A stretch of 64,000 nucleotides of DNA from Hyunsoonleella flava (GTDB taxonomy: Bacteria > Bacteroidota > Bacteroidia > Flavobacteriales > Flavobacteriaceae). Positions within the stretch are counted from its first letter, which is position 1; every line of letters begins with the position of its first letter. Both the position numbers and the translations under genes were made by a program. The stretch lies in assembly GCF_004310325.1 (NCBI RefSeq), contig NZ_SIRT01000002.1, forward strand, positions 1-64,000, in the 5' to 3' direction. The notes under the pieces were generated by a model that saw only the letters and a list, made by a program, of their open reading frames with translations, was not told the DNA's origin and did not search any database. Shown here piece by piece: positions 1-64,000 of this stretch.

Positions 1-101
1 GAGACTAATACGCACGATAGCTCTTTTTAGCTAGTTAGGGATATAAGTTCACTCTGTCCTTTTTAAATGTAATAACAATTAATAGTATTTGCTAATCTAA
101 A

Positions 102-184
102 GGTTAGGGATTGCAGAGGAAAGCCCACAGCGACGGAGGAGCGAGGACTTGGAACGGAAAGCCCGACCCGATAGGGGAACGCCC
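102..184 (+). repeat. Interspersed flavobacterial repeat, family A, copy 1
   Basis: This non-coding element shares its ends and internal blocks with copies at 27489-27577 and 34776-34860. The shared blocks are GTTAGGGATTG at the left, a CGACGxAGGAG-like block in the middle, GAAAGCCCGACC, and AACGCCC at the right. The ends are inverted (GCGTT/AACGC in the better copies), so the transcript could fold. It lies just upstream of trxA. I know of no assigned function. Confidence 0.7.
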
Positions 185-314
185 AAAAAAAAGGAAATAA
201 ACCTGACTGATGCCGTTATAGGGAAAACAAATTGCCCGTTTGTAAGCTTTGGAATATTTTTTGACTAATTTTGTGTAATTAAAACGAATTAAAAATTTTT
301 TAAACACATATATT

Positions 315-632
315 ATGGCATTAGAGATAACGGATGCGACTTTTGAGGAAACGGTATTAAAGAGTGAAAAGCCTGTGCTGGTTGATTTTTGGGCAGCTTG
401 GTGTGGACCTTGTAGAATGGTTGGTCCTGTGATTGAGCAGATAAGCGAGGAGTATGACGGGAAAGCTGTTGTTGGAAAAGTGGATGTTGATGCTAACCAA
501 GAGTTTGCTGCTAAATACGGTGTTCGTAATATCCCAACGGTTTTGGTATTTCAAAACGGTGAAGTTGTTGGAAGACAAGTGGGTGTTGCGCCGAAGAATG
601 CGTATACAGATGCGATAGATTCGCTTTTGTAA
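315..632 (+). CDS. trxA: Thioredoxin
   Basis: This is a cytoplasmic disulfide reductase of 105 residues, the usual thioredoxin length. The redox motif WCGPC lies at residues 29-33 and the conserved cis-proline segment (IPTV) follows in the C-terminal half. There is no signal peptide, so it is a general thioredoxin and not an envelope version. A Rho-independent terminator follows directly, so it is probably transcribed alone. The DUF58 gene downstream in the same direction is a frequent flavobacterial neighbour of trxA. Confidence 0.96.
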   Translation: MALEITDATFEETVLKSEKPVLVDFWAAWCGPCRMVGPVIEQISEEYDGKAVVGKVDVDANQEFAAKYGVRNIPTVLVFQNGEVVGRQVGVAPKNAYTDAIDSLL

Positions 633-653
633 TAGAAAAAGAAAAGAAAGTTG

Positions 654-685
654 AAAAGGTTTGCCTTATGGTGAACCTTTTTTTA
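654..685 (+). terminator. Rho-independent terminator after trxA
   Basis: An 8-bp stem (AAAAGGTT pairing with AACCTTTT), extended by inner CC/GG pairs around a TTAT loop, is followed by a T run. It sits 22 bases after the trxA stop. Confidence 0.8.
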
Positions 686-714
686 TTTTAGATGATTATT
701 AAACTAAAATTAAG

Positions 715-1254
715 ATGAGTAAAAATAAAGTTCAGGACGCGATAGATAATAAATTATTAGAACAACGCAAGGTGTTTTTGTGGGGGCAGGTGGATGATAA
801 GTCGGCAAAACATGTGATAGACCGCTTGTTGTATTTGGATGCTTTGGAAACTGCGGATATTCAGTTGTACATTAATAGTCCGGGTGGTTATGTAACCTCT
901 GGTTTTGCTATGTACGATTGTATTCAATCTTTAAATAGCGATGTGTCAACCATTTGTACAGGGTTGGCAGCTTCTATGGGTTCTATTTTATTATCGGTTG
1001 GTGCTAAGGGTAAACGTTTTATACAACCACACGCGCGTGTGATGATTCATCAACCTAGTGGTGGTGCTCGCGGGCAGGCTAGTGATATTGAAATTACTGC
1101 ACAGGAGATTTTGAAAACAAAAGAATTGAGTGCAAAAATTTTAGCTGATAATTGCGGACAGACTTTTGAAAAAGTAATGAAAGATTTTAATCGTGACCAT
1201 TGGATGGGGGCTGAGGAGTCTGTAGCTTATGGTATTGTGGATAAACTAATCTAA
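715..1254 (+). CDS. clpP: ClpP-family serine peptidase
   Basis: This is the proteolytic subunit of an ATP-dependent Clp protease. At 179 residues it is slightly shorter than typical ClpP (about 195-215) because it lacks an N-terminal propeptide. The catalytic triad is visible: Ser87 in GLAASMGS, His112 in MIHQPSGG and Asp162 in RDHWMG. No ClpX gene is adjacent, so this may be a second, stand-alone ClpP paralogue; that point is inference. It is preceded by the trxA terminator and followed by palindromic repeats. Confidence 0.85.
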   Translation: MSKNKVQDAIDNKLLEQRKVFLWGQVDDKSAKHVIDRLLYLDALETADIQLYINSPGGYVTSGFAMYDCIQSLNSDVSTICTGLAASMGSILLSVGAKGKRFIQPHARVMIHQPSGGARGQASDIEITAQEILKTKELSAKILADNCGQTFEKVMKDFNRDHWMGAEESVAYGIVDKLI

Positions 1255-1258
1255 AAAT

Positions 1259-1290
1259 CCTCACCTAACCTCCCCAAGGGGAGGAACTCT
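1259..1290 (+). repeat. Palindromic repeat, family B
   Basis: A CCTAACCTCCCC-AAGG-GGGGAGG-type palindrome followed by AACTCT, directly after clpP. An inverted partner lies at 1381-1411 and a same-orientation copy at 2351-2384, with further relatives at 24872-24896 and 24929-24960. It is REP-like and could also stop transcription. Confidence 0.7.
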
Positions 1291-1380
1291 TACCTTGTCT
1301 TTGAGGAGTCGTGGGGTAGAAAAGTATAATGTTTAATCAGATAAAAAGATTTAGCTCGTTTTAATAGATTATGAGTGAAA

Positions 1381-1411
1381 TTCCTCCCCCCTTGGGAGGG
1401 CAGGTGGGACC
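1381..1411 (-). repeat. Palindromic repeat, family B, inverted copy
   Basis: TTCCTCCCCCCTTGGGAGGG followed by CAGGTGGGACC. Read on the - strand it matches the copy at 1259-1290. It ends six bases before the ATG of the DUF58 gene, so it occupies that gene's leader. A longer reading of the gene from GTG at 1375 would translate the repeat itself, which is unlikely. Confidence 0.7.
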
Positions 1412-1416
1412 TCTCA

Positions 1417-2346
1417 ATGGATTTACAAGCAGAACTAAATAAAGCCGAAGGTTTTAAAAACCTTGAATTACTTGCAAAACAGGTAGTTGAAGGCTTTATT
1501 GCTGGTATGCATAAAAGTCCGTTTCATGGGTTTTCGGCCGAATTTGCTGAACACAAGATTTACAATCGCGGCGAGAGTACACGCCATATTGATTGGAAAT
1601 TATACGCTAAAACAGATAAGCTGTATACCAAGAGATACGATGATGAGACGAATTTGCGCTGTCACATCATCTTGGATAATAGTAGCTCTATGCATTATCC
1701 AAAGTTGGAGCAGTTTTCCATGGATAGTTTAAATAAGATTGGATTTTCGGTATTGGCAGCAGCATCTTTAATGCAGATTCTAAAGAAGCAGCGTGATGCT
1801 GTTGGTTTAAGTATTTATAGTGATAACTATGATTATTATGCGCCAGAAAAGGGTAGCGAACGCCATCATCAAATGTTGCTGAATCATTTAAGTGATGCTG
1901 TGATTTCAAAACCTTTGAATAAGGCAACAGAAACGTATAAGTATCTGCATGAAATTGCTGAAAAGATTCATAGACGCTCTATGATATTTTTATTTACCGA
2001 TATGTTTCAAACTGCTGAAGATGAGGTAAAGCTATTTGAGGCGCTTAGACACTTAAAATACAATAAACATGAGGTGATTTTATTTCATGTATTTGATAAG
2101 GAAAAAGAGTTACAGTTCGATTTTGATAACAACCCCAAGCGTTTTATTGATGTAGAAACAGGCGAATATATCAACTTATATGCGGACACCATAAAGGAAA
2201 ATTACAGTGAAGCGGTAAATGACTATTTTGAAGCGTTACGCTTAAAATGCATGCAGTATAAAATAAAATATGTTGAGGCTGACGTTAATAAGGATTTCAA
2301 TTCTATATTGACAACTTATTTGGTGGAGCGTCAGAAATTTAGATAA
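1417..2346 (+). CDS. DUF58 domain protein
   Basis: This is a cytoplasmic DUF58 protein of 309 residues with a von Willebrand A-like fold. A MIDAS-type metal motif, DNSSSM, lies near residues 86-91. Upstream is the conserved DUF58 core (RGESTRHIDWKLYAKTDK). Such proteins usually work with a MoxR AAA ATPase, but none is adjacent here. I chose the ATG at 1417 (MDLQAELNKAEGF) because the frame upstream of it runs through a palindromic repeat and would need a GTG start. The biochemical role of the family is poorly known. Confidence 0.85.
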   Translation: MDLQAELNKAEGFKNLELLAKQVVEGFIAGMHKSPFHGFSAEFAEHKIYNRGESTRHIDWKLYAKTDKLYTKRYDDETNLRCHIILDNSSSMHYPKLEQFSMDSLNKIGFSVLAAASLMQILKKQRDAVGLSIYSDNYDYYAPEKGSERHHQMLLNHLSDAVISKPLNKATETYKYLHEIAEKIHRRSMIFLFTDMFQTAEDEVKLFEALRHLKYNKHEVILFHVFDKEKELQFDFDNNPKRFIDVETGEYINLYADTIKENYSEAVNDYFEALRLKCMQYKIKYVEADVNKDFNSILTTYLVERQKFR

Positions 2347-2350
2347 AAAA

Positions 2351-2384
2351 GCACCTCCTAACCTCTCCATGGGGGAGGAACTCT
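2351..2384 (+). repeat. Palindromic repeat, family B
   Basis: GCACCTCCTAACCTCTCC, then ATGGGGGAGGAACTCT. It begins five bases after the DUF58 stop, in the same orientation as the copy at 1259-1290, so the DUF58 gene is bracketed by this repeat family. Confidence 0.7.
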
Positions 2385-2443
2385 AGCTGAAACGATCAAG
2401 TTATAAGAAGGTAAAAAATTACTCAAAAAACTTTAAAAAACAT

Positions 2444-2473
2444 TTGACTTATAAAAAAAGGCGTGTATATTTG
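2444..2473 (+). promoter_or_regulatory. Promoter of tRNA-Asp
   Basis: TTG at 2444-2446 and TATATTTG at 2466-2473, separated by 19 bases. This is a textbook Bacteroidota promoter and sits 18 bases before the mature tRNA 5' end. Confidence 0.75.
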
Positions 2474-2491
2474 CAACCGCAATAACGCAAC

Positions 2492-2565
2492 GGTCTGGTA
2501 GTTCAGTTGGTTAGAATATCTGCCTGTCACGCAGGGGGTCGCGGGTTCGAGTCCCGTCCAGACCG
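2492..2565 (+). tRNA. tRNA-Asp (anticodon GUC)
   Basis: The acceptor strands GGTCTGG and CCAGACC pair, with discriminator G at 2565. The D arm, an anticodon loop CTGTCAC giving GUC, and a T arm with GGTTCGAGTCC are all present. CCA is not encoded. A good promoter lies directly upstream. Confidence 0.96.
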
Positions 2566-2840
2566 CAACTTAAAAAAGTTGTGTTGTTTATCTCGAAAGA
2601 GATAACGTAGTGAAAGCCCAATAATAATGGGCGATCCAATGAGAAGCTTTCCTTTTTTCTTTAGAGAAAATTGTGAAGCTTTTTTGTTTTATAACTATCC
2701 GAAAAAAGCTTTAATAATCTTATCCTTGATTTAACGTATACATTTTAAATAAATTTTTTCCTAAGTTCTACTGCTAAGATGATGACATTCTTTAGGAGTT
2801 ACGATGTGTATTAAAAGTCACTCTTTAACACATCAGAAAA
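2566..2840. other. Non-coding stretch after tRNA-Asp
   Basis: No gene is seen in these 275 bases. They contain two small hairpins (ATCTC-GAAA-GAGAT and GCCCA-ATAATAA-TGGGC) and the 13-mer GTAGTGAAAGCCC, which also occurs in the family A repeat copy at 34776-34860. This may be a degenerate fourth copy or part of a small RNA. The promoter of the next gene is not obvious. Confidence 0.4.
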
Positions 2841-5024
2841 ATGAAAACCAAAACATTAACTCTAAAAATTTTACTATTATTTGTTCTTTTATTTTTTACA
2901 GCATGCAGTAAAAACGAAGAATTAAAAGAAACACGTTCTACCGATTTTGCACCAGTTGAGGTAACCGTTGAGGTACCAGATGGAGCTAATTTGAATATGA
3001 CTTCAACTAAAATGTATTCATTAAGCGTTACCTCCGATGTTACCGATACAGGAACGGGAATGCTGCCTTTTAACGAAAGCTTTAATGATTTAGCTTTTCT
3101 TTTGGATGAAAACGACAACGTGCTATTAGCAGCTTTTTTAACCAATAATAGGAAGGAAATTTCTATTGAAACAACTGCCGAGGTATTGGTTTATTATGCG
3201 TTGGATTACTATTTGCTTCCAAATAAATCTAAAGAAAAGTACATAAAAGCTATACAAGAAACAGGAAGTTTTGACGATTTGATAACCAATTTGAAAGAGC
3301 TGTTTGCCCAAAACAATTTAATGTTTCAACAAGGTGCCTATTTTGAAGATTTGAATAGTTTCTTGTCTTCCTTAACAAGTAAACATCCAGATATTAAGGA
3401 CATATCCCATACAGGAAAAAGGATATTCACCAAAGATAAAAGAACTAAAAGTGGAATTACTGTGGCTAACGATGAAGATTCCAATGTTATACTCCAAAAT
3501 TCATATCCGCGCAGAGGTAAGGTTTTTATTTATAAAAAAACATCATTGGATAGAGATGGTGTTGAGACTCAACTAAGCAATTACACAGACACGCCATTTT
3601 TGGAATTTGATTTAGAACCAGGAAAAACCCTGAATATTGAGGCCTTCAAAGTAGGATTTAAGGTGTCTCAAATGAACGCGCAATCAAGCGCCATAGAAAA
3701 TACGGTAAGTAGTGACCCGATAAACCTACCTGTTAGCAGTAGCGAATATTCAGCTGGATATGAGTTTGTGATTTTGGGTTCTGGGGATTTATCAAATGCA
3801 CCAAGGGCTTTAACCGATAAAGAGCAAATAGCCTACAATGAATTGACAAAGGAGGCTTATATATTAGACTATTTTCTACCCACGCTTCTAGATGTTGGCG
3901 GAAATAAAGAATTGTTGCCACCACCAGGCGACCCCAAGGAACAAGCACTTGCAAATGCTGTTTTGCCTATTTTAGAAGCTAACCCAGAAGTTCTGGAAGC
4001 TGTTATAAATAATGATTTTAAAACAGCTACCGAATTATTTTTGCCTGAACTTTATAGTGATGTTAGATTGTCGGATGATTTGCGAGATATTCTTAATAAG
4101 GTGTACGGAACGCTTTCTGAAGATAAAAGTTCCCCCAATACATTCATTCAAAGTCAAGAATTAGTTAGCAGCGGACATCCCAGACTGCAAAAAGTACTTA
4201 GTGTAGTTTATAAAAACATGGATTTGAAAACTAAGGGCAATATTCCTTTTTTAAGAACGGATGCCAATGCCATTGAAGATTGGTTTATAAAATCTATAGA
4301 TGCTGACGTAAACATTAGCAATGATATTGACAGATTGTGTTTGGGGCAACCTACGGAAATTAGGGTTGGTGTAATAACAGAATACGAACCAGATTTTGAA
4401 GAGGTGGAGTTCCACTGGCAAACAAGTGGAGAATTTAAGGGTAGAATTCAAGATATTAATGATAATCCAAATAATTTTGGTACTTCTATAATCACAAAAA
4501 CAAACTCAGTATCATACATAAGTGTTGCACAGGAATCAGAATTAGGTAGTGGTGATAATATTGAAACGGTTGAGGTTATTATTTATATGAAAAACAAAAG
4601 GAACGGGCAATTATCTGAAGTTGGAAGGGACTCAATGACCATAAACCATAAAATTTGTGTATCGTTTTATGTAGGATTTCAAAAAGAAGTTAAGATTTTA
4701 GAAAATGAGAATGCTTTGATTTGTGGTGGTAATACGGAGTATACCGTTGGTCACCCAACTTTTGTAGCAAAGTTTTCTGCTGTTGATGATGCCAAATCCT
4801 ATAAAGGTAGAGTAAAGAGAAAAGACGGTACTTTTGCCGCAGAATTTCAAATGCAACAAATCAATGATTTAGGTGGTGGGAATTTAGAATATAAGTTAGG
4901 AGTGGGGCCTATTCATATAATTAAAACATGTAATCTTGAGCAAGCAGAGGAAGAACAACAAAAGAAATTTGATTATTTAGATGAAGTAGGGCACCAAGGC
5001 ATAGAAATAACACCTATATTTTAA
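2841..5024 (+). CDS. Large lipoprotein of unknown function
   Basis: A 727-residue exported lipoprotein. The N-terminus has a basic start, a hydrophobic stretch and a lipobox ending FFTAC, with Cys near residue 22 as the lipidated residue. I do not recognise a domain in the rest. The middle contains helical segments (about residues 90-140 and 330-440). The C-terminal third, from about residue 490, looks like Ig/PKD-type beta-sandwich repeats (segments such as EVEFHWQTSGEFKGRI). It stands alone on the + strand, about 160 bases before a TonB plug protein. A surface or adhesive role is only a guess from the lipobox and beta-rich tail. Confidence 0.6.
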   Translation: MKTKTLTLKILLLFVLLFFTACSKNEELKETRSTDFAPVEVTVEVPDGANLNMTSTKMYSLSVTSDVTDTGTGMLPFNESFNDLAFLLDENDNVLLAAFLTNNRKEISIETTAEVLVYYALDYYLLPNKSKEKYIKAIQETGSFDDLITNLKELFAQNNLMFQQGAYFEDLNSFLSSLTSKHPDIKDISHTGKRIFTKDKRTKSGITVANDEDSNVILQNSYPRRGKVFIYKKTSLDRDGVETQLSNYTDTPFLEFDLEPGKTLNIEAFKVGFKVSQMNAQSSAIENTVSSDPINLPVSSSEYSAGYEFVILGSGDLSNAPRALTDKEQIAYNELTKEAYILDYFLPTLLDVGGNKELLPPPGDPKEQALANAVLPILEANPEVLEAVINNDFKTATELFLPELYSDVRLSDDLRDILNKVYGTLSEDKSSPNTFIQSQELVSSGHPRLQKVLSVVYKNMDLKTKGNIPFLRTDANAIEDWFIKSIDADVNISNDIDRLCLGQPTEIRVGVITEYEPDFEEVEFHWQTSGEFKGRIQDINDNPNNFGTSIITKTNSVSYISVAQESELGSGDNIETVEVIIYMKNKRNGQLSEVGRDSMTINHKICVSFYVGFQKEVKILENENALICGGNTEYTVGHPTFVAKFSAVDDAKSYKGRVKRKDGTFAAEFQMQQINDLGGGNLEYKLGVGPIHIIKTCNLEQAEEEQQKKFDYLDEVGHQGIEITPIF

Positions 5025-5187
5025 AGCCCGAAAATCAAAATTTCTGGTGTTATTCACCAACTGAAATCAGAATTCAAAAAAATACTTCCCTTTCTTTTCT
5101 AGATGAAATTATGGGGAGTATTTATTTTAAATAGTTGTAAATTTTATATTTTGTATCTTTATACTGTTACACTGTATATTATACATC

Positions 5188-5880
5188 ATGAAAAGAAAAC
5201 AACGTATTATATTATCCATTTTTTTATGTCTTATCACTGGTGCTTTCTATGCTCAGAAGAAAAACAAACAGAAAGTGGTCAAGTCAATCACTGGTATAGT
5301 AAAAGACATTAATAACAATCCCTTAACTGGTGTTTATATTTATTTAGATTCTGTGAGAACTAAAGTACGAACAAATAAAAAGGGATTTTATAAACTTAAA
5401 ATTAAGCCTAATACTAAGGTTATTTCTGCATATTCACCAAATCATGGCATTTTAAGTTTAAGTTATTCTGGAGAGAAGAAAGTGAGTTTTGCATTTTCTG
5501 ATGACGCTAAGCCACTACATAGAAGTGAACTGTCTGAAATGGGATTCGGAGATCCCTTGAGAGTAGGTGGTACTAAAGTTAGTTTCGAAGGTGTTAGGGG
5601 GTTAAATGGTTTCAACGATATTTACCAGTTGCTAGAAGGTGTTTTTGCCGGGGTTTCGGTTACAGGTACAAGCATAAATATAAGAGGCGCTACTACATCA
5701 ACAACAAATTTTGGAAATCCTACGGAGCCACTATTACTGGTTGATAATGTGCCTTTTTTAGATATTAGCAATATTATCCCTTCCGAGGTAAAATCTATTG
5801 AGGTAATAAAAGGTCCTGATGCTGCTTATTATGGAGCGAGAGGGGTTTACGGTGTTGTAAAAATAAATTTGAAGAATTAG
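5188..5880 (+). CDS. Carboxypeptidase-regulatory-like plus TonB plug protein without a barrel
   Basis: A 230-residue secreted protein with a signal peptide (residues 1 to about 21, ending FYAQ). Residues about 35-95 form a carboxypeptidase-D regulatory-like beta sandwich (GIVKDINNNPLTGVYIYLDS). Residues about 130-230 form a TonB-dependent receptor plug, seen in the segments INIRGATT, PLLLVDNVPF, IEVIKGPDAA and YYGARGVYGVV. It stops right where the 22-strand outer-membrane barrel would begin. Because both domains are complete and a terminator follows, it looks like a free plug-domain protein and not a truncated receptor. Confidence 0.75.
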   Translation: MKRKQRIILSIFLCLITGAFYAQKKNKQKVVKSITGIVKDINNNPLTGVYIYLDSVRTKVRTNKKGFYKLKIKPNTKVISAYSPNHGILSLSYSGEKKVSFAFSDDAKPLHRSELSEMGFGDPLRVGGTKVSFEGVRGLNGFNDIYQLLEGVFAGVSVTGTSINIRGATTSTTNFGNPTEPLLLVDNVPFLDISNIIPSEVKSIEVIKGPDAAYYGARGVYGVVKINLKN

Positions 5881-5921
5881 TCTATTTCTCAAGATTATTT
5901 TCTTCAAATTCATGGATAAAT

Positions 5922-5955
5922 AAAAGTCATAAAGTAATTTTACTTTATGACTTTT
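5922..5955. terminator. Bidirectional terminator with a 16-bp perfect stem
   Basis: AAAAGTCATAAAGTAA pairs perfectly with TTACTTTATGACTTTT around a TT loop, with A-rich flanks on one side and T-rich on the other. It separates convergent genes. The last five codons and the stop of the DUF4861 gene lie inside the right arm. Confidence 0.85.
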
Positions 5956-7115
5956 ACGTTTAATGGAGTATTTAATTTTTTAGCAAAATTACTCAAATAC
6001 TGTTCCCACTCATATTGGTTTTTGAATTGCCCACTTTTTTGCCAAGTAAAACCTGCATAATATACCGTTTTACCATTGATTACTTTTAGGTGTGAAAAGG
6101 CGTTACTCAAATCTTTGGCTTCAGTTTCATATTTTTCAGAATCTATAAAGTATGTTGAAGGAGCTACTATGGCTGTACCCAATTCAGAATCACCATGTGG
6201 CTGCCAATAGTTTAACCACGTTTCGTCTTCATGCGATGTTACTACACCATCTTTTTCATGTAAAGTTAAACCAGCAGAAATAGTATCTACCCCTTTGATG
6301 GAAATTTCAAATTTTGAAAGGTTATTACCGTAATCTAAACTAATTTTTTTGGATTCCTTTACCGTTGTACCATCAGCTTCCCAAGTGCCGTAATCCAAAA
6401 TAAAACTGGTTCTAATTGGTCCATTGGTTAATGTTTTGTGACTGATGAAATTTTTAGAAATATAGTATGTACTGTCCTTTTTGTAAGCAATACCTCCAAC
6501 ACCACGACTTGTACCCACATGAAAATTGTCTAATCCTTCACCTGTGTCTTCGTGATATGTCCCTGTTTTTTCTGTGTATTTTTTATACCATTTATCAATA
6601 ATAGAATACTCCACACGTTTTAACCAAGCATCAATACCACTAGACAATGTGCCTTCTTTTAGTTTGTTTTCAAACCTATATTGTGCATTTGGGCCGTAGG
6701 TTCTAAAGGCTACTTTATTGTTTTCCCAGGCATAGTCATCTGTTCTTTCGGGAACAAATCGTGAGTAACATATTTTTTCATTTGAAGGTACAAAATCATC
6801 AGGAAGCTTAGCAATCTCGTACAATGCTTTGCTATTAGCTTTTACCTCAGGTTGAAATAGTAAGACGTCCATATTGCCATCTCCGTTACTGTCTATCAAC
6901 TGGGAGACTAAGAACGTTTTTGAAGACACAGTTTTAATTCCCAAATTGTTTAAACTTTCAACCCCTAGTAACTCTTTAGAGATTTCTACAGTTTCAAAAG
7001 CTCTATCTAAGGACAACTCGTTTGAAACTTCAACGGTAATGTTTTCTTCTTGATGCTCACATGAAAAAGAAAAAAAGCCCAATGCTAAAGCAAAAAATAG
7101 CTTAATGAGTTTCAT
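5940..7115 (-). CDS. DUF4861 family lipoprotein
   Basis: A 391-residue exported protein with a lipoprotein signal (MKLIKLFFALALGFFSFSC; Cys19 lipidated). The body matches the DUF4861 family known from Bacteroidota polysaccharide loci. Visible conserved-looking segments are GTSRGVGGIAYKKDS and GPIRTSFILDYGTWE. The family is thought to act on unsaturated or rare uronate-containing oligosaccharides, but its reaction is not settled. It lies four bases downstream of kduI on the same strand, so the two form an operon controlled by the divergent LacI operator. The stop codon falls inside the terminator stem. Confidence 0.75.
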   Translation of the reverse strand: MKLIKLFFALALGFFSFSCEHQEENITVEVSNELSLDRAFETVEISKELLGVESLNNLGIKTVSSKTFLVSQLIDSNGDGNMDVLLFQPEVKANSKALYEIAKLPDDFVPSNEKICYSRFVPERTDDYAWENNKVAFRTYGPNAQYRFENKLKEGTLSSGIDAWLKRVEYSIIDKWYKKYTEKTGTYHEDTGEGLDNFHVGTSRGVGGIAYKKDSTYYISKNFISHKTLTNGPIRTSFILDYGTWEADGTTVKESKKISLDYGNNLSKFEISIKGVDTISAGLTLHEKDGVVTSHEDETWLNYWQPHGDSELGTAIVAPSTYFIDSEKYETEAKDLSNAFSHLKVINGKTVYYAGFTWQKSGQFKNQYEWEQYLSNFAKKLNTPLNVKVIK

Positions 7116-7119
7116 GGTA

Positions 7120-7962
7120 TTATTTTAATTCGTTTGTTGGACATACATCCATATCTCCATAATCTAAATTTTCTCCTGCCATACCCCAAATAAAACTATA
7201 ACTGCTAGTTCCAGAACCAGAGTGGATAGACCAAGGTGGTGATATTACAGCCTCATCGTTACCCATCCAAATGTGTCTGGTTTCATCTGTTTGTCCCATA
7301 AAATGACACACGGCTTGGTCTTCAGGAACTTCAAAATAAAAGTATACTTCCATGCGTCTGTCATGAACGTGAGCGGGCATTGTATTCCAAGAACTGCCTG
7401 TTTTTATCGTAGTCATTCCCATTTGCAGCTGGCACACATCTACAACACTGTTTACAATATATTTTCTTAGTGTTCTGGCATTAGCTGTTTCTGGAGCTCC
7501 AAGTTCAATAACTTCCAAATCTTCAGTACCAATTTTTTTGTTAGGATATGCTTTATGTGCAGGTGTCGAATTTAAATAGAATTTAGCAGGATTAGAGGCA
7601 GAATCACTAGAGAATATAACTTCCTTATTTCCGCGGCCAATATATAAGCCCTCTTTGTTATCTAAATCATACTGAGTGCCGTCCACAGAAACAGAGCCAC
7701 TTCCCCCAATGTTTATGATACCTAATTCTCGTCTTTCCAAGAAATATTCTGCCTTTAACGGATCTATGGTTTCTAAACTAACTTTTTGATTTACTGGAGA
7801 CACTCCCGCAGTTATAAATCTATCATAGTGAGAATAGATGTAACTGATTTCATCTTGCTTAAAAATATTTTGAATTAAGAACTCATCTCTTAATTCTTTA
7901 GTGTCCATTCGCTTTACTTCTCTTGGTGAGGCTGCATAACGCACTTCAAAATTGTTTGCCAT
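7120..7962 (-). CDS. kduI: 5-dehydro-4-deoxy-D-glucuronate isomerase
   Basis: KduI isomerises 5-keto-4-deoxyuronate, the open form of the unsaturated uronic acids released by polysaccharide lyases, to 2,5-diketo-3-deoxygluconate. The 280-residue length fits the family (about 278). The cupin zinc site is visible in PAHVHDRRMEVYFYFE, around residues 195-210, with a later His in PPWSIHSGSG. The start is 59 bases from the shared LacI operator, which suggests induction by a uronate-derived signal. kduD and the lyases are not in the window. Confidence 0.93.
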   Translation of the reverse strand: MANNFEVRYAASPREVKRMDTKELRDEFLIQNIFKQDEISYIYSHYDRFITAGVSPVNQKVSLETIDPLKAEYFLERRELGIINIGGSGSVSVDGTQYDLDNKEGLYIGRGNKEVIFSSDSASNPAKFYLNSTPAHKAYPNKKIGTEDLEVIELGAPETANARTLRKYIVNSVVDVCQLQMGMTTIKTGSSWNTMPAHVHDRRMEVYFYFEVPEDQAVCHFMGQTDETRHIWMGNDEAVISPPWSIHSGSGTSSYSFIWGMAGENLDYGDMDVCPTNELK

Positions 7963-7999
7963 CTTACTATATTTTAGTTTTTTTATTAGATAATTTCAG

Positions 8000-8062
8000 T
8001 AAAAATAATAAATTTCAATGAAAATACAATCGATTGTATTTATTAGTTTTTTTATATATTTA
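8000..8062. promoter_or_regulatory. Divergent kduI/lacI promoters sharing one LacI-type operator
   Basis: A perfect 20-bp palindrome with a central CG (half-site AAATACAATC) covers 8022-8041, as expected for a LacI-family operator. On the + strand TTG at 8034-8036 and TATATTTA at 8055-8062 are 18 bases apart. On the - strand TTG (8029-8027) and TATTTTTA (8007-8000) are 19 bases apart. Both -33 elements lie inside the operator, so one bound repressor dimer would block both genes. Confidence 0.8.
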
Positions 8063-8109
8063 TCACCTTAATAGAGAAACGTAAATCTTACGTAGTATAT
8101 ATTGTCAGA

Positions 8110-9126
8110 ATGAATTCAGGAAAGGCTACTATTCACGATATTTCGAAGGCTTTAAATATTGATAGTTCTACGGTTTCGCGTGCTTTAAACAATAGCCCAA
8201 GAGTCTCTAGCAAAACAAAGGCAAAGATTTTAACAAAAGCCGCTGAGCTAGGATACCAAAGAAATAGTTTGGCTTCAAACTTAAGAACAAACAAAACCAA
8301 CACTATCGGGGTTATTGTTCCTAGAATTTCCCGTAGTTTTTTCTCAAGTGTAATATCAGGAATTGAAGAGACGGCTTATAAGAATGGTTATAACGTGATA
8401 ATCTGTCAATCCCTAGAGGATGTAAATAGAGAGAAAAAAATCATGGACAACTTACTATCTAATCGTGTAGATGGTGTTTTGATTTCTATTTCAATGCAAA
8501 CAAGCTCTTATGAGCATTTGAAACCATTTAGGAATCATGGAGCGCCCATTGTTTTTTATGACAGACCATGTAATTTTGAAGGTTGCACCAGTGTAAGTAT
8601 CGATGATTTTGAAGCAAGTTTTAAGGCCACTGAACATTTGATTTCCAATGGTTGTAAAAATATTGTGCACTTCGGTGGTCCTCAAAACATTGCATTATAT
8701 AAAAACAGGAAAAAAGGCTATTTAGCTGCACTAGAAAAATATGGTTTAGAGATAAACGAGATATTTTGTTTTGAAAATGAGCTGAGTGAAAATGATGGAG
8801 TAATAATGGCAAAAGAAATATTGAAAATGAAAAATGTTGACGGGATTTATGCTGCCAATGATACTTCAGCAATAAGCGCACTACAATATTTAAAGTCTAA
8901 AGACGTGAAAATACCAGAGGATATTGCGATAGTAGGTTTTAATAACGACCCCATCTCATCTGTTATTGAGCCCTCACTCACTACTATAAATCAGCCAGAT
9001 TTTGAGATGGGTAGGATGGCAACAAATGCTTTAATAGATCAAATTAAAGACACATCTTTAAGTGTAAGGCCTATTGTTTTGAAGTCGGAATTGATAGTGC
9101 GAAGTTCATCTAAAGTAATGCCCTAA
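8110..9126 (+). CDS. LacI-family transcriptional regulator
   Basis: A 338-residue repressor with the standard architecture. An N-terminal helix-turn-helix (ATIHDISKALNIDSSTVSRALN, within about residues 5-27) is followed by a hinge helix and a periplasmic-binding-like effector domain from about residue 60 (NTIGVIVPRISRSFF). It is divergent from kduI and DUF4861, and the palindrome between them overlaps both promoters, so autoregulation and control of kduI are likely. The ligand is probably a uronate-type sugar by context; this is inference. Confidence 0.92.
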   Translation: MNSGKATIHDISKALNIDSSTVSRALNNSPRVSSKTKAKILTKAAELGYQRNSLASNLRTNKTNTIGVIVPRISRSFFSSVISGIEETAYKNGYNVIICQSLEDVNREKKIMDNLLSNRVDGVLISISMQTSSYEHLKPFRNHGAPIVFYDRPCNFEGCTSVSIDDFEASFKATEHLISNGCKNIVHFGGPQNIALYKNRKKGYLAALEKYGLEINEIFCFENELSENDGVIMAKEILKMKNVDGIYAANDTSAISALQYLKSKDVKIPEDIAIVGFNNDPISSVIEPSLTTINQPDFEMGRMATNALIDQIKDTSLSVRPIVLKSELIVRSSSKVMP

Positions 9127-9168
9127 AGATAAATAGTTAGCTAATTTTTCATGAAATTGTTGTATTAT

Positions 9169-9190
9169 TGCATTTTGTATACAAAATGCA
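9169..9190. promoter_or_regulatory. Perfect 22-bp palindrome, GntR/FCD operator
   Basis: TGCATTTTGTA is followed immediately by its exact reverse complement, giving a core of TTGTATACAA. FCD-type GntR regulators typically bind sites of this kind (TTGTnnACAA-like). It lies 10 bases before the preferred start codon of the GntR gene and would control the whole catabolic operon. Confidence 0.85.
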
Positions 9191-9200
9191 AAATAAGTTT

Positions 9201-9845
9201 ATGATTGAATATACAGACTTAAGCCAACCTATCTATAAACGCCTTAAAGAGATGATTCGCAATGGCGAATTGAAACAAGGTGAGAAAATAGTGCAGGAGA
9301 AAATTGCTGAGGAGTTGGGTGTAAGTAGAACACCCTTGATGAAAGCACTTTTGGCTTTGGAAAATGAATATTTGGTTGAAAGTATTCCTAGACGGGGCAT
9401 GTATTTACGTGTGTTAGACTACAAGGAAATCATTGATATATATGTATGCCGAGAAGCATTGGAAGGGATGGCAGCGAGAGTTCTTGCTGAAAAAAAAGAC
9501 AAATCAGCAGTTCAAAAACTAAAAACCTGTTTTGCCCCTTTTTTAAACCAAAGTGAAATCGACGAAAAAGAATATGCCGAGGCTGATGAAAATTTCCATT
9601 CGCTATTAATTAAGTTAACCGGAAATGCGCCACTGGATAATATTTACTTTTTCAGTAACATACATGATAAAGTTGTGGGGCATGGTTTGGTAAGAACACC
9701 ACAAGACACTTTGGAGGAACATTTCAACATTATAAAAGCTATAGAAGATGGTGACGCTGATAAAGCTGAAACGCTTGTGAGGTCCCACATCAATAAATCA
9801 AAAGAATTATTAATAAATCAACATAAAATTCAAAAAAGTGAGTAA
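9201..9845 (+). CDS. GntR-family regulator with FCD domain
   Basis: A DNA-binding regulator of 214 residues. The N-terminal winged helix covers about residues 5-70 (IAEELGVSRTPLMKAL recognition region). The C-terminal FCD ligand domain has the usual metal/ligand residues (EADENFHSLL, and VRSHI near the end). The frame is open back to 9168, but the upstream ATGs lie in or at the edge of the 22-bp palindrome, so I chose ATG 9201 (MIEYTDLSQP). The next gene starts at a GTG eight bases inside this one, so the regulator leads the operon. Repression relieved by the substrate acid is the usual mode. Confidence 0.88.
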   Translation: MIEYTDLSQPIYKRLKEMIRNGELKQGEKIVQEKIAEELGVSRTPLMKALLALENEYLVESIPRRGMYLRVLDYKEIIDIYVCREALEGMAARVLAEKKDKSAVQKLKTCFAPFLNQSEIDEKEYAEADENFHSLLIKLTGNAPLDNIYFFSNIHDKVVGHGLVRTPQDTLEEHFNIIKAIEDGDADKAETLVRSHINKSKELLINQHKIQKSE

Positions 9846-10884
9846 TTACAAAATTGCAGTTGTACCTGGAGATGGTATCGGAAACGAAATAGTACCTGAA
9901 GGATTAAGAGTAATTAAAGCAGTTGCTGAAAGGCATAATTTTTCAATCGAAACCGAAGAATTTGGTTGGGGTGCTGGTTATTATTTAAAGAACAATCAGT
10001 TTTTACCAGATGATGGTATTGATAAACTTAGAGCATTTGATGCTGTTTATTTTGGATCAGTAGGTCTTCCAGCTGTAGATGATACTTTACCAGCTAAAGA
10101 TTATACATTTAAAGTGCGTACACATTTTAACCAATACGTAAATCACAGACCAGTAAGAACGTATCCTGGAGTAACTAGACCAATTCGTTCTGAAAAGCAT
10201 ATTGACTTTGTAATTGTTAGAGAAAACAATGAAGGTGAATTTGTGCAAATGGGTGGGCAGTATTTACCCGATTTTGAAAACGGTATGGGTATAGATACCA
10301 GCGTTTTTACACGAAAAGGTATAGAGCGTGTAGCGCATTATGCGTTTAAATTGGCACGAACAAGACGCAATAAAGTAACACATATTACAAAGTCTAACAC
10401 GTTAATTAACAGTTTGTCCTATTGGGATAGAGTTATTGGCGAGGTTGCAGCACAATACCCAGATGTAGAGCATCAACAAATGTATATTGATAATTCTACA
10501 GCAATGTTCGTATTAAAACCAGAACAGTTTGATGTTGTTTTAACCACGAACTTATTTGGAGATATTTTAAGTGATTTAGGTGGTGCTATTATGGGAAGCC
10601 TTGGTTTAGGTGGAAGTGGAAACATAAATCCTGAAAAAGAATTTCCTTCTATGTTTGAGCCTATTCACGGTTCTGCTCCTGATATTGCAGGACAAAATAT
10701 TGCTAATCCTTACGGACAAATTTGGTCAGCAGCATTAATGCTAGAACATTTAGGTGAAACTGAAGCGGCAAATAATATTATGGAAGCTATTGATAAATCT
10801 ACCACTCAAGGTGTTTTAACTGTAGATTTAGGTGGTAATGCTAGCACTTCAGATGTTGCAGATGCCGTAATAGCTAATTTATAA
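9838..10884 (+). CDS. Isocitrate/isopropylmalate-type (tartrate/D-malate-like) dehydrogenase
   Basis: A 348-residue NAD-dependent beta-decarboxylating dehydrogenase. The substrate-binding block RENNEGEFVQMGG, the Lys/Asp catalytic region (TKSNTLINS and TNLFGDILSDLGG) and the NAD loop GSAPDIAGQNIANP are visible. It is closer to the tartrate/D-malate dehydrogenase branch than to LeuB or Icd. The start is GTG, overlapping the GntR gene. In the same operon is a four-carbon acid sugar kinase. In known threonate/erythronate pathways the partner dehydrogenase is PdxA2 of the same superfamily, so this enzyme may oxidise and decarboxylate a phosphorylated C4 acid to DHAP. That step is inference; a free hydroxy-diacid is the alternative substrate. 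Confidence 0.85.
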   Translation: MSNYKIAVVPGDGIGNEIVPEGLRVIKAVAERHNFSIETEEFGWGAGYYLKNNQFLPDDGIDKLRAFDAVYFGSVGLPAVDDTLPAKDYTFKVRTHFNQYVNHRPVRTYPGVTRPIRSEKHIDFVIVRENNEGEFVQMGGQYLPDFENGMGIDTSVFTRKGIERVAHYAFKLARTRRNKVTHITKSNTLINSLSYWDRVIGEVAAQYPDVEHQQMYIDNSTAMFVLKPEQFDVVLTTNLFGDILSDLGGAIMGSLGLGGSGNINPEKEFPSMFEPIHGSAPDIAGQNIANPYGQIWSAALMLEHLGETEAANNIMEAIDKSTTQGVLTVDLGGNASTSDVADAVIANL

Positions 10885-10895
10885 GCGTAAAACTA

Positions 10896-11528
10896 ATGAG
10901 TCGTGTTGTAGATCTTACATTGTCCTACCATAACAATGTTAATGGTTTTTCAAAAGAAATAGCAAGAACCAAAGACAAAGATGGGTGGAACGCTAGTACG
11001 CTAACGTTCTACTCTCATATTGGTACGCACATGGACGCGCCATTTCATTTTAATGTTAGTAACCAAACTATTGATGAAATACCAGTGTCTGATTTTGTAG
11101 GTGATGCTTGGGTTATTGATGCAAGAGATGTTGGCCCAAAAGGGTTAATTACTGTGGAGCATATTTCAGCAGATATCAAAGCGCGTTTTAAAGCAGGCGA
11201 TAGTTTGATAATTTGGACAGGTTGGTCTCAATACGCATGGACTCAAAAATATAGAGATGAATTACCTAGAATTAGTGAAGCATTAGCATATTGGTGTATT
11301 GATAACAAGGTAAAAATGATTGGTGTTGAACCGCCTTCTGTTGCCGATGTTAATAATATTGAAGAAGTGACTAAAATTCATGAAATTCTCTTGGAGGGCG
11401 TCGTTATTATTGAAGGGTTAACTAATATTGAAAAATTAACCTCAAATAAGGTAGAACTTATTGCTTTACCCTTAAAAATTGAAGGTGGAGATGGTGCGCC
11501 GGCACGAGTAATTGCAATTGAAAGATAA
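10896..11528 (+). CDS. Cyclase/kynurenine-formamidase-like family hydrolase
   Basis: A 210-residue protein of the cyclase family (PF04199), metal-dependent hydrolases that act on lactones, amides or formamides. The metal-binding motif HIGTHMDAPFHF lies around residues 41-52. It sits 11 bases after the dehydrogenase and three before the kinase, so it is part of the operon. Opening a sugar-acid lactone before phosphorylation would fit, but substrate assignment is inference. A distant relative is encoded at 26106-26855. Confidence 0.8.
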   Translation: MSRVVDLTLSYHNNVNGFSKEIARTKDKDGWNASTLTFYSHIGTHMDAPFHFNVSNQTIDEIPVSDFVGDAWVIDARDVGPKGLITVEHISADIKARFKAGDSLIIWTGWSQYAWTQKYRDELPRISEALAYWCIDNKVKMIGVEPPSVADVNNIEEVTKIHEILLEGVVIIEGLTNIEKLTSNKVELIALPLKIEGGDGAPARVIAIER

Positions 11529-11531
11529 ATA

Positions 11532-12944
11532 ATGAGTGTAAGCTTAAAAGAGATAATTAAAGGATTCCCTAGTGAAGATGAAAGCGATTATCGTTCTAAA
11601 AATAGAGCGCTTTTTTCTGAATTAGATAAAATCCTTGTAGTTGTTGATGATGATCCCACAGGAAATCAAACGGTATATGATATACCGCTTTTAAGTGCTT
11701 GGAGTACTGATGTTTTTGTAAAAGAATTTATTGAAGGTACACCAGTATTCTATGTTCTAACTAATTCTAGAAGTTTAACACCTGAAGCTACTTCTAAAGT
11801 TTACAAAGAAGTGGCTCAAAATTTACTGAAAGCCTCAGAGTTAACCCAAAAAAAGTTTACGGTTTTAAGTAGAGGAGACTCAACATTGCGTGGACATTTT
11901 CCGCTCGAACCAGAAACGCTTCAGCAGCATTTAAAACTGAATAATGCTATTACGGTTTTTATTCCTGTGATGTTTGAAGGCAATAGGGTTACAGTAAACA
12001 GCACGCATTATATTAAAGATGAAGATACACTTACACCAGTAAACGAAACACCATTTGCTCAAGACCATTCGTTTACATATTCAAAAGGAAACTTAAAGGA
12101 ATATATTGAGGAAAAATCTAATGGCCACGTTAAATCTGATGAGGTATTTTCATTTGCAATTGAAGAGATACGACGTTGGGATGTGAAGATATTGGCTGAA
12201 CATATTTTAGAAATACCCGAGGCATCTTATTGTGTTTTTGATAGTTTAAATTATAACGATTTAGATAAAGTAACGCACGCGCTTTTGCTTGCTGAAAAGT
12301 ATGGGAAGCAAATTATATATAGAACCTCTAGCTCATTTGTACCTTCTTATATAGGTTTAAAGCCTAAAGGGTTACTGCTTCCTAAAGATGTTATAGATGA
12401 CAATACTAAACATGGCGGCTTAACGGTTGTTGGGTCTTATGTTAAGAAGTCTTCAGAGCAATTGGCAAATGCTTTATCTCTCTTTGATGCAAGTCAAATT
12501 GTTGAAGTAGATGTGTCTCAAGTGCTTTCTGAAACATCAAATCAATATATAGCTGACTTAGTTTCGAGTATTGATACTACTATTTTAAAAGGAGAGGATG
12601 TTATTGTTTATACAAGCCGAAAACTTGTTACAGGAACAGATGGAAATGAGACGGTAAATATTGCAAGCAAAATTTCTAATGCTTTAGTTGCTATTGTAAA
12701 AGGTATCCGTGAAAGACCAAAATACTTAATGGCGAAAGGCGGTATTACCTCGCACGATTTGGCCACAAAAGGTTTGGGTATGGAGCGCGCTAAAGTATTA
12801 GGGCAAATTCAACCGGGAATTCCACTTTGGGAAATGGGAAGCGAAACTAAATTTTCAAAGTTACCATATATCGTTTTTCCAGGAAATGTAGGCGACGAAA
12901 ACACACTTCAAACCATAATAACTAAACTAAACCACCATGATTAA
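11532..12944 (+). CDS. Four-carbon acid sugar kinase family protein (OtnK/DtnK type)
   Basis: A 470-residue kinase formerly called DUF1537. The N-terminal substrate domain begins with VVVDDDPTGNQTVYD (about residues 36-50) and holds LSRGDSTLRGHFP. The C-terminal nucleotide-binding domain contains MAKGGITSHDLATKGLG and GIPLWEMG. Characterised relatives phosphorylate D-threonate, L-threonate or D-erythronate at O4. The stop overlaps the start of the MFS gene. With the dehydrogenase upstream it suggests conversion of a C4 sugar acid to DHAP and CO2. Confidence 0.88.
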   Translation: MSVSLKEIIKGFPSEDESDYRSKNRALFSELDKILVVVDDDPTGNQTVYDIPLLSAWSTDVFVKEFIEGTPVFYVLTNSRSLTPEATSKVYKEVAQNLLKASELTQKKFTVLSRGDSTLRGHFPLEPETLQQHLKLNNAITVFIPVMFEGNRVTVNSTHYIKDEDTLTPVNETPFAQDHSFTYSKGNLKEYIEEKSNGHVKSDEVFSFAIEEIRRWDVKILAEHILEIPEASYCVFDSLNYNDLDKVTHALLLAEKYGKQIIYRTSSSFVPSYIGLKPKGLLLPKDVIDDNTKHGGLTVVGSYVKKSSEQLANALSLFDASQIVEVDVSQVLSETSNQYIADLVSSIDTTILKGEDVIVYTSRKLVTGTDGNETVNIASKISNALVAIVKGIRERPKYLMAKGGITSHDLATKGLGMERAKVLGQIQPGIPLWEMGSETKFSKLPYIVFPGNVGDENTLQTIITKLNHHD

Positions 12945-14193
12945 CAATTCCAAACGTTATCGCTTTTTCTTAGGCTCTTTCTTAATTACGCTTTTATTGT
13001 ATGTAGACCGTGTATGTATATCGTCAGCAAAAGACGCTATCTCGGGAGACTTAAGTTTAACCGATATACAAATGGGGTGGGTGTTAAGTGCTTTTGCATT
13101 AGGTTATGCATTGTTTCAGGTACCGGGTGGTGCTTTGGGAGATAAATATGGTGTCCGAAAGGTAATGACAGGTATTATGGTATTATGGTCAATCTTCACA
13201 TCACTAACTGGTGCCGCTTGGAATTACATTTCAATGCTATGTTTTAGATTCATTTTTGGTGCTGGAGAGGCTGGCGCTTTTCCAAACATATCTAGAGCAG
13301 CATTTTCTTGGATACCAACCAAAGAGCGTGGTGCTTTTCAAGGCATAAATTTTTCAGGATCAAGGTTAGGAGCAGCTTTTGCATTACCATTAGTTGCTTA
13401 TTTAATAGATTCTTGGGGATGGCGAAACATATTTTATTTCTTTGGAGCCATTGGTATTTTGTTTGCTCTGATGTTTTATGCGTTTTTTAGAAATAAACCA
13501 GAGGACCATCCCGGATTATCCGACACTGAAAAAGATTACATTGTAAAAAATAGACAGCAGGAGGTAGAGAAGGAAGGCGGGAATTTACCTTTAGGGAAAA
13601 TTCTTGGTTCCAAAAATGTTATTCTTGCCATGATTCAATATATAGGCAGTAATTTTATCTTCTTCTTTACGCTTACATGGTTGTTTCCCTATATAAAAGC
13701 TAAGTATGAGTTGAGTTTGGTAGATACTGGTTTATACGCCATGTTACCACTATTGGCCGGGGCAGTAGGTAACTGGACATCAGGTTTTATGGTAGATGCT
13801 ATTTACAAAACTGGAAAATGGAAATTATCAAGACAGCTCCCAGCAACTATTGGATTCGTCCTGGTTGTAATCGGCATACTTTCTAGTTTATATATGGATA
13901 CTGCTTTAGGGGCAGTACTTTGTTTGTCAGTAGCCATTTTTGGAGCAGATATGACGCTAAGTCCATCTTGGTCATTCTGTATGGATATAGGAGAAGAAAA
14001 CTCCGGTAAAGTATCAGGGATGATGAATATGGCAGGAAATATAGGCGCATTTACCACAGCTTTAGCATTTCCTTATTTACAAGAATGGACAGGTTCTAAC
14101 GAGCCATTTTTCTACGTAGCAGCAATTCTAGGTTTTATAGCCATCTTTTGTTGGTACTTTATGAATCCGGATAAAAAATTAAGCGATGCATAA
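12937..14193 (+). CDS. MFS transporter, anion:cation symporter (sugar-acid) family
   Basis: An inner-membrane transporter of 418 residues with about 12 predicted membrane helices. The loop motif GGALGDKYGVRKVM and the ACS-family signature (VDRVCIS near the N-terminus, RFIFGAGEAGAFPN in helix 4-5) are visible. Members carry hexuronates, galactonate, glucarate and similar acids with protons. It overlaps the kinase by 8 bases and the next gene by 8, so it is firmly in the operon and probably imports the acid that the operon degrades. Confidence 0.88.
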   Translation: MINNSKRYRFFLGSFLITLLLYVDRVCISSAKDAISGDLSLTDIQMGWVLSAFALGYALFQVPGGALGDKYGVRKVMTGIMVLWSIFTSLTGAAWNYISMLCFRFIFGAGEAGAFPNISRAAFSWIPTKERGAFQGINFSGSRLGAAFALPLVAYLIDSWGWRNIFYFFGAIGILFALMFYAFFRNKPEDHPGLSDTEKDYIVKNRQQEVEKEGGNLPLGKILGSKNVILAMIQYIGSNFIFFFTLTWLFPYIKAKYELSLVDTGLYAMLPLLAGAVGNWTSGFMVDAIYKTGKWKLSRQLPATIGFVLVVIGILSSLYMDTALGAVLCLSVAIFGADMTLSPSWSFCMDIGEENSGKVSGMMNMAGNIGAFTTALAFPYLQEWTGSNEPFFYVAAILGFIAIFCWYFMNPDKKLSDA

Positions 14194-15211
14194 ATTAAAA
14201 GGAGTAGCCATCGGTGCAGGATATTTTAGTCAGTTTCAATATGAAGCATGGACAAGAATACCTGAAGTAGAAATTACAGCATTGTGTAATTCTAATCAAG
14301 GGCGCGCAAAAGGCATAATGGATGCCTATGGGGTTAAAAATCACTATACAGATTATAGGGAAATGATACTTCAGGAAAAACCTGACTTTGTAGATATCAT
14401 TACACCTCCAGAAACCCATTTTGAAATGTGCAAATTTGCTGCAGATAATGGGGTTCATATCATTTGTCAAAAACCTTTAGCACCAACATTAGAGGAATCT
14501 CAGAAAATAGTAGACTATGTTTCAAAAAAAAATGTTCGGTTTGTAGTTCATGAAAATTTTAGATTTCAACCTTGGCACAGAGAAATTAAAAAGTTGATTG
14601 ATAACGACGAGATTGGAGTACTTTTCAATTTAAATTTCAGATCCCGCATGGGAGACGGCTGGGGTGAAGACGCCTATTTATCCAGACAACCTTATTTTAG
14701 GGATTATAAAAAATTACTTATTTACGAAACAGGAGTACATTTTATAGATACATTTAGATACCATGCTGGAGAAGTAAAAAATGTATTCGCCATATTAAAA
14801 CGCTTAAACCCCGTGATAAAAGGAGAGGATGCAGGATTGATGTTGTTAAATTTCGAATCTGATACCACAGCGCTTTGGGACGCTAATAGATATAATGAAA
14901 ATAATTTTGCAAACCCTCGCTATACTTTTGGAGAGTATTTAGTTGAAGGTTCAAAAGGCACTATTCGCTTGTATACTGATGGTAAGATCACCATACAGCC
15001 TTTAGGTAAACCTGAAACAGAACATTCATATACTCATAATGATATTGGTTTTGCAGGAGATTGCTGCTATATTTTTCAAAGAGATTTTATAGATAGTTTA
15101 ATTGCAGATAAACCTTTTGAAACCAATGGTCCTAATTATTTAAAAACCTTAAAAGTACAGGAAGCGGTCTATAAATCGGCCGAAACTAAACTGCCTGTAA
15201 CTATTATTTAG
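14186..15211 (+). CDS. Gfo/Idh/MocA-family oxidoreductase
   Basis: A 341-residue NAD(P)-dependent oxidoreductase. A Rossmann fold starts at residue 5 (GVAIGAGYFSQFQ) and the family Lys-Pro motif appears as ICQKPLAPT near residue 95. The C-terminal alpha/beta domain includes HENFRFQPWH. There is no signal peptide, so it is cytoplasmic. It is the last gene of the operon and overlaps the transporter. It may oxidise the imported sugar or sugar acid ahead of the kinase; this is inference from order only. Confidence 0.88.
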   Translation: MHKLKGVAIGAGYFSQFQYEAWTRIPEVEITALCNSNQGRAKGIMDAYGVKNHYTDYREMILQEKPDFVDIITPPETHFEMCKFAADNGVHIICQKPLAPTLEESQKIVDYVSKKNVRFVVHENFRFQPWHREIKKLIDNDEIGVLFNLNFRSRMGDGWGEDAYLSRQPYFRDYKKLLIYETGVHFIDTFRYHAGEVKNVFAILKRLNPVIKGEDAGLMLLNFESDTTALWDANRYNENNFANPRYTFGEYLVEGSKGTIRLYTDGKITIQPLGKPETEHSYTHNDIGFAGDCCYIFQRDFIDSLIADKPFETNGPNYLKTLKVQEAVYKSAETKLPVTII

Positions 15212-15246
15212 GCTTCAATTACTGAAAACTTAGTTTTTTAGGGTTC

Positions 15247-15254
15247 TATTTTTG
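15247..15254 (+). promoter_or_regulatory. Candidate -7 element for the second lacI gene
   Basis: TATTTTTG matches TAnnTTTG and lies 34 bases before the ATG at 15289. No good TTG is at the expected distance, so support is moderate. Confidence 0.4.
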
Positions 15255-15288
15255 TAAATTGCATTCTCGTTTTAATCAATTTGAAATT

Positions 15289-16293
15289 ATGGTAACCCTA
15301 AAACAGCTAGCTAAGGAGTTAAACGTATCCATTTCAACCGTTTCTAAAGCACTTAATGATAGTGAGGAAATTGGTGAGGAAACGAGAAAGCGCGTTAAAG
15401 AGCTTGCCAAATTATACAACTATAAGCCTAATAAAGTTGCGCTAAGCCTTAAGCAAAACAAAACAAAGACGATTGGTGTAATCATCCCGGATATTCTTAA
15501 TCATTTTTTGTCAAAAGTGCTATTTGGAATTGAAAGAGAGGCAAATTTACATGGCTATAATATTATTACATGTATATCAAATGAATCGCTTCAAAAAGAA
15601 AAAGATAGCTTGCAACTACTAGCTAATGGCAGTGTAGATGGCTTTATTTTAAGTATTGCTGAAGAAACACAAACCGAAAATGAAATAAATCATTTTAAAG
15701 AAACAATTAGTCAAGGATTACCAATAGTAATGTTTGATAGGGTAGCACATGATGTAAAATGCGATAAGGTAATTGTTGATAATTTTGAAGCTACCTACAA
15801 CGCTACAAAAAACCTAATTGCAGAAAATCGAAAGCACATTGTTTTTATTAGTAAAATTGATAATATTAGTGTAGGTAAACTAAGAGAGCGGGGTTACAAC
15901 AAAGCTATGCTTGAAGAGGGTTTAGAAACCAATGTACTTAGAATTTTAAAGGGTGACGATACTCAACAAAAAATTAAGCGCCTTTATAAAAAGCATACAG
16001 AAATGGATGGTGTAGTTGCAGCCGATAGTGCTTCAGGGGTTATTGCCATTAATATGGCAAGAAATTTTAAGAAAAAAGTACCAAAAGATATTTCTGTAGT
16101 AGGGTTTTCAAGCAAAAGTGTATCAAACCATTCTGTGCCAAAATTGTCTATTATTCGTCAACATGCAAAAAAAATTGGAGCACAAGCAGCTCAATTGTTA
16201 ATAGATAGATTGAATTCTAGCTCTGAAACTCATAACGATTACACAACCAAAATAGTAAAGACTACCTTGGTGAAAAGTAAATCTACCTTATAG
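15289..16293 (+). CDS. LacI-family transcriptional regulator (second)
   Basis: A 334-residue regulator with an N-terminal HTH (TLKQLAKELNVSISTVSKAL), a hinge and a periplasmic-binding-like domain (TIGVIIPDILNHFLSK). I chose ATG 15289 because the upstream in-frame start is TTG and adds an atypical N-terminus. It is 77 bases after the sugar-acid operon and in the same direction, with its own candidate -7 element. The two LacI genes are clearly different in sequence, so they are not a recent duplication. The target may be the preceding operon or distant polysaccharide genes. Confidence 0.9.
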   Translation: MVTLKQLAKELNVSISTVSKALNDSEEIGEETRKRVKELAKLYNYKPNKVALSLKQNKTKTIGVIIPDILNHFLSKVLFGIEREANLHGYNIITCISNESLQKEKDSLQLLANGSVDGFILSIAEETQTENEINHFKETISQGLPIVMFDRVAHDVKCDKVIVDNFEATYNATKNLIAENRKHIVFISKIDNISVGKLRERGYNKAMLEEGLETNVLRILKGDDTQQKIKRLYKKHTEMDGVVAADSASGVIAINMARNFKKKVPKDISVVGFSSKSVSNHSVPKLSIIRQHAKKIGAQAAQLLIDRLNSSSETHNDYTTKIVKTTLVKSKSTL

Positions 16294-16661
16294 AATTGGA
16301 AATTAACATTTTATAATATTTAAGGTTAAATATTGCCAGTTGTTTAGGTATGCAGTTCAACCTATGTATTTCGTCGATAAAAAAAGCATTTCATCGATTA
16401 TATTGTATTCACTGTGTCTATTGCATGTAATTTAGCAGTGCTTTAGAGCACATAATCCCTCCGCTCACTAATAAAGCTTAATTAATCCTTTTTTTGACCC
16501 CTCGGTCTCAAATCCCCTCAAAAGAAAATAGCTTCGTATGCTTTTATGCATTCGATTTTAGTTAATTATTCCATTTATCCCTTCATCAAAACTTTTGTGT
16601 TAAAGGTTTTGATGTTAGAAAATTAACACAAAGGAAAAGTTTAAATTAAAATTGAATATTT
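16294..16661. other. Intergenic region with a phased direct repeat
   Basis: No gene is seen. TTTCGTCGAT at 16369-16378 and TTTCATCGAT at 16389-16398 are direct repeats spaced 20 bases apart start to start, about two helical turns, which is typical of a response-regulator or LytTR-type binding site. A related TTTCATCGAC lies on the - strand near 29559-29574. The long leader before the small lipoprotein gene otherwise shows no clear structure. Confidence 0.45.
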
Positions 16662-16814
16662 ATGAAAGCCCTAAAAATTACATTGATTTTAGCAGTATTA
16701 TTTGGATCATTAACATCTTGTGTAAGACAAGACTTAAATGAAGACGATTTATTAGAAAACACAGAAACCGAATTGCAGATGCCTCCAACCGGTGGTCAAG
16801 GTCAAGATGGATAG
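16662..16814 (+). CDS. Very small lipoprotein (50 aa)
   Basis: A 50-codon gene. Residues 1-20 form a lipoprotein signal (ILAVLFGSLTSC; Cys20 would be lipidated). The remaining 30 residues are acidic (NEDDLLENTETE) and end in a Gly/Gln-rich tail (PPTGGQGQDG). A strong terminator follows within 60 bases, so it is an independent transcript just upstream of a sensor kinase gene. I do not recognise the family. It could be a signal or cofactor of that sensor, but that is only proximity. Confidence 0.65.
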   Translation: MKALKITLILAVLFGSLTSCVRQDLNEDDLLENTETELQMPPTGGQGQDG

Positions 16815-16839
16815 ACAAAGTATGATATAAAGTAGAAAG

Positions 16840-16870
16840 CCTCATTGTATAACTCAATGAGGTTTTTTTT
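16840..16870 (+). terminator. Rho-independent terminator after the small lipoprotein
   Basis: An 8-bp stem CCTCATTG/CAATGAGG around a TATAACT loop is followed by eight T residues. Confidence 0.9.
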
Positions 16871-16920
16871 ATTTAATAAATATAGATACATTTGATTGAA
16901 CTGTATGGCATATCTGTATT

Positions 16921-18762
16921 TTGAAAACTAAAAAATTTGTCCTTGCTTTTGTAATATTTGTAAATTATTTGAATACACAAAATGAAATCTTTACACGTAA
17001 GATAGATTCAGTAAAAGCCATTTTGTCAAATAAAAACGCTTCAGATTCATTAGCTGTTTCACGAGAGTATTATGTCTTAGGGGAGCTTTATCGAAAAACT
17101 TTAACAAATAATGATAGTGCCTATTTTTACTATCAAAAGGCTGAAAAATTATTTAGGCAAAATAATTTGCAACTTGAGTTTGCTCAAGCATTGTTTGGTA
17201 TAGCAGTTTTACAAACAAATGACAAGGACTATACGGGAAGCGAAGTCACTTCAATTGAAGCAATAAGTGTTCTAGACAAGTTAACACGAACTAATGAGGT
17301 AGATAAGTATAAGGCATATCTTTACAATAATCTTGGTATCGTTTTCAATGAGCTAGGTCAATTTGATGAGTCTGTACGATACTATCAAATTGCCTTAGAT
17401 TTAAAAAAGAGCCTTGAAGGTGATTTCAGAAGAAGCATTGCTTTGTCTGAAAATAATCTGGCTTTTGCTTATAAAAATGCTGGACTATATGAATCAGCTA
17501 TACCTATTTATGAAAAAATGTTGGCTGATAAAGCTCTTATTGAAGAGTATCCTGATGTTCATGTTTTAGTGCTGGGTAACTATGCAAATACTCTTTATTT
17601 ATCTAATAAACAAGAGCAGCTACCAACTCTATACCTCAAAGCTTTAAAAATTTGTGATAGCATAAATGATACATACAATTCCATCATAATAAATCAACAT
17701 CTCGCGGAATTTTATAACGATAAAAATAAGATAGATTCCGCAAAATATTATGCTTACAAGGCTAAGGAAATGTCTGAGAATTATGCAAATGACGACTTGT
17801 TGAAATCACTTTTGCTACTTTCAAAAATTGAAGAGGGCGAAAAAGCAGCAGAACACTTAAAGGCTTATGTTAAATTAAGTGATAGCTTGCAAAAAGCCGA
17901 ACGGAAAATTAGAAATAAATCAGCAAGAATCCGTTTTGAAACTCAACAAATAGAGCAAGAAAATATCAGGATAGCCCGAGAGCGTATGTGGTTGGTTATT
18001 ATATCAATTATTTTACTTGTGGCTGGGGTACTTATCTATATTATCATATCTCAACGAGCGAAAAATAAGGAATTGAAATTTGCAAAACAACAGCAAGAGG
18101 CAAACGAAGAGATATATAATCTGATGTTAGGCGAACATGAAAAAGTAGAAGAGGCAAGAGCAATTGAAAAACAGCGCATTTCCCAAGAACTGCATGACGG
18201 TGTTTTAGGTAGGTTATTCGGAACAAGATTGAGTTTAGATAGTTTAAACATGAACAATAGCGATGAGGCTATCAAAACTAGAGGGCAATATATAAGCGAA
18301 CTCAAAACCATTGAAGAAGATATTAGAAAAGTATCCCACGAGTTGAATACAGATTTTATTTCTGGTTCTGGCTTTATTGATATCATAAAGACGATGGTTG
18401 AAACGCAAACTGCAGTTTATAAATTGAATTATGATTTAAATTATAACGATGACATTAATTGGGACGCTGTGTCAAACAAATCTAAAATACATATTTACAG
18501 AATATTACAAGAATCGCTTCATAATATCCATAAACATGCTAATGCTACTTACATTATTATTAGCATAAAACTAGAAAATAATGTAATTTGCTTAACAGTG
18601 ACAGACAATGGTTCTGGCTTTGACGTCTCAAAATCAAAAGCAGGAATCGGTCTCAAAAACATGAATGCTAGAATAAAAGAAGTAGATGGTTCAATATTAG
18701 TTGAATCGGAAAAAGATAAAGGAACAACTGTAAGTATAAAGGTCCCAACCAAATACCTGTAG
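16921..18762 (+). CDS. TPR-containing sensor histidine kinase (NarL/DesK-type)
   Basis: A 613-residue membrane sensor. It has an N-terminal signal-like segment, about six tetratricopeptide repeats (residues 50-290, for example LYNNLGIVFNELGQFDESVRYY), and one membrane helix near residues 353-377. A HisKA_3 dimerisation box follows with the phosphoacceptor His near 425 (RISQELHDGVLG). The C-terminal HATPase has N (LQESLHNIHKHA) and G (DNGSGFDV, GIGLKNM) boxes. The TPR part is likely extracytoplasmic. The start must be TTG at 16921 to include the signal. Its cognate regulator follows three bases after the stop. Confidence 0.88.
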   Translation: MKTKKFVLAFVIFVNYLNTQNEIFTRKIDSVKAILSNKNASDSLAVSREYYVLGELYRKTLTNNDSAYFYYQKAEKLFRQNNLQLEFAQALFGIAVLQTNDKDYTGSEVTSIEAISVLDKLTRTNEVDKYKAYLYNNLGIVFNELGQFDESVRYYQIALDLKKSLEGDFRRSIALSENNLAFAYKNAGLYESAIPIYEKMLADKALIEEYPDVHVLVLGNYANTLYLSNKQEQLPTLYLKALKICDSINDTYNSIIINQHLAEFYNDKNKIDSAKYYAYKAKEMSENYANDDLLKSLLLLSKIEEGEKAAEHLKAYVKLSDSLQKAERKIRNKSARIRFETQQIEQENIRIARERMWLVIISIILLVAGVLIYIIISQRAKNKELKFAKQQQEANEEIYNLMLGEHEKVEEARAIEKQRISQELHDGVLGRLFGTRLSLDSLNMNNSDEAIKTRGQYISELKTIEEDIRKVSHELNTDFISGSGFIDIIKTMVETQTAVYKLNYDLNYNDDINWDAVSNKSKIHIYRILQESLHNIHKHANATYIIISIKLENNVICLTVTDNGSGFDVSKSKAGIGLKNMNARIKEVDGSILVESEKDKGTTVSIKVPTKYL

Positions 18763-18765
18763 CTT

Positions 18766-19446
18766 ATGAATAAACCTGAGCACATTAAAATATTAATGAT
18801 TGATGATCATCCTATCATTATTGAAGGGTATCAAAACACATTACAATTTACTAAGAAGGAACACCAAGAATTGGATATTGACATTGCCAATAACTGCGAT
18901 GAAGCACTAGCCTACATGAGAAAGTCTGTAGATAGTAATACCCCCTATGATTTGCTGTTTGTTGATATAAGTTTACCACCTTCTAGTGATGGACGTATGA
19001 ATTCAGGAGAAGACTTAGCGGAATATGCGCGTAAAGTTTTACCAGATGCAAAGATTATCATCCTTACTATGTTTAATGAATCGTTTAGAATTCATAATAT
19101 CATAAAAAATATAGATCCTGAAGGGTTTTTGATTAAAAGCGACTTAACGTCGAGTGAACTCGCCAGTGCATTTCAGGCTGTACTTAGTAATCCTCCTTTT
19201 TATAGTGGTACCGTAAATAGTTTTATTAGAAAATCCATTACTAGTGACATCGTAATTGACGATAAAAATAGAAAGATTCTGTACCTACTCTCGCAAGGTG
19301 TAAAAACTAAAAACTTAGCATCTCATTTAGATATCTCTTTAAGTGCTGTAGAGAAAAGAAAAAAACAACTAAAAGAACTTTTTGAGATTGAAGATGGGCA
19401 GGACGAATCGTTATTGAATGCAGCTCGCGCAAAAGGATTTATTTAA
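18766..19446 (+). CDS. NarL/LuxR-type response regulator
   Basis: A 226-residue regulator. The receiver domain (1 to about 130) has the acidic pocket MIDDHP, phosphoacceptor Asp67 in FVDISLPP and the conserved Lys in FLIKSD. The C-terminal LuxR-type HTH, at about 160-215, contains ILYLLSQGVKTKNLASHLDISLSAVEKRKKQL. It is paired with the upstream sensor (three-base spacing). Its targets are unknown; the phased TTTCRTCGAT repeats at 16369-16398 are one nearby candidate. Confidence 0.9.
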   Translation: MNKPEHIKILMIDDHPIIIEGYQNTLQFTKKEHQELDIDIANNCDEALAYMRKSVDSNTPYDLLFVDISLPPSSDGRMNSGEDLAEYARKVLPDAKIIILTMFNESFRIHNIIKNIDPEGFLIKSDLTSSELASAFQAVLSNPPFYSGTVNSFIRKSITSDIVIDDKNRKILYLLSQGVKTKNLASHLDISLSAVEKRKKQLKELFEIEDGQDESLLNAARAKGFI

Positions 19447-19663
19447 TAAAACACACTTTATTTCCTATTCAAAAGGTAGATTTTCGAAAATACGTTACTT
19501 TTTTTGAGCTTGAACCCCTTATTATGATTAGCTTCTATAAGTTCACCGTAATCTTGTTACGGTTTTTCCGCACCTTGAAGAGAAAACTTATACCTAAATT
19601 TGTAAAGTCAACATATCAGATTAATTAATCCCTCGATTTTTTTTGTTGATAATAGCAATTTAC
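19447..19663. other. Intergenic region after the response regulator
   Basis: About 215 AT-rich bases between the response regulator and the terminator at 19664. I see no gene, RNA or repeat in it. Confidence 0.4.
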
Positions 19664-19696
19664 AAGGCCCTGTGGAGGTGAGAGACCCACAGGGCT
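19664..19696. terminator. Terminator hairpin between convergent genes
   Basis: AAGGCCCTGTGG pairs with CCACAGGGCTT around a purine-rich loop and is followed by a T-rich run. It lies between the response regulator (+) and the DUF456 gene (-). Confidence 0.75.
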
Positions 19697-19708
19697 TCTT
19701 CTTTTTAG

Positions 19709-20212
19709 TTATACATTAAAAAGTACTTCGCTGTATTCAATAAGCTTTCCAATATAAAGCCCAAAAAATATTACGGCCACAATAAACTTTAAAAGTGTTG
19801 AGGTTAAAAATCCAATAAAGGATCCAAAAGCAGCTTTCACGGCAGTTTTAGAGTCATTTTTATTAATCAATTCACCAATTAACGCTCCAACAAAGGGGCC
19901 AATGATGATACCACCGGGAATAGGCGACAACAATCCAACAATCAAACCTATAGTTGTACCAATCATACCATATTTAGAACCGCCAAAGCGTTTTGTGCCA
20001 ATAGCAGGAATAATATAATCCAGTATCCATATAGAAGCAGCAATTATAAAAGTAACCACTAAAAACGTGGTATTCATTGGTATGACTTCAGTGAAATGTA
20101 TAATGAGCAGACCTACCCAACTTGTAATAGGCCCGGGCAATACGGGTAGAAAGCTACCAAGTATACCAAGCAGCATAAAAAGAGCCGCAATAATTATTAG
20201 AATTATATCCAT
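19709..20212 (-). CDS. DUF456 membrane protein
   Basis: A 167-residue inner-membrane protein with about four hydrophobic helices and Gly-rich turns characteristic of DUF456 (LGSFLPVLPGPITSWVGLL near residues 18-36 and LSPIPGGIIIGPFVGALIGEL near 95-115). The function of the family is unknown. It is a single gene ending at the bidirectional terminator and divergent from the lipoprotein at 20316. Confidence 0.82.
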   Translation of the reverse strand: MDIILIIIAALFMLLGILGSFLPVLPGPITSWVGLLIIHFTEVIPMNTTFLVVTFIIAASIWILDYIIPAIGTKRFGGSKYGMIGTTIGLIVGLLSPIPGGIIIGPFVGALIGELINKNDSKTAVKAAFGSFIGFLTSTLLKFIVAVIFFGLYIGKLIEYSEVLFNV

Positions 20213-20315
20213 TTTTTTAATATCAGTCGATATAAAAATTTAATTGTTACAAAGTAATTAATTTCCCATATTTAGAATCTAAAAAAATTGTACTTTTCGC
20301 TTTCAGAAGAAACCT

Positions 20316-20792
20316 ATGAAGCAATTTTGTGTCATTCTCTTAGTTTTGATGGTGAGTTCTTGCGACTATTTCAACGTAAAAAAAACATCATCAGAAGCTA
20401 TTTTAAAAGAAGAATTACAAGCTTTTGATTGGGAGCATGTGGATACCTATCCAAGTTTTGCGCAATGCGATAGTCTTCAGCTAAAAGAAGAACAAAAAGC
20501 TTGTTTTGAGAGCACCTTGTATGCTGAGATTAGTGAGTTTCTTCAAAATGAAATAATTATTGTTACACAAGATATCAATGACACGTTAATATTAAAGTTA
20601 AGGGTTTCAAAAGAAGGAGATGTATCGTTATTGGATACAAAAATGGATTCCCTAACAAGAAGTGAAATTCCAGAGTTACAAAATCTTATATTGAAAAGTT
20701 TAGACGCGCTACCTAAGATAAATGCAGCGATCAAACGCAGTCAGCCCGTTACTACAGAATTTGAAATGCCTTTAATCGTTAAGGTTGAATAA
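20316..20792 (+). CDS. Lipoprotein with a TonB-C-like domain
   Basis: A 158-residue lipoprotein with a signal MKQFCVILLVLMVSSC (Cys16). The C-terminal half resembles the TonB C-terminal fold used by flavobacterial energy-transducer-like proteins (LILKLRVSKEGDVSLLD, then a helix ending LDALPKINAA and a final strand with MPLIVKV). There is no TonB membrane helix or proline-rich region, so it is not a working TonB. It is monocistronic, convergent with the YccA gene 19 bases away. Confidence 0.6.
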   Translation: MKQFCVILLVLMVSSCDYFNVKKTSSEAILKEELQAFDWEHVDTYPSFAQCDSLQLKEEQKACFESTLYAEISEFLQNEIIIVTQDINDTLILKLRVSKEGDVSLLDTKMDSLTRSEIPELQNLILKSLDALPKINAAIKRSQPVTTEFEMPLIVKVE

Positions 20793-20810
20793 TAAAAAGC
20801 TTATTATTGA

Positions 20811-21545
20811 TTAAAACCGAATGGCCAATTTTCGCATGAGTCGGAGAATTTCAACATATAACCAAACAAGCGTTACCAATAGTCCCCACGTAGCTAACCA
20901 TTCCTTATATTTTGGAGATTTGTTCTTGTGCCGCTCAATATAATCAAAGTCCAGAAGCAAGGATAAAGAAGCAAAAATAGCCGCAACAATATTAAAAATG
21001 ATAGCGGGCCAGGAAGTGCCCCAAATAAAAACTTTGATGCCAAAGAAACTAAGTATCCATGAAATGATATATATCACAAAAATGCTTGTTGCCACAGTAA
21101 TAATAACGCTTCTCAGTTTTTTAGTTACTACAATAATTCGCGTTTGATACAGTAAGAGCATCACAAAAAAAGTCACCATCGTGATACCTATTGCCTGATA
21201 AGGTAAGTTTGGGAAATGTGCATGGGCATATGCCGTAGTAGCTCCAAGAAAAAACCCTTTGGCAATAGCATAGAGCGGTACCAAAATATGTGCCCAATGC
21301 TGTCGCACGGAAATCACAATACTAATTATAATGGCAGCCAACATGCCTCCCATGGAATACCATTTTATTGTGGCGCCCTCACTGTGCAACTTCCAAATGC
21401 CAATACAAATAATTATCATGATAAGAATAGACAGCAATGATTTTATGAAAATTCCAGTAACGGTCATCTTTCTAGGAGACGGATTGTCATTATTAAAAAA
21501 GTAACTGTTAAAAGCGGGGTTGGTAGTCCTATCAAGTAATTTCAT
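20811..21545 (-). CDS. Bax inhibitor-1/YccA family membrane protein
   Basis: An inner-membrane protein of about 244 residues with seven hydrophobic helices and the YccA-like N-terminus LLDRTTNPAFNSYFF. Family members modulate membrane proteases such as FtsH or leak calcium. The frame is open upstream to 21629, but that extension lies inside the glycosyltransferase gene, so I chose the ATG at 21545. It is 16 bases downstream of that gene on the same strand, suggesting co-transcription. Confidence 0.83.
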   Translation of the reverse strand: MKLLDRTTNPAFNSYFFNNDNPSPRKMTVTGIFIKSLLSILIMIIICIGIWKLHSEGATIKWYSMGGMLAAIIISIVISVRQHWAHILVPLYAIAKGFFLGATTAYAHAHFPNLPYQAIGITMVTFFVMLLLYQTRIIVVTKKLRSVIITVATSIFVIYIISWILSFFGIKVFIWGTSWPAIIFNIVAAIFASLSLLLDFDYIERHKNKSPKYKEWLATWGLLVTLVWLYVEILRLMRKLAIRF

Positions 21546-21561
21546 GTCTAAATCTAATAAA

Positions 21562-22686
21562 TTATCTTTTAAAACTGCGTCCTTTCCACTTGTAGCCTTT
21601 GAATAATGACAGTATAGCAACATAAACACTAAAAAAAGGATATATAAAAAAACTGATTAGAAAACTTCTAAACACTTGTCTTTGATTGAAAAAAGCAGAG
21701 GTTTTATATAATAGCAGGAAGTCAATATTAAGCTTAATAACCAAGATATAAACCCAAATTTTAATATTAAAAAAACCGAAAAGTGAAAGTACTGGTAAAA
21801 TCAAAATCATAAGATTCATGAGAAAAACGGATAGTCCCGTGAGTTTCCCAAACCAACTATGATAGTTTCCCGTTTTTGCTGCCCACCGTATGCGTTGTTC
21901 AATGAGTGCAGCCCATGATGGTTGGGGTTTTGTGGAGACAATAGCCTTTTCGAATTTTAAATAATGTATCAATTTAGGATACTTAATAATAATTTTTTCA
22001 AGTAGAAAAATATCATCACCACTTGAGATATTGGAGTTACCTTCAAACCCATTTAGCTCTTGAAAAGTTGCTTTGGTGTATGCGAAATTTGCACCATTAC
22101 AAAGAAAAGGTTGGCTTACACCGAAACCTCCAATCGTAGCACCTTGTAAACTCATGAAATCGAGACTTTGAAACCGACTTAAAAATGAATGTTCATCATA
22201 ATATGTTACAGGAGCTGTTATACAAACCGTATTGTGATTTTGAATAAACCCATCAAAACTATCCAACCAAAATTTTGGTAAAATGCAGTCGGCGTCTGTT
22301 GTAACAATCCATTCATGTTTTGCTTGTTTTATTGCATTTGTAATAGCATCTTTTTTTGGTGCATTTGTAATGCGATCATTCTGAATAATTTTAAGATTCA
22401 AACCTGAATTGTTTAATGCAGTATTGATTAGGGCAACTGAATTATCTTCGGACTCATCATCAATTAAAATAACCTCAAACAGATGCTTTGAATAATTAAG
22501 ATGTTCTAAGGAACGCAATAATTTTGGTAAGTTATAAGCTTCATTTCTAAATGGAATCACAACAGAAAACCTTGTTTTTGCTTGTATATCAGATAATACA
22601 AAGGTTTTTACTTTATCAAAACCAATAGTGAAACTTACTATCAACGCCAAGTATAAAACTGTGATGGTTATACAAAGGATTATCAT
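21562..22686 (-). CDS. Family 2 glycosyltransferase, membrane-anchored
   Basis: A 374-residue processive-type glycosyltransferase. There is an N-terminal membrane helix, then a GT-A domain (VVIPFRNEAYNLPKLLRSL, catalytic DxD-like TDADC and the QxxRW motif as QRIRWAAKTG). Two or three C-terminal membrane helices follow. It lies one base after the flippase-like gene, so the two are coupled and probably serve lipid or polysaccharide glycosylation at the inner membrane. Donor and acceptor cannot be told from sequence. Confidence 0.85.
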   Translation of the reverse strand: MIILCITITVLYLALIVSFTIGFDKVKTFVLSDIQAKTRFSVVIPFRNEAYNLPKLLRSLEHLNYSKHLFEVILIDDESEDNSVALINTALNNSGLNLKIIQNDRITNAPKKDAITNAIKQAKHEWIVTTDADCILPKFWLDSFDGFIQNHNTVCITAPVTYYDEHSFLSRFQSLDFMSLQGATIGGFGVSQPFLCNGANFAYTKATFQELNGFEGNSNISSGDDIFLLEKIIIKYPKLIHYLKFEKAIVSTKPQPSWAALIEQRIRWAAKTGNYHSWFGKLTGLSVFLMNLMILILPVLSLFGFFNIKIWVYILVIKLNIDFLLLYKTSAFFNQRQVFRSFLISFFIYPFFSVYVAILSLFKGYKWKGRSFKR

Positions 22687-22687
22687 G

Positions 22688-23653
22688 CTAATCGTTTTGG
22701 GTTAATTTAAAATTCAATACGTAGTAGCTTCCAAAAATACTTGGTATTGCAAAATTCAATAGCCACATGATAGTGATAGTACTTAAAATAATGAGTTCGT
22801 TTACTCCTAAAATACCAAAAAGGTAAACGGCAATACTGCCTTTTATAACCACATCAAAAATAAAAATTGATGGTAGTAGTGAAGCTATAAAATACATGCT
22901 TGTGATAACAGACATTGCCTCTAAATACGAAATATCAACTTTAAACAATGATAAAATGAGATAGAATTGGAACGAAAAAACGAGATAACGCATAAAAGAT
23001 AAAACAAAGGCTATATAGAATTTTTGTTTGGGAAAATCAGAAAAAAATATTTTTATGCGTTCTATCGAAAATCCTTTTAATTTAAAACGCTTATGGGTAA
23101 TTCCAAAAGCGGTAAGTAATACAACGGATAAGATTATAATTAAAAATCGACCAATGCTATAGTAATCTAGCTCTACATGGTAAGTATTAGCAAAAAAGCT
23201 AAAACCAATAATGCCCATTGCTACGGTTACACTCATTTGTAACATATTGCTCAAAAGGTTTGTGAGCATTACTTTTTTACGCAGATGAGGCAGATAGTAA
23301 ATGGCTTTAGCACCATATTCTCCTATCCTGTTTGGTGTAAATAATGACGCGGTAAGTGAGCCCAAACTTTGCTCCATTGCATTTTTGAAGCTTATTTTGT
23401 TGATTGGACTTATCAAATTTTGCCATTTCAAAATTTCTAAAAACCAATTGAAAATAGATAAAAACAGTAGAAAAATGATATTTTTTGATGAGAAAACGCC
23501 ATTTTTTGAAGTAAATTGAATAAAACGGTGAAATTCCAAATCGGGATTTTTTGCTAGTTTTTGATAAATAAAATAACTGGCCCCAACTACTATACTTAAT
23601 TTAATAAGTACAAAAAAGAATTGTTTAGTTTTGTATGGAAGCCTGTAACCCAT
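22688..23653 (-). CDS. Lysylphosphatidylglycerol synthase-TM/UPF0104-type membrane protein
   Basis: A polytopic inner-membrane protein of about 321 residues with eight or nine helices, resembling the flippase-like region of MprF. Visible signatures are the loop LTASLFTPNRIGEYGAKA and SLLPSIFIFDVVIKGS. I chose the ATG at 23653 (MGYRLPYKTKQ), because longer versions run into the divergent outer-membrane gene. It is coupled to the GT2 gene, a common pairing for lipid-linked glycan export. Confidence 0.78.
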   Translation of the reverse strand: MGYRLPYKTKQFFFVLIKLSIVVGASYFIYQKLAKNPDLEFHRFIQFTSKNGVFSSKNIIFLLFLSIFNWFLEILKWQNLISPINKISFKNAMEQSLGSLTASLFTPNRIGEYGAKAIYYLPHLRKKVMLTNLLSNMLQMSVTVAMGIIGFSFFANTYHVELDYYSIGRFLIIILSVVLLTAFGITHKRFKLKGFSIERIKIFFSDFPKQKFYIAFVLSFMRYLVFSFQFYLILSLFKVDISYLEAMSVITSMYFIASLLPSIFIFDVVIKGSIAVYLFGILGVNELIILSTITIMWLLNFAIPSIFGSYYVLNFKLTQND

Positions 23654-23687
23654 AGTTTGAGATTGCAAAATAATCATTAATGCAGTT

Positions 23688-24326
23688 ATGAGTCCAAAAA
23701 TCAACATACTTAAATGGAACCTTCTAATGGTTTGGTGTTATTTGAGTTGTTTTTCGGTTTCTGGACAGGGAGATACCAGCACATTTAAAGCTCAAATAGC
23801 GTTAGGGGTTAATAGTCCATCCAATGACGGATTTGTTCAAAATTTCAAAGGAAAGTCTGTTAATTTTCCAACAGTAAATTTGGGATTGCAGTATATGTTT
23901 ACAAGACATTTGGGAGGTAAATTAGATTATGGTTTTAGTCGAATTTCGAATGAAACAAATTCACCAGAATTTAAATTAAACTATTCCCGTGTAAATCTAC
24001 AGGCAGTTTATGATGCATCTAGAGTTGTTTCGTTTTCTCAAAGAATGGGGACGTTTTTACATGCTGGCCCAGGATTTTCAATGGTCAAGCCTTTGGGGAA
24101 CTACACCAATAATGATGTGTCGTTCTTAAATGTTATGGGAGGTGTGGAGTTTCATTATGGTATTTCAGATAGTCTAACGTTGTTTTTAGATACGTCTTAT
24201 ATTCTTGGGATGGGCAGTGATTTTAATCCTGTATCTTCAGGTTTTGGAGCTTTTAATGGCGATTTATTAACAATAACCTTTGGTGCATCAATTTCACTAA
24301 GTGGTTGTTATTTTTGTGGAGATTGA
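23688..24326 (+). CDS. Outer-membrane beta-barrel protein
   Basis: A 212-residue exported protein with a signal peptide (cleavage near SVSGQ, about residue 27). The rest shows the alternating pattern of an 8-strand barrel (ARVNLQ/AVYDASRVVSF-like strands, MGGVEFHYGIS, LTITFGASISL at the C-terminus) and resembles OmpA-like or OprF-like flavobacterial barrels without a peptidoglycan domain. It is divergent from the flippase gene, and its stop codon overlaps the start of ruvC by one base. Confidence 0.7.
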   Translation: MSPKINILKWNLLMVWCYLSCFSVSGQGDTSTFKAQIALGVNSPSNDGFVQNFKGKSVNFPTVNLGLQYMFTRHLGGKLDYGFSRISNETNSPEFKLNYSRVNLQAVYDASRVVSFSQRMGTFLHAGPGFSMVKPLGNYTNNDVSFLNVMGGVEFHYGISDSLTLFLDTSYILGMGSDFNPVSSGFGAFNGDLLTITFGASISLSGCYFCGD

Positions 24327-24916
24327 TGCAAAAGGAAAAAATTATTTTGGGTATTGACCCTGGAACAACCATTATGGGGTTCGGGCTTATAAAAGTGGTT
24401 GGTAAGACGATGACGTTTTTACAATTGAATGAACTGGATTTAAAAAAATACAGCGATCATTACTTAAAATTGAAGCTTATTTTTGAACGCACCATCGAGC
24501 TTATAGATACCCACAACCCAGATGAAATTGCCATTGAAGCCCCGTTTTATGGCAAAAATGTACAGAGTATGCTAAAATTGGGGCGCGCCCAAGGCGTAGC
24601 TATGGCAGCAGGTTTAAGCAGGGAAATACCCATTACGGAATATTTACCCAAGAAAATAAAAATGGCCATTACGGGCAACGGAAATGCTAGTAAAGAGCAG
24701 GTCGCCAAAATGCTACAAAGCTTATTGGGCTTAAAAACATTGCCAAAAAATTTGGATGCTACAGATGGATTGGCTGCTGCGGTATGTCACTTTTATAATT
24801 CTGGTAGAGTTGAGGTTGGTAAAAACTATTCGGGGTGGGCTAGTTTTGTGAAGCAGAATGAAGATAGAGTAGGCCCCCTAACCCCCAAAGGGGGAATGAA
24901 AAACGCAAAAAAATGA
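24326..24916 (+). CDS. ruvC: Crossover junction endodeoxyribonuclease RuvC
   Basis: RuvC cuts Holliday junctions with RuvAB. Acidic catalytic residues are visible in GIDPGTT (Asp near residue 9), AIEAPFYG (Glu) and DATDGLAAAVCH (two Asp). The ATG at 24326 overlaps the preceding stop. The protein is 196 residues. The last 20 or so (from about ...EDRVGPLTPKGG) are read from a family B palindromic repeat, so this tail is probably not ancestral. hemW begins inside the ruvC stop. Confidence 0.94.
   Translation: MQKEKIILGIDPGTTIMGFGLIKVVGKTMTFLQLNELDLKKYSDHYLKLKLIFERTIELIDTHNPDEIAIEAPFYGKNVQSMLKLGRAQGVAMAAGLSREIPITEYLPKKIKMAITGNGNASKEQVAKMLQSLLGLKTLPKNLDATDGLAAAVCHFYNSGRVEVGKNYSGWASFVKQNEDRVGPLTPKGGMKNAKK
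24872..24896 (+). repeat. Family B palindromic repeat inside the ruvC 3' end
   Basis: GGCCCCCTAACCCCC, then AAAGGGGGAA. It is translated as the C-terminal tail of RuvC. It faces an inverted relative at 24929-24960, and the two could form one long hairpin around the ruvC-hemW junction. Confidence 0.7.
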
Positions 24917-26109
24917 GTATGAGTAAGGGTTCCTTCCCTTCGGGGAGGCTAGGAGGGGCTGCCGGCATCTACATCCATATACCATTTTGTAAACAAGCAT
25001 GTCACTACTGTGATTTTCATTTTTCAACATCATTAAAAAAGAAAGATTCGCTCATCGCATGTTTGGTTAAGGAACTTGAACTTAGAAAAGAAGAGCTTCA
25101 AAATAAAACTGTTGAAACTATTTATTTTGGTGGCGGAACACCCTCTTTATTGACGACTGATGAGTTACAATTTTTGATTTCGGAAGTCTATGAGAATTTT
25201 AAAGTTGCAGAACACCCTGAAATTACCTTAGAAGCTAATCCCGATGATTTAATGTCTGTTCGAGCGCAGTCGAGAACTATTTTTGAAGACTACAAGCAAA
25301 TTGGAATAAACCGTCTTTCAATAGGTATTCAGTCGTTTTTTGAGCGGGATTTAAAACTGATGAATCGTGCGCATAATTCAGAGGAAGCCAAAGCCTGTTT
25401 AGAAGAAGCTACAAAATATTTTGATAATATTTCAGTCGATTTGATTTATGGAATTCCTGGATCAAGCAATAAAGAATGGATTCAAAATATAGATACAGCT
25501 TTGTCTTATGGCGTACCTCATGTTTCGTGTTACGCCCTAACAGTAGAGCCAAAAACGGCATTAGCATCATTTATTAAAAAAGGCATTATTGAAAATGTAG
25601 ACGATGATTTGGCGCAGGAACAATTCAATATTTTAGTTGAAAAATTGGAGGAAGCAGGATTTGTAAATTATGAGTTGTCCAATTTTGGTAAACCTGAATA
25701 TTTCAGTAAAAATAATTCGGCGTATTGGCAAGGGAAACCCTATTTGGGCATCGGGCCATCGGCACATTCCTTTAATGGTGACCAACGCAGTTGGAATGTG
25801 TCTAATAATACAAAGTATATTAAGAATATTCAACAAAACATATTGCCATCAGAACTGGAAGAACTCTCAACAACTGATAAGTTTAATGAGTATATTATGA
25901 CGGGTTTAAGGACTATTTGGGGCGTGTCCTTAAACAAGGTTAATAACGACTTTGGAGGTGCTTACAAAAAGTATTTACTTGAGCAATCTGAAGTTTTTAT
26001 AAATGAACATTTATTGTATATTGATGATGATAAACTTTTAGCCACAAAAAAAGGTAAGTTTCTAAGCGATGGTATCGCTTCCAGTCTTTTTAAAATTAAT
26101 TTGTCTTGA
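24913..26109 (+). CDS. hemW: Radical SAM heme chaperone HemW
   Basis: A 398-residue radical SAM protein that delivers heme in the cytoplasm (formerly annotated HemN-like). The iron-sulfur motif is CKQACHYC (Cys26, 30, 33), followed by YFGGGTPSLL. Two parts look like repeat-derived inserts. Residues about 6-16 come from a family B palindrome, and residues 116-121 (VRAQSR) from a TTCGAGCGCAGTCGAGAA element that lengthens the ANPDDL...GINRLS loop. It overlaps ruvC and the next gene, so this is an operon. Confidence 0.93.
   Translation: MSMSKGSFPSGRLGGAAGIYIHIPFCKQACHYCDFHFSTSLKKKDSLIACLVKELELRKEELQNKTVETIYFGGGTPSLLTTDELQFLISEVYENFKVAEHPEITLEANPDDLMSVRAQSRTIFEDYKQIGINRLSIGIQSFFERDLKLMNRAHNSEEAKACLEEATKYFDNISVDLIYGIPGSSNKEWIQNIDTALSYGVPHVSCYALTVEPKTALASFIKKGIIENVDDDLAQEQFNILVEKLEEAGFVNYELSNFGKPEYFSKNNSAYWQGKPYLGIGPSAHSFNGDQRSWNVSNNTKYIKNIQQNILPSELEELSTTDKFNEYIMTGLRTIWGVSLNKVNNDFGGAYKKYLLEQSEVFINEHLLYIDDDKLLATKKGKFLSDGIASSLFKINLS
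24929..24960 (-). repeat. Family B palindromic repeat inside the hemW 5' end
   Basis: GGTTCCTTCCCTTCGGGG, then AGGCTAGGAGGGGCT. It is inverted relative to 24872-24896. Translated as residues about 6-16 of HemW, just before the conserved GIYIHIPFC start of the enzyme. Confidence 0.7.
25259..25277 (-). repeat. Short repeat element inside hemW
   Basis: TTCGAGCGCAGTCGAGAAC. The reverse strand, with TCGACTGCGCTC, resembles TCGACTGTGCTC at 31569-31589. It is translated in frame as VRAQSR in a HemW loop. Confidence 0.55.
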
Positions 26110-26855
26110 TTACAACGATACAATACAATTCCAGAAAATTACAAATCGATTTATCCAAACCGCTAGATATTTCAATACCCATGCGTGCGTCAAAATCCAA
26201 TGTAAATGCATGGTATGTCGATGCTCCAAAAATTGAACCTGTAAAAGACGGCGATTGGGTTGCTACTGTAAAAGACGGGGCATGTATTAACTTCAACAAC
26301 ATTGAATTTAATCCTCATGCACATGGGACACATACAGAATGCGTAGGGCATATTACCAATAAGGTACATTCTGTAAACCAAAATTTAAAACAGTTTTTCT
26401 TTTTAGCAGAGGTAATTACCGTTGCGCCAGAGAATTACTTAAAAGACAAGGTTATTTCTAAAAAACAACTGCAGTTTGCCTTGGGCAATAAGAGAAGAGA
26501 TGCTGTGGTGTTAAGGACTATCCCTAATACCAAGGAGAAATTATCGCGCCAGTATTCTAATACTAATTGGCCCTATTTGCTTAAAGATGCTGTTGAGCTT
26601 TTGGTGAAAAAAGGGATAAAGCATTTGCTAATTGATACTCCAAGTATAGACAGGGAAAAAGATGAATGTGAGTTATTGGGGCATAATGCCTTTTGGAATA
26701 CCAAAGGGAAATTGCGAATGGATGCCACAATTACCGAACTTATTTTTGTGCCACATACCATTCCTGACGGGGAGTATTTTTTAAATTTACAAATAGCTCC
26801 TTTTGAGAATGATGCTACCCCAAGTAAACCTGTTTTATATAAAGTGATGAGCTAA
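26106..26855 (+). CDS. Cyclase-family protein
   Basis: A 249-residue member of the cyclase/formamidase-like hydrolases. The metal-site region is HAHGTHTECVGHI (about residues 62-74), with Glu replacing the usual Asp. A second conserved block is LLIDTPSIDREKDE. The start is TTG at 26106, overlapping the hemW stop; no in-frame ATG is closer to the conserved N-terminus. Its substrate is unknown. It sits in the ruvC-hemW-DUF4230 operon, so its job is unlinked to the sugar-acid locus. Confidence 0.8.
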   Translation: MITTIQYNSRKLQIDLSKPLDISIPMRASKSNVNAWYVDAPKIEPVKDGDWVATVKDGACINFNNIEFNPHAHGTHTECVGHITNKVHSVNQNLKQFFFLAEVITVAPENYLKDKVISKKQLQFALGNKRRDAVVLRTIPNTKEKLSRQYSNTNWPYLLKDAVELLVKKGIKHLLIDTPSIDREKDECELLGHNAFWNTKGKLRMDATITELIFVPHTIPDGEYFLNLQIAPFENDATPSKPVLYKVMS

Positions 26856-27464
26856 ATGGAAATTTTTATAACTATAATACTAGCAGTTTTGGTAACCTTA
26901 GGTGTGGTTACCGTTATAAAATCGTTTAAGAGGAAGCAATTGGTAAACGCACAGTCCACTATTCTCTTGAACAAGATTAAAAAGGTGTGTAAGTTTATTA
27001 CTGTTGAAGGCGATTTTGCTGAGATTTACCATTATGAGGATGTAAAACAAAAATTTTTAAAATTGATTTCTAGCAAGAAGAAGGCCTTGGTGGTAATAAA
27101 CGCAAAAGCCCATGTTGGATATGATTTGTCTAAAATTCAGTTGAAGTCTGATGTGGATAAAAAACGAATTATTTTGGAACATTTTCCGCAGCCTGAAGTG
27201 TTATCTATTGAAACGAATTTGAATTATTATGATAAATCGGACGGACTTTTTAACAAGTTTGAAGCTGCAGATTTAACCGGTTTACACAATGAAGCCAAGG
27301 TACATATAAAGGCTAAAATTCCAGAAAGCGGATTGATTCAAGTGGCACAGAAAGAAGCATTGGAGACTATTTTATTGATTGAAACTATTGTGGAAACAAT
27401 CGGTTGGAAGTTGGATTATTCAGCTTTGAAAATTGACTCGGCAGATAAAAAGTTGCTGGAATAG
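26856..27464 (+). CDS. DUF4230 protein
   Basis: A 202-residue protein starting right after the cyclase stop. An N-terminal membrane helix (residues 3-22) anchors it, and the rest is predicted to face the periplasm or cytoplasm as a soluble domain (EGDFAEIYHYEDVK, ALVVINAKAHVGYDLSKI). DUF4230 has no known function. It is the last gene of the ruvC operon and is followed by a family A repeat. Confidence 0.8.
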   Translation: MEIFITIILAVLVTLGVVTVIKSFKRKQLVNAQSTILLNKIKKVCKFITVEGDFAEIYHYEDVKQKFLKLISSKKKALVVINAKAHVGYDLSKIQLKSDVDKKRIILEHFPQPEVLSIETNLNYYDKSDGLFNKFEAADLTGLHNEAKVHIKAKIPESGLIQVAQKEALETILLIETIVETIGWKLDYSALKIDSADKKLLE

Positions 27465-27488
27465 ATACTGCTGTTGGCGGATACGCCC

Positions 27489-27577
27489 GCGTTAGGGATT
27501 GAACGGTATGTTGGAGCTCCCGACGCAGGAGGAGCGACTAGTAAAAGCCCGACCACGCTTGAAGCGTGGTAACGTCC
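27489..27577 (+). repeat. Interspersed repeat, family A, copy 2
   Basis: GCGTTAGGGATTGAACGG at the left and TAACGTCC at the right, with GACGCAGGAGGAGCGA and AAAGCCCGACC between. An extra inner hairpin (CCACGCTT-GAA-GCGTGG) is specific to this copy. It lies in the 134-base gap between DUF4230 and the MmcQ gene. Confidence 0.75.
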
Positions 27578-27598
27578 AAAATACCTTGCCTAGTTGTA

Positions 27599-27961
27599 AT
27601 GAATATAGAACAAATAAGAGCATACTGTTTAGCTAAAAAAGCATCTACGGAAGAATTTCCTTTTGACGAGCACACCTTAGTTTTTAAGGTGCTGGGGAAA
27701 ATGTTTTTGATGGCGCCATTGCGGAAATGGGAAGCTGGAGAGGCTACAATTACCTTGAAATGCGACCCAAACCGCACCATGGAATTGCGAGACCGTTACC
27801 CTAGTATATACGCTGGGCCTTATGTGAGTAATAAACATTGGAATACTGTTGATTTGTTTAAAGGTGAAATTTCTGCTGAGTTTACAAAGGAGCTTATTGA
27901 CCATTCTTACGATATGGTTGTAAAGGGGATGACTAAAAAAATGAGGGATAGTTTATTATAA
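27599..27961 (+). CDS. MmcQ/YjbR family DNA-binding protein
   Basis: A 120-residue MmcQ/YjbR (CyaY-like fold) protein. Characteristic segments are the N-terminal FPFDEHTLVFKVLGKMFLM and the final DHSYDMVVKGMTKK. I chose ATG 27599 because the frame upstream of it runs into the family A repeat. The family is small and basic, with a proposed nucleic-acid binding role. It stands alone between DUF4230 and PhnA. Confidence 0.82.
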   Translation: MNIEQIRAYCLAKKASTEEFPFDEHTLVFKVLGKMFLMAPLRKWEAGEATITLKCDPNRTMELRDRYPSIYAGPYVSNKHWNTVDLFKGEISAEFTKELIDHSYDMVVKGMTKKMRDSLL

Positions 27962-28020
27962 ACGAGCGATGTTTTTAAAATGCCCTAAAAAACCTTATTC
28001 TTGCATAACAAACCATATAG

Positions 28021-28599
28021 ATGAGCGTTTTACAGACTTTAAAGGATAGAAGTGGTAGCACTTGCGAGTTGTGTGCTTCTAAGAATGATTTACAACAATA
28101 TAATATACCGCCCACACAAAATGAAAATGTTGAGCATGCTATTTTGGTTTGCAATACGTGTTTAAATCAAATTAATGGTGATGAGGAGATGCATCCCAAC
28201 CACTGGCGTTGTTTAAATGATAGCATGTGGAGTGAACATATGCCAGTACAAGTAATGGCTTGGAGAATACTACAGAGGCTGAGAGATGAAGGGTGGCCGA
28301 AAGATTTGTTGGATATGATGTATTTATCAGATGAGGCACTTGCTCTAGCCAGAGCTACTGGGGAGCATGAGGAAGCTGAAAACAAAATAGTACATAAGGA
28401 TGTAAATGGAGTGACGCTAACTACTGGAGATAATGTGGTACTTATTAAAGATTTAAAGGTGAAGGGTTCAAGCATGGTGGCAAAGCAAGGAACAGCGGTA
28501 CGTAATATTCGTTTAGACCATGAAAACGAGAAATATATTGAGGGCAAAATAGGTGCGCAACAGATTGTAATTATTACAGATTTTGTTAAGAAAACTTAA
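28021..28599 (+). CDS. PhnA-like zinc ribbon protein
   Basis: A 192-residue protein with an N-terminal zinc ribbon (GSTCELCASKND, then VCNTCLNQ) and a C-terminal PhnA SH3-like domain (GVTLTTGDNVVLIKDLKVKGSS). PhnA homologues were once linked to phosphonates, but the general role is unknown. It is 60 bases after the MmcQ gene, and its end overlaps the convergent small membrane protein by 4 bases. Confidence 0.85.
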   Translation: MSVLQTLKDRSGSTCELCASKNDLQQYNIPPTQNENVEHAILVCNTCLNQINGDEEMHPNHWRCLNDSMWSEHMPVQVMAWRILQRLRDEGWPKDLLDMMYLSDEALALARATGEHEEAENKIVHKDVNGVTLTTGDNVVLIKDLKVKGSSMVAKQGTAVRNIRLDHENEKYIEGKIGAQQIVIITDFVKKT

Positions 28600-28736
28600 T
28601 CTTGATTCTTCTTTTTAAAAATCTCTAATCCTAAGGGGAACATAAAAACAAGGAAAACATATCTACCTGTTACCAAACCGTAGATGGTAATTGCTGCAAG
28701 AACTATCATGAGTAATACTTTGTAGCTGTATTTCAT
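28596..28736 (-). CDS. Small membrane protein (46 aa)
   Basis: A 46-residue protein with one or two hydrophobic helices (KVLLMIVLAAITIYGLVTG and YVFLVFMFPLGLEIF) and a basic tail KKKNQD. The frame is open well upstream on the - strand, but only the ATG at 28736 gives a sensible protein, clear of the DUF1272 gene. I do not recognise the family. It overlaps the PhnA stop by 4 bases from the other strand. Confidence 0.55.
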   Translation of the reverse strand: MKYSYKVLLMIVLAAITIYGLVTGRYVFLVFMFPLGLEIFKKKNQD

Positions 28737-28785
28737 TTTTCTTAAATGATTATTTATTATTTTCAATGTATAAAAATAAATATAC

Positions 28786-29067
28786 ATGCTAGAGATTAGG
28801 CCAACTTGTGAAAATTGTAATACGCCCTTACCCTTCGATTCCGAAGAAGCGATGATCTGTACTTTTGAATGTACGTTTTGTAAAGACTGCGTAAATACTG
28901 TTTTGCAGCACGTTTGTCCTAATTGTGGTGGTGGTTTTGAAAAGCGGCCAATTAGACCAGCACGATTGCTGGAAAAATATCCTGTTTCAAACAAGATAGT
29001 CCACAAGCCCGTAGACGTAAGTAAGCATAATGATTTTCTTAATGGACCTAATAATAAACAAACCTAA
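28786..29067 (+). CDS. DUF1272 zinc protein
   Basis: A 93-residue protein with paired cysteine motifs of the DUF1272 family: CENCNTPLPFD, then CTFECTFCKDCV and CPNCGG. These probably bind zinc. The function is unknown. The end overlaps the convergent SnoaL-like gene by 4 bases. It is divergent from the small membrane protein. Confidence 0.85.
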   Translation: MLEIRPTCENCNTPLPFDSEEAMICTFECTFCKDCVNTVLQHVCPNCGGGFEKRPIRPARLLEKYPVSNKIVHKPVDVSKHNDFLNGPNNKQT

Positions 29068-29495
29068 ACGGAAGTATCAGCAATAATTTTCCATTTACCA
29101 TCAATCTTTTTAAATACTAGCATAAAGAGGCCATCGGCATTGCCAACCTCTCGTTTAATGTGATATTCTCCTAGAACATAATATGAATCTGGAGCTATAT
29201 TATTAACGGCATTTATTTTAAAACTTAATTTTCCAGTATAGGCGGCTGTGGGGTAATAGGTTAAATAATGGTCTAAGGTGTTTTCCCAACCGTAGATAAC
29301 GCCCTTATTACCATAGAAAGCTAGTGAGTCACTTTGCCAATACCCTTCCATATAACCCTCTATGTCATTATTGGACCATGCTATACGTTGCTTTTTTAAT
29401 ACTTTATTTATTGCTTTTATATCAGAGTCTTTATTTACTTGAGCATTGGTAAAGCCAAAAGCCAAAAAACAAAAAAGTGTAATTAATTTTCTCAT
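29064..29495 (-). CDS. SnoaL-like/DUF4440 secreted protein
   Basis: A 143-residue exported protein with a signal peptide (KLITLFCFLAFGFTNAQ, cut near residue 19). The mature part is an NTF2-like fold of the DUF4440/SnoaL type (ALINK-type helix IKAINKVLKKQRIAW, then YWQSDSLAFYGN, and KKIDGKWKIIADTS at the end). No catalytic role is evident; such proteins are often binding modules. Monocistronic. Confidence 0.78.
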   Translation of the reverse strand: MRKLITLFCFLAFGFTNAQVNKDSDIKAINKVLKKQRIAWSNNDIEGYMEGYWQSDSLAFYGNKGVIYGWENTLDHYLTYYPTAAYTGKLSFKINAVNNIAPDSYYVLGEYHIKREVGNADGLFMLVFKKIDGKWKIIADTSV

Positions 29496-29712
29496 AATTG
29501 TAGGTTTTCAATAGTAATTCTGGGTAAATGTAAACAAAAAATCATGCCAAAAGTGCTCATCGTCGATGAAAATGACATCCAAAATTCATTCAACGTTAGT
29601 AAAAATGGATTTGTCGAAAAAAAAAGTATTTTTTGATTTATGTAGCTATATTTACAACATAATCAGACGATTAATAGCCCAAATTTATTGTTGAATTAAA
29701 AATTTATGTTCT

Positions 29713-29991
29713 ATGGACTTAAGAATTACCAATTGTAATAATTTCTTCAAATTAAAAGGTATTCTGAATAAGGATAATGTTGATGTATTTCGTTCAGAAT
29801 TCCAAGAAGCATTCGAAAAATTTGATAGCCTCACTATAAGCATAGAAGGTTTGGAAAGCGTTGACCGCTTTGGTGTGAATGCTCTGGCAGATTTGCATAC
29901 GCAATCTTTGAAAGTTAACAAGCAGTTTTCAATTGTAGGTTTGGGCTGTAAGGAGCTTTACGATCATTTTAAATCCTGTGAAGCGGCATAA
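29713..29991 (+). CDS. STAS-domain protein, copy 1
   Basis: A 92-residue STAS protein of the anti-sigma-factor-antagonist/MlaB type. Secondary structure fits STAS: FKLKGILNKDNVDVF, LTISIEGLESVD and ALADLHTQS. The usual phosphorylated Ser/Thr region reads VDRFGVNAL, with Phe-Gly before Val where SpoIIAA-type proteins have Ser. It is paralogous with the next gene (30146-30430); both start MDL(K/R)I and share NCNNFFKLKG-like N-termini. No kinase or anti-sigma gene is adjacent. Confidence 0.8.
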   Translation: MDLRITNCNNFFKLKGILNKDNVDVFRSEFQEAFEKFDSLTISIEGLESVDRFGVNALADLHTQSLKVNKQFSIVGLGCKELYDHFKSCEAA

Positions 29992-30145
29992 TTTTAGGAG
30001 ACTGAAATACGTAATTTAGCCTATATGTTTTCTGTTTCAAAATCTTTTTTACTTATAATTGTAAGAAATTTAAATTATTTTATTACATTTACATCGAAAA
30101 TAATCGATTAAAACCCAAATTTATCGATATAAAGCATGTTGTGAT

Positions 30146-30430
30146 ATGGATTTAAAAATAATTTCTTGTAATAATTTCTTCAAATTAAAGGGAGAGCTTA
30201 ACGAAAAAAATGTTGCCCTATTTAAAACCGAGTTTCAAGAGGCTTTAGAAAACTTTAATATGTTAACCATTAGCGTTGAAGAGCTAAAAAAAGTTGACAA
30301 TACAGGAGTTAATGCTTTTTTGGAATTGCAGTCCCAGTCTGTTAAAAATGATATTCAACTTTCAATAGTTGGAAATGGCTGTGAAGCACTTTTCCACAGT
30401 TTTAAAACTACTGACGTTGCTGTAGCATAA
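30146..30430 (+). CDS. STAS-domain protein, copy 2
   Basis: A 94-residue paralogue of the preceding STAS protein, about half identical. Its phospho-acceptor region reads VDNTGVNAF and keeps a Thr, so this copy may be regulated by phosphorylation while copy 1 is not; that is inference. It has its own 150-base leader that contains ATCGAT-type motifs. It is convergent with the DUF4407 gene. Confidence 0.8.
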   Translation: MDLKIISCNNFFKLKGELNEKNVALFKTEFQEALENFNMLTISVEELKKVDNTGVNAFLELQSQSVKNDIQLSIVGNGCEALFHSFKTTDVAVA

Positions 30431-30443
30431 TATGTGCTGCTTT

Positions 30444-31544
30444 CTATAAAATAGATTTCTGTTTTTTATAGAAAGCATCAGCTTGTAGTTGCAGTAACTC
30501 GCGGGCTTTTTTGCTTTTATAGGCATACAATTCCTCATCACGCTCAATATCGGAATAAACACTATCATTAAGTGTATTTTCTGTATTCAATAATGCCGCT
30601 CTTTGGTGTTTGTTTTGTAATATCAAATTCTTAACAGTTTCTTCTTCATCTTGCAATTTATAATCGTAGGCGCCTCTCGGAGATATAAGTTTTGCAAATA
30701 TCGGAGCTGTTTCAATGGCTAAAAACAACAGGAATATGAAGAATGAAGGCAACCATGGTAGTTTGTTTAAAGCATTAATACGCGCCATTAAACCATCAAA
30801 GTTTGAAATGATGGGTTGTGTGCTTAACACCTTGTTGTTGTAATCCCCTTTTAATTCGGCAATTTTTGTTTCCGCCACTTGAATTTTTGCTTTGTTTTCT
30901 GCTTTTAACGCTTGTAAGTCTGCTAAGGCAGCATCATGTTTTTCACGCTTTTCTTTGTATACCGGCCCTTTTCCTAGGAGTTTTGTTCCTGCTGTTCCTT
31001 CTGCTTCAGAAATGTAAACATTATATAAGCTATTTACTTCATTTTCTTTAGAAGTAATTTGATTTTGTAAACGCGTTATTTCAGTATTTAAAGTTTCGAT
31101 TTCAGGCGTAAATTGTTCTGCTATTTGATTTTGATTAGCCAACGTCATGGCATTTTTTTCTTCTAGCAGTACTTGGTTTATTTCTTTTTCAAAGATTTTT
31201 AACTCTAACGGTTTTGCTATAACGATAGCTATTATTATGGCTAAAATGATTCGTGGTGTAGCCTGAATAAACTCATCTAGGGCACTTCCTGTTTTTTTGA
31301 TGGTAGAAACGATATATCTATCCAAATTAAAAATGAGCAGCCCCCAAATTAAGCCAAAAAAGATGGCGGCAAATACATTATCAAAAACTGTGTATAATGC
31401 ATATCCGGCAGCTATAAATGCCATTATAGCGGTAAAGAAAACAGTGGCGCCAATGCCAACATATTTGTTTTGTTCGCCTGGGGAACAGTGCTCTAAAATT
31501 TGAGTGTCTGCACCAGAGCAGAGGATAAAAAAGCGCTTTAACAT
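30444..31544 (-). CDS. DUF4407 membrane protein
   Basis: A 366-residue membrane protein. Three hydrophobic helices in the N-terminal third (near residues 35-100) are followed by a long coiled coil (about residues 130-240, ITRLQNQITSKENEVNSLY), one more helix near residue 270 and a charged tail. This is the DUF4407 layout, of unknown function. I chose ATG 31544 (MLKRFFILCSGAD); the longer frame reads a repeat. It is followed by the convergent STAS gene. Confidence 0.8.
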   Translation of the reverse strand: MLKRFFILCSGADTQILEHCSPGEQNKYVGIGATVFFTAIMAFIAAGYALYTVFDNVFAAIFFGLIWGLLIFNLDRYIVSTIKKTGSALDEFIQATPRIILAIIIAIVIAKPLELKIFEKEINQVLLEEKNAMTLANQNQIAEQFTPEIETLNTEITRLQNQITSKENEVNSLYNVYISEAEGTAGTKLLGKGPVYKEKREKHDAALADLQALKAENKAKIQVAETKIAELKGDYNNKVLSTQPIISNFDGLMARINALNKLPWLPSFFIFLLFLAIETAPIFAKLISPRGAYDYKLQDEEETVKNLILQNKHQRAALLNTENTLNDSVYSDIERDEELYAYKSKKARELLQLQADAFYKKQKSIL

Positions 31545-31568
31545 GATTGATTGTTTTTTGATTGATAC

Positions 31569-31589
31569 TTCGACTGTGCTCAGCACAGG
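31569..31589 (+). repeat. Short palindromic repeat upstream of DUF4407
   Basis: TTCGACTGTGCTCAGCACAG with a 15-bp palindrome CTGTGCT-C-AGCACAG. A relative lies inside hemW at 25259-25277. REP-like; lies in the leader of the DUF4407 gene. Confidence 0.55.
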
Positions 31590-31640
31590 ATGACTATTAG
31601 AACGCAAAAAGTCCTTTTTTGTTACATAATTTAATAAAAA

Positions 31641-31672
31641 AGACCTGACAGGTTCTTGAAACCTGACTTGTC
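31641..31672. terminator. Terminator-like inverted repeat
   Basis: AGACCTGACAGGTT, loop CTTG, then AACCTGACTTGTCT. The inner GGTT/AACC and outer AGAC/GTCT pairs are clear and a small mismatch is internal. It lies after the M56 gene on the - strand and can end its transcript. The element resembles a repeated flavobacterial palindrome. Confidence 0.6.
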
Positions 31673-31721
31673 TTCATGAAATAACAACTAAATAAACTAT
31701 TTATGTTTTTTTGATGTGTTT

Positions 31722-33443
31722 CTATTTTTTGCCAGATAACATTTTGGTATAGAGGTTTTCTAGTTCTTTGTATTCTGCTGCAGTATAAAACTTTCTACCT
31801 TTTGACAGTGCATGGGCTTTTATTTTATTATAAAGAGCATTTACTTTTTTTGTTTGCTCCGTTGTTAAACCTTTTAAACTTTTAATATATTCACTAATAA
31901 CACTTGGAGATTCCACCTTTTCTTTTTGAGCATTAGACATTTTATTAAATAATGTTTTTAAGTATTGAAGATTGTTATTTCTGTTGATGGGAATAAACTT
32001 GGTTCTTTTTGTTAGATTATTATATGTGTAAATAGTATCCATTGCAGGTGGTGGAGGTGGAGGCGCAAATTTAGGAAAAGGTTCTGCATATTTTTCCTTT
32101 TGGGTTTTAGTCATTAAACTATATAAATACTTTAAGCGTTTCAAGTCTTTCAGTTTTATGATACGTTTGTTTTCAGGTTGTTCGTTAAGCTTTTTAACGA
32201 TTTTATTATATTCAGCAATTTGCTCTTTCGATGCGCCTTTTTGATTATCTGAGCTAGAAATATCAATAGGTTTATTGCCTTTTTTATGAATTATTTCTTG
32301 GTTGTAAGTTACAATACGATGAAAGCCATAATCGAGAACCGAATTGTAAATAAACCATACTTCTTCATCAGATACTAGTTTTTGGTCGTTAACATGAATA
32401 TTTATTATGCGATTACGAATTTCAGGTGTAATATCTTGATGTAATTTATTAATAGTTGGTATAAATGTTGCTTTAGTAGCAGCAATACCGTCTATTTTAT
32501 ATGTGCCGTTGTCTAGTACTTCAACTTCAATACTTCTAGCGGTATGATGCAGTGTTGAGGTTTCTGAAGCAATGTACTTCTCTACTTTTTTGTGTGCACT
32601 GAAACTGTATACTAGGACAGCTAATAATGGTAGAAGTATAATAATCCTGCTCCATATTTTTGTTTTTGATGTTTTTGTTTTCATGACTGTGAATCGTTTT
32701 TTGATTAATGAATAATTTATGGCGTTTGCCAATCGATTGTGAGAAGCATTTGATGAGAATGCTAATAATAATTTTTGATATTGTTTTGTATTTGCTCCAT
32801 TGTATATAACTGCTTGATCTGCTAAAAACTCGTGATTAAGTTTAATGTCTTTTTTTATGAAATGTAATAGTGGATTAAACCAGAAAACTATTTGAAGTAT
32901 TTCAATAAACAAGATGTCTAGAGCATGCTTTTGTTTAGCATGAACTTGCTCATGTAAAAGGACCTCTTTTGGGATTAGCCTGTTCTCGTATTCATTTTTA
33001 TTGAGAAAAATGTAATTGAAAAAGGTGTGTGGATGGATTAAATCATGCAATAAAACGTTAATAAACTTTTCATCTTTAAACTTCGGATTGGTTTTTATTT
33101 TATGAATAATTTTATATATATTTTTAAAGAATCTGAAAGAAAACATAATTACACCAATGGTATAGGTACTCCACAAAATTATTGGGGTGTAGTTTTGTTG
33201 TTGCTTGGTTTCGGTAGCTTCAAAAGCAGGCTGATTTATAAATTCTAGAGTTGGAATATTATTTTCGGGTTGCACCAAAATATACTCAGTAAAAGTAATA
33301 AACGGAATGCCAATTGAAATTAAAATTGCAATAATTAAATAGAATCGTTTAAAGGTATGCGCACTTGTTTGTTCTAAACAAAATTTATAAAACAACATAA
33401 AAATAGCTAAACAAGCACTAGATTTTAACAGGAGTAAAAGCAT
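31722..33443 (-). CDS. M56-family (BlaR1-like) metallopeptidase sensor
   Basis: A 573-residue inner-membrane zinc peptidase. The N-terminal part has four membrane helices (residues 2-20, 34-55, 88-110 and near 270). The zinc site HEQVH (about residue 155) with the downstream LNHEFLADQAV completes the M56 signature. The long C-terminal region is extracytoplasmic and has no penicillin-binding domain, so it is BlaR1-like only in the sensor-peptidase part. It starts two bases after blaI. It probably cleaves the BlaI-type repressor on signal. Confidence 0.88.
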   Translation of the reverse strand: MLLLLLKSSACLAIFMLFYKFCLEQTSAHTFKRFYLIIAILISIGIPFITFTEYILVQPENNIPTLEFINQPAFEATETKQQQNYTPIILWSTYTIGVIMFSFRFFKNIYKIIHKIKTNPKFKDEKFINVLLHDLIHPHTFFNYIFLNKNEYENRLIPKEVLLHEQVHAKQKHALDILFIEILQIVFWFNPLLHFIKKDIKLNHEFLADQAVIYNGANTKQYQKLLLAFSSNASHNRLANAINYSLIKKRFTVMKTKTSKTKIWSRIIILLPLLAVLVYSFSAHKKVEKYIASETSTLHHTARSIEVEVLDNGTYKIDGIAATKATFIPTINKLHQDITPEIRNRIINIHVNDQKLVSDEEVWFIYNSVLDYGFHRIVTYNQEIIHKKGNKPIDISSSDNQKGASKEQIAEYNKIVKKLNEQPENKRIIKLKDLKRLKYLYSLMTKTQKEKYAEPFPKFAPPPPPPAMDTIYTYNNLTKRTKFIPINRNNNLQYLKTLFNKMSNAQKEKVESPSVISEYIKSLKGLTTEQTKKVNALYNKIKAHALSKGRKFYTAAEYKELENLYTKMLSGKK

Positions 33444-33445
33444 AA

Positions 33446-33811
33446 CTATTTATTTTTTATTTCACTATCAATTAAGGTTTTTAAGTCTTTTAACTCCTCT
33501 TTTGTTAAGTTGGTTTCTTTGGTAAAAAAGGAGGCAAACTGCGATGCGCTATCGTTAAAAAAGTTTTTAATCAACCCGTTTACATGCCTTGAGAAATAAT
33601 CTTTCTTTTTAACTAACGGATAATATTCTCTAGATTTTCCATATAATTTATAACCAACAAAACCTTTATCTGTCATGCGCTTTAAAAGTGTTGCTACGGT
33701 TGTATTTGCGGGCTTAGGTTCAGGGTAAGCATCTAATAAATCTTTCATAAAGGCTTTCTCAAGCTTCCAGAGGTAATTCATTAAATCTTCTTCGGTTTTA
33801 GATAACTGCAT
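33446..33811 (-). CDS. BlaI/MecI/CopY-family repressor
   Basis: A 121-residue winged-helix repressor. The DNA-binding domain spans residues 1-75 (MQLSKTEEDLMNYLW, TTVATLLKRMTDKGFV). The rest forms the dimer helix and the peptidase-cleavable linker. Three TACA-nn-TGTA operators lie directly upstream and overlap its promoter, so it represses itself and the co-transcribed M56 gene. The signal is unknown; no beta-lactamase gene is present. Confidence 0.92.
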   Translation of the reverse strand: MQLSKTEEDLMNYLWKLEKAFMKDLLDAYPEPKPANTTVATLLKRMTDKGFVGYKLYGKSREYYPLVKKKDYFSRHVNGLIKNFFNDSASQFASFFTKETNLTKEELKDLKTLIDSEIKNK

Positions 33812-33813
33812 TG

Positions 33814-33877
33814 TTCTACAAAATTAGAATATTCTCTACAAATGTAGAACAAATATTCATGTTCTACAAATGTAGAA
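33814..33877 (-). promoter_or_regulatory. Three BlaI-type operators overlapping the blaI promoter
   Basis: Inverted repeats TTCTACA-AA-TGTAGAA at 33862-33877, TCTACA-AA-TGTAGA at 33835-33848 and a degenerate copy at 33814-33829. On the - strand, TTG inside the upstream site and TACATTTG inside the middle site are 20 bases apart. This matches the TTG/TAnnTTTG promoter, so the operators are the promoter elements themselves. Confidence 0.85.
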
Positions 33878-33890
33878 GTAAAAAAATAGA

Positions 33891-34751
33891 TTATGCTTTT
33901 CTAGATCTAACACTCTCAATAACCACAGTAGCTAAGATTAAAGCACCTCCAATATAGGTGTTTGCTGTTGGAATTTCATTAAGAAAAAAGTAGGCCATTA
34001 TAATTCCAAAAATAGGTTGTGCGCTGCCAATAATGCTTGCGGTACTCACGGAGAAGTGTTTTAAACTACTAATGAATAACGAATGCCCGAGTGCGGTGGT
34101 TACTAAACCTAAAATTAATAAATATGGTAGTTGTGTTTTTGTTTGGTCCAAATCTATATTAAACAGTACAGGTATTAGTAATATACTAACGATAATACAT
34201 TGCTGCATCATAAGTACTGTGCCATCATAGGTGGTGACGTGACGTTTTAAAATAAGATTTCTTAGAGCATAGCAAAAGGCCGAAAACACACCTAGAAGTA
34301 TACCTCTTAAATAAGAGCTCTCAAAATTTATTTCTGGTGCGAGAATATAAATTCCTAAAAGTACCATGAGCCCTAAAATTACGTGTATAGGGTTTAGTTT
34401 AGATTTTGTAAAGAAAGGTTCTATTAAGGCAGTAATTACTGGAAATGTAAACATAGAGAGCATGCCTACGGCAACGTTAGAAAGCTTTAAAGCCAAAAAA
34501 TATGTAATCCAATGTGTGCCTAAAAGTATGCCTCCAATTATAATTGTAGGAACATCTTTTTTTGAATGTAGCTTGATATTTAATTTTCGGTATTTGCAAA
34601 AAAGGAAGAGGAAAACTGCTGCCAATGCGCTTCTAAACCAAATTATTAAAGGAGTGGGAAGGTTTATATATTTTCCTAAAACACCAGATGTGCTTATAAA
34701 AAGTGTGGCTAGACCTAATAAAACAAGATGGTTGGTATGTTGGTTTTTCAT
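33891..34751 (-). CDS. EamA/DMT-family transporter
   Basis: A 286-residue inner-membrane transporter of the drug/metabolite superfamily, with ten predicted helices in two EamA repeats (FISTSGVLGKYINLPTP in the first, AQPIFGIIMAYFFLNE in the second). Substrate unknown; relatives export amino acids or metabolites. It ends 13 bases before the upstream blaI operator and may share that intergenic region. It is preceded by a family A repeat. Confidence 0.85.
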   Translation of the reverse strand: MKNQHTNHLVLLGLATLFISTSGVLGKYINLPTPLIIWFRSALAAVFLFLFCKYRKLNIKLHSKKDVPTIIIGGILLGTHWITYFLALKLSNVAVGMLSMFTFPVITALIEPFFTKSKLNPIHVILGLMVLLGIYILAPEINFESSYLRGILLGVFSAFCYALRNLILKRHVTTYDGTVLMMQQCIIVSILLIPVLFNIDLDQTKTQLPYLLILGLVTTALGHSLFISSLKHFSVSTASIIGSAQPIFGIIMAYFFLNEIPTANTYIGGALILATVVIESVRSRKA

Positions 34752-34775
34752 GTATGTTATGTAAACATTCGGGTT

Positions 34776-34860
34776 GCGTTAGGGATTGAACGGCATGTTT
34801 GAAATCCCCGACGAAGGAGGGATTGAGTAGTGAAAGCCCGACCCCTTGTGGGTAACGCCC
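34776..34860 (+). repeat. Interspersed repeat, family A, copy 3
   Basis: GCGTTAGGGATTGAACGG at the left and GGTAACGCCC at the right, with CGACGAAGGAGGGATTGAG and TGAAAGCCCGACC between. It is the most complete copy. It fills the gap between the dipeptidase stop and the EamA start, both on the - strand. Confidence 0.75.
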
Positions 34861-34863
34861 AAA

Positions 34864-36255
34864 TTATGTTTTAGACAATTCGGTAAAATACTTATAAAAA
34901 TAGGGAATAGTTTCAATGCCTTTTAGGTAGTTCCAAATGCCAAAATGTTCATTTGGGGAGTGGATGGCGTCGCTATCTAGCCCAAAGCCCATTAAAATGG
35001 TTTTGCTTTTAAGTTCTTTTTCAAAAAGTGCAACTATTGGGATGCTACCACCACTACGTTGCGGAATAGGTGTTTTTCCAAAAGTGTCTTGATACGCCAT
35101 ACTTGCTGCTTTGTAGCCAATATTATCTATAGGCGTTACGTAACCTTGACCACCGTGGTGAGGTGTAACTTTTACCTTTGCGGCTTTTGGTGCGATACTT
35201 TCAAAGTGTGTTTTAAATAGTTGTGTAATATGTTCCCAATCTTGATTTGGTACCAATCGCATAGATATTTTGGCGTACGCTTTACTTGCAATAACGGTTT
35301 TAGCACCTTCGCCTGTATAGCCACCCCAAATACCATTAACATCTAGCGTGGGACGAATGGAATTTCGTTCGTTTGTGGTGTAGCCAGCTTCTCCGTAAAC
35401 AGCATCAATATCTAATGCGTTTTTATAATCTTTAAGGTTGAAAGGTGCTGTTGCCATTTCAGCACGTTCTTCTTTAGATAGTTCTTCTACGTTATCATAA
35501 AACCCTGGAATGGTAATATGGTTGTTTTCGTCATGAAGTGATGCAATCATTTTTGTGAGTATATTGATAGGGTTTGCTACGGCACCACCATAAAGTCCAG
35601 AATGTAAATCTCGATTTGGTCCTGTAACTTCAACCTCTAAATAACTCAATCCGCGTAAGCCAGTGGTGATAGAAGGTACATCTTTGGCAATCATACCAGT
35701 ATCCGAAATAAGGATAACATCGTTCTTTAATTTATTGTGATTGTTTTTTACGAATGTAGATAGGTTTTTGCTGCCCACTTCCTCTTCCCCCTCAATCATG
35801 AATTTTACATTACAAGGTAGTTGTTTGGTTTCAGTCATAAACTCCATTGCCTTTACATGCATGTACATTTGCCCTTTATCATCGCAAGCACCGCGCGCAA
35901 AAATAGCGCCCTCTGGATGAAGCTCAGTTTTCTCTATGATAGGCTCAAACGGTGCGGAATTCCATAATTCTATCGGGTCTGGAGGTTGTACATCGTAATG
36001 CCCATATACTAAAACAGTTGGTAAATTGCTGTTTATTATCTTTTCTCCGTAAACTATAGGGTAGCCATCGGTTTCACAAATTTCGACGGTATCGCATCCA
36101 GCTTTTTTTAAACTTGATTTTATAGCTTCGGCGGTTTTTAACACGTCTTTTGCATAGGCTGAATCCGCACTTATTGATGGTATTTTAAGCAGTTGGATAA
36201 GCTCATTAACAAATCTGTCTTCGTGTTCCTGTATGTAAGATTTTATATGATCCAT
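34864..36255 (-). CDS. M20-family dipeptidase
   Basis: A 463-residue cytoplasmic zinc peptidase. Metal ligands are visible in VYGHYDVQ (His, Asp), GACDDKGQM (Asp), IEGEEEVGS (catalytic Glu-Glu) and LISDTG, with a dimerisation domain around HSGLYGG. It resembles dipeptidases of the carnosinase-like CNDP branch (M20F). Monocistronic on the - strand with a family A repeat in its 3' gap. Confidence 0.9.
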   Translation of the reverse strand: MDHIKSYIQEHEDRFVNELIQLLKIPSISADSAYAKDVLKTAEAIKSSLKKAGCDTVEICETDGYPIVYGEKIINSNLPTVLVYGHYDVQPPDPIELWNSAPFEPIIEKTELHPEGAIFARGACDDKGQMYMHVKAMEFMTETKQLPCNVKFMIEGEEEVGSKNLSTFVKNNHNKLKNDVILISDTGMIAKDVPSITTGLRGLSYLEVEVTGPNRDLHSGLYGGAVANPINILTKMIASLHDENNHITIPGFYDNVEELSKEERAEMATAPFNLKDYKNALDIDAVYGEAGYTTNERNSIRPTLDVNGIWGGYTGEGAKTVIASKAYAKISMRLVPNQDWEHITQLFKTHFESIAPKAAKVKVTPHHGGQGYVTPIDNIGYKAASMAYQDTFGKTPIPQRSGGSIPIVALFEKELKSKTILMGFGLDSDAIHSPNEHFGIWNYLKGIETIPYFYKYFTELSKT

Positions 36256-36316
36256 GGTTTATTTTGAAAGGTAATATTCAAAAGTATAAAAAAGAATACT
36301 TTTTAGAGTTATGAGT

Positions 36317-36345
36317 TTGGAATTTAAAAATCTTGATTATATTTG
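36317..36345 (+). promoter_or_regulatory. tRNA-Leu promoter
   Basis: TTG at 36317-36319 and TATATTTG at 36338-36345, 18 bases apart, 10 bases before a tRNA-Leu 5' fragment. It now serves the intact tRNA-Leu at 36430 through the broken copy. Confidence 0.7.
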
Positions 36346-36355
36346 CAGTCCTTTT

Positions 36356-36396
36356 GCGGGCGTGGTGGAATTGGTAGACACGCTAGACTTAGGATT
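36356..36396 (+). pseudogene. 5' fragment of a tRNA-Leu gene
   Basis: GCGGGCGTGGTGGAATTGGT and the following D arm and anticodon-loop sequence AGACTTAGGAT match a tRNA-Leu(UAG) start. After the anticodon loop the sequence becomes TTTAACC, does not close the anticodon stem, and lacks the variable loop and T arm. The nearly identical start of the intact tRNA 74 bases on shows this is a remnant. It probably records a recombination or integration event at a tRNA-Leu site. Confidence 0.75.
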
Positions 36397-36429
36397 TAAC
36401 CTAATAAAAGTTCTTAAAATATTGAAAAA

Positions 36430-36511
36430 GCGGATGTGGTGGAACTGGTAGACACGTCAGACTTAGGATCTGATGCCGCGAGGTGTGCAGGTTCGATTCC
36501 TGTCATCCGCA
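36430..36511 (+). tRNA. tRNA-Leu (anticodon UAG)
   Basis: Acceptor strands GCGGATG/CATCCGC with discriminator A pair. The anticodon stem TCAGA-CTTAGGA-TCTGA gives UAG. A type II variable arm (TGCCGCGAGGTGTG region) and T loop GGTTCGATTCC are complete. CCA is not encoded. It lies at the left edge of a conjugative element, so it is a likely attachment site. Confidence 0.95.
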
Positions 36512-36540
36512 CTTTTTCAACTGCAAAGTTGCAGTCATAA

Positions 36541-36567
36541 AACCTCTCAGAAATGAGAGGTTTTTTT
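36541..36567 (+). terminator. Terminator after tRNA-Leu
   Basis: CCTCTCA-GAAA-TGAGAGG stem-loop followed by a run of seven T residues. Confidence 0.85.
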
Positions 36568-36740
36568 GTTTGGGTACAACATAGGTACAACATTTGCACT
36601 TTTTTTAGCTCGAATTGTATATTGATACTATATGCTTTCATTTAAAATCAAACATTATTTCTGCTTATAGATTTTAATAAATTATGTGTTTTCTCAACTA
36701 TACTTCTTCGATTGAGAGTTTATTATCATACAATATACAC
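36568..36740. other. Left flank of the element, non-coding
   Basis: About 170 bases with no gene. GGTACAACAT occurs twice in tandem (36573-36592), which could be part of an attachment site. A weak hairpin with CTCAA/TTGAG arms lies near 36695-36719. Confidence 0.35.
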
Positions 36741-36886
36741 GCAAGGTAAACTCGTAAAATACTTCCATCAAAAGACTACGGCATAAAGCCGACGCTTCTT
36801 CCACTACTCATTTATTCCGTTTCCTTTTGAGCCAAGATTTTATCTTCCGTTTGGTTTCTGCTCAAATATTGTTTAATCAAAAATTT
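36741..36886 (+). repeat. Direct repeat (about 146 bp), copy 1, leader of parB
   Basis: This stretch matches 38791-38938 over nearly its whole length, in the same orientation. Shared blocks include TAAACTCGTAAAATAC, CATCAAAAGACTACGGCATA and TTTATTCCGTTTCCTTTTGA, and TGCTCAAATATTGTTTAA at the end. It ends just before the parB start. Two identical leaders suggest coordinate regulation. Confidence 0.85.
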
Positions 36887-36893
36887 GAGTATT

Positions 36894-38681
36894 ATGACAA
36901 CAAAAGCAAGTACCACAAAGAAGCGCAGTAGAGCAAAAGCAACTGCCAAAAAAGAAGTAAACGGAAAGAAATCACCCGTACTTCAAATTCAGAACTTACC
37001 ATTAGGCAAAATCAAGCCTGACCCAGAACAACCAAGAAAGACTTTCAACAAAGATGCGTTACAGCAACTTTCTGAAAGCATCGAAGAGCACGGTGTATTG
37101 CAGCCAATTACGGTAAGGCTACTAAATGGCCATTACATCATAGTAATGGGCGAACGTCGATATCGTGCAAGCAAGCTGGCAGGAAAAAAGACCATACCCT
37201 GTATTGTGAGGACTTATGAGAACAATGATGTACTTGAAGTTCAAATCATCGAAAATCTACAAAGACGGGATGTAGAACCTACCGAAGAAGCTGAGGCAAT
37301 TGCTTACCTAAGTGAGAAATATGCTTCTACCGAAATTGCAAAGCGATTGGGCAGAACAGATAACTTTATCAGACAACGCCTAAAATTGGCAGGTTTGATA
37401 GAAGGTTTTAAGCACTTTGTCCGCAATGGCGAAATGACCATTTCCTTAGGTATTGGTGTCGCACTTTTTACACCAGAGGAACAGCAAATGATGTTGGAAA
37501 CGATGGGTGAAGATTTTAATGCCCATCAAATCAACAGGATGATTAAAGACCAGACCTATGACTTGGAAAAAGCATCTTTTGATGTAACCGATAAGAAGTT
37601 GGTACCCAAGGCTGGGTCTTGTGTAGAATGTCCGTTCAATGCCGCCAATCAAGGCAACCTGTTTGGCGAGGGTAAAATGGTCTGTACAAAATCAGCTTGC
37701 TTTGAAACGAAGAAAAGTAAATCGTTGTTGAACTTGATTGAGAAATCAAAGAAAGAGAATATCCTGCTGATTCCTGAAATACGACAGTATTGGGCAGATG
37801 ATGAAAACAATCAGCTCATTATTTCACAGTTAGAAAAAAATAGCTTGAAAGTCTATTTGCTAGATGATTTAGAAATAATCGAAGAACCTATTTGCCCTAC
37901 TATAAAGGATATCCAAGAAGAATATCGTAATTATGGTTTTCAAGAAGGCGAATTAGAGGAATGCTTTGAAGAAGCAATGACGGCATATAATGAAGAATTA
38001 AAAAATTACAATTCAGCCACTGATAATGGATTTGTAAATGGCATCGTTTTCCATCCTGGAAACTTCCAGAGCAAGGAAGTGTTTGTTAAGTTAATTGAGA
38101 AGTCAAAAGATGAATCCACGGAATATTCAGCACCATTGGCCAATAGGAAAATGGCTGATTGTACGCCCCAAGAACAAATCGTGAAAATCAACGAAAGGGA
38201 AATCCGCAAGAAGCACATCGAGAACAACAAGCATTTTGAAGAAGTTGTTCAGATGATTCGTGAGACCGGATACATCAATACAAAGAAGACACTTTCAACG
38301 GATGAAATGGTTGCGTTTTCGATATCGCTCTTTGAAAATAATGTGGACTATATGAGCCAACAAAAGTATTTTTCAAAGCTATTAGGCAACACGTCCAAGA
38401 TGACCAAAGTTGAAATGGTTGAGAATTTCAAGAAGAAGTTCAAAAAAGAAATCTTCCATAAGTTGATACGATATATGCTTACAAAGCAAGTGCATTTTGG
38501 CGAAAGTAATCACGTTAATAACCTGACCAACATTTCATTCTACAATGCGATGCAGGGATATTACAAATCCAAGATTGCCGGCATCGAGAAGGAATATGCC
38601 GATAAACGAGACAAGCGTGAAGCACGTTTGAAAGAGCGTATCACAGTTCTTGAAAAGAAAATTCAGGAACTCAGCGATTAG
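36894..38681 (+). CDS. ParB/RepB/Spo0J-family protein
   Basis: A 595-residue plasmid-type ParB. After a basic N-terminus, the ParB-N nuclease-like fold covers about residues 30-120 (IKPDPEQPRKTFN, GERRYRASKLAGKKTIPCIV), followed by HTH helices (IAKRLGRTDNFIRQRLKLAGL). The long C-terminal part has a cysteine cluster (SCVECPFNAANQ and MVCTKSAC), typical of ICE-borne Bacteroidota ParBs, and a coiled-coil tail. I chose ATG 36894 over the TTG at 36885. A terminator follows. It may serve partition or element-specific gene control; no ParA gene is beside it. Confidence 0.85.
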   Translation: MTTKASTTKKRSRAKATAKKEVNGKKSPVLQIQNLPLGKIKPDPEQPRKTFNKDALQQLSESIEEHGVLQPITVRLLNGHYIIVMGERRYRASKLAGKKTIPCIVRTYENNDVLEVQIIENLQRRDVEPTEEAEAIAYLSEKYASTEIAKRLGRTDNFIRQRLKLAGLIEGFKHFVRNGEMTISLGIGVALFTPEEQQMMLETMGEDFNAHQINRMIKDQTYDLEKASFDVTDKKLVPKAGSCVECPFNAANQGNLFGEGKMVCTKSACFETKKSKSLLNLIEKSKKENILLIPEIRQYWADDENNQLIISQLEKNSLKVYLLDDLEIIEEPICPTIKDIQEEYRNYGFQEGELEECFEEAMTAYNEELKNYNSATDNGFVNGIVFHPGNFQSKEVFVKLIEKSKDESTEYSAPLANRKMADCTPQEQIVKINEREIRKKHIENNKHFEEVVQMIRETGYINTKKTLSTDEMVAFSISLFENNVDYMSQQKYFSKLLGNTSKMTKVEMVENFKKKFKKEIFHKLIRYMLTKQVHFGESNHVNNLTNISFYNAMQGYYKSKIAGIEKEYADKRDKREARLKERITVLEKKIQELSD

Positions 38682-38699
38682 CTTTTGTTGTTTGAAGAA

Positions 38700-38729
38700 G
38701 GGTTGGCATTCGTGCTGGCCCTTTTTCTT
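38700..38729 (+). terminator. Terminator after parB
   Basis: GGGTTGGCA-TTCG-TGCTGGCCC stem with a UUCG-type tetraloop, followed by CTTTTTCTTTTT. Confidence 0.85.
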
Positions 38730-38790
38730 TTTTATGATAGTGCCTAAAAGAATGTATTTGCAAGGAAGGGGTTATCAATCAATAGTTAGC

Positions 38791-38938
38791 GCAAAGATAA
38801 ACTCGTAAAATACACCCATCAAAAGACTACGGCATAAAGCCATTGCGCTCATCCCTCTTCACATTTATTCCGTTTCCTTTTGAGCTGAGATTTTAGCTTC
38901 CGTTTGGGTACTGCTCAAATATTGTTTAACTAAAATTT
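38791..38938 (+). repeat. Direct repeat (about 146 bp), copy 2, leader of the 53-aa gene
   Basis: Second copy of the 36741-36886 sequence. It ends seven bases before the small gene at 38946. The variable middle (CATTGCGCTCATCCCTC versus GACGCTTCTTCCACTA) is flanked by near-identical arms, so the arms rather than the middle appear to be under constraint. Confidence 0.85.
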
Positions 38939-38945
38939 CAATTTT

Positions 38946-39107
38946 ATGAAACGAGTATCAAGTAATTCCAAAATTCAATTAAATGAAGTGGAAAACCACT
39001 ATCAATCGAGTCGTGAAAATTATGATATCGAAAGTGCGGAAAGTCACTTGGCTTATTATAGAGAAAAGCATCCAATCAATTATGCGGTTTTATTACAAAA
39101 TGTTTAA
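38946..39107 (+). CDS. Small hypothetical protein (53 aa)
   Basis: A 53-codon gene: an N-terminal basic start (MKRVSSNSKI), then a mostly polar helical protein with acidic patches (NEVENHYQSSRENYD) and ending INYAVLLQNV. I do not recognise a family. It is 17 bases before the DUF932 gene on the same strand and shares its leader repeat with parB. It could be a small regulator of the element. Confidence 0.55.
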   Translation: MKRVSSNSKIQLNEVENHYQSSRENYDIESAESHLAYYREKHPINYAVLLQNV

Positions 39108-39124
39108 TCTAAAAATCAAAAGCT

Positions 39125-39961
39125 ATGTATTTACAAAATTTGCAACAAGATGAAATATTTGTTCCATCAGAAATGAAATCATTAAAGAGTCTGACTCAGA
39201 TGGAATCCCGAAGAGGGCTTGAAAATGCCATTATCTCAAATGGTAAAATCGTTAATGTGGTCTCGAACAGCTATGGCCACATTCCGAATCAACTGTTCTT
39301 CAAAAAAGCCGAAGAAATGCTTACCGATGAACAACTGAACTTCCACAAGCGCACCATCAATAAAAACGATAGGTCATTTATTACCGATTTTATAATCGAC
39401 GACAAAAGCCAGTTTACCGTCAAGAACCATAAGGATTTGATATTGCCGATGCTTCGGTTCAAGAACTCGTATGATGGTAGTGAAAAGACCTCTGGCCACT
39501 TCGGTTTCTACAGAAAAGTATGTTCTAATGGCTTGCACGTTTCACAAGCGGAAATTGAGTTTTCCATTAAGCATAGTAAGAACAATACACACCTCATTAT
39601 GCCGAGGTTGAATAATCTGTTCGATAAATTTCTGGATAATGAGTTTTACACCATTACCAAGAAATTCGATAAGATGAAGGGATTTAAAATTATCGATACA
39701 CAGGAATTTGTAAAAGCCGTTCTCGATAAGACAAAGCTATTCAGATACGAGTGTAGCGACAAGAATAGCGAGCCTTCAAAAAAGTCTCGTGAAGTCATTG
39801 AGATATTAAATTACGAAGCCTTGCTGCTCAATGAAGAACCGAACCTTTGGCTTGGCTATAATGCATTCAATTCTGTACTTCATAATGTATTGAAAAAGAG
39901 TTTTGGCCAACAAGAACGGTTGGATAAAAAGGTGTTTGATGAAGTCTATGCTATGGCATAA
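39125..39961 (+). CDS. DUF932 / phage-plasmid-like protein
   Basis: A 278-residue DUF932-type protein (phage/plasmid-like protein family). Typical segments: KIVNVVSNSYGHIPNQLFF in the first 60 residues and GHFGFYRKVCSNGLHVS near 135-151. It is cytoplasmic with no membrane segment. Function unknown but common on conjugative elements, beside SSB and ParB. It follows the 53-aa gene by 17 bases. Confidence 0.8.
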   Translation: MYLQNLQQDEIFVPSEMKSLKSLTQMESRRGLENAIISNGKIVNVVSNSYGHIPNQLFFKKAEEMLTDEQLNFHKRTINKNDRSFITDFIIDDKSQFTVKNHKDLILPMLRFKNSYDGSEKTSGHFGFYRKVCSNGLHVSQAEIEFSIKHSKNNTHLIMPRLNNLFDKFLDNEFYTITKKFDKMKGFKIIDTQEFVKAVLDKTKLFRYECSDKNSEPSKKSREVIEILNYEALLLNEEPNLWLGYNAFNSVLHNVLKKSFGQQERLDKKVFDEVYAMA

Positions 39962-40699
39962 ATTAAATAAAGGTTTGTCCAGTACCTCAAACTGGATTTT
40001 TCATTTAATGAGAACGGTATTTACAAAACCACTTAGCACATTCCCCTACATTTCGCGAAAAGCTACATTCCGGAAAAAGAGCTTCACTACAAATATCTTG
40101 GACACAATCCACAATTTCAGCTTTCCATTCCGTTAACCCTTCCCGATGCTCTGGGAAGGAACACTACATTCCCAAGCCAAAATTGTGAATTAAGTCCGCT
40201 TTTTCATCGGAAAGCCATCACTTCGGTTTTCTTAACAGGATTTTCGGCGCGGTCTTCTTGAGCCCTCACTCGAAAATCCTTAAAAACCGAAACGCTGTCT
40301 TACACATTTTAAGGGGTTTATAATAGATAAAGCCTTTATTGTTTTTCGGGGCGTCGAAAAACAGGCACGACATAACCAACTCTAATTTAATCACAGCTGC
40401 TTATTTCGCTTAACTGTCGGTACGCTCAAACGCAACTGCGCTTAAAAGAATTGCTAATGTCCTTATGGAACTTGTCAAGACTATACGAGTTTTAGTGAAA
40501 AATAAGGTTTCTACTTCCTTGAAATCCGCAAAAAAGGCGGATTTACTACGTCGCAAACACACCTGATTTATTCCCTAAAAGTCTTGACAAAACCCACTCT
40601 ATCCATTGTGCGGTGCACGAAAGAAAAGAACAAACACCCCTTAAAATTTAAGCTGTTTTAAATCAATAGGGGAAATATAAATCTTTTAAATATTTTATT
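39962..40699. other. Long structured non-coding region between DUF932 and ssb
   Basis: About 740 bases with no convincing gene. Three nested or adjacent inverted repeats stand out. CGGTTTT...GGATTTTCG (40224-40246) pairs with CGAAAATCC...AAACCG (40271-40289). TTGTCAAGACT at 40472-40482 is an exact inverted partner of AGTCTTGACAA at 40580-40590. Inside that loop lies a hairpin AAATCCGC/GCGGATTT (40522-40544). This could be a replication or transfer origin, or a folded RNA upstream of ssb. Confidence 0.5.
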
Positions 40700-41044
40700 A
40701 TGAGTACTATTAAAAATCACGTACAGTTAATTGGAAACGTTGGACAAGAGCCAACCATTACGAACCTTGAAAGCGGAAAGAAAGTAGCCCGTTTTTCATT
40801 AGCCACAAATGAGTATTACAAGGATAGCAAGGGCGAAAAGCAAACAGATACGAATTGGCATACAATTGTAGCCTGGGGCAAGACTGCCGAAATTGTAGAG
40901 AAGTATGTTGCTAAGGGAAAAGAAGTGGGAATATCGGGTAAACTAAAAACCCGAAGCTACACAACCGATGATAATGAGCAACGCTATGTAACAGAAGTTG
41001 TAGCCGATGAAATCCTTTTACTTGGAAGTAAAGGCGATAAGTAA
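40700..41044 (+). CDS. ssb: Single-stranded DNA-binding protein
   Basis: A 114-residue SSB, shorter than chromosomal SSB (about 150-180) because it stops after the OB fold and lacks the acidic C-terminal tip. The OB segments are visible: VQLIGNVGQEPTITNL, TNWHTIVAWGKTAE and GISGKLKTRSYTT. It protects single-stranded DNA during plasmid or ICE transfer. It has a 740-base structured upstream region and a terminator after it. Confidence 0.93.
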   Translation: MSTIKNHVQLIGNVGQEPTITNLESGKKVARFSLATNEYYKDSKGEKQTDTNWHTIVAWGKTAEIVEKYVAKGKEVGISGKLKTRSYTTDDNEQRYVTEVVADEILLLGSKGDK

Positions 41045-41058
41045 ACCTAAGAATTAAA

Positions 41059-41095
41059 GAGGGCGTAACCGTCGAAAGATGCGTCCTCTTTTTTC
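41059..41095 (+). terminator. Terminator after ssb
   Basis: GAGGGCG pairs with CGTCCTC (one GU pair) around a purine-rich loop, followed by TTTTTTC. Confidence 0.75.
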
Positions 41096-41123
41096 ATTAT
41101 TCAAATCTTAAAAATTTCAAACA

Positions 41124-41504
41124 ATGAAAGCACAAGTTAACGAAATCAAAGAAAATTTACAGACGTTTAGCGGTACTGATTTCTTCTACCAAATACCACT
41201 TTTAAAAACTCGGTTTACGGATGGACTAAAATATCTGTCGGAAGTAGCCGAATGTTTTTGGCTTATTACAGACACTTCCGTAATTGCAAAAAGTCTGATG
41301 AACAGAAGCGAATTTGTAACCATAGACTTCAAAAGATTATCTGAAGAAAAGCAGGATTTTACAGGCTACGAAGCCGAGATAATTTACACCGACGGTAACG
41401 ACAATATTTTAGAAAAACACGGCTATCGTACAACTGATTTTCCGCTTGATGAACTACGGTTATTTTTTGTAAATGACACGCTGATGTTACCTAGCGAATA
41501 TTAA
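41124..41504 (+). CDS. DUF6876 family protein
   Basis: A 126-residue protein recognised as DUF6876, a family found on Bacteroidota mobile elements. Conserved segments: ENLQTFSGTDFFYQIPLL near residue 10, LKYLSEVAECFWLI near 37-50 and a tail ending with FPLDELRLFFVND. Function unknown. It sits 29 bases after the ssb terminator and just before a 65-aa gene. Confidence 0.75.
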   Translation: MKAQVNEIKENLQTFSGTDFFYQIPLLKTRFTDGLKYLSEVAECFWLITDTSVIAKSLMNRSEFVTIDFKRLSEEKQDFTGYEAEIIYTDGNDNILEKHGYRTTDFPLDELRLFFVNDTLMLPSEY

Positions 41505-41515
41505 ATTTTGAGGTT

Positions 41516-41713
41516 ATGATTTACATTAAATTTCAAGATTTGAGCGAGGAAAAACAAGAGGAACTTTTTCAAGTTTCTAGGGAACACGTTATACATCTTT
41601 TTGGGGAATCTATTCAAAAATATGTTGACGAAACTGGTGCAGATTTTGACAAGTTGATAGACGAGGAAATGATTAAAAATCTATACACGTATAACTTCGT
41701 TTTTAACATCTAA
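41516..41713 (+). CDS. Small hypothetical protein (65 aa)
   Basis: A 65-residue acidic protein, 12 bases after DUF6876 on the same strand. It has no signal or membrane segment and I recognise no family. The EKQEELFQVSREHVIHLFG part is a likely helix. A terminator follows 22 bases later. Confidence 0.55.
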   Translation: MIYIKFQDLSEEKQEELFQVSREHVIHLFGESIQKYVDETGADFDKLIDEEMIKNLYTYNFVFNI

Positions 41714-41735
41714 TTTCCTAAAGTTAGTTTTTAAG

Positions 41736-41760
41736 CACCTCTAATGTTAGGGGTGTTTTT
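41736..41760 (+). terminator. Terminator before the mobilisation genes
   Basis: CACCTCTAA-TG-TTAGGGGTG stem (one GU pair) followed by TTTTT. Confidence 0.75.
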
Positions 41761-42144
41761 GTGTGCAATTCACATTCAATTCAAGAAAAAAATGTATCTT
41801 TACAATGCTGAAATTCAGCGCACAAATTAAAGTAAGGTTATCCAATTTTTGACTTTCGCCGATACCCTTACACATCGAAAAATAACATATCGGAAAATCA
41901 TTTTCCTTGAAAATGGCAATCGGCTTTTTAGCCGGATTGTATGGATTTTTGTCACGCTTGCGCGTGACGAAAAGGAATAGCAAGAGGGTAACACGCTTCG
42001 CGATGTTTCGGATTCCTTTTCGTTTCCAAATAGCTGATTACCAGCGATTTGAATATATTTTAATTTCCTAACAATCAACGATTTGCGACAAACGGGCTGA
42101 GAACGCCCATTTTTAGAGAAGGTTTTGCGACAAATCGGCGAAAT
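41761..42144. other. Non-coding region before the mobilisation genes, oriT candidate
   Basis: About 384 bases without a gene; a terminator closes its left side. A hairpin GTCACGC-TTGC-GCGTGAC (41951-41968) is extended by T/A flanks to 41946-41973. TTTGCGACAAA-type direct repeats occur at about 42081 and 42126. The position just upstream of the BfmA/relaxase genes, the hairpin and the repeats fit an origin of transfer. No nic site is identified by sequence. Confidence 0.45.
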
Positions 42145-42525
42145 ATGGACTCATTTACTGGCATTAGATTTAAAAAAGAAACTGCGAAACGTTTCCAAAC
42201 ATTCTCACGCACATACTTCAAATCGCATACCGAGGCAATGTCCACAATGCTCGATTTTTTCTTCTATAACGAGATTTCCCCAAAAGAAAAATTAGGTCCA
42301 ACAGGACGCACCATCGAAGCCAAACTCTTAAAAAGAATTAATGCGGTTATCGCCATAATGCGAGATGTAGAAAAGACACAAACCAAACCTACGGTAGCAA
42401 TGATTCAATCGCTATTTGAAACAGAAGAACCCACAAAAAAATCGCTAATCGTAGAAAAGAAATATGCCGAAGAAAAGAAAGAAGTGCGCTTTCGCGAAAA
42501 GCAAAATACAAGTAATCAACTCTAA
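42145..42525 (+). CDS. BfmA/BtgA-type mobilisation protein
   Basis: A 126-residue DNA-binding accessory protein with a ribbon-helix-helix-like N-terminus (FKKETAKRFQTFSRTYF, then HTEAMSTMLDFFFYNEI). This matches BfmA/BtgA of mobilisable Bacteroides elements, which bind oriT and help the relaxase. It is 12 bases upstream of the relaxase-like gene and starts where the oriT candidate ends. Confidence 0.78.
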   Translation: MDSFTGIRFKKETAKRFQTFSRTYFKSHTEAMSTMLDFFFYNEISPKEKLGPTGRTIEAKLLKRINAVIAIMRDVEKTQTKPTVAMIQSLFETEEPTKKSLIVEKKYAEEKKEVRFREKQNTSNQL

Positions 42526-42536
42526 TTTTTTGAATT

Positions 42537-43568
42537 ATGTATATCACAATCACAGCTCAAAAAATGGGTGCAAATTACTCACAAAGTTCAGCGGATTTTG
42601 TGGGGTATTTAGAGAAAGAAAATGAAGGTTTAGAACAGCGAGATATGGAACACTTTTTTAATCAATATGGCGATGAGATTTCTGCAAAAGAAGTGGTAAA
42701 AGAGATTGATGGAAACACCGCAAAATTGAAAAAGAAAGAACCTAAATTTTATTCGATTACAGTCAGTCCATCGAAGTATGAATTAAGACGATTACAGAAC
42801 AGTCGTGAAGATTTAAAAACCTACACCAAAGAGATAATGAAAGATTACGTTGCATCATTCAATCGGGAAATAAACGGACGACCCGTAACAATAGATGACA
42901 TTAAATATTATGCAAAAATTGAACATCAACGCACCTTTAAAGGAACAGATTTTCAGATAAAAGAAAACCAACCTTTTGCCACAAAAATATTGCAGCTCAA
43001 AACAGAAATCAGAAATGTTCAAGAAGGAAGAGCTAAAGGGAACATTAAAAAAATGAGAAAAGAAATTGCCAAACTGGAACGCCAAGCACCACATCAACAA
43101 AATGGAAAACGGATAGTCCAGGGAATGCAAAAAGATGGAAACCAAAGTCATATTCATATCATCGTGAGTAGAAAAGATGCTTCCAATTCAATCAGTCTTT
43201 CCCCAGGAAGTAAACACAAAGCTTCGGAAGTTGAAATGCACGGAAAGAACGTAAAGCGTGGTTTTGATAGAGATAATTTTTTTGAGAAAGCAGAAAAGAC
43301 GTTTGACAAGACTTTTGGTTATAAACGCAACTTTGCCGAGACCTATAAGGCACGAAAAGATTTTGTGAAAAACCCCAAGCTTTACTTTGCTGCCTTGATG
43401 AAATTACCAGCAAACGAAAGAGCATTGGCTTTCAAAATGATGACGAAAACGGGATTGCCAATCGTTCCAAGTATTCCTGTTACTCAGGCGCAAATTGCAC
43501 TTCGTGTTTTCAAACGATTAAGACGTGGTGCAGAAATAGCAATTAAATCAAGTTCAATAGGAATATAG
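42537..43568 (+). CDS. DUF5712-type relaxase/mobilisation protein
   Basis: A 343-residue protein of the BfmB/BtgB-like mobilisation family (DUF5712). The segments FYSITVSPSKYELRRLQN and GNQSHIHIIVSRKD carry the characteristic His-x-His pattern of a relaxase metal site; I infer the enzymatic role from this and from context. A basic C-terminal tail follows. Its stop overlaps the TraG-like gene start region. Confidence 0.75.
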   Translation: MYITITAQKMGANYSQSSADFVGYLEKENEGLEQRDMEHFFNQYGDEISAKEVVKEIDGNTAKLKKKEPKFYSITVSPSKYELRRLQNSREDLKTYTKEIMKDYVASFNREINGRPVTIDDIKYYAKIEHQRTFKGTDFQIKENQPFATKILQLKTEIRNVQEGRAKGNIKKMRKEIAKLERQAPHQQNGKRIVQGMQKDGNQSHIHIIVSRKDASNSISLSPGSKHKASEVEMHGKNVKRGFDRDNFFEKAEKTFDKTFGYKRNFAETYKARKDFVKNPKLYFAALMKLPANERALAFKMMTKTGLPIVPSIPVTQAQIALRVFKRLRRGAEIAIKSSSIGI

Positions 43569-43573
43569 TGGGT

Positions 43574-45157
43574 ATGGAAATAGACAATCTTATAACAATA
43601 CTTTCAATCATTGGTTTGACCAGTACTGTTTTCTATGCGATGTTTCGCGTAAGCAAATATGCGTTCTTATTAAATATCACTATGCTTTCATTTCTCGTTT
43701 TCTATATTTCTGAAGGAAATGAATTTGTATCGATATTATTGTATTTAGTTTGTCCTCTTATGCTAATTAATACAGGACTGTATGTTTTTCTTCATAAAAC
43801 TGAAAACGCACAAAATGGAAATACTAAATATCAGGTCAGTTTTTCTACGAATAAGGGAAACTTCAAATTAGATAATATTAAACGTGGCGCATCCGTCATC
43901 GGATCCGCCGGAAGTGGAAAAACCGAAAGTGTAGTTTATGGGTTTCTTGACCATTTCCAGAAAGAGGAATTTTGCGGTATCATTCACGACTACAAGGATT
44001 TTGAATTGACCGAAATGGCATATCCGCTTTTCAAGGATAGCGATATCCCGTTTAAGGTCGTTTCCTTTGATAATATCATACACAGGGTAAATCCTATTGC
44101 ACCACGGTATTTAGAGAACGAGGAAAGCGTAAACGAAGTGTCTAGGGTGATGATTGAAAACCTTTTGGAACAAAGGGAATCGGGAACAACCGGCACAACA
44201 AAATTCTTTAACGATGCTGCTGAAGGTTTGATTGGCGGTTTAATTTGGAAACTGAAAATCGACTACCCTAAATACTGTACCCTTCCACATCTAATAGCTA
44301 TTTATCAACTATTGGACACAGACAGTCTTATACAGTTTTTGGAAACCAATACCACATCGAGGGCAATGGCAGATGCTTTTATTAGTGGAAAGGATTCCGA
44401 TAGGCAGACAGCTGGCGTTAAAAGCACCTTGGCCAATGCACTAAAACGCATTAGTACACAACGCATTTTTATGGCATTGTCCGCAGACGAAATACCACTG
44501 AATATTAATAGCAAAGATAATCCTGCCATCATTGCCGTAGTAAACAATCCGAAATATGAAACATCGTATTCGCCTGTGATTGCCACCATTATTCACACCA
44601 TTACCAAACAAATGAGCGTGCGAAATTCTAATTCGTCGTTCTTGCTAATGGAAGAAGCGCCTACTATCCGATTATTGAATATGCATCGCATTCCTGCAAC
44701 GTTGAGAAGCTATGATATTGCTACCATCTATGTGATGCAAGACAAAATTCAGAACGATATGATGTATGGGGATAAGGCGAGTAAAGCAATATTGAGTAAT
44801 CTTTCTTACCAGTTTTTCGGTAAGGTAAACGACCCAGACACCGCTAAATATTACGAACGCTTTTTTGAAATCATCAAAGACTCAACAAAGAGTATTAGTC
44901 GTGGGCATAACCTTGATTTTGATACACGCATTACCACAGGTGAAAAGGAAATCCCAAAAATTAGAGCAGATGTGTTCTTTAGATTAAAGCAAGGGGAGTT
45001 TATTACCTATGCTGATGGAAAGGATAAGAAAGTTCAGTTCAAATTGGCGAACATTCAACGAGAACTACCGAGAGCATCAAAACCATTTTCTCAGGCTGAT
45101 TTAGAGGCAAATTTTGAGAGAGTTTATGAGGAGGCGAGGTCGATTTTTCAAAATTAG
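43574..45157 (+). CDS. TraG/VirD4-type conjugative coupling protein
   Basis: A type IV coupling ATPase of about 527 residues. Two or three N-terminal membrane helices (residues 8-75) precede the P-loop IGSAGSGKTESVV (near residue 110) and the Walker B region FLLMEEAPTIRLL near 355. The C-terminal domain has the RecA-like motif. It pumps relaxase-bound DNA to the mating channel. GTG at 43568 is an alternative start overlapping the relaxase stop; ATG 43574 is preferred. Last gene before the defence leader. Confidence 0.85.
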   Translation: MEIDNLITILSIIGLTSTVFYAMFRVSKYAFLLNITMLSFLVFYISEGNEFVSILLYLVCPLMLINTGLYVFLHKTENAQNGNTKYQVSFSTNKGNFKLDNIKRGASVIGSAGSGKTESVVYGFLDHFQKEEFCGIIHDYKDFELTEMAYPLFKDSDIPFKVVSFDNIIHRVNPIAPRYLENEESVNEVSRVMIENLLEQRESGTTGTTKFFNDAAEGLIGGLIWKLKIDYPKYCTLPHLIAIYQLLDTDSLIQFLETNTTSRAMADAFISGKDSDRQTAGVKSTLANALKRISTQRIFMALSADEIPLNINSKDNPAIIAVVNNPKYETSYSPVIATIIHTITKQMSVRNSNSSFLLMEEAPTIRLLNMHRIPATLRSYDIATIYVMQDKIQNDMMYGDKASKAILSNLSYQFFGKVNDPDTAKYYERFFEIIKDSTKSISRGHNLDFDTRITTGEKEIPKIRADVFFRLKQGEFITYADGKDKKVQFKLANIQRELPRASKPFSQADLEANFERVYEEARSIFQN

Positions 45158-45261
45158 TAATATGCGTTTAACTGGTACATCCTAGGTTCATAAGCCACCC
45201 CGTATTTTAAGATTTTAACCAATGGCATACATAATTTTAAACAAAGTTGAACCTCAAAAAC

Positions 45262-45292
45262 TTGGTAACAGAATCGATTCTTTGTAACTTTA
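45262..45292 (+). promoter_or_regulatory. Promoter candidate with an internal palindrome, upstream of the defence island
   Basis: TTG (45262-45264) and TAACTTTA (45285-45292) are 20 bases apart and match the Bacteroidota consensus except the last base. AGAATCGATTCT, a perfect 12-bp palindrome (45270-45281), sits in the spacer, where a bound repressor would block the promoter. It implies a leader of about 250 bases before the first gene. Confidence 0.4.
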
Positions 45293-45461
45293 CAGATTTG
45301 TGATTTAAGTTAAATTTAACACTTCAAAATGCTTTAATTATCGGGAGAAACATTCATTGAATGAATTGAGTTGAGTTAATATTTTAGACTCAACGGTATG
45401 AAATTTACCTAAGCCAATCAATCAAATGAGTACAAGATTTTAATGGTTTGAAGATATAAAT

Positions 45462-45494
45462 TAGCTAGAAAACTAAAGGTTTCTGGCTTTTTTT
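45462..45494 (+). terminator. Terminator hairpin in the leader of the defence operon
   Basis: AGCTAGAAA pairs with TTTCTGGCT (one GU) around ACTAAAGG and is followed by seven T residues. It lies between the promoter candidate and the first defence gene, so it either ends the traG transcript or acts as an attenuator of the operon. Confidence 0.7.
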
Positions 45495-45551
45495 GAATTT
45501 ACTGGGTCATCAAATGAAAACATTTGGCCAATACATAACGAATATAATAAT

Positions 45552-46427
45552 TTGGGTTCACAAAATATAAAATATACTTTTTCAGGACACGATTCTTTTC
45601 AGTGTCGACAACTGTGGTTGAAAAAAGGTTACGATTACGTAGTTGAGAATAGAAACTTTAACGATGAAGACGCTGTTGTTCAGCTTGGAGTTGGTAAAAA
45701 TATGGTTTCTTCAATACGTTTTTGGCTAAAGGCATTCAACATTGTGGATAATAATGATTTGCCGACGGAATTTGGAAAGAGACTTTTTGACGATGAGATC
45801 GGTTATGACCCTTTTTTGGAAGATGAAGCAAGTTTATGGCTTTTACACTTTAATCTGGTAAAAACTGGATTTGCTTCTATATATAGCATTATTTTCAATG
45901 AGTTCAGAAAAGAAAAACTTTTCTTTAACAAAGAAACATATGTCAACTATTTGAAGAGAATTGCTGAGAGTGATAGTGATCTGAATTTCAATGAAAATAC
46001 TGTTGCTAAAGATTTTAATGTCTTTACGAATTTGTATAAAAATGAATCTAAAGGAAAAAATATAGAAGATAGTTTTTCAGGAATACTATCAGAAATTGAA
46101 CTGCTAAGTACAGCAGGAAAAGGAAAAGATGAGCAATTCTATATCGAGAACAGCGAAAGAGATAATCTATCTGAATACGTTGTGCTATATGCAATTCTTG
46201 AAAATGTAGATTACGGAAATTCCATCAGTTTAAATTCCTTAGAGTTTAATATCAATAGCCCAGGTTCAATTTTTGCACTGAATCGTTTGGGTTTGATGAA
46301 TAAAATTTCTGAAATAGTTAGTGAATTTGACGGAATAACTTTTACAGATCAAGCGGGAATAAAAGAGTTACAGTTCAAAAATAAGGTTGAAGCATTCAAG
46401 GTATTAGATAAATATTATGGCAAATAA
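45552..46427 (+). CDS. DUF4007 family protein
   Basis: A 291-residue soluble protein of the DUF4007 family, which co-occurs with PAPS-reductase and sulfur-modification genes. The family signature is at the N-terminus (FSGHDSFQCRQLWLKKGYD, residues 10-28). Helical segments and winged-helix-like character follow. No ATG is in frame near the conserved start, so TTG at 45552 is used. It overlaps the ATPase by 11 bases, and that coupling suggests one functional unit. The role in defence (DNA sensing or regulation) is not established. Confidence 0.82.
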   Translation: MGSQNIKYTFSGHDSFQCRQLWLKKGYDYVVENRNFNDEDAVVQLGVGKNMVSSIRFWLKAFNIVDNNDLPTEFGKRLFDDEIGYDPFLEDEASLWLLHFNLVKTGFASIYSIIFNEFRKEKLFFNKETYVNYLKRIAESDSDLNFNENTVAKDFNVFTNLYKNESKGKNIEDSFSGILSEIELLSTAGKGKDEQFYIENSERDNLSEYVVLYAILENVDYGNSISLNSLEFNINSPGSIFALNRLGLMNKISEIVSEFDGITFTDQAGIKELQFKNKVEAFKVLDKYYGK

Positions 46428-49400
46428 TTTCACGACATCGGTTAATATCATTAGAGATACTGACAGGGATTTTAATTATATCCCAACACCAAATGCAAAA
46501 CAAGTTGTTAGCCAAGTAGTTAATGATTTTAAAAAAGGTATTCGTTCTTTTAACATAGTGGGAACTTATGGTACAGGGAAGTCATCTTTTCTTTTAGCAT
46601 TTGAACAAAGTGTAAAAGGAGAAAGACGTTATTTTGACCCTAATTTTATTAGTAACCCTAATATAGATTTTGTTAAAATAATTGGCTCTTACTCGTCTAT
46701 AATAGAACGATTTGCAGGCGCATTTGATGTTGCGTCTCAAAAAAATCAGCAAGAAAATATTCTTTCTGAAATATTCAATAGATATCATTCATTAGGTGAC
46801 CAGAATAAGGTCTTATTTATTTTGATTGATGAGTTCGGGAAATTTTTGGAATATGCTACGAGAAATAATCCCGAGAGGGAATTGTATTTTGTTCAACAGC
46901 TTGCTGAATTTTGTAACAATCCAGAACACAATATTGTTCTTATAACGACGGTTCACCAAAGTTTAGAGTCTTATGCTTATTCGCTAAGTAAAACACAGCA
47001 ACAAGAATGGACTAAGATTAAAGGTCGTTTTCGTGAAATCACTTTTAATGAGCCAGTTGAACAACTGTTGTATTTAGCATCAGAATATCTTGTTGAAAAA
47101 TTCGATACCAATTCATCGGCTAAAGATATTGAGAAGTGCTTGACGTTGACAACCGAAACTAAGGCTTTCAATTTCAATAAGGATTTCCTCAAAGATATTG
47201 CTTCAAAGTTATATCCTTTGGATATTCTTTCAGCAAACATTCTGACACTTTCTCTACAAAGATATGGTCAAAACGAAAGATCGTTATTTTCCTTTCTTGA
47301 ATCCTCAGACCATACTGGTCTATCAAAATTCGATAAGCGTGAAAATCCATTTTACAATTTATCAAATGTTTATGACTATTTGAATTTTAATTTTTATTCA
47401 TTTCTAACATCAAGGTATAATCCAGATTTTTCTTCTTGGGGTTCTATCCGTTCCGCAATTGAAGAAGTAGAAAGAGCATTTGACCTTGATATTAATAACT
47501 ATATCAAGACTGTAAAAGTTATAGGTCTTTTGAATATTTTTTCAGCTAGCGGTTCAATTTTAGATTTCAATTTTTTAATTGATTACTTGAACATTGCTTG
47601 TGGCATAATCGATTCGAAAAATGTCATTAAAAATCTCGAAACGAAGAATATTATTCGTTACCGTGAGCATTCGAAACGATTTATTTTGTTCGAGGGAACG
47701 GATTTGGATATCCAAAATGCATTGATAGAAGCAGGAAATAAAATTTCAGAAGTTGTTGACATCACCACGCTCTTAAACAAGCATTTCCACTTTAGTCCTG
47801 TATTTGCAAAGCAATACTCTTTTACAACTGGCACCCCAAGGTATTTTGAGTTTGTTATTTCAGATTACCCTATTCAAGAAATACCCTTAGGAGAAGTTGA
47901 TGGTTTCGTAAATCTTGTTTTTAATAGTAAGCTGAAAGAAAGTGATGTTAAAAATAAGTCTAAACTTCAAGAAGAAGCTATAATTTATTGTTTTTTCAAC
48001 AATTCTAGCGAGATAAAAAATTTGTTATTTGAGATAGAAAAAATTCAGAAAGTAATAGAAGAAAACAAAGATGACAAGGTTGCAAAGAGGGAGCTTGAAA
48101 ACATTGTAGAATCGCAAATAAGATTGCTTAACCACTATATAACGGACAGCATATATTCAGGAGGCAAAGATGTAAAATGGTACTTCAACGGTGAGGAAAA
48201 AACTATTGCCGATAAAAAGGACTTTAATAAATTACTTTCTCAAGTTTGCAGTTTGGTTTATGACGCAACACCTCTATTTAAAAATGAATTGGTTAATAAG
48301 CATAAAATTTCTTCATCTATTCATACAGCCAAAAGAAATTATTTTAGGGCCTTAACGAATTGCTGGGATCAGGATAACTTGGGTTTTGAAGATTCTAAAT
48401 TTCCACCGGAAAAAACCATTTATCTGTCACTTTTAAAAGAAAACGGAATATCACCGATAAGAGAAAACAAAACAGGTGTTGTACACGTCGACAAATACTC
48501 TTCGTTCAATAAACTATGGAGAGCTTCCGAGGACTTTCTAGAAAGCGCCAAATCTGAACAACTCAAAATTTCCGAATTGGTTGATATGCTCGGAAAAAGA
48601 CCTTTTAAACTTAAACAGGGATTTATTGACTTTTGGATTCCTACTTTTCTCTTTCTAAAACGAGATGATTTTGCAATTTTTAACGATGATAGCTATATAC
48701 CAGATCTTTCCGAAGAAAATCTTGAGTTAATCGCTAAATACCCGGAAAAATATTCAATTAAATCCTTTGATATAGAAGGTGTTAAGTTAGATATTTTCAA
48801 TAGCTATCGTATTTTTCTAAACATTGGAACTCAAGAAAAGTTTGATAACGAATCGTTTATCGAAACTATTAAGCCATTCATTGTTTTCTACAAACAATTA
48901 CCAGAATACAGTAAAAATACCAAGAGATTATCTTCTTCGGCAAAGAAAATACGTAAAGCTATTGCGAACAGTAAAGATCCTGAGAAGACTTTCTTTGAAG
49001 CCTTTCCTGGTGCTCTAGGAATTACTTTAAGCACTTTGCAAAAGGACAAGTCAAAACTTCAAAATTACACAGTAAATCTTCAAAATGCAGTTAAAGAATT
49101 AAGAACAGCTTATGACGGCCTTCTCAATAGATTTGAGGAGTTCATTATAAATGAGTTTGTTGGTGAGAAAATTGAATTTGAGGAGTACAGAAAATATCTT
49201 CAAAAACGATTTTCAGGTTTAAAAAAGCATATGCTTTTAAACAATCAAAAATCTTTTATTCAGCGTCTTGACTCGCCATTGGATGACAAAAAGGCTTGGT
49301 TAAATTCCATAGGACAGTCTATAATGGGAAAAACCCTTGAAAGGTTTTCCGATGAAGATGAAGTTTTACTCTATGAGAAGTTTAAGTCAATGATTTTAGA

Positions 49401-49635
49401 TTTAGATAGCTTGACGAAAATTTCCAAAACTGATATTGATGAGAGTAAAGAGGAAGTAATTGGCGTTAAAATTGATTCGTTCTTCAGCAAGATTGACCCC
49501 AAGGTAGTCAGAATGCCTAAAAGTAAGAGCAAAGAGATTGAGCAATTGAAAGAAGAATTAAAAAATAAACTTGGCAAAGACAATACTTCAAACATAGCAG
49601 CGGTATTGAATCTGCTGAAAGAATTATTAAAATGA
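46417..49635 (+). CDS. Large P-loop ATPase of the defence island
   Basis: A 1072-residue ATPase. Walker A is GTYGTGKSS (residues 49-57) and Walker B is LFILIDE (133-139), followed by a sensor-type helix (LITTVHQSLESYAYS). The long rest is mostly helical with coiled-coil segments and no membrane helices. It resembles the large ATPases of BREX and phosphorothioation systems (BrxC/PglY-like, DptH-like) in layout, but I cannot assign a subfamily. It is coupled to DUF4007 upstream and overlaps dndC by 4 bases (ATGA). No PglZ, so it is not a plain BREX locus. Confidence 0.75.
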   Translation: MANNFTTSVNIIRDTDRDFNYIPTPNAKQVVSQVVNDFKKGIRSFNIVGTYGTGKSSFLLAFEQSVKGERRYFDPNFISNPNIDFVKIIGSYSSIIERFAGAFDVASQKNQQENILSEIFNRYHSLGDQNKVLFILIDEFGKFLEYATRNNPERELYFVQQLAEFCNNPEHNIVLITTVHQSLESYAYSLSKTQQQEWTKIKGRFREITFNEPVEQLLYLASEYLVEKFDTNSSAKDIEKCLTLTTETKAFNFNKDFLKDIASKLYPLDILSANILTLSLQRYGQNERSLFSFLESSDHTGLSKFDKRENPFYNLSNVYDYLNFNFYSFLTSRYNPDFSSWGSIRSAIEEVERAFDLDINNYIKTVKVIGLLNIFSASGSILDFNFLIDYLNIACGIIDSKNVIKNLETKNIIRYREHSKRFILFEGTDLDIQNALIEAGNKISEVVDITTLLNKHFHFSPVFAKQYSFTTGTPRYFEFVISDYPIQEIPLGEVDGFVNLVFNSKLKESDVKNKSKLQEEAIIYCFFNNSSEIKNLLFEIEKIQKVIEENKDDKVAKRELENIVESQIRLLNHYITDSIYSGGKDVKWYFNGEEKTIADKKDFNKLLSQVCSLVYDATPLFKNELVNKHKISSSIHTAKRNYFRALTNCWDQDNLGFEDSKFPPEKTIYLSLLKENGISPIRENKTGVVHVDKYSSFNKLWRASEDFLESAKSEQLKISELVDMLGKRPFKLKQGFIDFWIPTFLFLKRDDFAIFNDDSYIPDLSEENLELIAKYPEKYSIKSFDIEGVKLDIFNSYRIFLNIGTQEKFDNESFIETIKPFIVFYKQLPEYSKNTKRLSSSAKKIRKAIANSKDPEKTFFEAFPGALGITLSTLQKDKSKLQNYTVNLQNAVKELRTAYDGLLNRFEEFIINEFVGEKIEFEEYRKYLQKRFSGLKKHMLLNNQKSFIQRLDSPLDDKKAWLNSIGQSIMGKTLERFSDEDEVLLYEKFKSMILDLDSLTKISKTDIDESKEEVIGVKIDSFFSKIDPKVVRMPKSKSKEIEQLKEELKNKLGKDNTSNIAAVLNLLKELLK

Positions 49636-50735
49636 GCAAAATAAGACACGTATTAGGTATATCAGGAGGAAAAGACAGTGCTGCTCTGGCAATTTACGTA
49701 AAGACAAAATATCCATCCATAGACCTAGAATTTTACTCTTGCGATACCGGAAAGGAATTGGAGGAAACGTACCAGTTAATTAGAAATTTAGAAGTCTATC
49801 TTGGCATAAAAATTAATCTTTTACAAGGAGCAGAAAAAAGTTCAGAGGACCCATTCGATCATTTTTTAAAAATGTATGGTGGTTTTTTGCCTTCATCCAA
49901 TGCGCGCTGGTGTACTAAACAATTGAAATTAGCACCTTTTGAAAATTATGTTGGTGATGATCCAGTAGTTTCATACGTAGGTATCAGGGGTGATGAAGAA
50001 AGAGAAGGTTATATCTCTACTAAAAACAATATTCAGTCAATATTTCCTTTTCGCAAGAATATTTGGAGCAAGGATGTAATGACAAAGATGCTTTCAAACC
50101 AAAATATAGAGCAACTAATTCCGATATTTAAAAATACAGATTTCGGTCAAAGTCAAGAAAAAGTACATCAGGTTTTGTTCAGAAAAATAACCCCGGACTT
50201 TACTTTTGATCAGAAACTCAACACATTGTTAGACTCAAATGTTAAAGCCTTTAATCACTTAGTTTTCGACTTCTTAAAAACAACAGATTATCCTCTAGCA
50301 AAAGAAGAGGCATTTCCACTTATAGAAAATGACGAAATATTGGTTAAGGCTGATATTTTTAGAATATTAGAAGAAAGCGGTGTTGGTGTACCCGCCTATT
50401 ATAATAAGATAGAATTTGAAATTAATGGTAAAAAAGGCGAATATGCGAGAAGCCGTTCAGGATGTTTCTTCTGCTTCTTCCAACAAAAAATAGAATGGGT
50501 TTGGTTATATGAACAACACCCTGAACTATATAAGAAGGCAATGGAGTATGAGAAAGATGGGTATACGTGGGGACAAAACGAAAGTTTAGAAGAATTAATA
50601 CAGCCTGAAAGAATTGAGAAGATAAAAGAGGAATATATAAAAAGGATGGAAAGAAAATCCAAAGTGAAATCCCCCTATTTGGTAGATATTTTAGGAGATG
50701 ACGAGGATGAAGGATGTGCAGCTTGTTTCATCTAG
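49632..50735 (+). CDS. dndC: DndC-like PAPS-reductase-family sulfurtransferase
   Basis: A 367-residue ATP pyrophosphatase of the PAPS reductase family that in Dnd systems activates DNA for sulfur insertion. SGGKDS (residues 11-16) is the pyrophosphate loop. Further motifs: CDTGKELEETY, ARWCTKQLK, GIRGDEEREGY, and GCFFCFFQQ around residues 276-285, a likely iron-sulfur or zinc ligand set. It ends in an extra GCAACFI motif. It is shorter than canonical DndC (often about 450-550). It overlaps the ATPase stop. Confidence 0.85.
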   Translation: MSKIRHVLGISGGKDSAALAIYVKTKYPSIDLEFYSCDTGKELEETYQLIRNLEVYLGIKINLLQGAEKSSEDPFDHFLKMYGGFLPSSNARWCTKQLKLAPFENYVGDDPVVSYVGIRGDEEREGYISTKNNIQSIFPFRKNIWSKDVMTKMLSNQNIEQLIPIFKNTDFGQSQEKVHQVLFRKITPDFTFDQKLNTLLDSNVKAFNHLVFDFLKTTDYPLAKEEAFPLIENDEILVKADIFRILEESGVGVPAYYNKIEFEINGKKGEYARSRSGCFFCFFQQKIEWVWLYEQHPELYKKAMEYEKDGYTWGQNESLEELIQPERIEKIKEEYIKRMERKSKVKSPYLVDILGDDEDEGCAACFI

Positions 50736-50754
50736 ATAATATGTTTTTAGCACT

Positions 50755-51282
50755 ATGACAGGCAGCGCATTTTCTTTAGGAGAAGAAGTAGAGTTAAGAA
50801 AAGTCGAGTACAAACTTCACGGAGAGCTGTGGAAGAAATTTACTTGTGCTGATTTTGACTTGAAATTTGAGAATTGGATAAAAATAAAGTACTTGAATGA
50901 AAATGCAGATGATTTTGATGGTGGTGTTCTTGATGTTCCAAATGATAAAGGTGGACTTTATATGTTTTATGTAAAATGTAATATAATTTCTGGAATAACC
51001 GAATATCCCCTGTATGTTGGAAGAGCGCAAATAACAGAAAATCAAAATCTTAGAAAACGAGTGAAAGAATATTTTCAGAAATATAGTAAGAACAACGAAA
51101 GGCCAAAACTAACCAGAATGTTCAATTATTGGAAGAATGATTTGCATTTAGCTTATTTTCCGTTAGACGACAACGAGGATGTGATTAGTATTGAAAATCA
51201 ATTCATAAACTCATTACTCTTACCTATGAATACTGAAATTCCTGATACCGAAGTTAAACAGGCAATAAAAGCATTCCAATAA
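50755..51282 (+). CDS. GIY-YIG-like nuclease domain protein
   Basis: A 175-residue protein. The central segment shows the GIY-YIG pattern: KGGLYMFYV (GLY), YPLYVGRAQ (YVG), an Arg in LRKRVKEYF and a Glu in SIENQFINSLL. The remainder is helical and polar. It starts 19 bases after dndC, and its last base overlaps the dndB start. A nuclease role in restriction is plausible; the fit is by motif only, and a structural rather than catalytic role is the alternative. Confidence 0.65.
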   Translation: MTGSAFSLGEEVELRKVEYKLHGELWKKFTCADFDLKFENWIKIKYLNENADDFDGGVLDVPNDKGGLYMFYVKCNIISGITEYPLYVGRAQITENQNLRKRVKEYFQKYSKNNERPKLTRMFNYWKNDLHLAYFPLDDNEDVISIENQFINSLLLPMNTEIPDTEVKQAIKAFQ

Positions 51283-52517
51283 TGAAAATACCTGCACTAA
51301 AATCCAAAATGGGAGATTGGGATTATTATGTAACCACCTTGACTTTTGAACAAGTGAGTATGTACGTCTCAAAAATTGATGAGCAATTGCATAAATCTGA
51401 TTCCCTTAAAGATCTGATTCAGAGAAGTATTACGAATAATTTTTTGAGCATTAAAAGTTATATTCTCAATCAACCTTCTGTCTTTTTCAATTCCCTTGTG
51501 CTAGCAGTTTACGACGATTATCCCGATTGGCAGGAAATTGAGTTTAAATATGATGATATGGAAACCTATAAAATGGGCTTGCTAGATTTTCCAAGTAATC
51601 ATAAAATTTTTCCAGTTGATGGTCAACATCGAGTAGAAGGCATTAAAGCGGCCTTAAAAGAGAACCCTGAATTCAAGACTCATCAAATAGCTGCAATTTT
51701 CATTGGTCATAAAAATGATCCGGAAGGAAAACAACGAACAAGAAGATTATTTACAACTTTGAATCGGTATGCAAAACCAGTGAAATTGGATGATATTATT
51801 GCGTTAGACGAAGATGACTCTGTAGCAATAGTAACTAGATATATGTTAGAAGAATATGATTTATTTACCGACAAAAGAGTGGTTTATGCAAAGCAAAAGG
51901 CAATACCAAATAGTAACAAGGAAGCAATAACTTCTATAATAACTTTGTATCAAGCTAATGTTGAGTTGTTTAATGTTTATTTTCAAAACAAATTCAATAA
52001 AAAACCAACTAAAAGTAAGGTTGCTGAATATCTCAAATTTAGACCATCTGACGAAGAAATTGAAGAATTTAAAGCCTTTTGCATTCAGTATTGGGATGCG
52101 TTTAAAAATAATCTTTCATTTATATCGGACTACCTAAACCTAGAAGTGAATGCTGCCGCACCTTTTAGAAATAGTGAAACAGGAGGAAATCTTCTTTTCC
52201 GTCCAATTGGCTTAATACCATTTATCAAAGCGTGCTTAACAATCTATAAAAGAGAAGAAAAATCATTTGATGAGATTTTAGAGAGGTTTAATGACATCAA
52301 TTTTAACATCGATAGTAAACCTTGGCATTATGTTGTTTGGAACCCTATTGCAAAAAGAATGTTGATGAATTCTACTTCGTTGACCTATTTGCTATTGATT
52401 TACCTATATGATAGAGAATTAATTCAAGGAAATGAGTTGCAAAGGCTGAAAGAAGGATATGCCTCTAAAATTTCCTACGAACAGGATTTAGATAATGTTT
52501 TACAAGAAATCGATTGA
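51282..52517 (+). CDS. dndB: DndB-like DGQHR-domain protein
   Basis: A 411-residue DGQHR-domain protein. The defining motif is FPVDGQHRVEGI, with DGQHR at residues 113-117, followed by RRLFTTLNRYAKP and other DndB-like blocks. DndB controls phosphorothioation level and represses dnd genes in the systems that have been studied. The start overlaps the previous stop by one base and its stop overlaps the desulfurase start. Relative to those Dnd loci it is moved inside the operon, after dndC. Confidence 0.83.
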   Translation: MKIPALKSKMGDWDYYVTTLTFEQVSMYVSKIDEQLHKSDSLKDLIQRSITNNFLSIKSYILNQPSVFFNSLVLAVYDDYPDWQEIEFKYDDMETYKMGLLDFPSNHKIFPVDGQHRVEGIKAALKENPEFKTHQIAAIFIGHKNDPEGKQRTRRLFTTLNRYAKPVKLDDIIALDEDDSVAIVTRYMLEEYDLFTDKRVVYAKQKAIPNSNKEAITSIITLYQANVELFNVYFQNKFNKKPTKSKVAEYLKFRPSDEEIEEFKAFCIQYWDAFKNNLSFISDYLNLEVNAAAPFRNSETGGNLLFRPIGLIPFIKACLTIYKREEKSFDEILERFNDINFNIDSKPWHYVVWNPIAKRMLMNSTSLTYLLLIYLYDRELIQGNELQRLKEGYASKISYEQDLDNVLQEID

Positions 52518-53671
52518 GTCAAAAACAAAACATATCGTACCTAGACTACAATTCGACTACCCCAATCGATCCGAGGGTACTAGATGCAATGCTACCTTAT
52601 CTAAAAGATAATTTTGGTAACTCAAGCAGTACCCATCATTTTGGTCAAATCATAAATAAAAGAGTAAAACAAGCTAGAAGTCAAATCGCTCATTTTATAA
52701 ATTCAGAATCCAGTGAAATAATCTTTACTAGTGGGGCTACGGAAGCAATCAATATTGCTCTTAAAGGAATAGCAGAAAGCTATAATAACAAAGGTAACCA
52801 CATCATTACTGTTTCGACCGAACATAAGGCAGTTCTAGACACTTGCAAAGATTTGGAAAGAAAAGGGTTCGAGGTAACTTTTCTACCTATTAAAGAAAAT
52901 GGTCTACTTTGTTTAGATTTCTTAGAAGAATCCATTAGGACTGATACCATACTTGTTTCGGTTATGTTCGTCAATAACGAAACAGGAGTCATTCAACCTA
53001 TCAAAAAAATTGCTGAGATAGTTCACGAGAAAGGAGCTTTATTTATGACAGACGCAACACAAGCGCTGGGTAAAATTGAAGTTGATGTTCAGGAATTAGG
53101 TATAGACCTACTCTGTTTCAGCGGACACAAGATGTATGCCCCAAAAGGCATTGGTGCTCTTTTTGTACGAAGAAGTGATAAAACGGTAAATCTTACACCT
53201 CAGACACACGGTGGTGGTCACGAAATTGGTTTGAGAAGTGGAACATTGAATGTTCCTGGGATTATTGCTTTAGCGAAAGCCTGTGAAATCTCTAGCCAAG
53301 AAATGACAGAAAATCGCGCTCTAGTTTCTGAATTAAGAGATACCTTGGAATATGAATTGTTGAAAATAGGCCAAACATCACTGAATGGTGATTTAACTAA
53401 AAGAATTTATAATACAACTAATATTTGTTTCAAAGGTAAAGATGCCAATGTACTAATTGGTAGAATGAAGACCATTGCAGTTTCGAATGGTTCAGCTTGT
53501 TCATCAGCTGTTTTTGAACCTTCTCACGTGCTCAAATCAATGGGGCTTAGTGATGATGACGCACTCGCTTCTTTACGTTTTTCACTCGGAAAATATAATA
53601 CAATTGAGGATGTCAAACTAGTTGTGGAAACCATAAAAAAACTAACTGAACCTCAATCAAAATATGCTTAA
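52514..53671 (+). CDS. dndA: Cysteine desulfurase (DndA/IscS-like)
   Basis: A PLP enzyme of 385 residues that provides the sulfur for DNA modification. The PLP lysine is in CFSGHKMYAPKG (Lys206) and the persulfide-forming Cys is in SNGSACSS (Cys329), matching group I desulfurases of the NifS/IscS type. In this operon it is the sulfur donor for DndC. It starts at a TTG that overlaps the dndB stop by four bases, and overlaps the helicase gene by eight. Chromosomal IscS/SufS could replace it; here it is encoded beside its partners. Confidence 0.9.
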   Translation: MSQKQNISYLDYNSTTPIDPRVLDAMLPYLKDNFGNSSSTHHFGQIINKRVKQARSQIAHFINSESSEIIFTSGATEAINIALKGIAESYNNKGNHIITVSTEHKAVLDTCKDLERKGFEVTFLPIKENGLLCLDFLEESIRTDTILVSVMFVNNETGVIQPIKKIAEIVHEKGALFMTDATQALGKIEVDVQELGIDLLCFSGHKMYAPKGIGALFVRRSDKTVNLTPQTHGGGHEIGLRSGTLNVPGIIALAKACEISSQEMTENRALVSELRDTLEYELLKIGQTSLNGDLTKRIYNTTNICFKGKDANVLIGRMKTIAVSNGSACSSAVFEPSHVLKSMGLSDDDALASLRFSLGKYNTIEDVKLVVETIKKLTEPQSKYA

Positions 53672-55868
53672 AGATTGCGAATGGTCAAAAGATCGAGACT
53701 ATAAAACAGATTCTGAAAATGAACCGCTACAATTTTACTTAGATGGGTTGGCCAATAGTAATGAGTTTAACCTACTACTAGGCTATTTCAGTTCTTCTGC
53801 TATCAACCTGCTTTCGGTTGGCTTTGCCACCTTCATCAGTAAAGGTGGTAAAATGAAAATGGTTATAAACCATTTGCTTTCTTCAAAAGACAAAGAAGCG
53901 ATAACAAAAGCAGATACTGAACCTCAAGGAAAGGTTTTTGATTTAATGGATGTCGTTTCCTTAGGTAAAGTTTTGGATGAATACGACACTCACTTTTTTG
54001 AGTGTTTAACTTACCTCATTTCTGAAAAACGAATTGAAATCAAAGTGATTAAACCGAAAAATGGAAAAGGAATAGCCCATTATAAATCGGGAGTTTTCAG
54101 TGATGGACAGGACTCAGTTGGCTATAAGGCATCCTGCAATTTTACACTGTATGGATTATCAGAAAATTTAGAGGAGCTAGAAGCTTTTCTAAGTTGGGAA
54201 AATGGACGATCAAACACATTAATAAAAAAACAACGGAAATTGATCGATGCTTATTTTTCTGAAAAAGATGAAGATGTAGAATATATTCCTGTGGATGAAA
54301 TAGAAGTTGTACTTAAAGATAAGTTCGGCAAAAAAGATATTAATGAATTACTTGTTCAAGAAGAACAACTCTTAAAAAAGAAACGAAGCCTAATTTCAAA
54401 TCCCAAATTAAAAAAAACGATTACAAAGCTTTTCAATGAAATCGACGTCATTCGCAGATCACCTAAATTTCCTTACAAGGAAGGACCTAGAGAATATCAA
54501 ATTAATGCATATAAAGAATGGGTTGACAATAATTACAAGGGAATTTTCGCAATGGCGACAGGGACGGGAAAAACGATTACATCTCTTAACTGCTTATTGA
54601 ACGAATATAAAGCAACAAACATTTATAGAGCCATTATAACCGTACCCACAACCGCATTAGTAGAGCAATGGAAAAAAGAATGTGCCAAATTTAACTTCAA
54701 AAATATCATTACCGTAAGTTCAAAGGAAAATTGGGATAATAATCTTGCTTTCTTCAACACAGCGTCAAAACTTATTGATGCATCATTCATTGTCATCGTT
54801 ACATATGCTTCCTTACCAAGAAAGAAATTTCAGAGTTATTTTACCCAACTTCCTAATGACACTATCTTAATTGCAGATGAGACCCATAATCTGGGTTCAC
54901 AAGGCCTTTTAAAAATTTTACCGACTCTACATTTAGAAAAGAGAATAGGGTTGTCCGCCACACCACATAGAAAATTCGACGAACTTGGAAATACAGCCAT
55001 TCAAGATTTTTTCAATGACAAACCGCCTTACATAGTTTCATATTCTATGGAAGAAGCTTTAAAAATAGGATGGTTGTGCAGTTATACGTATTACCCACAC
55101 GTGGTTAAACTCACAGATCGGGAATTGGAGGAGTATAGGAAATTATCGTTACAATTACTAAGAATGGGAATGTTTGATAAAGAAACGGGTGCTTTTAAAA
55201 GCAGTCCTGAAATCGAGAGGTTGCTTCTTCAAAGAAAACGCATCATTCACAAAGCAGCTAATAAATTGGACGCTTTTAAAAAAATCCTTAGCAAAGAATA
55301 TGATGAGCGTGGAAATCTAAAATACACATTGGTATATGTTCCAGAAGGAGTAGAATCAAATTTTGAAAATGTGGATTTTAGTACTGAAACGGAAGATGAA
55401 AATAGATTAATAAATGAATATACTAAAGCTGTAAGTCAAACGGATGACTCTATTATGGTAAAGCAATTTACGTCTAATTCGATTAATCGTGAAAACATAT
55501 TAAAGGATTTTGAATCTGGGAATGTTCACGTATTAACATCAATGAAGTGTTTAGACGAAGGTGTAGATGTCCCTCGTTCCGAGTTGGCAGTATTTTGCGC
55601 TAGTACCGGAAACCCAAGACAGTTCATTCAACGTAGAGGAAGAGTTTTACGCTTGCACGATGATAAAACCCACGCAACAATTCACGATCTAGTAGTAGTC
55701 CCAGAGGTTGGTTCTGAAGAAAATACTTTTGAGATGGAAAAAGGATTGGTAAGGAAAGAACTAGAGAGAGTTGTTGATTTCGCTAATCTTGCTATGAATA
55801 AGTCTGACACTTACGAAACATTAAAGAATATTTTGGACTATTATAGTTTGAATCTGAACGATATATAA
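53664..55868 (+). CDS. PLD-nuclease and DEAD/DEAH helicase protein (phosphorothioation-linked restriction enzyme candidate)
   Basis: A 734-residue fusion. Residues 1 to about 210 form a phospholipase D-like nuclease half (HYKSGVFSDG, HxK at 139-141, plus KASCNF). Residues about 270-700 form an SF2 helicase with Walker A MATGTGKTI (297-305), ADETHN, LSATPHRKF and the arginine-finger motif VI QFIQRRGRVLRLH. This layout matches helicase-nuclease restriction enzymes of phosphorothioation systems. It overlaps the desulfurase stop by 8 bases, and a 76-aa gene follows. It is the best candidate effector. Confidence 0.8.
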   Translation: MLKDCEWSKDRDYKTDSENEPLQFYLDGLANSNEFNLLLGYFSSSAINLLSVGFATFISKGGKMKMVINHLLSSKDKEAITKADTEPQGKVFDLMDVVSLGKVLDEYDTHFFECLTYLISEKRIEIKVIKPKNGKGIAHYKSGVFSDGQDSVGYKASCNFTLYGLSENLEELEAFLSWENGRSNTLIKKQRKLIDAYFSEKDEDVEYIPVDEIEVVLKDKFGKKDINELLVQEEQLLKKKRSLISNPKLKKTITKLFNEIDVIRRSPKFPYKEGPREYQINAYKEWVDNNYKGIFAMATGTGKTITSLNCLLNEYKATNIYRAIITVPTTALVEQWKKECAKFNFKNIITVSSKENWDNNLAFFNTASKLIDASFIVIVTYASLPRKKFQSYFTQLPNDTILIADETHNLGSQGLLKILPTLHLEKRIGLSATPHRKFDELGNTAIQDFFNDKPPYIVSYSMEEALKIGWLCSYTYYPHVVKLTDRELEEYRKLSLQLLRMGMFDKETGAFKSSPEIERLLLQRKRIIHKAANKLDAFKKILSKEYDERGNLKYTLVYVPEGVESNFENVDFSTETEDENRLINEYTKAVSQTDDSIMVKQFTSNSINRENILKDFESGNVHVLTSMKCLDEGVDVPRSELAVFCASTGNPRQFIQRRGRVLRLHDDKTHATIHDLVVVPEVGSEENTFEMEKGLVRKELERVVDFANLAMNKSDTYETLKNILDYYSLNLNDI

Positions 55869-55878
55869 AATAACTCTT

Positions 55879-56109
55879 ATGGCAAGAAAAGATACTATAC
55901 TTAAAAGTTTTTTGACTCACGACTTACTTGAATCTAAATATGAATTTGATAAGGCAGATTTACCTTCTACAGTGAGAGAAGCGCTATCCTCTGACAAACC
56001 AGTTATTAAAGCGATTGCCTTGATAGTAGAAGGATTAGACGGTACTTCACCAGTTACGGACTCAGTACTAAGGAATCAAGTCACACAATTTCTAAACGAG
56101 GCCTTATGA
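55879..56109 (+). CDS. Small unknown protein (76 aa) in the defence operon
   Basis: A 76-residue acidic, helical protein (KSFLTHDLLESKYEFD, VTDSVLRNQVTQFLNEAL). It has no membrane segment and no known motif. The gene lies 10 bases after the helicase and overlaps dndD by 4 bases (ATGA), a position where canonical operons often place small subunits. It is a candidate for a missing DndE-type role, by position only. Confidence 0.55.
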   Translation: MARKDTILKSFLTHDLLESKYEFDKADLPSTVREALSSDKPVIKAIALIVEGLDGTSPVTDSVLRNQVTQFLNEAL

Positions 56110-58256
56110 TTATCAGAAAAATACAAATAGACAATTATCTATGTTACTACGACACTAATACTTTTGTGTTGTCGGAAGGTTTGAATATTATCCTCGGTGA
56201 AAACGGAGAAGGGAAAACGAAATTTTTTGAAGCTGTCGATTGGCTGTTCAATGGTGAGAATGAAGATTTAGAATTACTTGTTTCGGCCAAAAAGTTAAGT
56301 GAAACTGAAATTGGTGAAAGCTTTAGGGTTAGGGTCTCAATGACTGTTGAACAGTATGGCGATAGTAAAATAATAACCAGGTCCTTTTTAGCTAAGAAGG
56401 AAAAAGAAAACCAATGTTCGACTTCAAGCTTTATGATTGAAGGTATTGAAGAAAATAGTTCAGGTGAGCGAAGTCAGGTCGATGGTGCAACTCTTCTTGA
56501 TAGGGTATTCCCTTTTCAAATTCGAAAATATTCTATGTTTAAAGGTGAAGCTGATTTAAACATTTTTGAAAGCGACAATGCCCTAGTCAACCTTATCAAC
56601 TTATTTTCAGAAGCAAAACACTATGATAAATATTCAGATAAAGGTACTTTTCTTAGAGAGAAAGCTGAAAAAGCAGTCGAAGATTCTGCGAAACGTGATA
56701 AGAAAAACGCAAACCTTTACAAGAAGCTTGAGGGAGAAATTTCGCTTCTTGAAAAAGAGAAAGCTAAATACGAAGTTCATTTAAATTCTACTGATGAGGA
56801 AATTAGGAAAATTGAAGGGAATTTACAATTAGCTGAAAGTTACGTTAAGAACGCCAAGGCTTTAGAAACTTTAAATAAACGGATTAAAGAAGTTGAAGAA
56901 AAAATTTCTTTTCTCAACGGTAGAATTGATGAAAACTATACCACATCCCTGTTTGATGAAAATTGGATTCTTGTCAATTTCGAACCATTTCATAAAGAGT
57001 TTGCTGAAAAGGTATCTGAGCATAGCAAAAAGCGAAGAGAACTTCAATCTGAGTTTGACAAAGAGAAGGGAATTAAACTTGGTGAGAAAAAAGCAAAAGC
57101 AGATTTGCTGAACAATGCAGTTCCACTTCCTACCGGTGTGCCTTCAAAGGCGCATATGGAAGAAATGCTAAATGATGAAATATGCAAAGTGTGTAATCGC
57201 GATGCAAAAAAGGGTTCTGACGCATATGAATTTATGATGGGAAGACTTAAGAATTATCTAGAAAGTCAGGTTGTTGATGAAACCGAAGATGAAGAAGATG
57301 AGCCTCTTTTCAGGCTAGATTATACAAATAGGCTAGAAAATTTGAGTATTAGTCACGAGGACAATTTGAAAAATCTTCGATCAATAAGAACAAAAATTAA
57401 AGACCTCTTCCAATTTAATGATGAAAGAAAAAAAGAGATTGAAGAACTTAATGAGCAATTGGAGAAGGAGAAATTAGAAAGAGAGAGAATTTTAGGTGAT
57501 ACTAGCATTGCTGAGGATGAGCTGATAGATGTATTCAAAAACTACAATGGGTGGCAAAATGATTTGAAAGTTAGAAATCAAGATCAGCTTCGATATACAT
57601 TAGAGTACGAAAAGCTTGAAAGCCAATTGAAAATAAAAAAAGAGGAAAAAGACAAAATAGATATTGATTCAGCAAATTCATTCTTGATTAAAACAAGGAA
57701 TATATTGCGAGATATTGAAACTATCTTTTTAGATACCAAAGAGAAAAAGTTTGATGAATTTATTGAAAAGCTGCAAACAAAATCTAATAGCTTTTTCAAG
57801 AAAATTAATATTGACGCTTTCACAGGTACAATTATTTTCACTAGACGAAATAAAGTAAATCGAACTATAGTTGAAGTCGAGTTGCAGGAGGATGGTAGAG
57901 TTTTTTATAAGCCAAATCAATCCCTACTGACTTCAATGCATATCTCAATTCTTTTTGCTATTTCAGAATTAGCCACCGAAACAAAAGAAGAAAATTTCCC
58001 AATGATTTTTGATGCGCCCACATCATCGTTTGGGGAAAATAAAACTGCACAGTTCTTGAATTTAATTTTTGAAACCGATAACCAGAAAATCTTACTCATT
58101 AAAGATTTCCTTCACACCGACAGAGCGTCAAAAACACTATCAATCAAAAACGAATTTGAGAGCGTTAGACGAGATAAAGCTTTTTGGGTAAAACTAGAAA
58201 GACCTTTTGATCCCAATAATTTGAAGACAATTAACTCTCAGGTAATTACATTATAG
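56106..58256 (+). CDS. dndD: DndD-like SMC/Rad50-type ATPase
   Basis: A 716-residue SMC-like ATPase. Walker A is GENGEGKT (residues 31-38), followed by FFEAVDWLFNG. Two coiled-coil arms (about 200-340 and 400-560) flank a zinc hook CKVCNR (Cys360, 363). The C-terminal ATPase half has the signature LLTSMHISILFA and Walker B MIFDAPTSSFGENK. DndD is the DNA-nicking or ATPase partner in Dnd modification. It overlaps the 76-aa gene and ends one base before the next gene. Confidence 0.85.
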   Translation: MIIRKIQIDNYLCYYDTNTFVLSEGLNIILGENGEGKTKFFEAVDWLFNGENEDLELLVSAKKLSETEIGESFRVRVSMTVEQYGDSKIITRSFLAKKEKENQCSTSSFMIEGIEENSSGERSQVDGATLLDRVFPFQIRKYSMFKGEADLNIFESDNALVNLINLFSEAKHYDKYSDKGTFLREKAEKAVEDSAKRDKKNANLYKKLEGEISLLEKEKAKYEVHLNSTDEEIRKIEGNLQLAESYVKNAKALETLNKRIKEVEEKISFLNGRIDENYTTSLFDENWILVNFEPFHKEFAEKVSEHSKKRRELQSEFDKEKGIKLGEKKAKADLLNNAVPLPTGVPSKAHMEEMLNDEICKVCNRDAKKGSDAYEFMMGRLKNYLESQVVDETEDEEDEPLFRLDYTNRLENLSISHEDNLKNLRSIRTKIKDLFQFNDERKKEIEELNEQLEKEKLERERILGDTSIAEDELIDVFKNYNGWQNDLKVRNQDQLRYTLEYEKLESQLKIKKEEKDKIDIDSANSFLIKTRNILRDIETIFLDTKEKKFDEFIEKLQTKSNSFFKKINIDAFTGTIIFTRRNKVNRTIVEVELQEDGRVFYKPNQSLLTSMHISILFAISELATETKEENFPMIFDAPTSSFGENKTAQFLNLIFETDNQKILLIKDFLHTDRASKTLSIKNEFESVRRDKAFWVKLERPFDPNNLKTINSQVITL

Positions 58257-58257
58257 T

Positions 58258-58785
58258 ATGAATAATTTATTTGAAAAATGGAAAACTAAAATTCCAAAAT
58301 ATAGTGAGGTTCATAAAGATTTGTTCGCTTCGCTTTCTCAAAAGTTTGGGGCAGAAGGCGAAAAAAAAATTAATCTGGGAAAACACTTCAGTACTAACTA
58401 CGAATTATACACCTACGCCTTTTTTCTAGGACTCTACAATGATGAATATAGTCCAATTCCTGATAAGGAAAAGAAAACGGACTTTAGCCATCATATCCAG
58501 CATTGGGGAAGTAAGACAACAATTTCTTCGCGTAAGGACTTTACTAATTTGCAGGAAAATATATTTATAGCACTAGTGGCCAAAACAGATTTAGACTTGA
58601 TTGATTTGGAGAAAGGAGAACTTGATGAGGACCAGGCAGTCAAATTGATCCTTAAAACAATGGAGTCATTCACAAATGGAGGTCTTATCCTTATTAAAGA
58701 AAAGTTAGAGGAAAATCCAAATTATTTCTTGCAACCGACATCATTTTTAAATTTGATTTTGGAGAAAAATGTGATATCACACTAG
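58258..58785 (+). CDS. Unknown protein (175 aa) after dndD
   Basis: A 175-residue acidic protein that follows dndD by one base, so it is in the same operon. N-terminal part is helical (FASLSQKFGAEGEKKINLGKH is a likely helix-loop) and the C-terminal half forms amphipathic helices (EDQAVKLILKTMESFTNGGL). It does not resemble DndE, whose gene usually stands here. It may be a system-associated subunit; I cannot assign a family. Confidence 0.55.
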   Translation: MNNLFEKWKTKIPKYSEVHKDLFASLSQKFGAEGEKKINLGKHFSTNYELYTYAFFLGLYNDEYSPIPDKEKKTDFSHHIQHWGSKTTISSRKDFTNLQENIFIALVAKTDLDLIDLEKGELDEDQAVKLILKTMESFTNGGLILIKEKLEENPNYFLQPTSFLNLILEKNVISH

Positions 58786-58821
58786 ATGCCAATAGAATTT
58801 TAAATTTATTTTTCAACTAGA

Positions 58822-60201
58822 ATGCCAGAAACAAACCGCATAGAATACAAACGAGAATTGACCGATGGACTTGAAAAAGAGGTCGTTGCTTTTCTGAACT
58901 ACCGTGAAGGTGGCATTCTATACATTGGTGTCGATAAAGAGGGAAATACCTACGGATTGACAGATGCAGATGGCGACCAGTTGAAGATTAAGGATAGACT
59001 CAAAAATAATATCCGTCCTTCTGCATTGGGTTTATTTGACATTGTGAGCGAGGAAAGAGATGGTAATGATATCCTGAAAATCATTGTAGCTAGCGGTCCA
59101 GAAAAACCATATCATCTTAAAAAGTATGGTATGAGTGAAAAGGGATGTTTCATTCGTTTAGGTTCGGCAGCTGAACCGATGACACAAAAAATGATTGATG
59201 AGCTCTTTGCTAAGCGCACCCGAAATTCCATTAACAAAATTAAAGCTGGCAGACAGGATTTAAGCTTTAGCCAGTTGAAAATTTACTATGAGGAATCTGG
59301 ATATAAGCTAGGAAAAGCATTTTCAAAGAATTTAGAATTACTAACCGAGGATGGCGCGTTCAATTATGCCGCCTATCTTTTAGCAGATAAAAACAATACC
59401 TCTATAAAGGTTGCCAAGTATTCCGGCACAACTCGAACAGACCTAATAGAAAGTAACGAGTACGGACACGAATGTTTGATAAAAGCTACAAAACAAGTAA
59501 TTGATAAAATTGCCGTAGAGAACAGAACTACTACAAAAATTACTTCAAAAGAAAGGCAGCAGGCCAATCTTTGGAATCCCATTGCGTTACGCGAGGCTAT
59601 CATTAACGCCTTTGTGCATAATGACTACACAAATGAGATTACCCCAAAGTTTGAAATTTTTACCGATAGAATTGAAATTACTTCGGCAGGCGGTCTACCA
59701 GAAGGATTAAGCAAACAAGAATTTTTTGAAGGCTTTTCAGTTCCTCGCAATAAGGAACTGATGCGAATTTTTAAAGATTTGGAACTGGTAGAACAATTAG
59801 GTTCTGGTATTCCTCGTATTTTAGGACATTATGGAAAAGAAAGTTTTAGTTTTTCTGATAATTTCCTAAGAATGACTTTTGCCGTTAAAGAAGAAACTAA
59901 TGAAACTGCTGTTAAAGTTGATGATGAAGAAGCTAGTCAAAAAGGTGGTGTAATAGGTGGTGTAATAGGTAGTGCAAAAGGTGGTGCAATTGATGCTACT
60001 GAAGCTCTAACTAAAAGACAAAAAGAAGTACTTAAGCTAATTGCTGCTAATCCTTCAATAACATATAATGATATAGCTGAAGCTTTAGGCATTAATGAAT
60101 CTGCCGTAGGGAAACATATTACAGCAATAAAGAATAAAGGATTTTTAGTACGTCACGGCGATACAAGAGGCTATTGGGAAATCAAACTTGAGAAAAATTG
60201 A
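58822..60201 (+). CDS. AlbA_2/Schlafen-type ATP-binding protein with C-terminal winged helix
   Basis: A 459-residue protein. Residues 1 to about 120 form an AlbA_2 (Schlafen) domain (EYKRELTDGLEKEVVAFLN, GGILYIGVDKEGNTYGL). Residues about 240-355 form an ATP-binding GHKL-like domain (ALREAIINAFVHNDYT, QLGSGIPRILGHYG). A Gly-Gly-Val-Ile linker (nt about 59943-59990) leads to a winged helix (LKLIAANPSITYNDIAEALG). Such proteins are often defence or regulatory accessories. It starts 37 bases after the previous gene and is convergent with the tra operon. Confidence 0.8.
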   Translation: MPETNRIEYKRELTDGLEKEVVAFLNYREGGILYIGVDKEGNTYGLTDADGDQLKIKDRLKNNIRPSALGLFDIVSEERDGNDILKIIVASGPEKPYHLKKYGMSEKGCFIRLGSAAEPMTQKMIDELFAKRTRNSINKIKAGRQDLSFSQLKIYYEESGYKLGKAFSKNLELLTEDGAFNYAAYLLADKNNTSIKVAKYSGTTRTDLIESNEYGHECLIKATKQVIDKIAVENRTTTKITSKERQQANLWNPIALREAIINAFVHNDYTNEITPKFEIFTDRIEITSAGGLPEGLSKQEFFEGFSVPRNKELMRIFKDLELVEQLGSGIPRILGHYGKESFSFSDNFLRMTFAVKEETNETAVKVDDEEASQKGGVIGGVIGSAKGGAIDATEALTKRQKEVLKLIAANPSITYNDIAEALGINESAVGKHITAIKNKGFLVRHGDTRGYWEIKLEKN

Positions 60202-60215
60202 ATTAAAACTTCCTT

Positions 60216-60578
60216 TTAAAAAGGCCCTTTCTCTCTCGGTCCTTTGCTCGTCACTTTCCATTGACCATCTTCTTTGATGAGTTTAAAGATACCAGGCTTA
60301 TTATCATAATTAGAACTGTATTTGACCCACGCAGTATCAGTCTCTATAACTTCATCTGATATTGTAACCTTTGCATCATTATCTGCATCTGGCACTAAAC
60401 CTTGAATCATCATTAAACTATCATAACCATCAGAAGTTGTATGTTTTTTTAAGGTGTTATTATCTTTAGCATAAAAGCTTTCAACAACAATCTTTACAGT
60501 TTCAGATGGCGACATATTCTTGGTTTCAGAACAAGAAATGAATAAAAGTACGAGTGAGCAAATGACTAATCTTTTCAT
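60216..60578 (-). CDS. DUF4878-like lipoprotein
   Basis: A 120-residue lipoprotein with signal MKRLVICSLVLLFISC (Cys16). The mature part is an NTF2-like DUF4878 domain (SPSETVKIVVESFYAKDN, FKLIKEDGQWKVTSKG). It ends 14 bases from the convergent AlbA gene and starts 8 bases after traN, so it is at the end of the tra operon. It may be a surface accessory of transfer; function unknown. Confidence 0.7.
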   Translation of the reverse strand: MKRLVICSLVLLFISCSETKNMSPSETVKIVVESFYAKDNNTLKKHTTSDGYDSLMMIQGLVPDADNDAKVTISDEVIETDTAWVKYSSNYDNKPGIFKLIKEDGQWKVTSKGPREKGPF

Positions 60579-60585
60579 AATATTA

Positions 60586-61416
60586 TTAATTTGGGTTATT
60601 GATATACCTATGTGATATGTTCAGTTTTATATTGCGCTCGCCATTCTTCTCATTCAATTCCAAAATTGCTCTACGGTCATTGGACAAAGAGAATTTGGGC
60701 ATTACATAAACCAATCTTACCATTTTACCTTCTGCAATTTTTGACGATAAATGGTGCTTGTAAATAGGTTCTTGATATAAACTCTGTAAGGATTTCCTTT
60801 TCCCTTTTTGTCGAGTCTCGATGGAAAGGTTCAAGAAATTCAAATCGTAATCCAACGTAGAATTATTCTCAATCTGGATGACAAAGTAGAGTTCTTCTTT
60901 ATCAAAAACAATATTATCAACGGTCAAGACGATGCCTTGCGTACGCTTCTTAATCCGACCGACACGTTGGTTTCTGTTAAGAAGATAGGTGCAGAATTTT
61001 TGATAATAGTAGGTTCTGTTATCTATATTTTTTTCAGAAGTTACAACCTGAATCGAATCGGCTACGATTGGCTTCTCATTACCAATACTATTTGATAATG
61101 GGATAAAATAATTGAGCTTTGACAGCTGCTTTTTATATCTTACAATATACGAAAAAATTGCACCATTTCTATTGACTACCAGTAGATTACTTTCCTTTCC
61201 GGGCTTTGCCTGAAGTAATCCAAAATACTGTTCTTTTTCACGATTATAACTAAAGACAAAATTATCCGAACCGGTTATGCCTTGTCTTATGGGTTCTGGA
61301 AAAAATAGCGCAACGTTTTTTGTATCGTTTGCATAAATGGTATCTAATGCTACGTTTATTTGTGCTTTCCCGAAAGCGGAAATAATGAGGGCTGAAATTA
61401 TAATATACTTTTTCAT
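60586..61416 (-). CDS. traN: Conjugative transposon protein TraN (DUF4138)
   Basis: A 276-residue exported protein of the TraN/DUF4138 family. The signal sequence (residues 1 to about 18, ending AFGKAQ) is followed by a beta-rich body (NVALDTIYANDTKNVALFFPEPI, SYIVRYKK, LSHRYINNPN-like end). TraN is part of the outer-membrane side of the mating channel in Bacteroides elements. It is in the same operon as TraM, TraK and TraJ. Confidence 0.85.
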   Translation of the reverse strand: MKKYIIISALIISAFGKAQINVALDTIYANDTKNVALFFPEPIRQGITGSDNFVFSYNREKEQYFGLLQAKPGKESNLLVVNRNGAIFSYIVRYKKQLSKLNYFIPLSNSIGNEKPIVADSIQVVTSEKNIDNRTYYYQKFCTYLLNRNQRVGRIKKRTQGIVLTVDNIVFDKEELYFVIQIENNSTLDYDLNFLNLSIETRQKGKRKSLQSLYQEPIYKHHLSSKIAEGKMVRLVYVMPKFSLSNDRRAILELNEKNGERNIKLNISHRYINNPN

Positions 61417-61447
61417 AAGAGTGCGTTTTAAATGCCCATTATGGGTC

Positions 61448-62377
61448 TCATAATTTTGGTTTTAGAATTAATTTGTAGTTGTTGAGCACAGTTACCTTCA
61501 CACTTCGATTGCGTCGTCTAAATACCTGTGTAATTCCGCCTACTTGCGGAACAGTTGGGATATTGATATCACCAATTACATCATCCAAAACTTCAGTAGT
61601 AGCCTCTGCTCTAAAATTGTTCTGTACATAGATGCCTTCGCTACCATCGAGCAAATCGAATGCCTTTAGTTTGGTAGGATGATGCTTTATGTTCTCAATT
61701 TCGATTAAGGCACGATTTGGCTGAAAGCTGATAAAACCAAAAACTGGCGTATTCTTTGGCATCGGCTTACCATTAATAGTAGCCGATTTGGTTAGGCGCA
61801 TCCGTAATCTAGTGTTCGCTTTGACAATCTGGTCGCCATCGACAACCACATATATCGTTTCATCTGTATTACCAATAATTGAAACTTCATTGGGTTTAGG
61901 CGAAGCAGCAAAGAATAACTGATGTTCTAATCCTAATTCTTTGGCTTCAATTTTTTGTTCTCGTATTATTTCGGCTGAATCGATTTGTTGTGCGCTCTTT
62001 TGCGCAACTTTCTTTTGCCCTAAGTTTCTGTATTTCTTGTCAGAGTATTGAATTTTACCTGCATTGTATATACTATCCACAATGCGTTTTTTTTCAAGTT
62101 CCGGCAAATTAGGATTGTAAAGACCTGTGGAATCCAAAAGCTTTTCATCGTAGATGCTGGGTGCGTTATTCTCGCGCACTTCCTTTAAGTCATTGATGGC
62201 ATCGAGCTTGGAATCATACTCTTTTTGATTTTCGTCCAAGTCCGGTACTAAGGTCTGTTCAAGGTTTTCGTTCTCGTTTTCATCATCACCCATAACCATC
62301 ATAGAATAGGAAATAAGGAATATGAAAATTACAGCTAGTACAGCTGCAAAAACTATTTTGTTCTTTTCTACTTTCAT
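61448..62377 (-). CDS. traM: Conjugative transposon protein TraM
   Basis: A 309-residue protein with one N-terminal membrane helix (KIVFAAVLAVIFIFLISYSMMV, near residues 7-28), an acidic coiled-coil part (about 40-130) and a C-terminal VirB10-like domain (NTRLRMRLTKSATINGKPMPK, TVPQVGGITQVFRRRN). TraM is the VirB10-like core component linking the inner and outer membrane. It is 31 bases upstream of traN on the - strand. Confidence 0.88.
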   Translation of the reverse strand: MKVEKNKIVFAAVLAVIFIFLISYSMMVMGDDENENENLEQTLVPDLDENQKEYDSKLDAINDLKEVRENNAPSIYDEKLLDSTGLYNPNLPELEKKRIVDSIYNAGKIQYSDKKYRNLGQKKVAQKSAQQIDSAEIIREQKIEAKELGLEHQLFFAASPKPNEVSIIGNTDETIYVVVDGDQIVKANTRLRMRLTKSATINGKPMPKNTPVFGFISFQPNRALIEIENIKHHPTKLKAFDLLDGSEGIYVQNNFRAEATTEVLDDVIGDINIPTVPQVGGITQVFRRRNRSVKVTVLNNYKLILKPKL

Positions 62378-62407
62378 AATCGTGGTTTTAAAGTGCCGAT
62401 TATCGGC

Positions 62408-63022
62408 TCAACTTTCATCGTTTAATTTTTTTAAGGTGTTCTCGAAATAGTTTGTAATCAACAAACCGTGTGGATTGTTTGGAAAGTTTCTATCAACGGG
62501 AATTAAGTTTCCACTAGAAACGAGTTCGTAGGTGTCAATTATTGAACCTCTATTGATTTCAAATACAGTAACCGTTCTAAAGACGTACGTTCCGTTTTGT
62601 TCTTCGATTTGTGAATCAATACTTAGTACTTTTTGAACAAGTGAGTATTGCAGCAATCGATTGTAGACACCATCGGCTTTTTTCTGACGATACAAGTTGT
62701 CCACGGAACTATTGCCCAACCAAAGCGCCTTTTCAAGATTCCGTTCGTAGTTACTGGCATCGATATTATAGAAGTAGTTGTGGAACAGGTCCAAATGCGC
62801 CAATGCCTCTACTTTGAAATTTTCTTTTTGGGTAACAAGCTTCAGCGGAATAATACTGCCATCGGTATTAATGGCAAAGGCACTATTAAGTGCTTCTTTA
62901 TTTGTCTTAAAAGCCATCCAAAGTGAAAAGGTGCTCGATAGCATCGCAAAAATGACAACTGCCAACACGATAAATCTGTTCAACTTTAAGACGTTGTATA
63001 TGTTCTTATATGGTGTTTTCAT
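62408..63022 (-). CDS. traK: Conjugative transposon protein TraK
   Basis: A 204-residue VirB8-like protein with an N-terminal membrane helix (FIVLAVVIFAMLSSTFSLWMAF, near residues 17-38) and a periplasmic domain (FNIDASNYERNLEKALWLGN, TYELVSSGNLIPV). TraK helps assemble the mating channel. It is 30 bases upstream of traM and 20 bases after traJ, in a tight operon. A traL gene, often present between K and M, is not seen. Confidence 0.87.
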   Translation of the reverse strand: MKTPYKNIYNVLKLNRFIVLAVVIFAMLSSTFSLWMAFKTNKEALNSAFAINTDGSIIPLKLVTQKENFKVEALAHLDLFHNYFYNIDASNYERNLEKALWLGNSSVDNLYRQKKADGVYNRLLQYSLVQKVLSIDSQIEEQNGTYVFRTVTVFEINRGSIIDTYELVSSGNLIPVDRNFPNNPHGLLITNYFENTLKKLNDES

Positions 63023-63042
63023 ATTTATATGTTTAATCTGCC

Positions 63043-63885
63043 CTAGGCAGTAAATAATCTGAGGGTAAACGATGTGGCGCGTTTATATAATTTGAACTTT
63101 AGAAAAACAATGAAACAAACTGACCCTAGCTGAACCACAGGTGCAAAAAAGCCCTGGCCGACATCTGTCCCAAAAAGGTTTGTCCAGAAATTCGTATTGA
63201 TTTCAGTATAGAGGGCGTTTACAAATACATTAACCAGAAAGAATGCAGGCACCAACATATAAACCGCGGCATATAACTTGAAAAATGTGTAAGCAAGCGA
63301 ACGGAATTTTTCAAAAACTGCTAGACTTATAACCAGCGGGAAAAAGGCTTGCATTATACCCAATAAAAAGTAGCGTTCAGCAAGAAACAACGGGTAGATG
63401 AACAAATCCAAAATCCAAAGGATAAGGCTAATGATAAATGCAAAGATTTTGAATCCGTAAAGTGGTGTGACAAGAGCTTCATATAATAAGGCCATTGCCG
63501 CTTGAGCAGCCTCTAAAAAATTTATTTCTTCTTCTATAGGAATATCCTGCATCTGTAATGGCAATAAAGCTGGTGCTGTACCACGATATTGCGCTTCTAT
63601 GGAAACCAAGATGCCATCAAAAAAGCCTAAAACCTGCGTTGAAAATATAACCAGAAGTACAATGGCAAAATTCTTGGTCAATTCCCCCGGACTTAATCCC
63701 CAAGTATAACCGTCTTTATCCGCAATACCTTCATTATACTTTTTTAGGATATTGACCAGAAAGAACAATACAGCAAGAGTTTTCATTCCTGCAATTGTAT
63801 ATTGCGAGAAACTACTGTTCTGTATGGTTTGAAATACCGCATCGACGTATTCCAGTCCAATTCCTAAAAATATGGTTGCGGTCAT
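63043..63885 (-). CDS. traJ: Conjugative transposon protein TraJ
   Basis: A 280-residue polytopic membrane protein (VirB6-like) with about six helices (IFSTQVLGFFDGI, FAFIISLILWILDLF, GIMQAFFPLVISLAVFE, SVCFIVFLKFKL among them). TraJ forms part of the inner-membrane channel. Its start is two bases from the stop of the partial upstream gene, so the operon continues past the window end. Confidence 0.86.
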   Translation of the reverse strand: MTATIFLGIGLEYVDAVFQTIQNSSFSQYTIAGMKTLAVLFFLVNILKKYNEGIADKDGYTWGLSPGELTKNFAIVLLVIFSTQVLGFFDGILVSIEAQYRGTAPALLPLQMQDIPIEEEINFLEAAQAAMALLYEALVTPLYGFKIFAFIISLILWILDLFIYPLFLAERYFLLGIMQAFFPLVISLAVFEKFRSLAYTFFKLYAAVYMLVPAFFLVNVFVNALYTEINTNFWTNLFGTDVGQGFFAPVVQLGSVCFIVFLKFKLYKRATSFTLRLFTA

Positions 63886-63887
63886 TA

Positions 63888-64000
63888 TTAGTAATCTGTT
63901 TCTCTATTATTAATTTTGTCCTGCATTTTTCTGAAGGATATAATATCCTTGTAGCGTTTCGTTCTTGTTTGAATATTTGAAACCATTTGCTTTGATTCTA
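63888..64000 (-). CDS. C-terminal end of a tra-operon protein (cut by the window)
   Basis: An open frame on the - strand reading out of the window. The last 37 residues include KRYKDIISFRKMQDKINN and end in ETDY. The stop (TTA on the + strand, 63888-63890) is two bases from traJ. By position it could be TraI, the gene that commonly precedes traJ, but the visible part is too short to show this. Confidence 0.55.
   Translation of the reverse strand, partial: ESKQMVSNIQTRTKRYKDIISFRKMQDKINNRETDY

Follow-up and report, generated by a model that had tools for sequence, protein, structure and literature searches.

A predicted phage-defence operon in Hyunsoonleella flava joining an SspABCD-type DNA-sulfur-tagging module to a PbeABCD-type cassette

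The SspABCD module marks DNA with sulfur as a single-strand 5'-CpsCA-3' tag, and the closest described systems to the locus reported here, SspABCD-SspE and SspABCD-SspFGH, share with it the SspA, B, C, D module, the solved SspB being a relative. One such module can serve two effectors, and among 2678 sspBCD loci 196 were accompanied by sspFGH, 199 by sspE and 36 more by both, most having neither (PMC8092258). In an archaeon, PbeABCD provides defence together with Dnd tags (PMC6459918), and modification and restriction clusters have been reviewed as sometimes exchangeable (PMC12707154). The CxC ABC-ATPase systems (Rakesh et al. 2024, PMC10853773) resemble our locus in having an HKD-SF2 helicase, a small protein, a hooked ABC ATPase and a gene in the DndE position; the passages of that paper considered here pair them with DndDE or methylases rather than with SspBCD and have no GIY-YIG/DGQHR pair. 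The paper also notes URI/GIY-YIG nucleases near Dnd loci and calls PbeD a cognate of DndE.

Here we analysed a window of 64,000 nucleotides of H. flava (contig NZ_SIRT01000002.1, positions 1 to 64,000) that holds a predicted phage-defence operon in which, judging from its sequence, a DNA-sulfur-tagging module is joined to a different attack module. The parts are of known kinds; what appears to be new is that Ssp is paired with Pbe and that a slot separates sspD from sspA, a combination for which no description was found in the accessible literature searched. The list of open reading frames bears out the eleven plus-strand genes at 45552-60201 that had been proposed in a preliminary description of this DNA:

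45552..46427, + strand: sspB (DUF4007), 291 aa, TTG start; predicted DNA-binding/nicking subunit of the Ssp module (PADLOC SspB 396.2 bits; PF13182 260.6 bits)
46417..49635, + strand: sspC, ATPase, 1072 aa, with a Walker A motif (GTYGTGKS) at residue 49 (PADLOC SspC 1694.8 bits)
49632..50735, + strand: sspD, PAPS-reductase/ATP-pyrophosphatase-like putative sulfur transferase (PADLOC SspD 313.4 against DndC 18.5 bits; PF01507)
50736..52513, + strand: accessory slot between sspD and sspA, with variable gap and contents in 16 loci
50755..51282, + strand: slot gene 1, GIY-YIG-like nuclease, 175 aa (PF01541 21.4 bits, just below the cut-off of 22.6)
51282..52517, + strand: slot gene 2, DGQHR protein (DndB superfamily, ParB-like), 411 aa (TIGR03187 109.8 bits, cut-off 58.85; PF14072)
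52514..53671, + strand: sspA, cysteine desulfurase, 385 aa (PADLOC SspA 544.5, DndA 541.4 bits)
53664..55868, + strand: pbeA, PLD/HKD domain fused to an SF2 helicase, 734 aa (PADLOC PbeA 1119.6 bits; TIGR04095 410.7 bits, below the cut-off of 600)
55879..56109, + strand: small protein in the pbeB position, 76 aa (size and position only)
56106..58256, + strand: zinc-hook ABC ATPase in the pbeC position, 716 aa, CKVC at 360 (PADLOC LmuB 58.0, PbeC 49.0 bits)
58258..58785, + strand: protein in the pbeD position, 175 aa, possibly DndE-like (PADLOC PbeD E=0.033; structure model pLDDT 82.4)
58822..60201, + strand: SLFN_AlbA_2/HATPase/wHTH protein, a neighbour outside the core (PF04326)

Overlaps of 1-11 bases had been described, and these hold for six of the ten junctions, the remaining four being gaps of 1, 10, 19 and 36 bases. 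A motif check recovered all the landmarks pointed out before (SGGKDS, DGQHR, CKVC, Lys206 and Cys329), and searches with NCBIfam, Pfam and PADLOC found the DUF4007 protein, the 1072-aa ATPase, the PLD-helicase and the GIY-YIG-like protein. The reading of the modification genes as Dnd-type has to be replaced, the profile scores listed above identifying the upstream module as SspABCD-type, in the order SspB, SspC, SspD, two interposed genes and then SspA. The window SspB also matches the solved SspB (6juf/6lb9) at E=2.1e-19. SspD carries its SGGKDS motif at residue 11 and Cys pairs at 278/281 and 362/365, and SspA keeps the desulfurase residues in SGHK (Lys206) and GSAC (Cys329), although its name rests on context because the SspA and DndA models score almost equally. 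Relatives of SspB, SspC and SspD are also found in BREX type 4 (the BrxC model gives 237.5 bits on the window SspC), and among the ten genes scanned, SspB to PbeD, there was no match to BREX type 4 BrxL or PglZ, to a fused DUF262-DUF1524 SspE or to an FtsK/HerA-type protein.

Downstream of the Ssp module, within what is predicted to be a single operon, lies a four-gene cassette in the canonical PbeA-B-C-D order, so that the earlier statement that a PbeABCD set was absent proved wrong, and it is by this PbeABCD-type effector and by the slot that the locus differs from SspABCD-SspE and SspABCD-SspFGH. The PbeA assignment is firm at the sequence level (HYKSGVFSD at 139, GTGKT at 300, DETH at 405), and those of PbeB to PbeD rest largely on position. 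In direct comparison with Halorubrum trapanicum, the haloarchaeal DndCDEA-PbeABCD locus (PMC6459918) likewise places a PLD-helicase, a small gene, an ABC ATPase and a second small gene after its modification genes, although its tagging module is Dnd and ours is Ssp. The PbeA proteins align at 25% identity (E=2.7e-37) and the PbeC proteins weakly, with a CxC hook in the archaeon and CxxC in the window, whereas PbeB and PbeD do not align significantly. The small PbeB-position protein had no match in NCBIfam, Pfam or PADLOC, nor to its archaeal counterpart, and neither it nor the PbeD-position protein matched known Pbe proteins at significance in sequence. In the case of the 716-aa ATPase, previously called DndD-like, no NCBIfam or PADLOC DndD model matched at E 0.01, and its zinc hook is absent from all eight comparators (four annotated DndD and four DndC-neighbouring DndD-like proteins); a profile of its relatives nevertheless gives an archaeal DndD a higher score (108 bits) than the protein in the archaeal PbeC position (18.2 bits), and blastp has the same preference, so that an ABC ATPase of DndD/CxC kind, with a hook and in the PbeC position, is the best description of it. 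Four relatives scanned were divided, two scoring best on PbeC (L080, L085) and two on LmuB (L015, L066). The earlier statement that DndE is absent may not hold. No DndE model matched, but the structure model of the PbeD-position protein has its top TM-score in the PDB list with DndE (4lrv, TMt 0.49), weakly at E=3.1. Its hhalign comparisons were also weak (E 0.04-0.07, probability about 1%), and the PADLOC PbeD model misses the archaeal PbeD-position protein as well.

We propose, with a probability of roughly 0.7, that an SspABCD-type phosphorothioation module and a PbeABCD-type effector are coupled in one co-inherited operon, which has an exchangeable accessory slot. We infer the biochemistry, including the roles of PbeB, PbeC, PbeD and the slot genes, as follows. 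SspA would draw sulfur from cysteine and hand it to SspD; SspB and SspC would locate and open the site, and self DNA would receive the sulfur in its backbone. The zinc-hook ATPase in the PbeC position would then scan DNA with the PbeD-position protein and, where tags are missing, PbeA, an HKD/PLD nuclease-helicase, would stop the invading DNA. The slot would take an exchangeable accessory effector or sensor, which in the window is probably a second, tag-gated nuclease formed by the GIY-YIG-like and DGQHR proteins.

The interval between sspD and sspA behaves in the sequences compared as a swappable slot, its length ranging from 12 to 3727 bp in 16 same-strand operons whose other junctions are nearly fixed, and its contents, which differ between species, being one of four cassettes or nothing. 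The GIY-YIG/DGQHR pair, which gave the earlier gene list its unusual look, occupies it in 4 of the 16, and the alternatives include SIR2 genes, Mrr-type nuclease genes and, in one locus (L013), a gene for a DEDDh exonuclease. The GIY-YIG-like protein, whose structure model was unusable (pLDDT 33), conserves the GxY, YxG, Arg and Glu positions, which we take to be catalytic, in every one of 13 aligned homologues. As in SspE, DndI and GmrSD, a ParB-like DGQQR/DGQHR domain is found with a partner nuclease; in the window each of the two has its own gene, and the nuclease belongs to the GIY-YIG-like type instead of HNH. In our preferred reading the pair would be an accessory, possibly a split nickase of the SspE/DndI type. 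A more ambitious version, in which the pair is a portable phosphorothioate-gated restriction module, a counterpart of SspE/DndI made of two proteins, that plugs into both Ssp and Dnd, with DGQHR sensing the tag with NTP hydrolysis, GIY-YIG nicking untagged DNA and the Ssp-Pbe operon serving as a scaffold for exchangeable second effectors, is one that we hold only tentatively and regard as rather unlikely.

A competing possibility that deserves serious weight, though we would not bet on it, is that the pair regulates and helps modification, the DGQHR protein repressing or tuning expression as DndB does and the GIY-YIG protein nicking for sulfur insertion. DndB has been called a negative transcriptional regulator (PMC7464106), and the pair recurs beside both Ssp and Dnd modules regardless of the effector. 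The DGQHR protein, however, was rejected as a canonical DndB (TIGR03233 70.7 bits against a cut-off of 328), and a clade with 100/100 support unites the 13 GIY-linked copies to the exclusion of four other DndB/DGQHR proteins. Rhizobium sp. NXC14 has the pair and, within dndBCDE, a distinct DndB as well. Also against a regulator count the 12 of 16 operons whose slot lacks the pair and the kinds of gene, named above, that can replace it. Reading the genes between sspD and sspA offers a simple route to new tag-gated effectors, of which the pair, occurring with both tagging systems, is a first candidate.

That PbeABCD is an independent system, a chance neighbour of Ssp in a defence island and blind to its tags, we consider improbable. 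In its favour, 320 of 553 PbeAC sets have no dndCD nearby, 155 of these 320 having candidate base-modifying genes, and the similarity of PbeAC correlates poorly with that of DndCD (rho 0.107; PMC6459918); PbeA likewise occurs without Ssp in our 395-genome sample and, in a family sample, in 9 of 16 PbeA genomes within the stretch seen. In favour of the coupled operon that we propose, a search of the 395 genomes of the phylum yielded SspC in 21 and PbeA in 10, and 7 had the two together against 0.5 expected, with both genes in a single locus in all seven, the number of independent events being below seven because the overlap includes two pairs from single genera. Pairwise identities of SspC and PbeA were correlated (Spearman 0.89 to 0.96; Mantel p 0.0005) to a degree comparable with SspC and SspD (0.89 to 0.95), PbeC and SspC covarying less (0.62 to 0.70). 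The presence of the operon in several families of the phylum with SspC and PbeA still matched argues for its transfer as a unit. Moreover, sspA and pbeA share an 8-base overlap in 12 of the 16 same-strand loci, a set that is not a random sample because all but the window's were retrieved through PbeA searches, and sspA still adjoins pbeA in all five convergent loci. Pairing with Ssp is seen in two distinct PbeA lineages, the deeper join being flagged for long branches. A recurrent Ssp-Pbe operon would account for part of the effector-less sspBCD loci and of the dndCD-less pbeAC sets.

A decayed passenger without function is very unlikely: damage is seen in certain relatives (L011 has sspD in two frames, L016 a split pbeC and L014 a shortened sspC), but every frame of the window operon is open with catalytic motifs intact, and from SspB to PbeD its ten proteins share 89-99% identity with those of the copy in Arenibacter aquaticus. 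The idea first put forward, a Dnd-type system that lost DndE, is scarcely credible despite DGQHR and PAPS-reductase domains common to Dnd and the profile match of the ATPase to archaeal DndD, since SspB, SspC and SspD are all matched best by Ssp models and neither DndD nor DndE models gave a match.

The proposal of a phosphorothioation-type defence operon carried as ICE cargo is supported, the element being ICE-like, with a DUF5712 gene and a T4CP gene flanking the island on one side and tra genes on the other. The gene order suspected of being a distinct Bacteroidota variant does recur in Bacteroidota, and no name for it was found in the literature searched. The AlbA gene, whose membership had been left undecided, is not part of the core, turning up solely where the operon occupies this ICE position (three intact and one truncated among the 16 loci).

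The island in the window reads as an Ssp-type DNA-phosphorothioation module coupled to a PbeABCD effector cassette in a single operon, a reading to which we give a probability of about 0.7. The features concerned are as follows.

45552-60201, + strand: eleven genes, all on this strand, in the order sspB, sspC, sspD, a two-gene insert, sspA, pbeA, the genes at the pbeB, pbeC and pbeD positions and an AlbA gene
56106-58785, + strand: pbeC and pbeD, within the operon
36885-38681: ParB-like protein (PF02195), upstream of the mobilisation genes and perhaps part of the ICE-like region

From what is known of these families, SspABCD would tag the DNA and PbeABCD would restrict; nicking by SspB is cited in the available text of PMC9239217. 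The window proteins scored 396.2 (SspB), 1694.8 (SspC), 313.4 (SspD) and 544.5 (SspA) bits on the corresponding PADLOC models. The DndC model reached 18.5 bits on the sspD product, against 313.4 for SspD, and DndA reached 541.4 bits on the sspA product, so nearly level with SspA that this name rests on context. Window SspB matched the solved SspB structures 6juf and 6lb9 (E=2.1e-19), and the motifs SGGKDS of SspD and GTYGTGKS of SspC are intact, as are the landmarks SGHK (Lys206) and GSAC (Cys329) of SspA; PDB sequence searches with SspC and SspD returned nothing useful. The preliminary description had taken the island to be of Dnd type, an assignment that we rejected because SspB, SspC and SspD are each better fitted by the Ssp models and no protein matched a DndD or DndE model.

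That description had also reported no PbeABCD set, but a Pbe-type cassette sits downstream of sspA and had been overlooked. Its first protein, a 734-aa PLD/HKD-SF2 helicase, scored 1119.6 bits on the PADLOC PbeA model and shares 25% identity with its Halorubrum trapanicum counterpart (E=2.7e-37), and a PDB sequence search with it reached the helicase part only, of XPB-type and other helicases. The very high scores of SspC and PbeA indicate that proteins of this kind were probably in the PADLOC training set. pbeA is followed by genes of 76, 716 and 175 aa, the second encoding a zinc-hook ABC ATPase, in the same order as PbeA-B-C-D in the available text of Rakesh et al. 2024, where PbeA is an HKD-SF2 helicase, PbeB a small, rapidly evolving protein, PbeC a CxC ABC ATPase and PbeD a DndE cognate (PMC10853773). 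PbeB and PbeD are so named from their position and size. For the predicted PbeD structure (pLDDT 82.4), DndE 4lrv had the highest TM-score and lowest rmsd among 48 matches, and its rank of 6 and E of 3.1 make the fold link only suggestive; the link was not seen with sequence profiles, a PDB sequence search with PbeD gave nothing useful, and the PADLOC PbeD model misses the archaeal PbeD-position protein too.

Evidence for the 716-aa ATPase as PbeC is mixed. The zinc hook of the window protein is absent from four annotated DndD proteins (L097, L101, L105, L106) and from four DndD-like proteins adjoining DndC-like ones (L083, L090, L093, L094), and it is of CxxC type, whereas the archaeal PbeC-position protein has CxC. 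In PADLOC the window protein scored 49 bits with PbeC models and 58 with LmuB, and among four relatives scanned the top model was PbeC in two (L080, L085) and LmuB in two (L015, L066). With blastp, archaeal DndD was the only match, and a profile of relatives of the window protein gave 108 bits to archaeal DndD against 18.2 to the archaeal PbeC-position protein; the matches behind the PbeC profile may contain some DndD-like proteins. This profile result slightly weakens the coupled reading and slightly strengthens the alternative, which we consider unlikely, that PbeABCD is an independent defence system that does not read Ssp tags. In an archaeon, PbeABCD protection against a virus required Dnd tags (PMC6459918, available text), and two effectors on one Ssp module, SspE and SspFGH, have been published (PMC8092258, available text).

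Two observations concern the cassette itself. Two allelic forms exist of pbeC and likewise of pbeD (window against L005, L007, L008, L010, L011 and L077), about 60-65% (pbeC) and 63-69% (pbeD) identical to the window where other larger operon genes are mostly 75-88%, and the forms combine differently between operons, perhaps by swapping of target-recognition parts. In two PbeABCD sets without Ssp, a protein of 739-743 aa that resembles DndB (L084 8948-11179; L085 17129-19348, there below the Pfam cut-off) lies immediately downstream of pbeD.

The coupling of Ssp and Pbe recurs in other genomes. At least one Ssp gene lies upstream in 15 of 16 loci of close PbeA relatives; the remaining locus, L017, is on a contig that begins within pbeA. 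In the phylum sample, SspC was found in 21, PbeA in 10 and both in 7 of 395 genomes (taken to be one set in the two surveys, which agree in size, completeness and genus counts), against about 0.5 expected (hypergeometric P 4.5e-8, a value that overstates independence, with G218/G324 and G167/G270 each from one genus). SspC and PbeA share one locus in all seven genomes (G000, G296, G218, G324, G265, G167, G270); in G167 and G270 (loci L070 and L072) the Ssp proteins are distant and PbeB and PbeD were not recognised, and the PbeA frame of L072 is short. PbeA occurs in 16 of the 397 genomes of the family sample, with Ssp genes in the fetched stretch for seven and none there for the remaining nine, some on contigs cut short; DndC-like and DndD-like genes stand instead of Ssp in one of these nine (L083) and in L090 of the phylum sample.

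Pairwise identities of SspC correlated with those of PbeA (Spearman 0.96, 0.93 and 0.89 over 21, 19 and 16 loci) and of SspD (0.95, 0.92 and 0.89 over the same numbers), and less with those of PbeC (0.70 and 0.62 over 19 and 16 loci), all Mantel values that mix near and far relatives, which inflates any correlation. The available text of Xiong et al. 2019 gives rho 0.107 for DndCD with PbeAC, by methods unlike those used here (PMC6459918). Judged from the sequences, the Ssp and Pbe parts move together. On the PbeA tree, loci of Weeksellaceae, Cyclobacteriaceae, Chitinophagales and Flavobacteriaceae group closely, which points to transfer of the operon as a whole. The Ssp-pairing label needs five changes on this tree, three of them forced by well-supported branches, so that pairing was gained or lost more than once. 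Among its 38 rows, L017 and L086 carry the label 'other' with their upstream DNA off the contig, L081 is cut in the same way, and the grouping of L070/L072 with the archaeal row bears a long-branch warning.

We compared the interval between sspD and sspA, here called the slot, across 16 same-strand operons (the window, L002-L006, L008-L012, L015, L016, L076, L077 and L079), all but the window obtained through PbeA searches (12 as close relatives, 3 from the family sample). Outside this set were the cut contigs L007, L013, L017, L081 and L086, the damaged L014, the convergent loci L064, L065, L066, L078 and L080, the distant L070 and L072, and L056, on the same contig as L008. The overlaps sspB/sspC (11 bases) and sspC/sspD (4 bases) are fixed in 16/16, and each of the other four junctions varies by at most 22 bases, barring a value of 1015 bases in L016, where the pbeC frame is split, and a single L008 junction that was not read. 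Between sspD and sspA the gap ranges over 12-3727 bp, the 338 of L011 stemming from an sspD split into two frames. Five slots are empty, four hold the GIY-YIG-like and DGQHR genes, four a three-gene set, one a nucleoside-deoxyribosyltransferase-like gene with that of a 212-aa protein, and two DUF262 with SIR2, one of these also with an Mrr-type nuclease; one copy per cassette was scanned with Pfam, the L016 pair being assigned by likeness to L010. The GIY-YIG and DGQHR genes were rejected as core components because only 4/16 operons have them. In L013, sspD is followed by a two-gene insert and sspA is missing before pbeA. The genes right after sspD differ again in the convergent loci. L064 has a membrane-like protein and a relative, at 49% identity, of the DEDDh exonuclease gene of L013; L065 has two unknowns and an ATPase that by eye looks histidine-kinase-like; and L078 has DUF262-like and kinase-like genes, named from their resemblance to L060 and L063, where three genes were scanned.

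The three-gene set, in L005, L009, L012 and L015, encodes a 543-565-aa protein without a Pfam or PADLOC match (L005 copy), an ATPase of 366-370 aa whose scanned copy weakly resembles BrxD, and a third protein called PIN-like by eye, without a Pfam PIN match. Its ATPase in L015 is 89% identical to those of L005 and L009 while PbeA is 62-63% identical, and 76% to that of L012 (PbeA 62%), a closeness which suggests that the cassette may move separately from the operon. In the DUF262 (DGQQR) and SIR2 pair of L010 (6974-8866) and L016 (5459-8851), the L010 DUF262 gene matched PADLOC NsnA at 113.6 bits and its SIR2 gene the ThsA models.

The window slot holds the genes of a 175-aa GIY-YIG-like and a 411-aa DGQHR protein. 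The former scored 21.4 bits in Pfam, just under the 22.6 cut-off, and all 13 aligned homologues retain its GxY, YxG, Arg and Glu positions; PDB sequence searches with the two proteins gave nothing useful. The GIY-YIG gene directly precedes the DGQHR gene in 13 loci, with gaps of -47 to +4 bases. In the class sample (395 genomes, likewise taken as one set on the same agreement between its two surveys), this DGQHR type occurs in 6 genomes at E 1e-30, and the five besides the window's own all have the GIY-YIG gene in front; the GIY-YIG profile search found 3/395, and three more copies beside DGQHR genes, below its limit, were visible in fetched stretches only. Five plasmid records had good coverage, and the three examined carry the GIY-YIG gene in front. 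Outside the four slot copies the pair has Ssp neighbours in L058, L066, L091, L092, L095 and L096 and Dnd neighbours in L093, L094 and L097, and Rhizobium sp. NXC14 has it together with a separate DndB within dndBCDE. In three control loci with other DndB/DGQHR proteins (L105, L106, L107), each covered over about 12.5 kb, no GIY-YIG gene of this kind was seen, and these proteins and the second NXC14 DndB fall outside the pair's DGQHR clade (100/100). In the available texts, SspE and DndI combine an HNH nickase with a DGQQR NTPase of ParB-like type by which the sulfur tag is read (PMC9646914, PMC11662687), and DGQHR has a relative in the DUF262 of GmrS (PMC4619093), whereas the window has two genes and a different nuclease; from this architecture and relation we propose that the pair may be a two-gene counterpart of SspE/DndI. 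The Ssp-Pbe pairing, the slot and the pair were not found described in the available text of the literature searched; the available text of Rakesh et al. mentions URI/GIY-YIG nucleases near Dnd loci (PMC10853773). The kinds of component are already known, and the pairing and slot make a new variant.

Two further arrangements were seen around the tagging genes. In L093 and L094 the GIY-YIG/DGQHR pair follows a fusion of DndE with a HerA-like ATPase (L093 7439-9001, PF08870 with AAA_10/HerA_C; L094 6873-8438, alike by eye). The Ssp loci L058, L060, L063 and L092, with no Pbe set seen in their fetched stretches, encode, facing the other way from the ssp genes, an 807-819-aa GHKL/HSP90-ATPase-like protein (HATPase_c_3 at the Pfam cut-off in L058, other copies by eye), which may be another effector or sensor linked to Ssp.

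The island lies between DUF5712 and T4CP genes upstream and DUF4138 (TraN-type) and TraM genes downstream. A terminator scan gave 7 sites against 7.2 in shuffles, and promoter-like sites numbered 78 against 58.1 +/- 9.4, an excess given no weight here. Among 54 stretches compared, only L002, L003 and L076 share this ICE position. AlbA is present in the window, L003 and L076 and truncated in L002, and the fetched stretches of the remaining 12 operons did not show it. It was rejected as a component because, among the 16, it was seen only in copies at this one position. The slot there is empty in L003 and filled in L002 and L076, which provides a natural comparison with and without slot genes.
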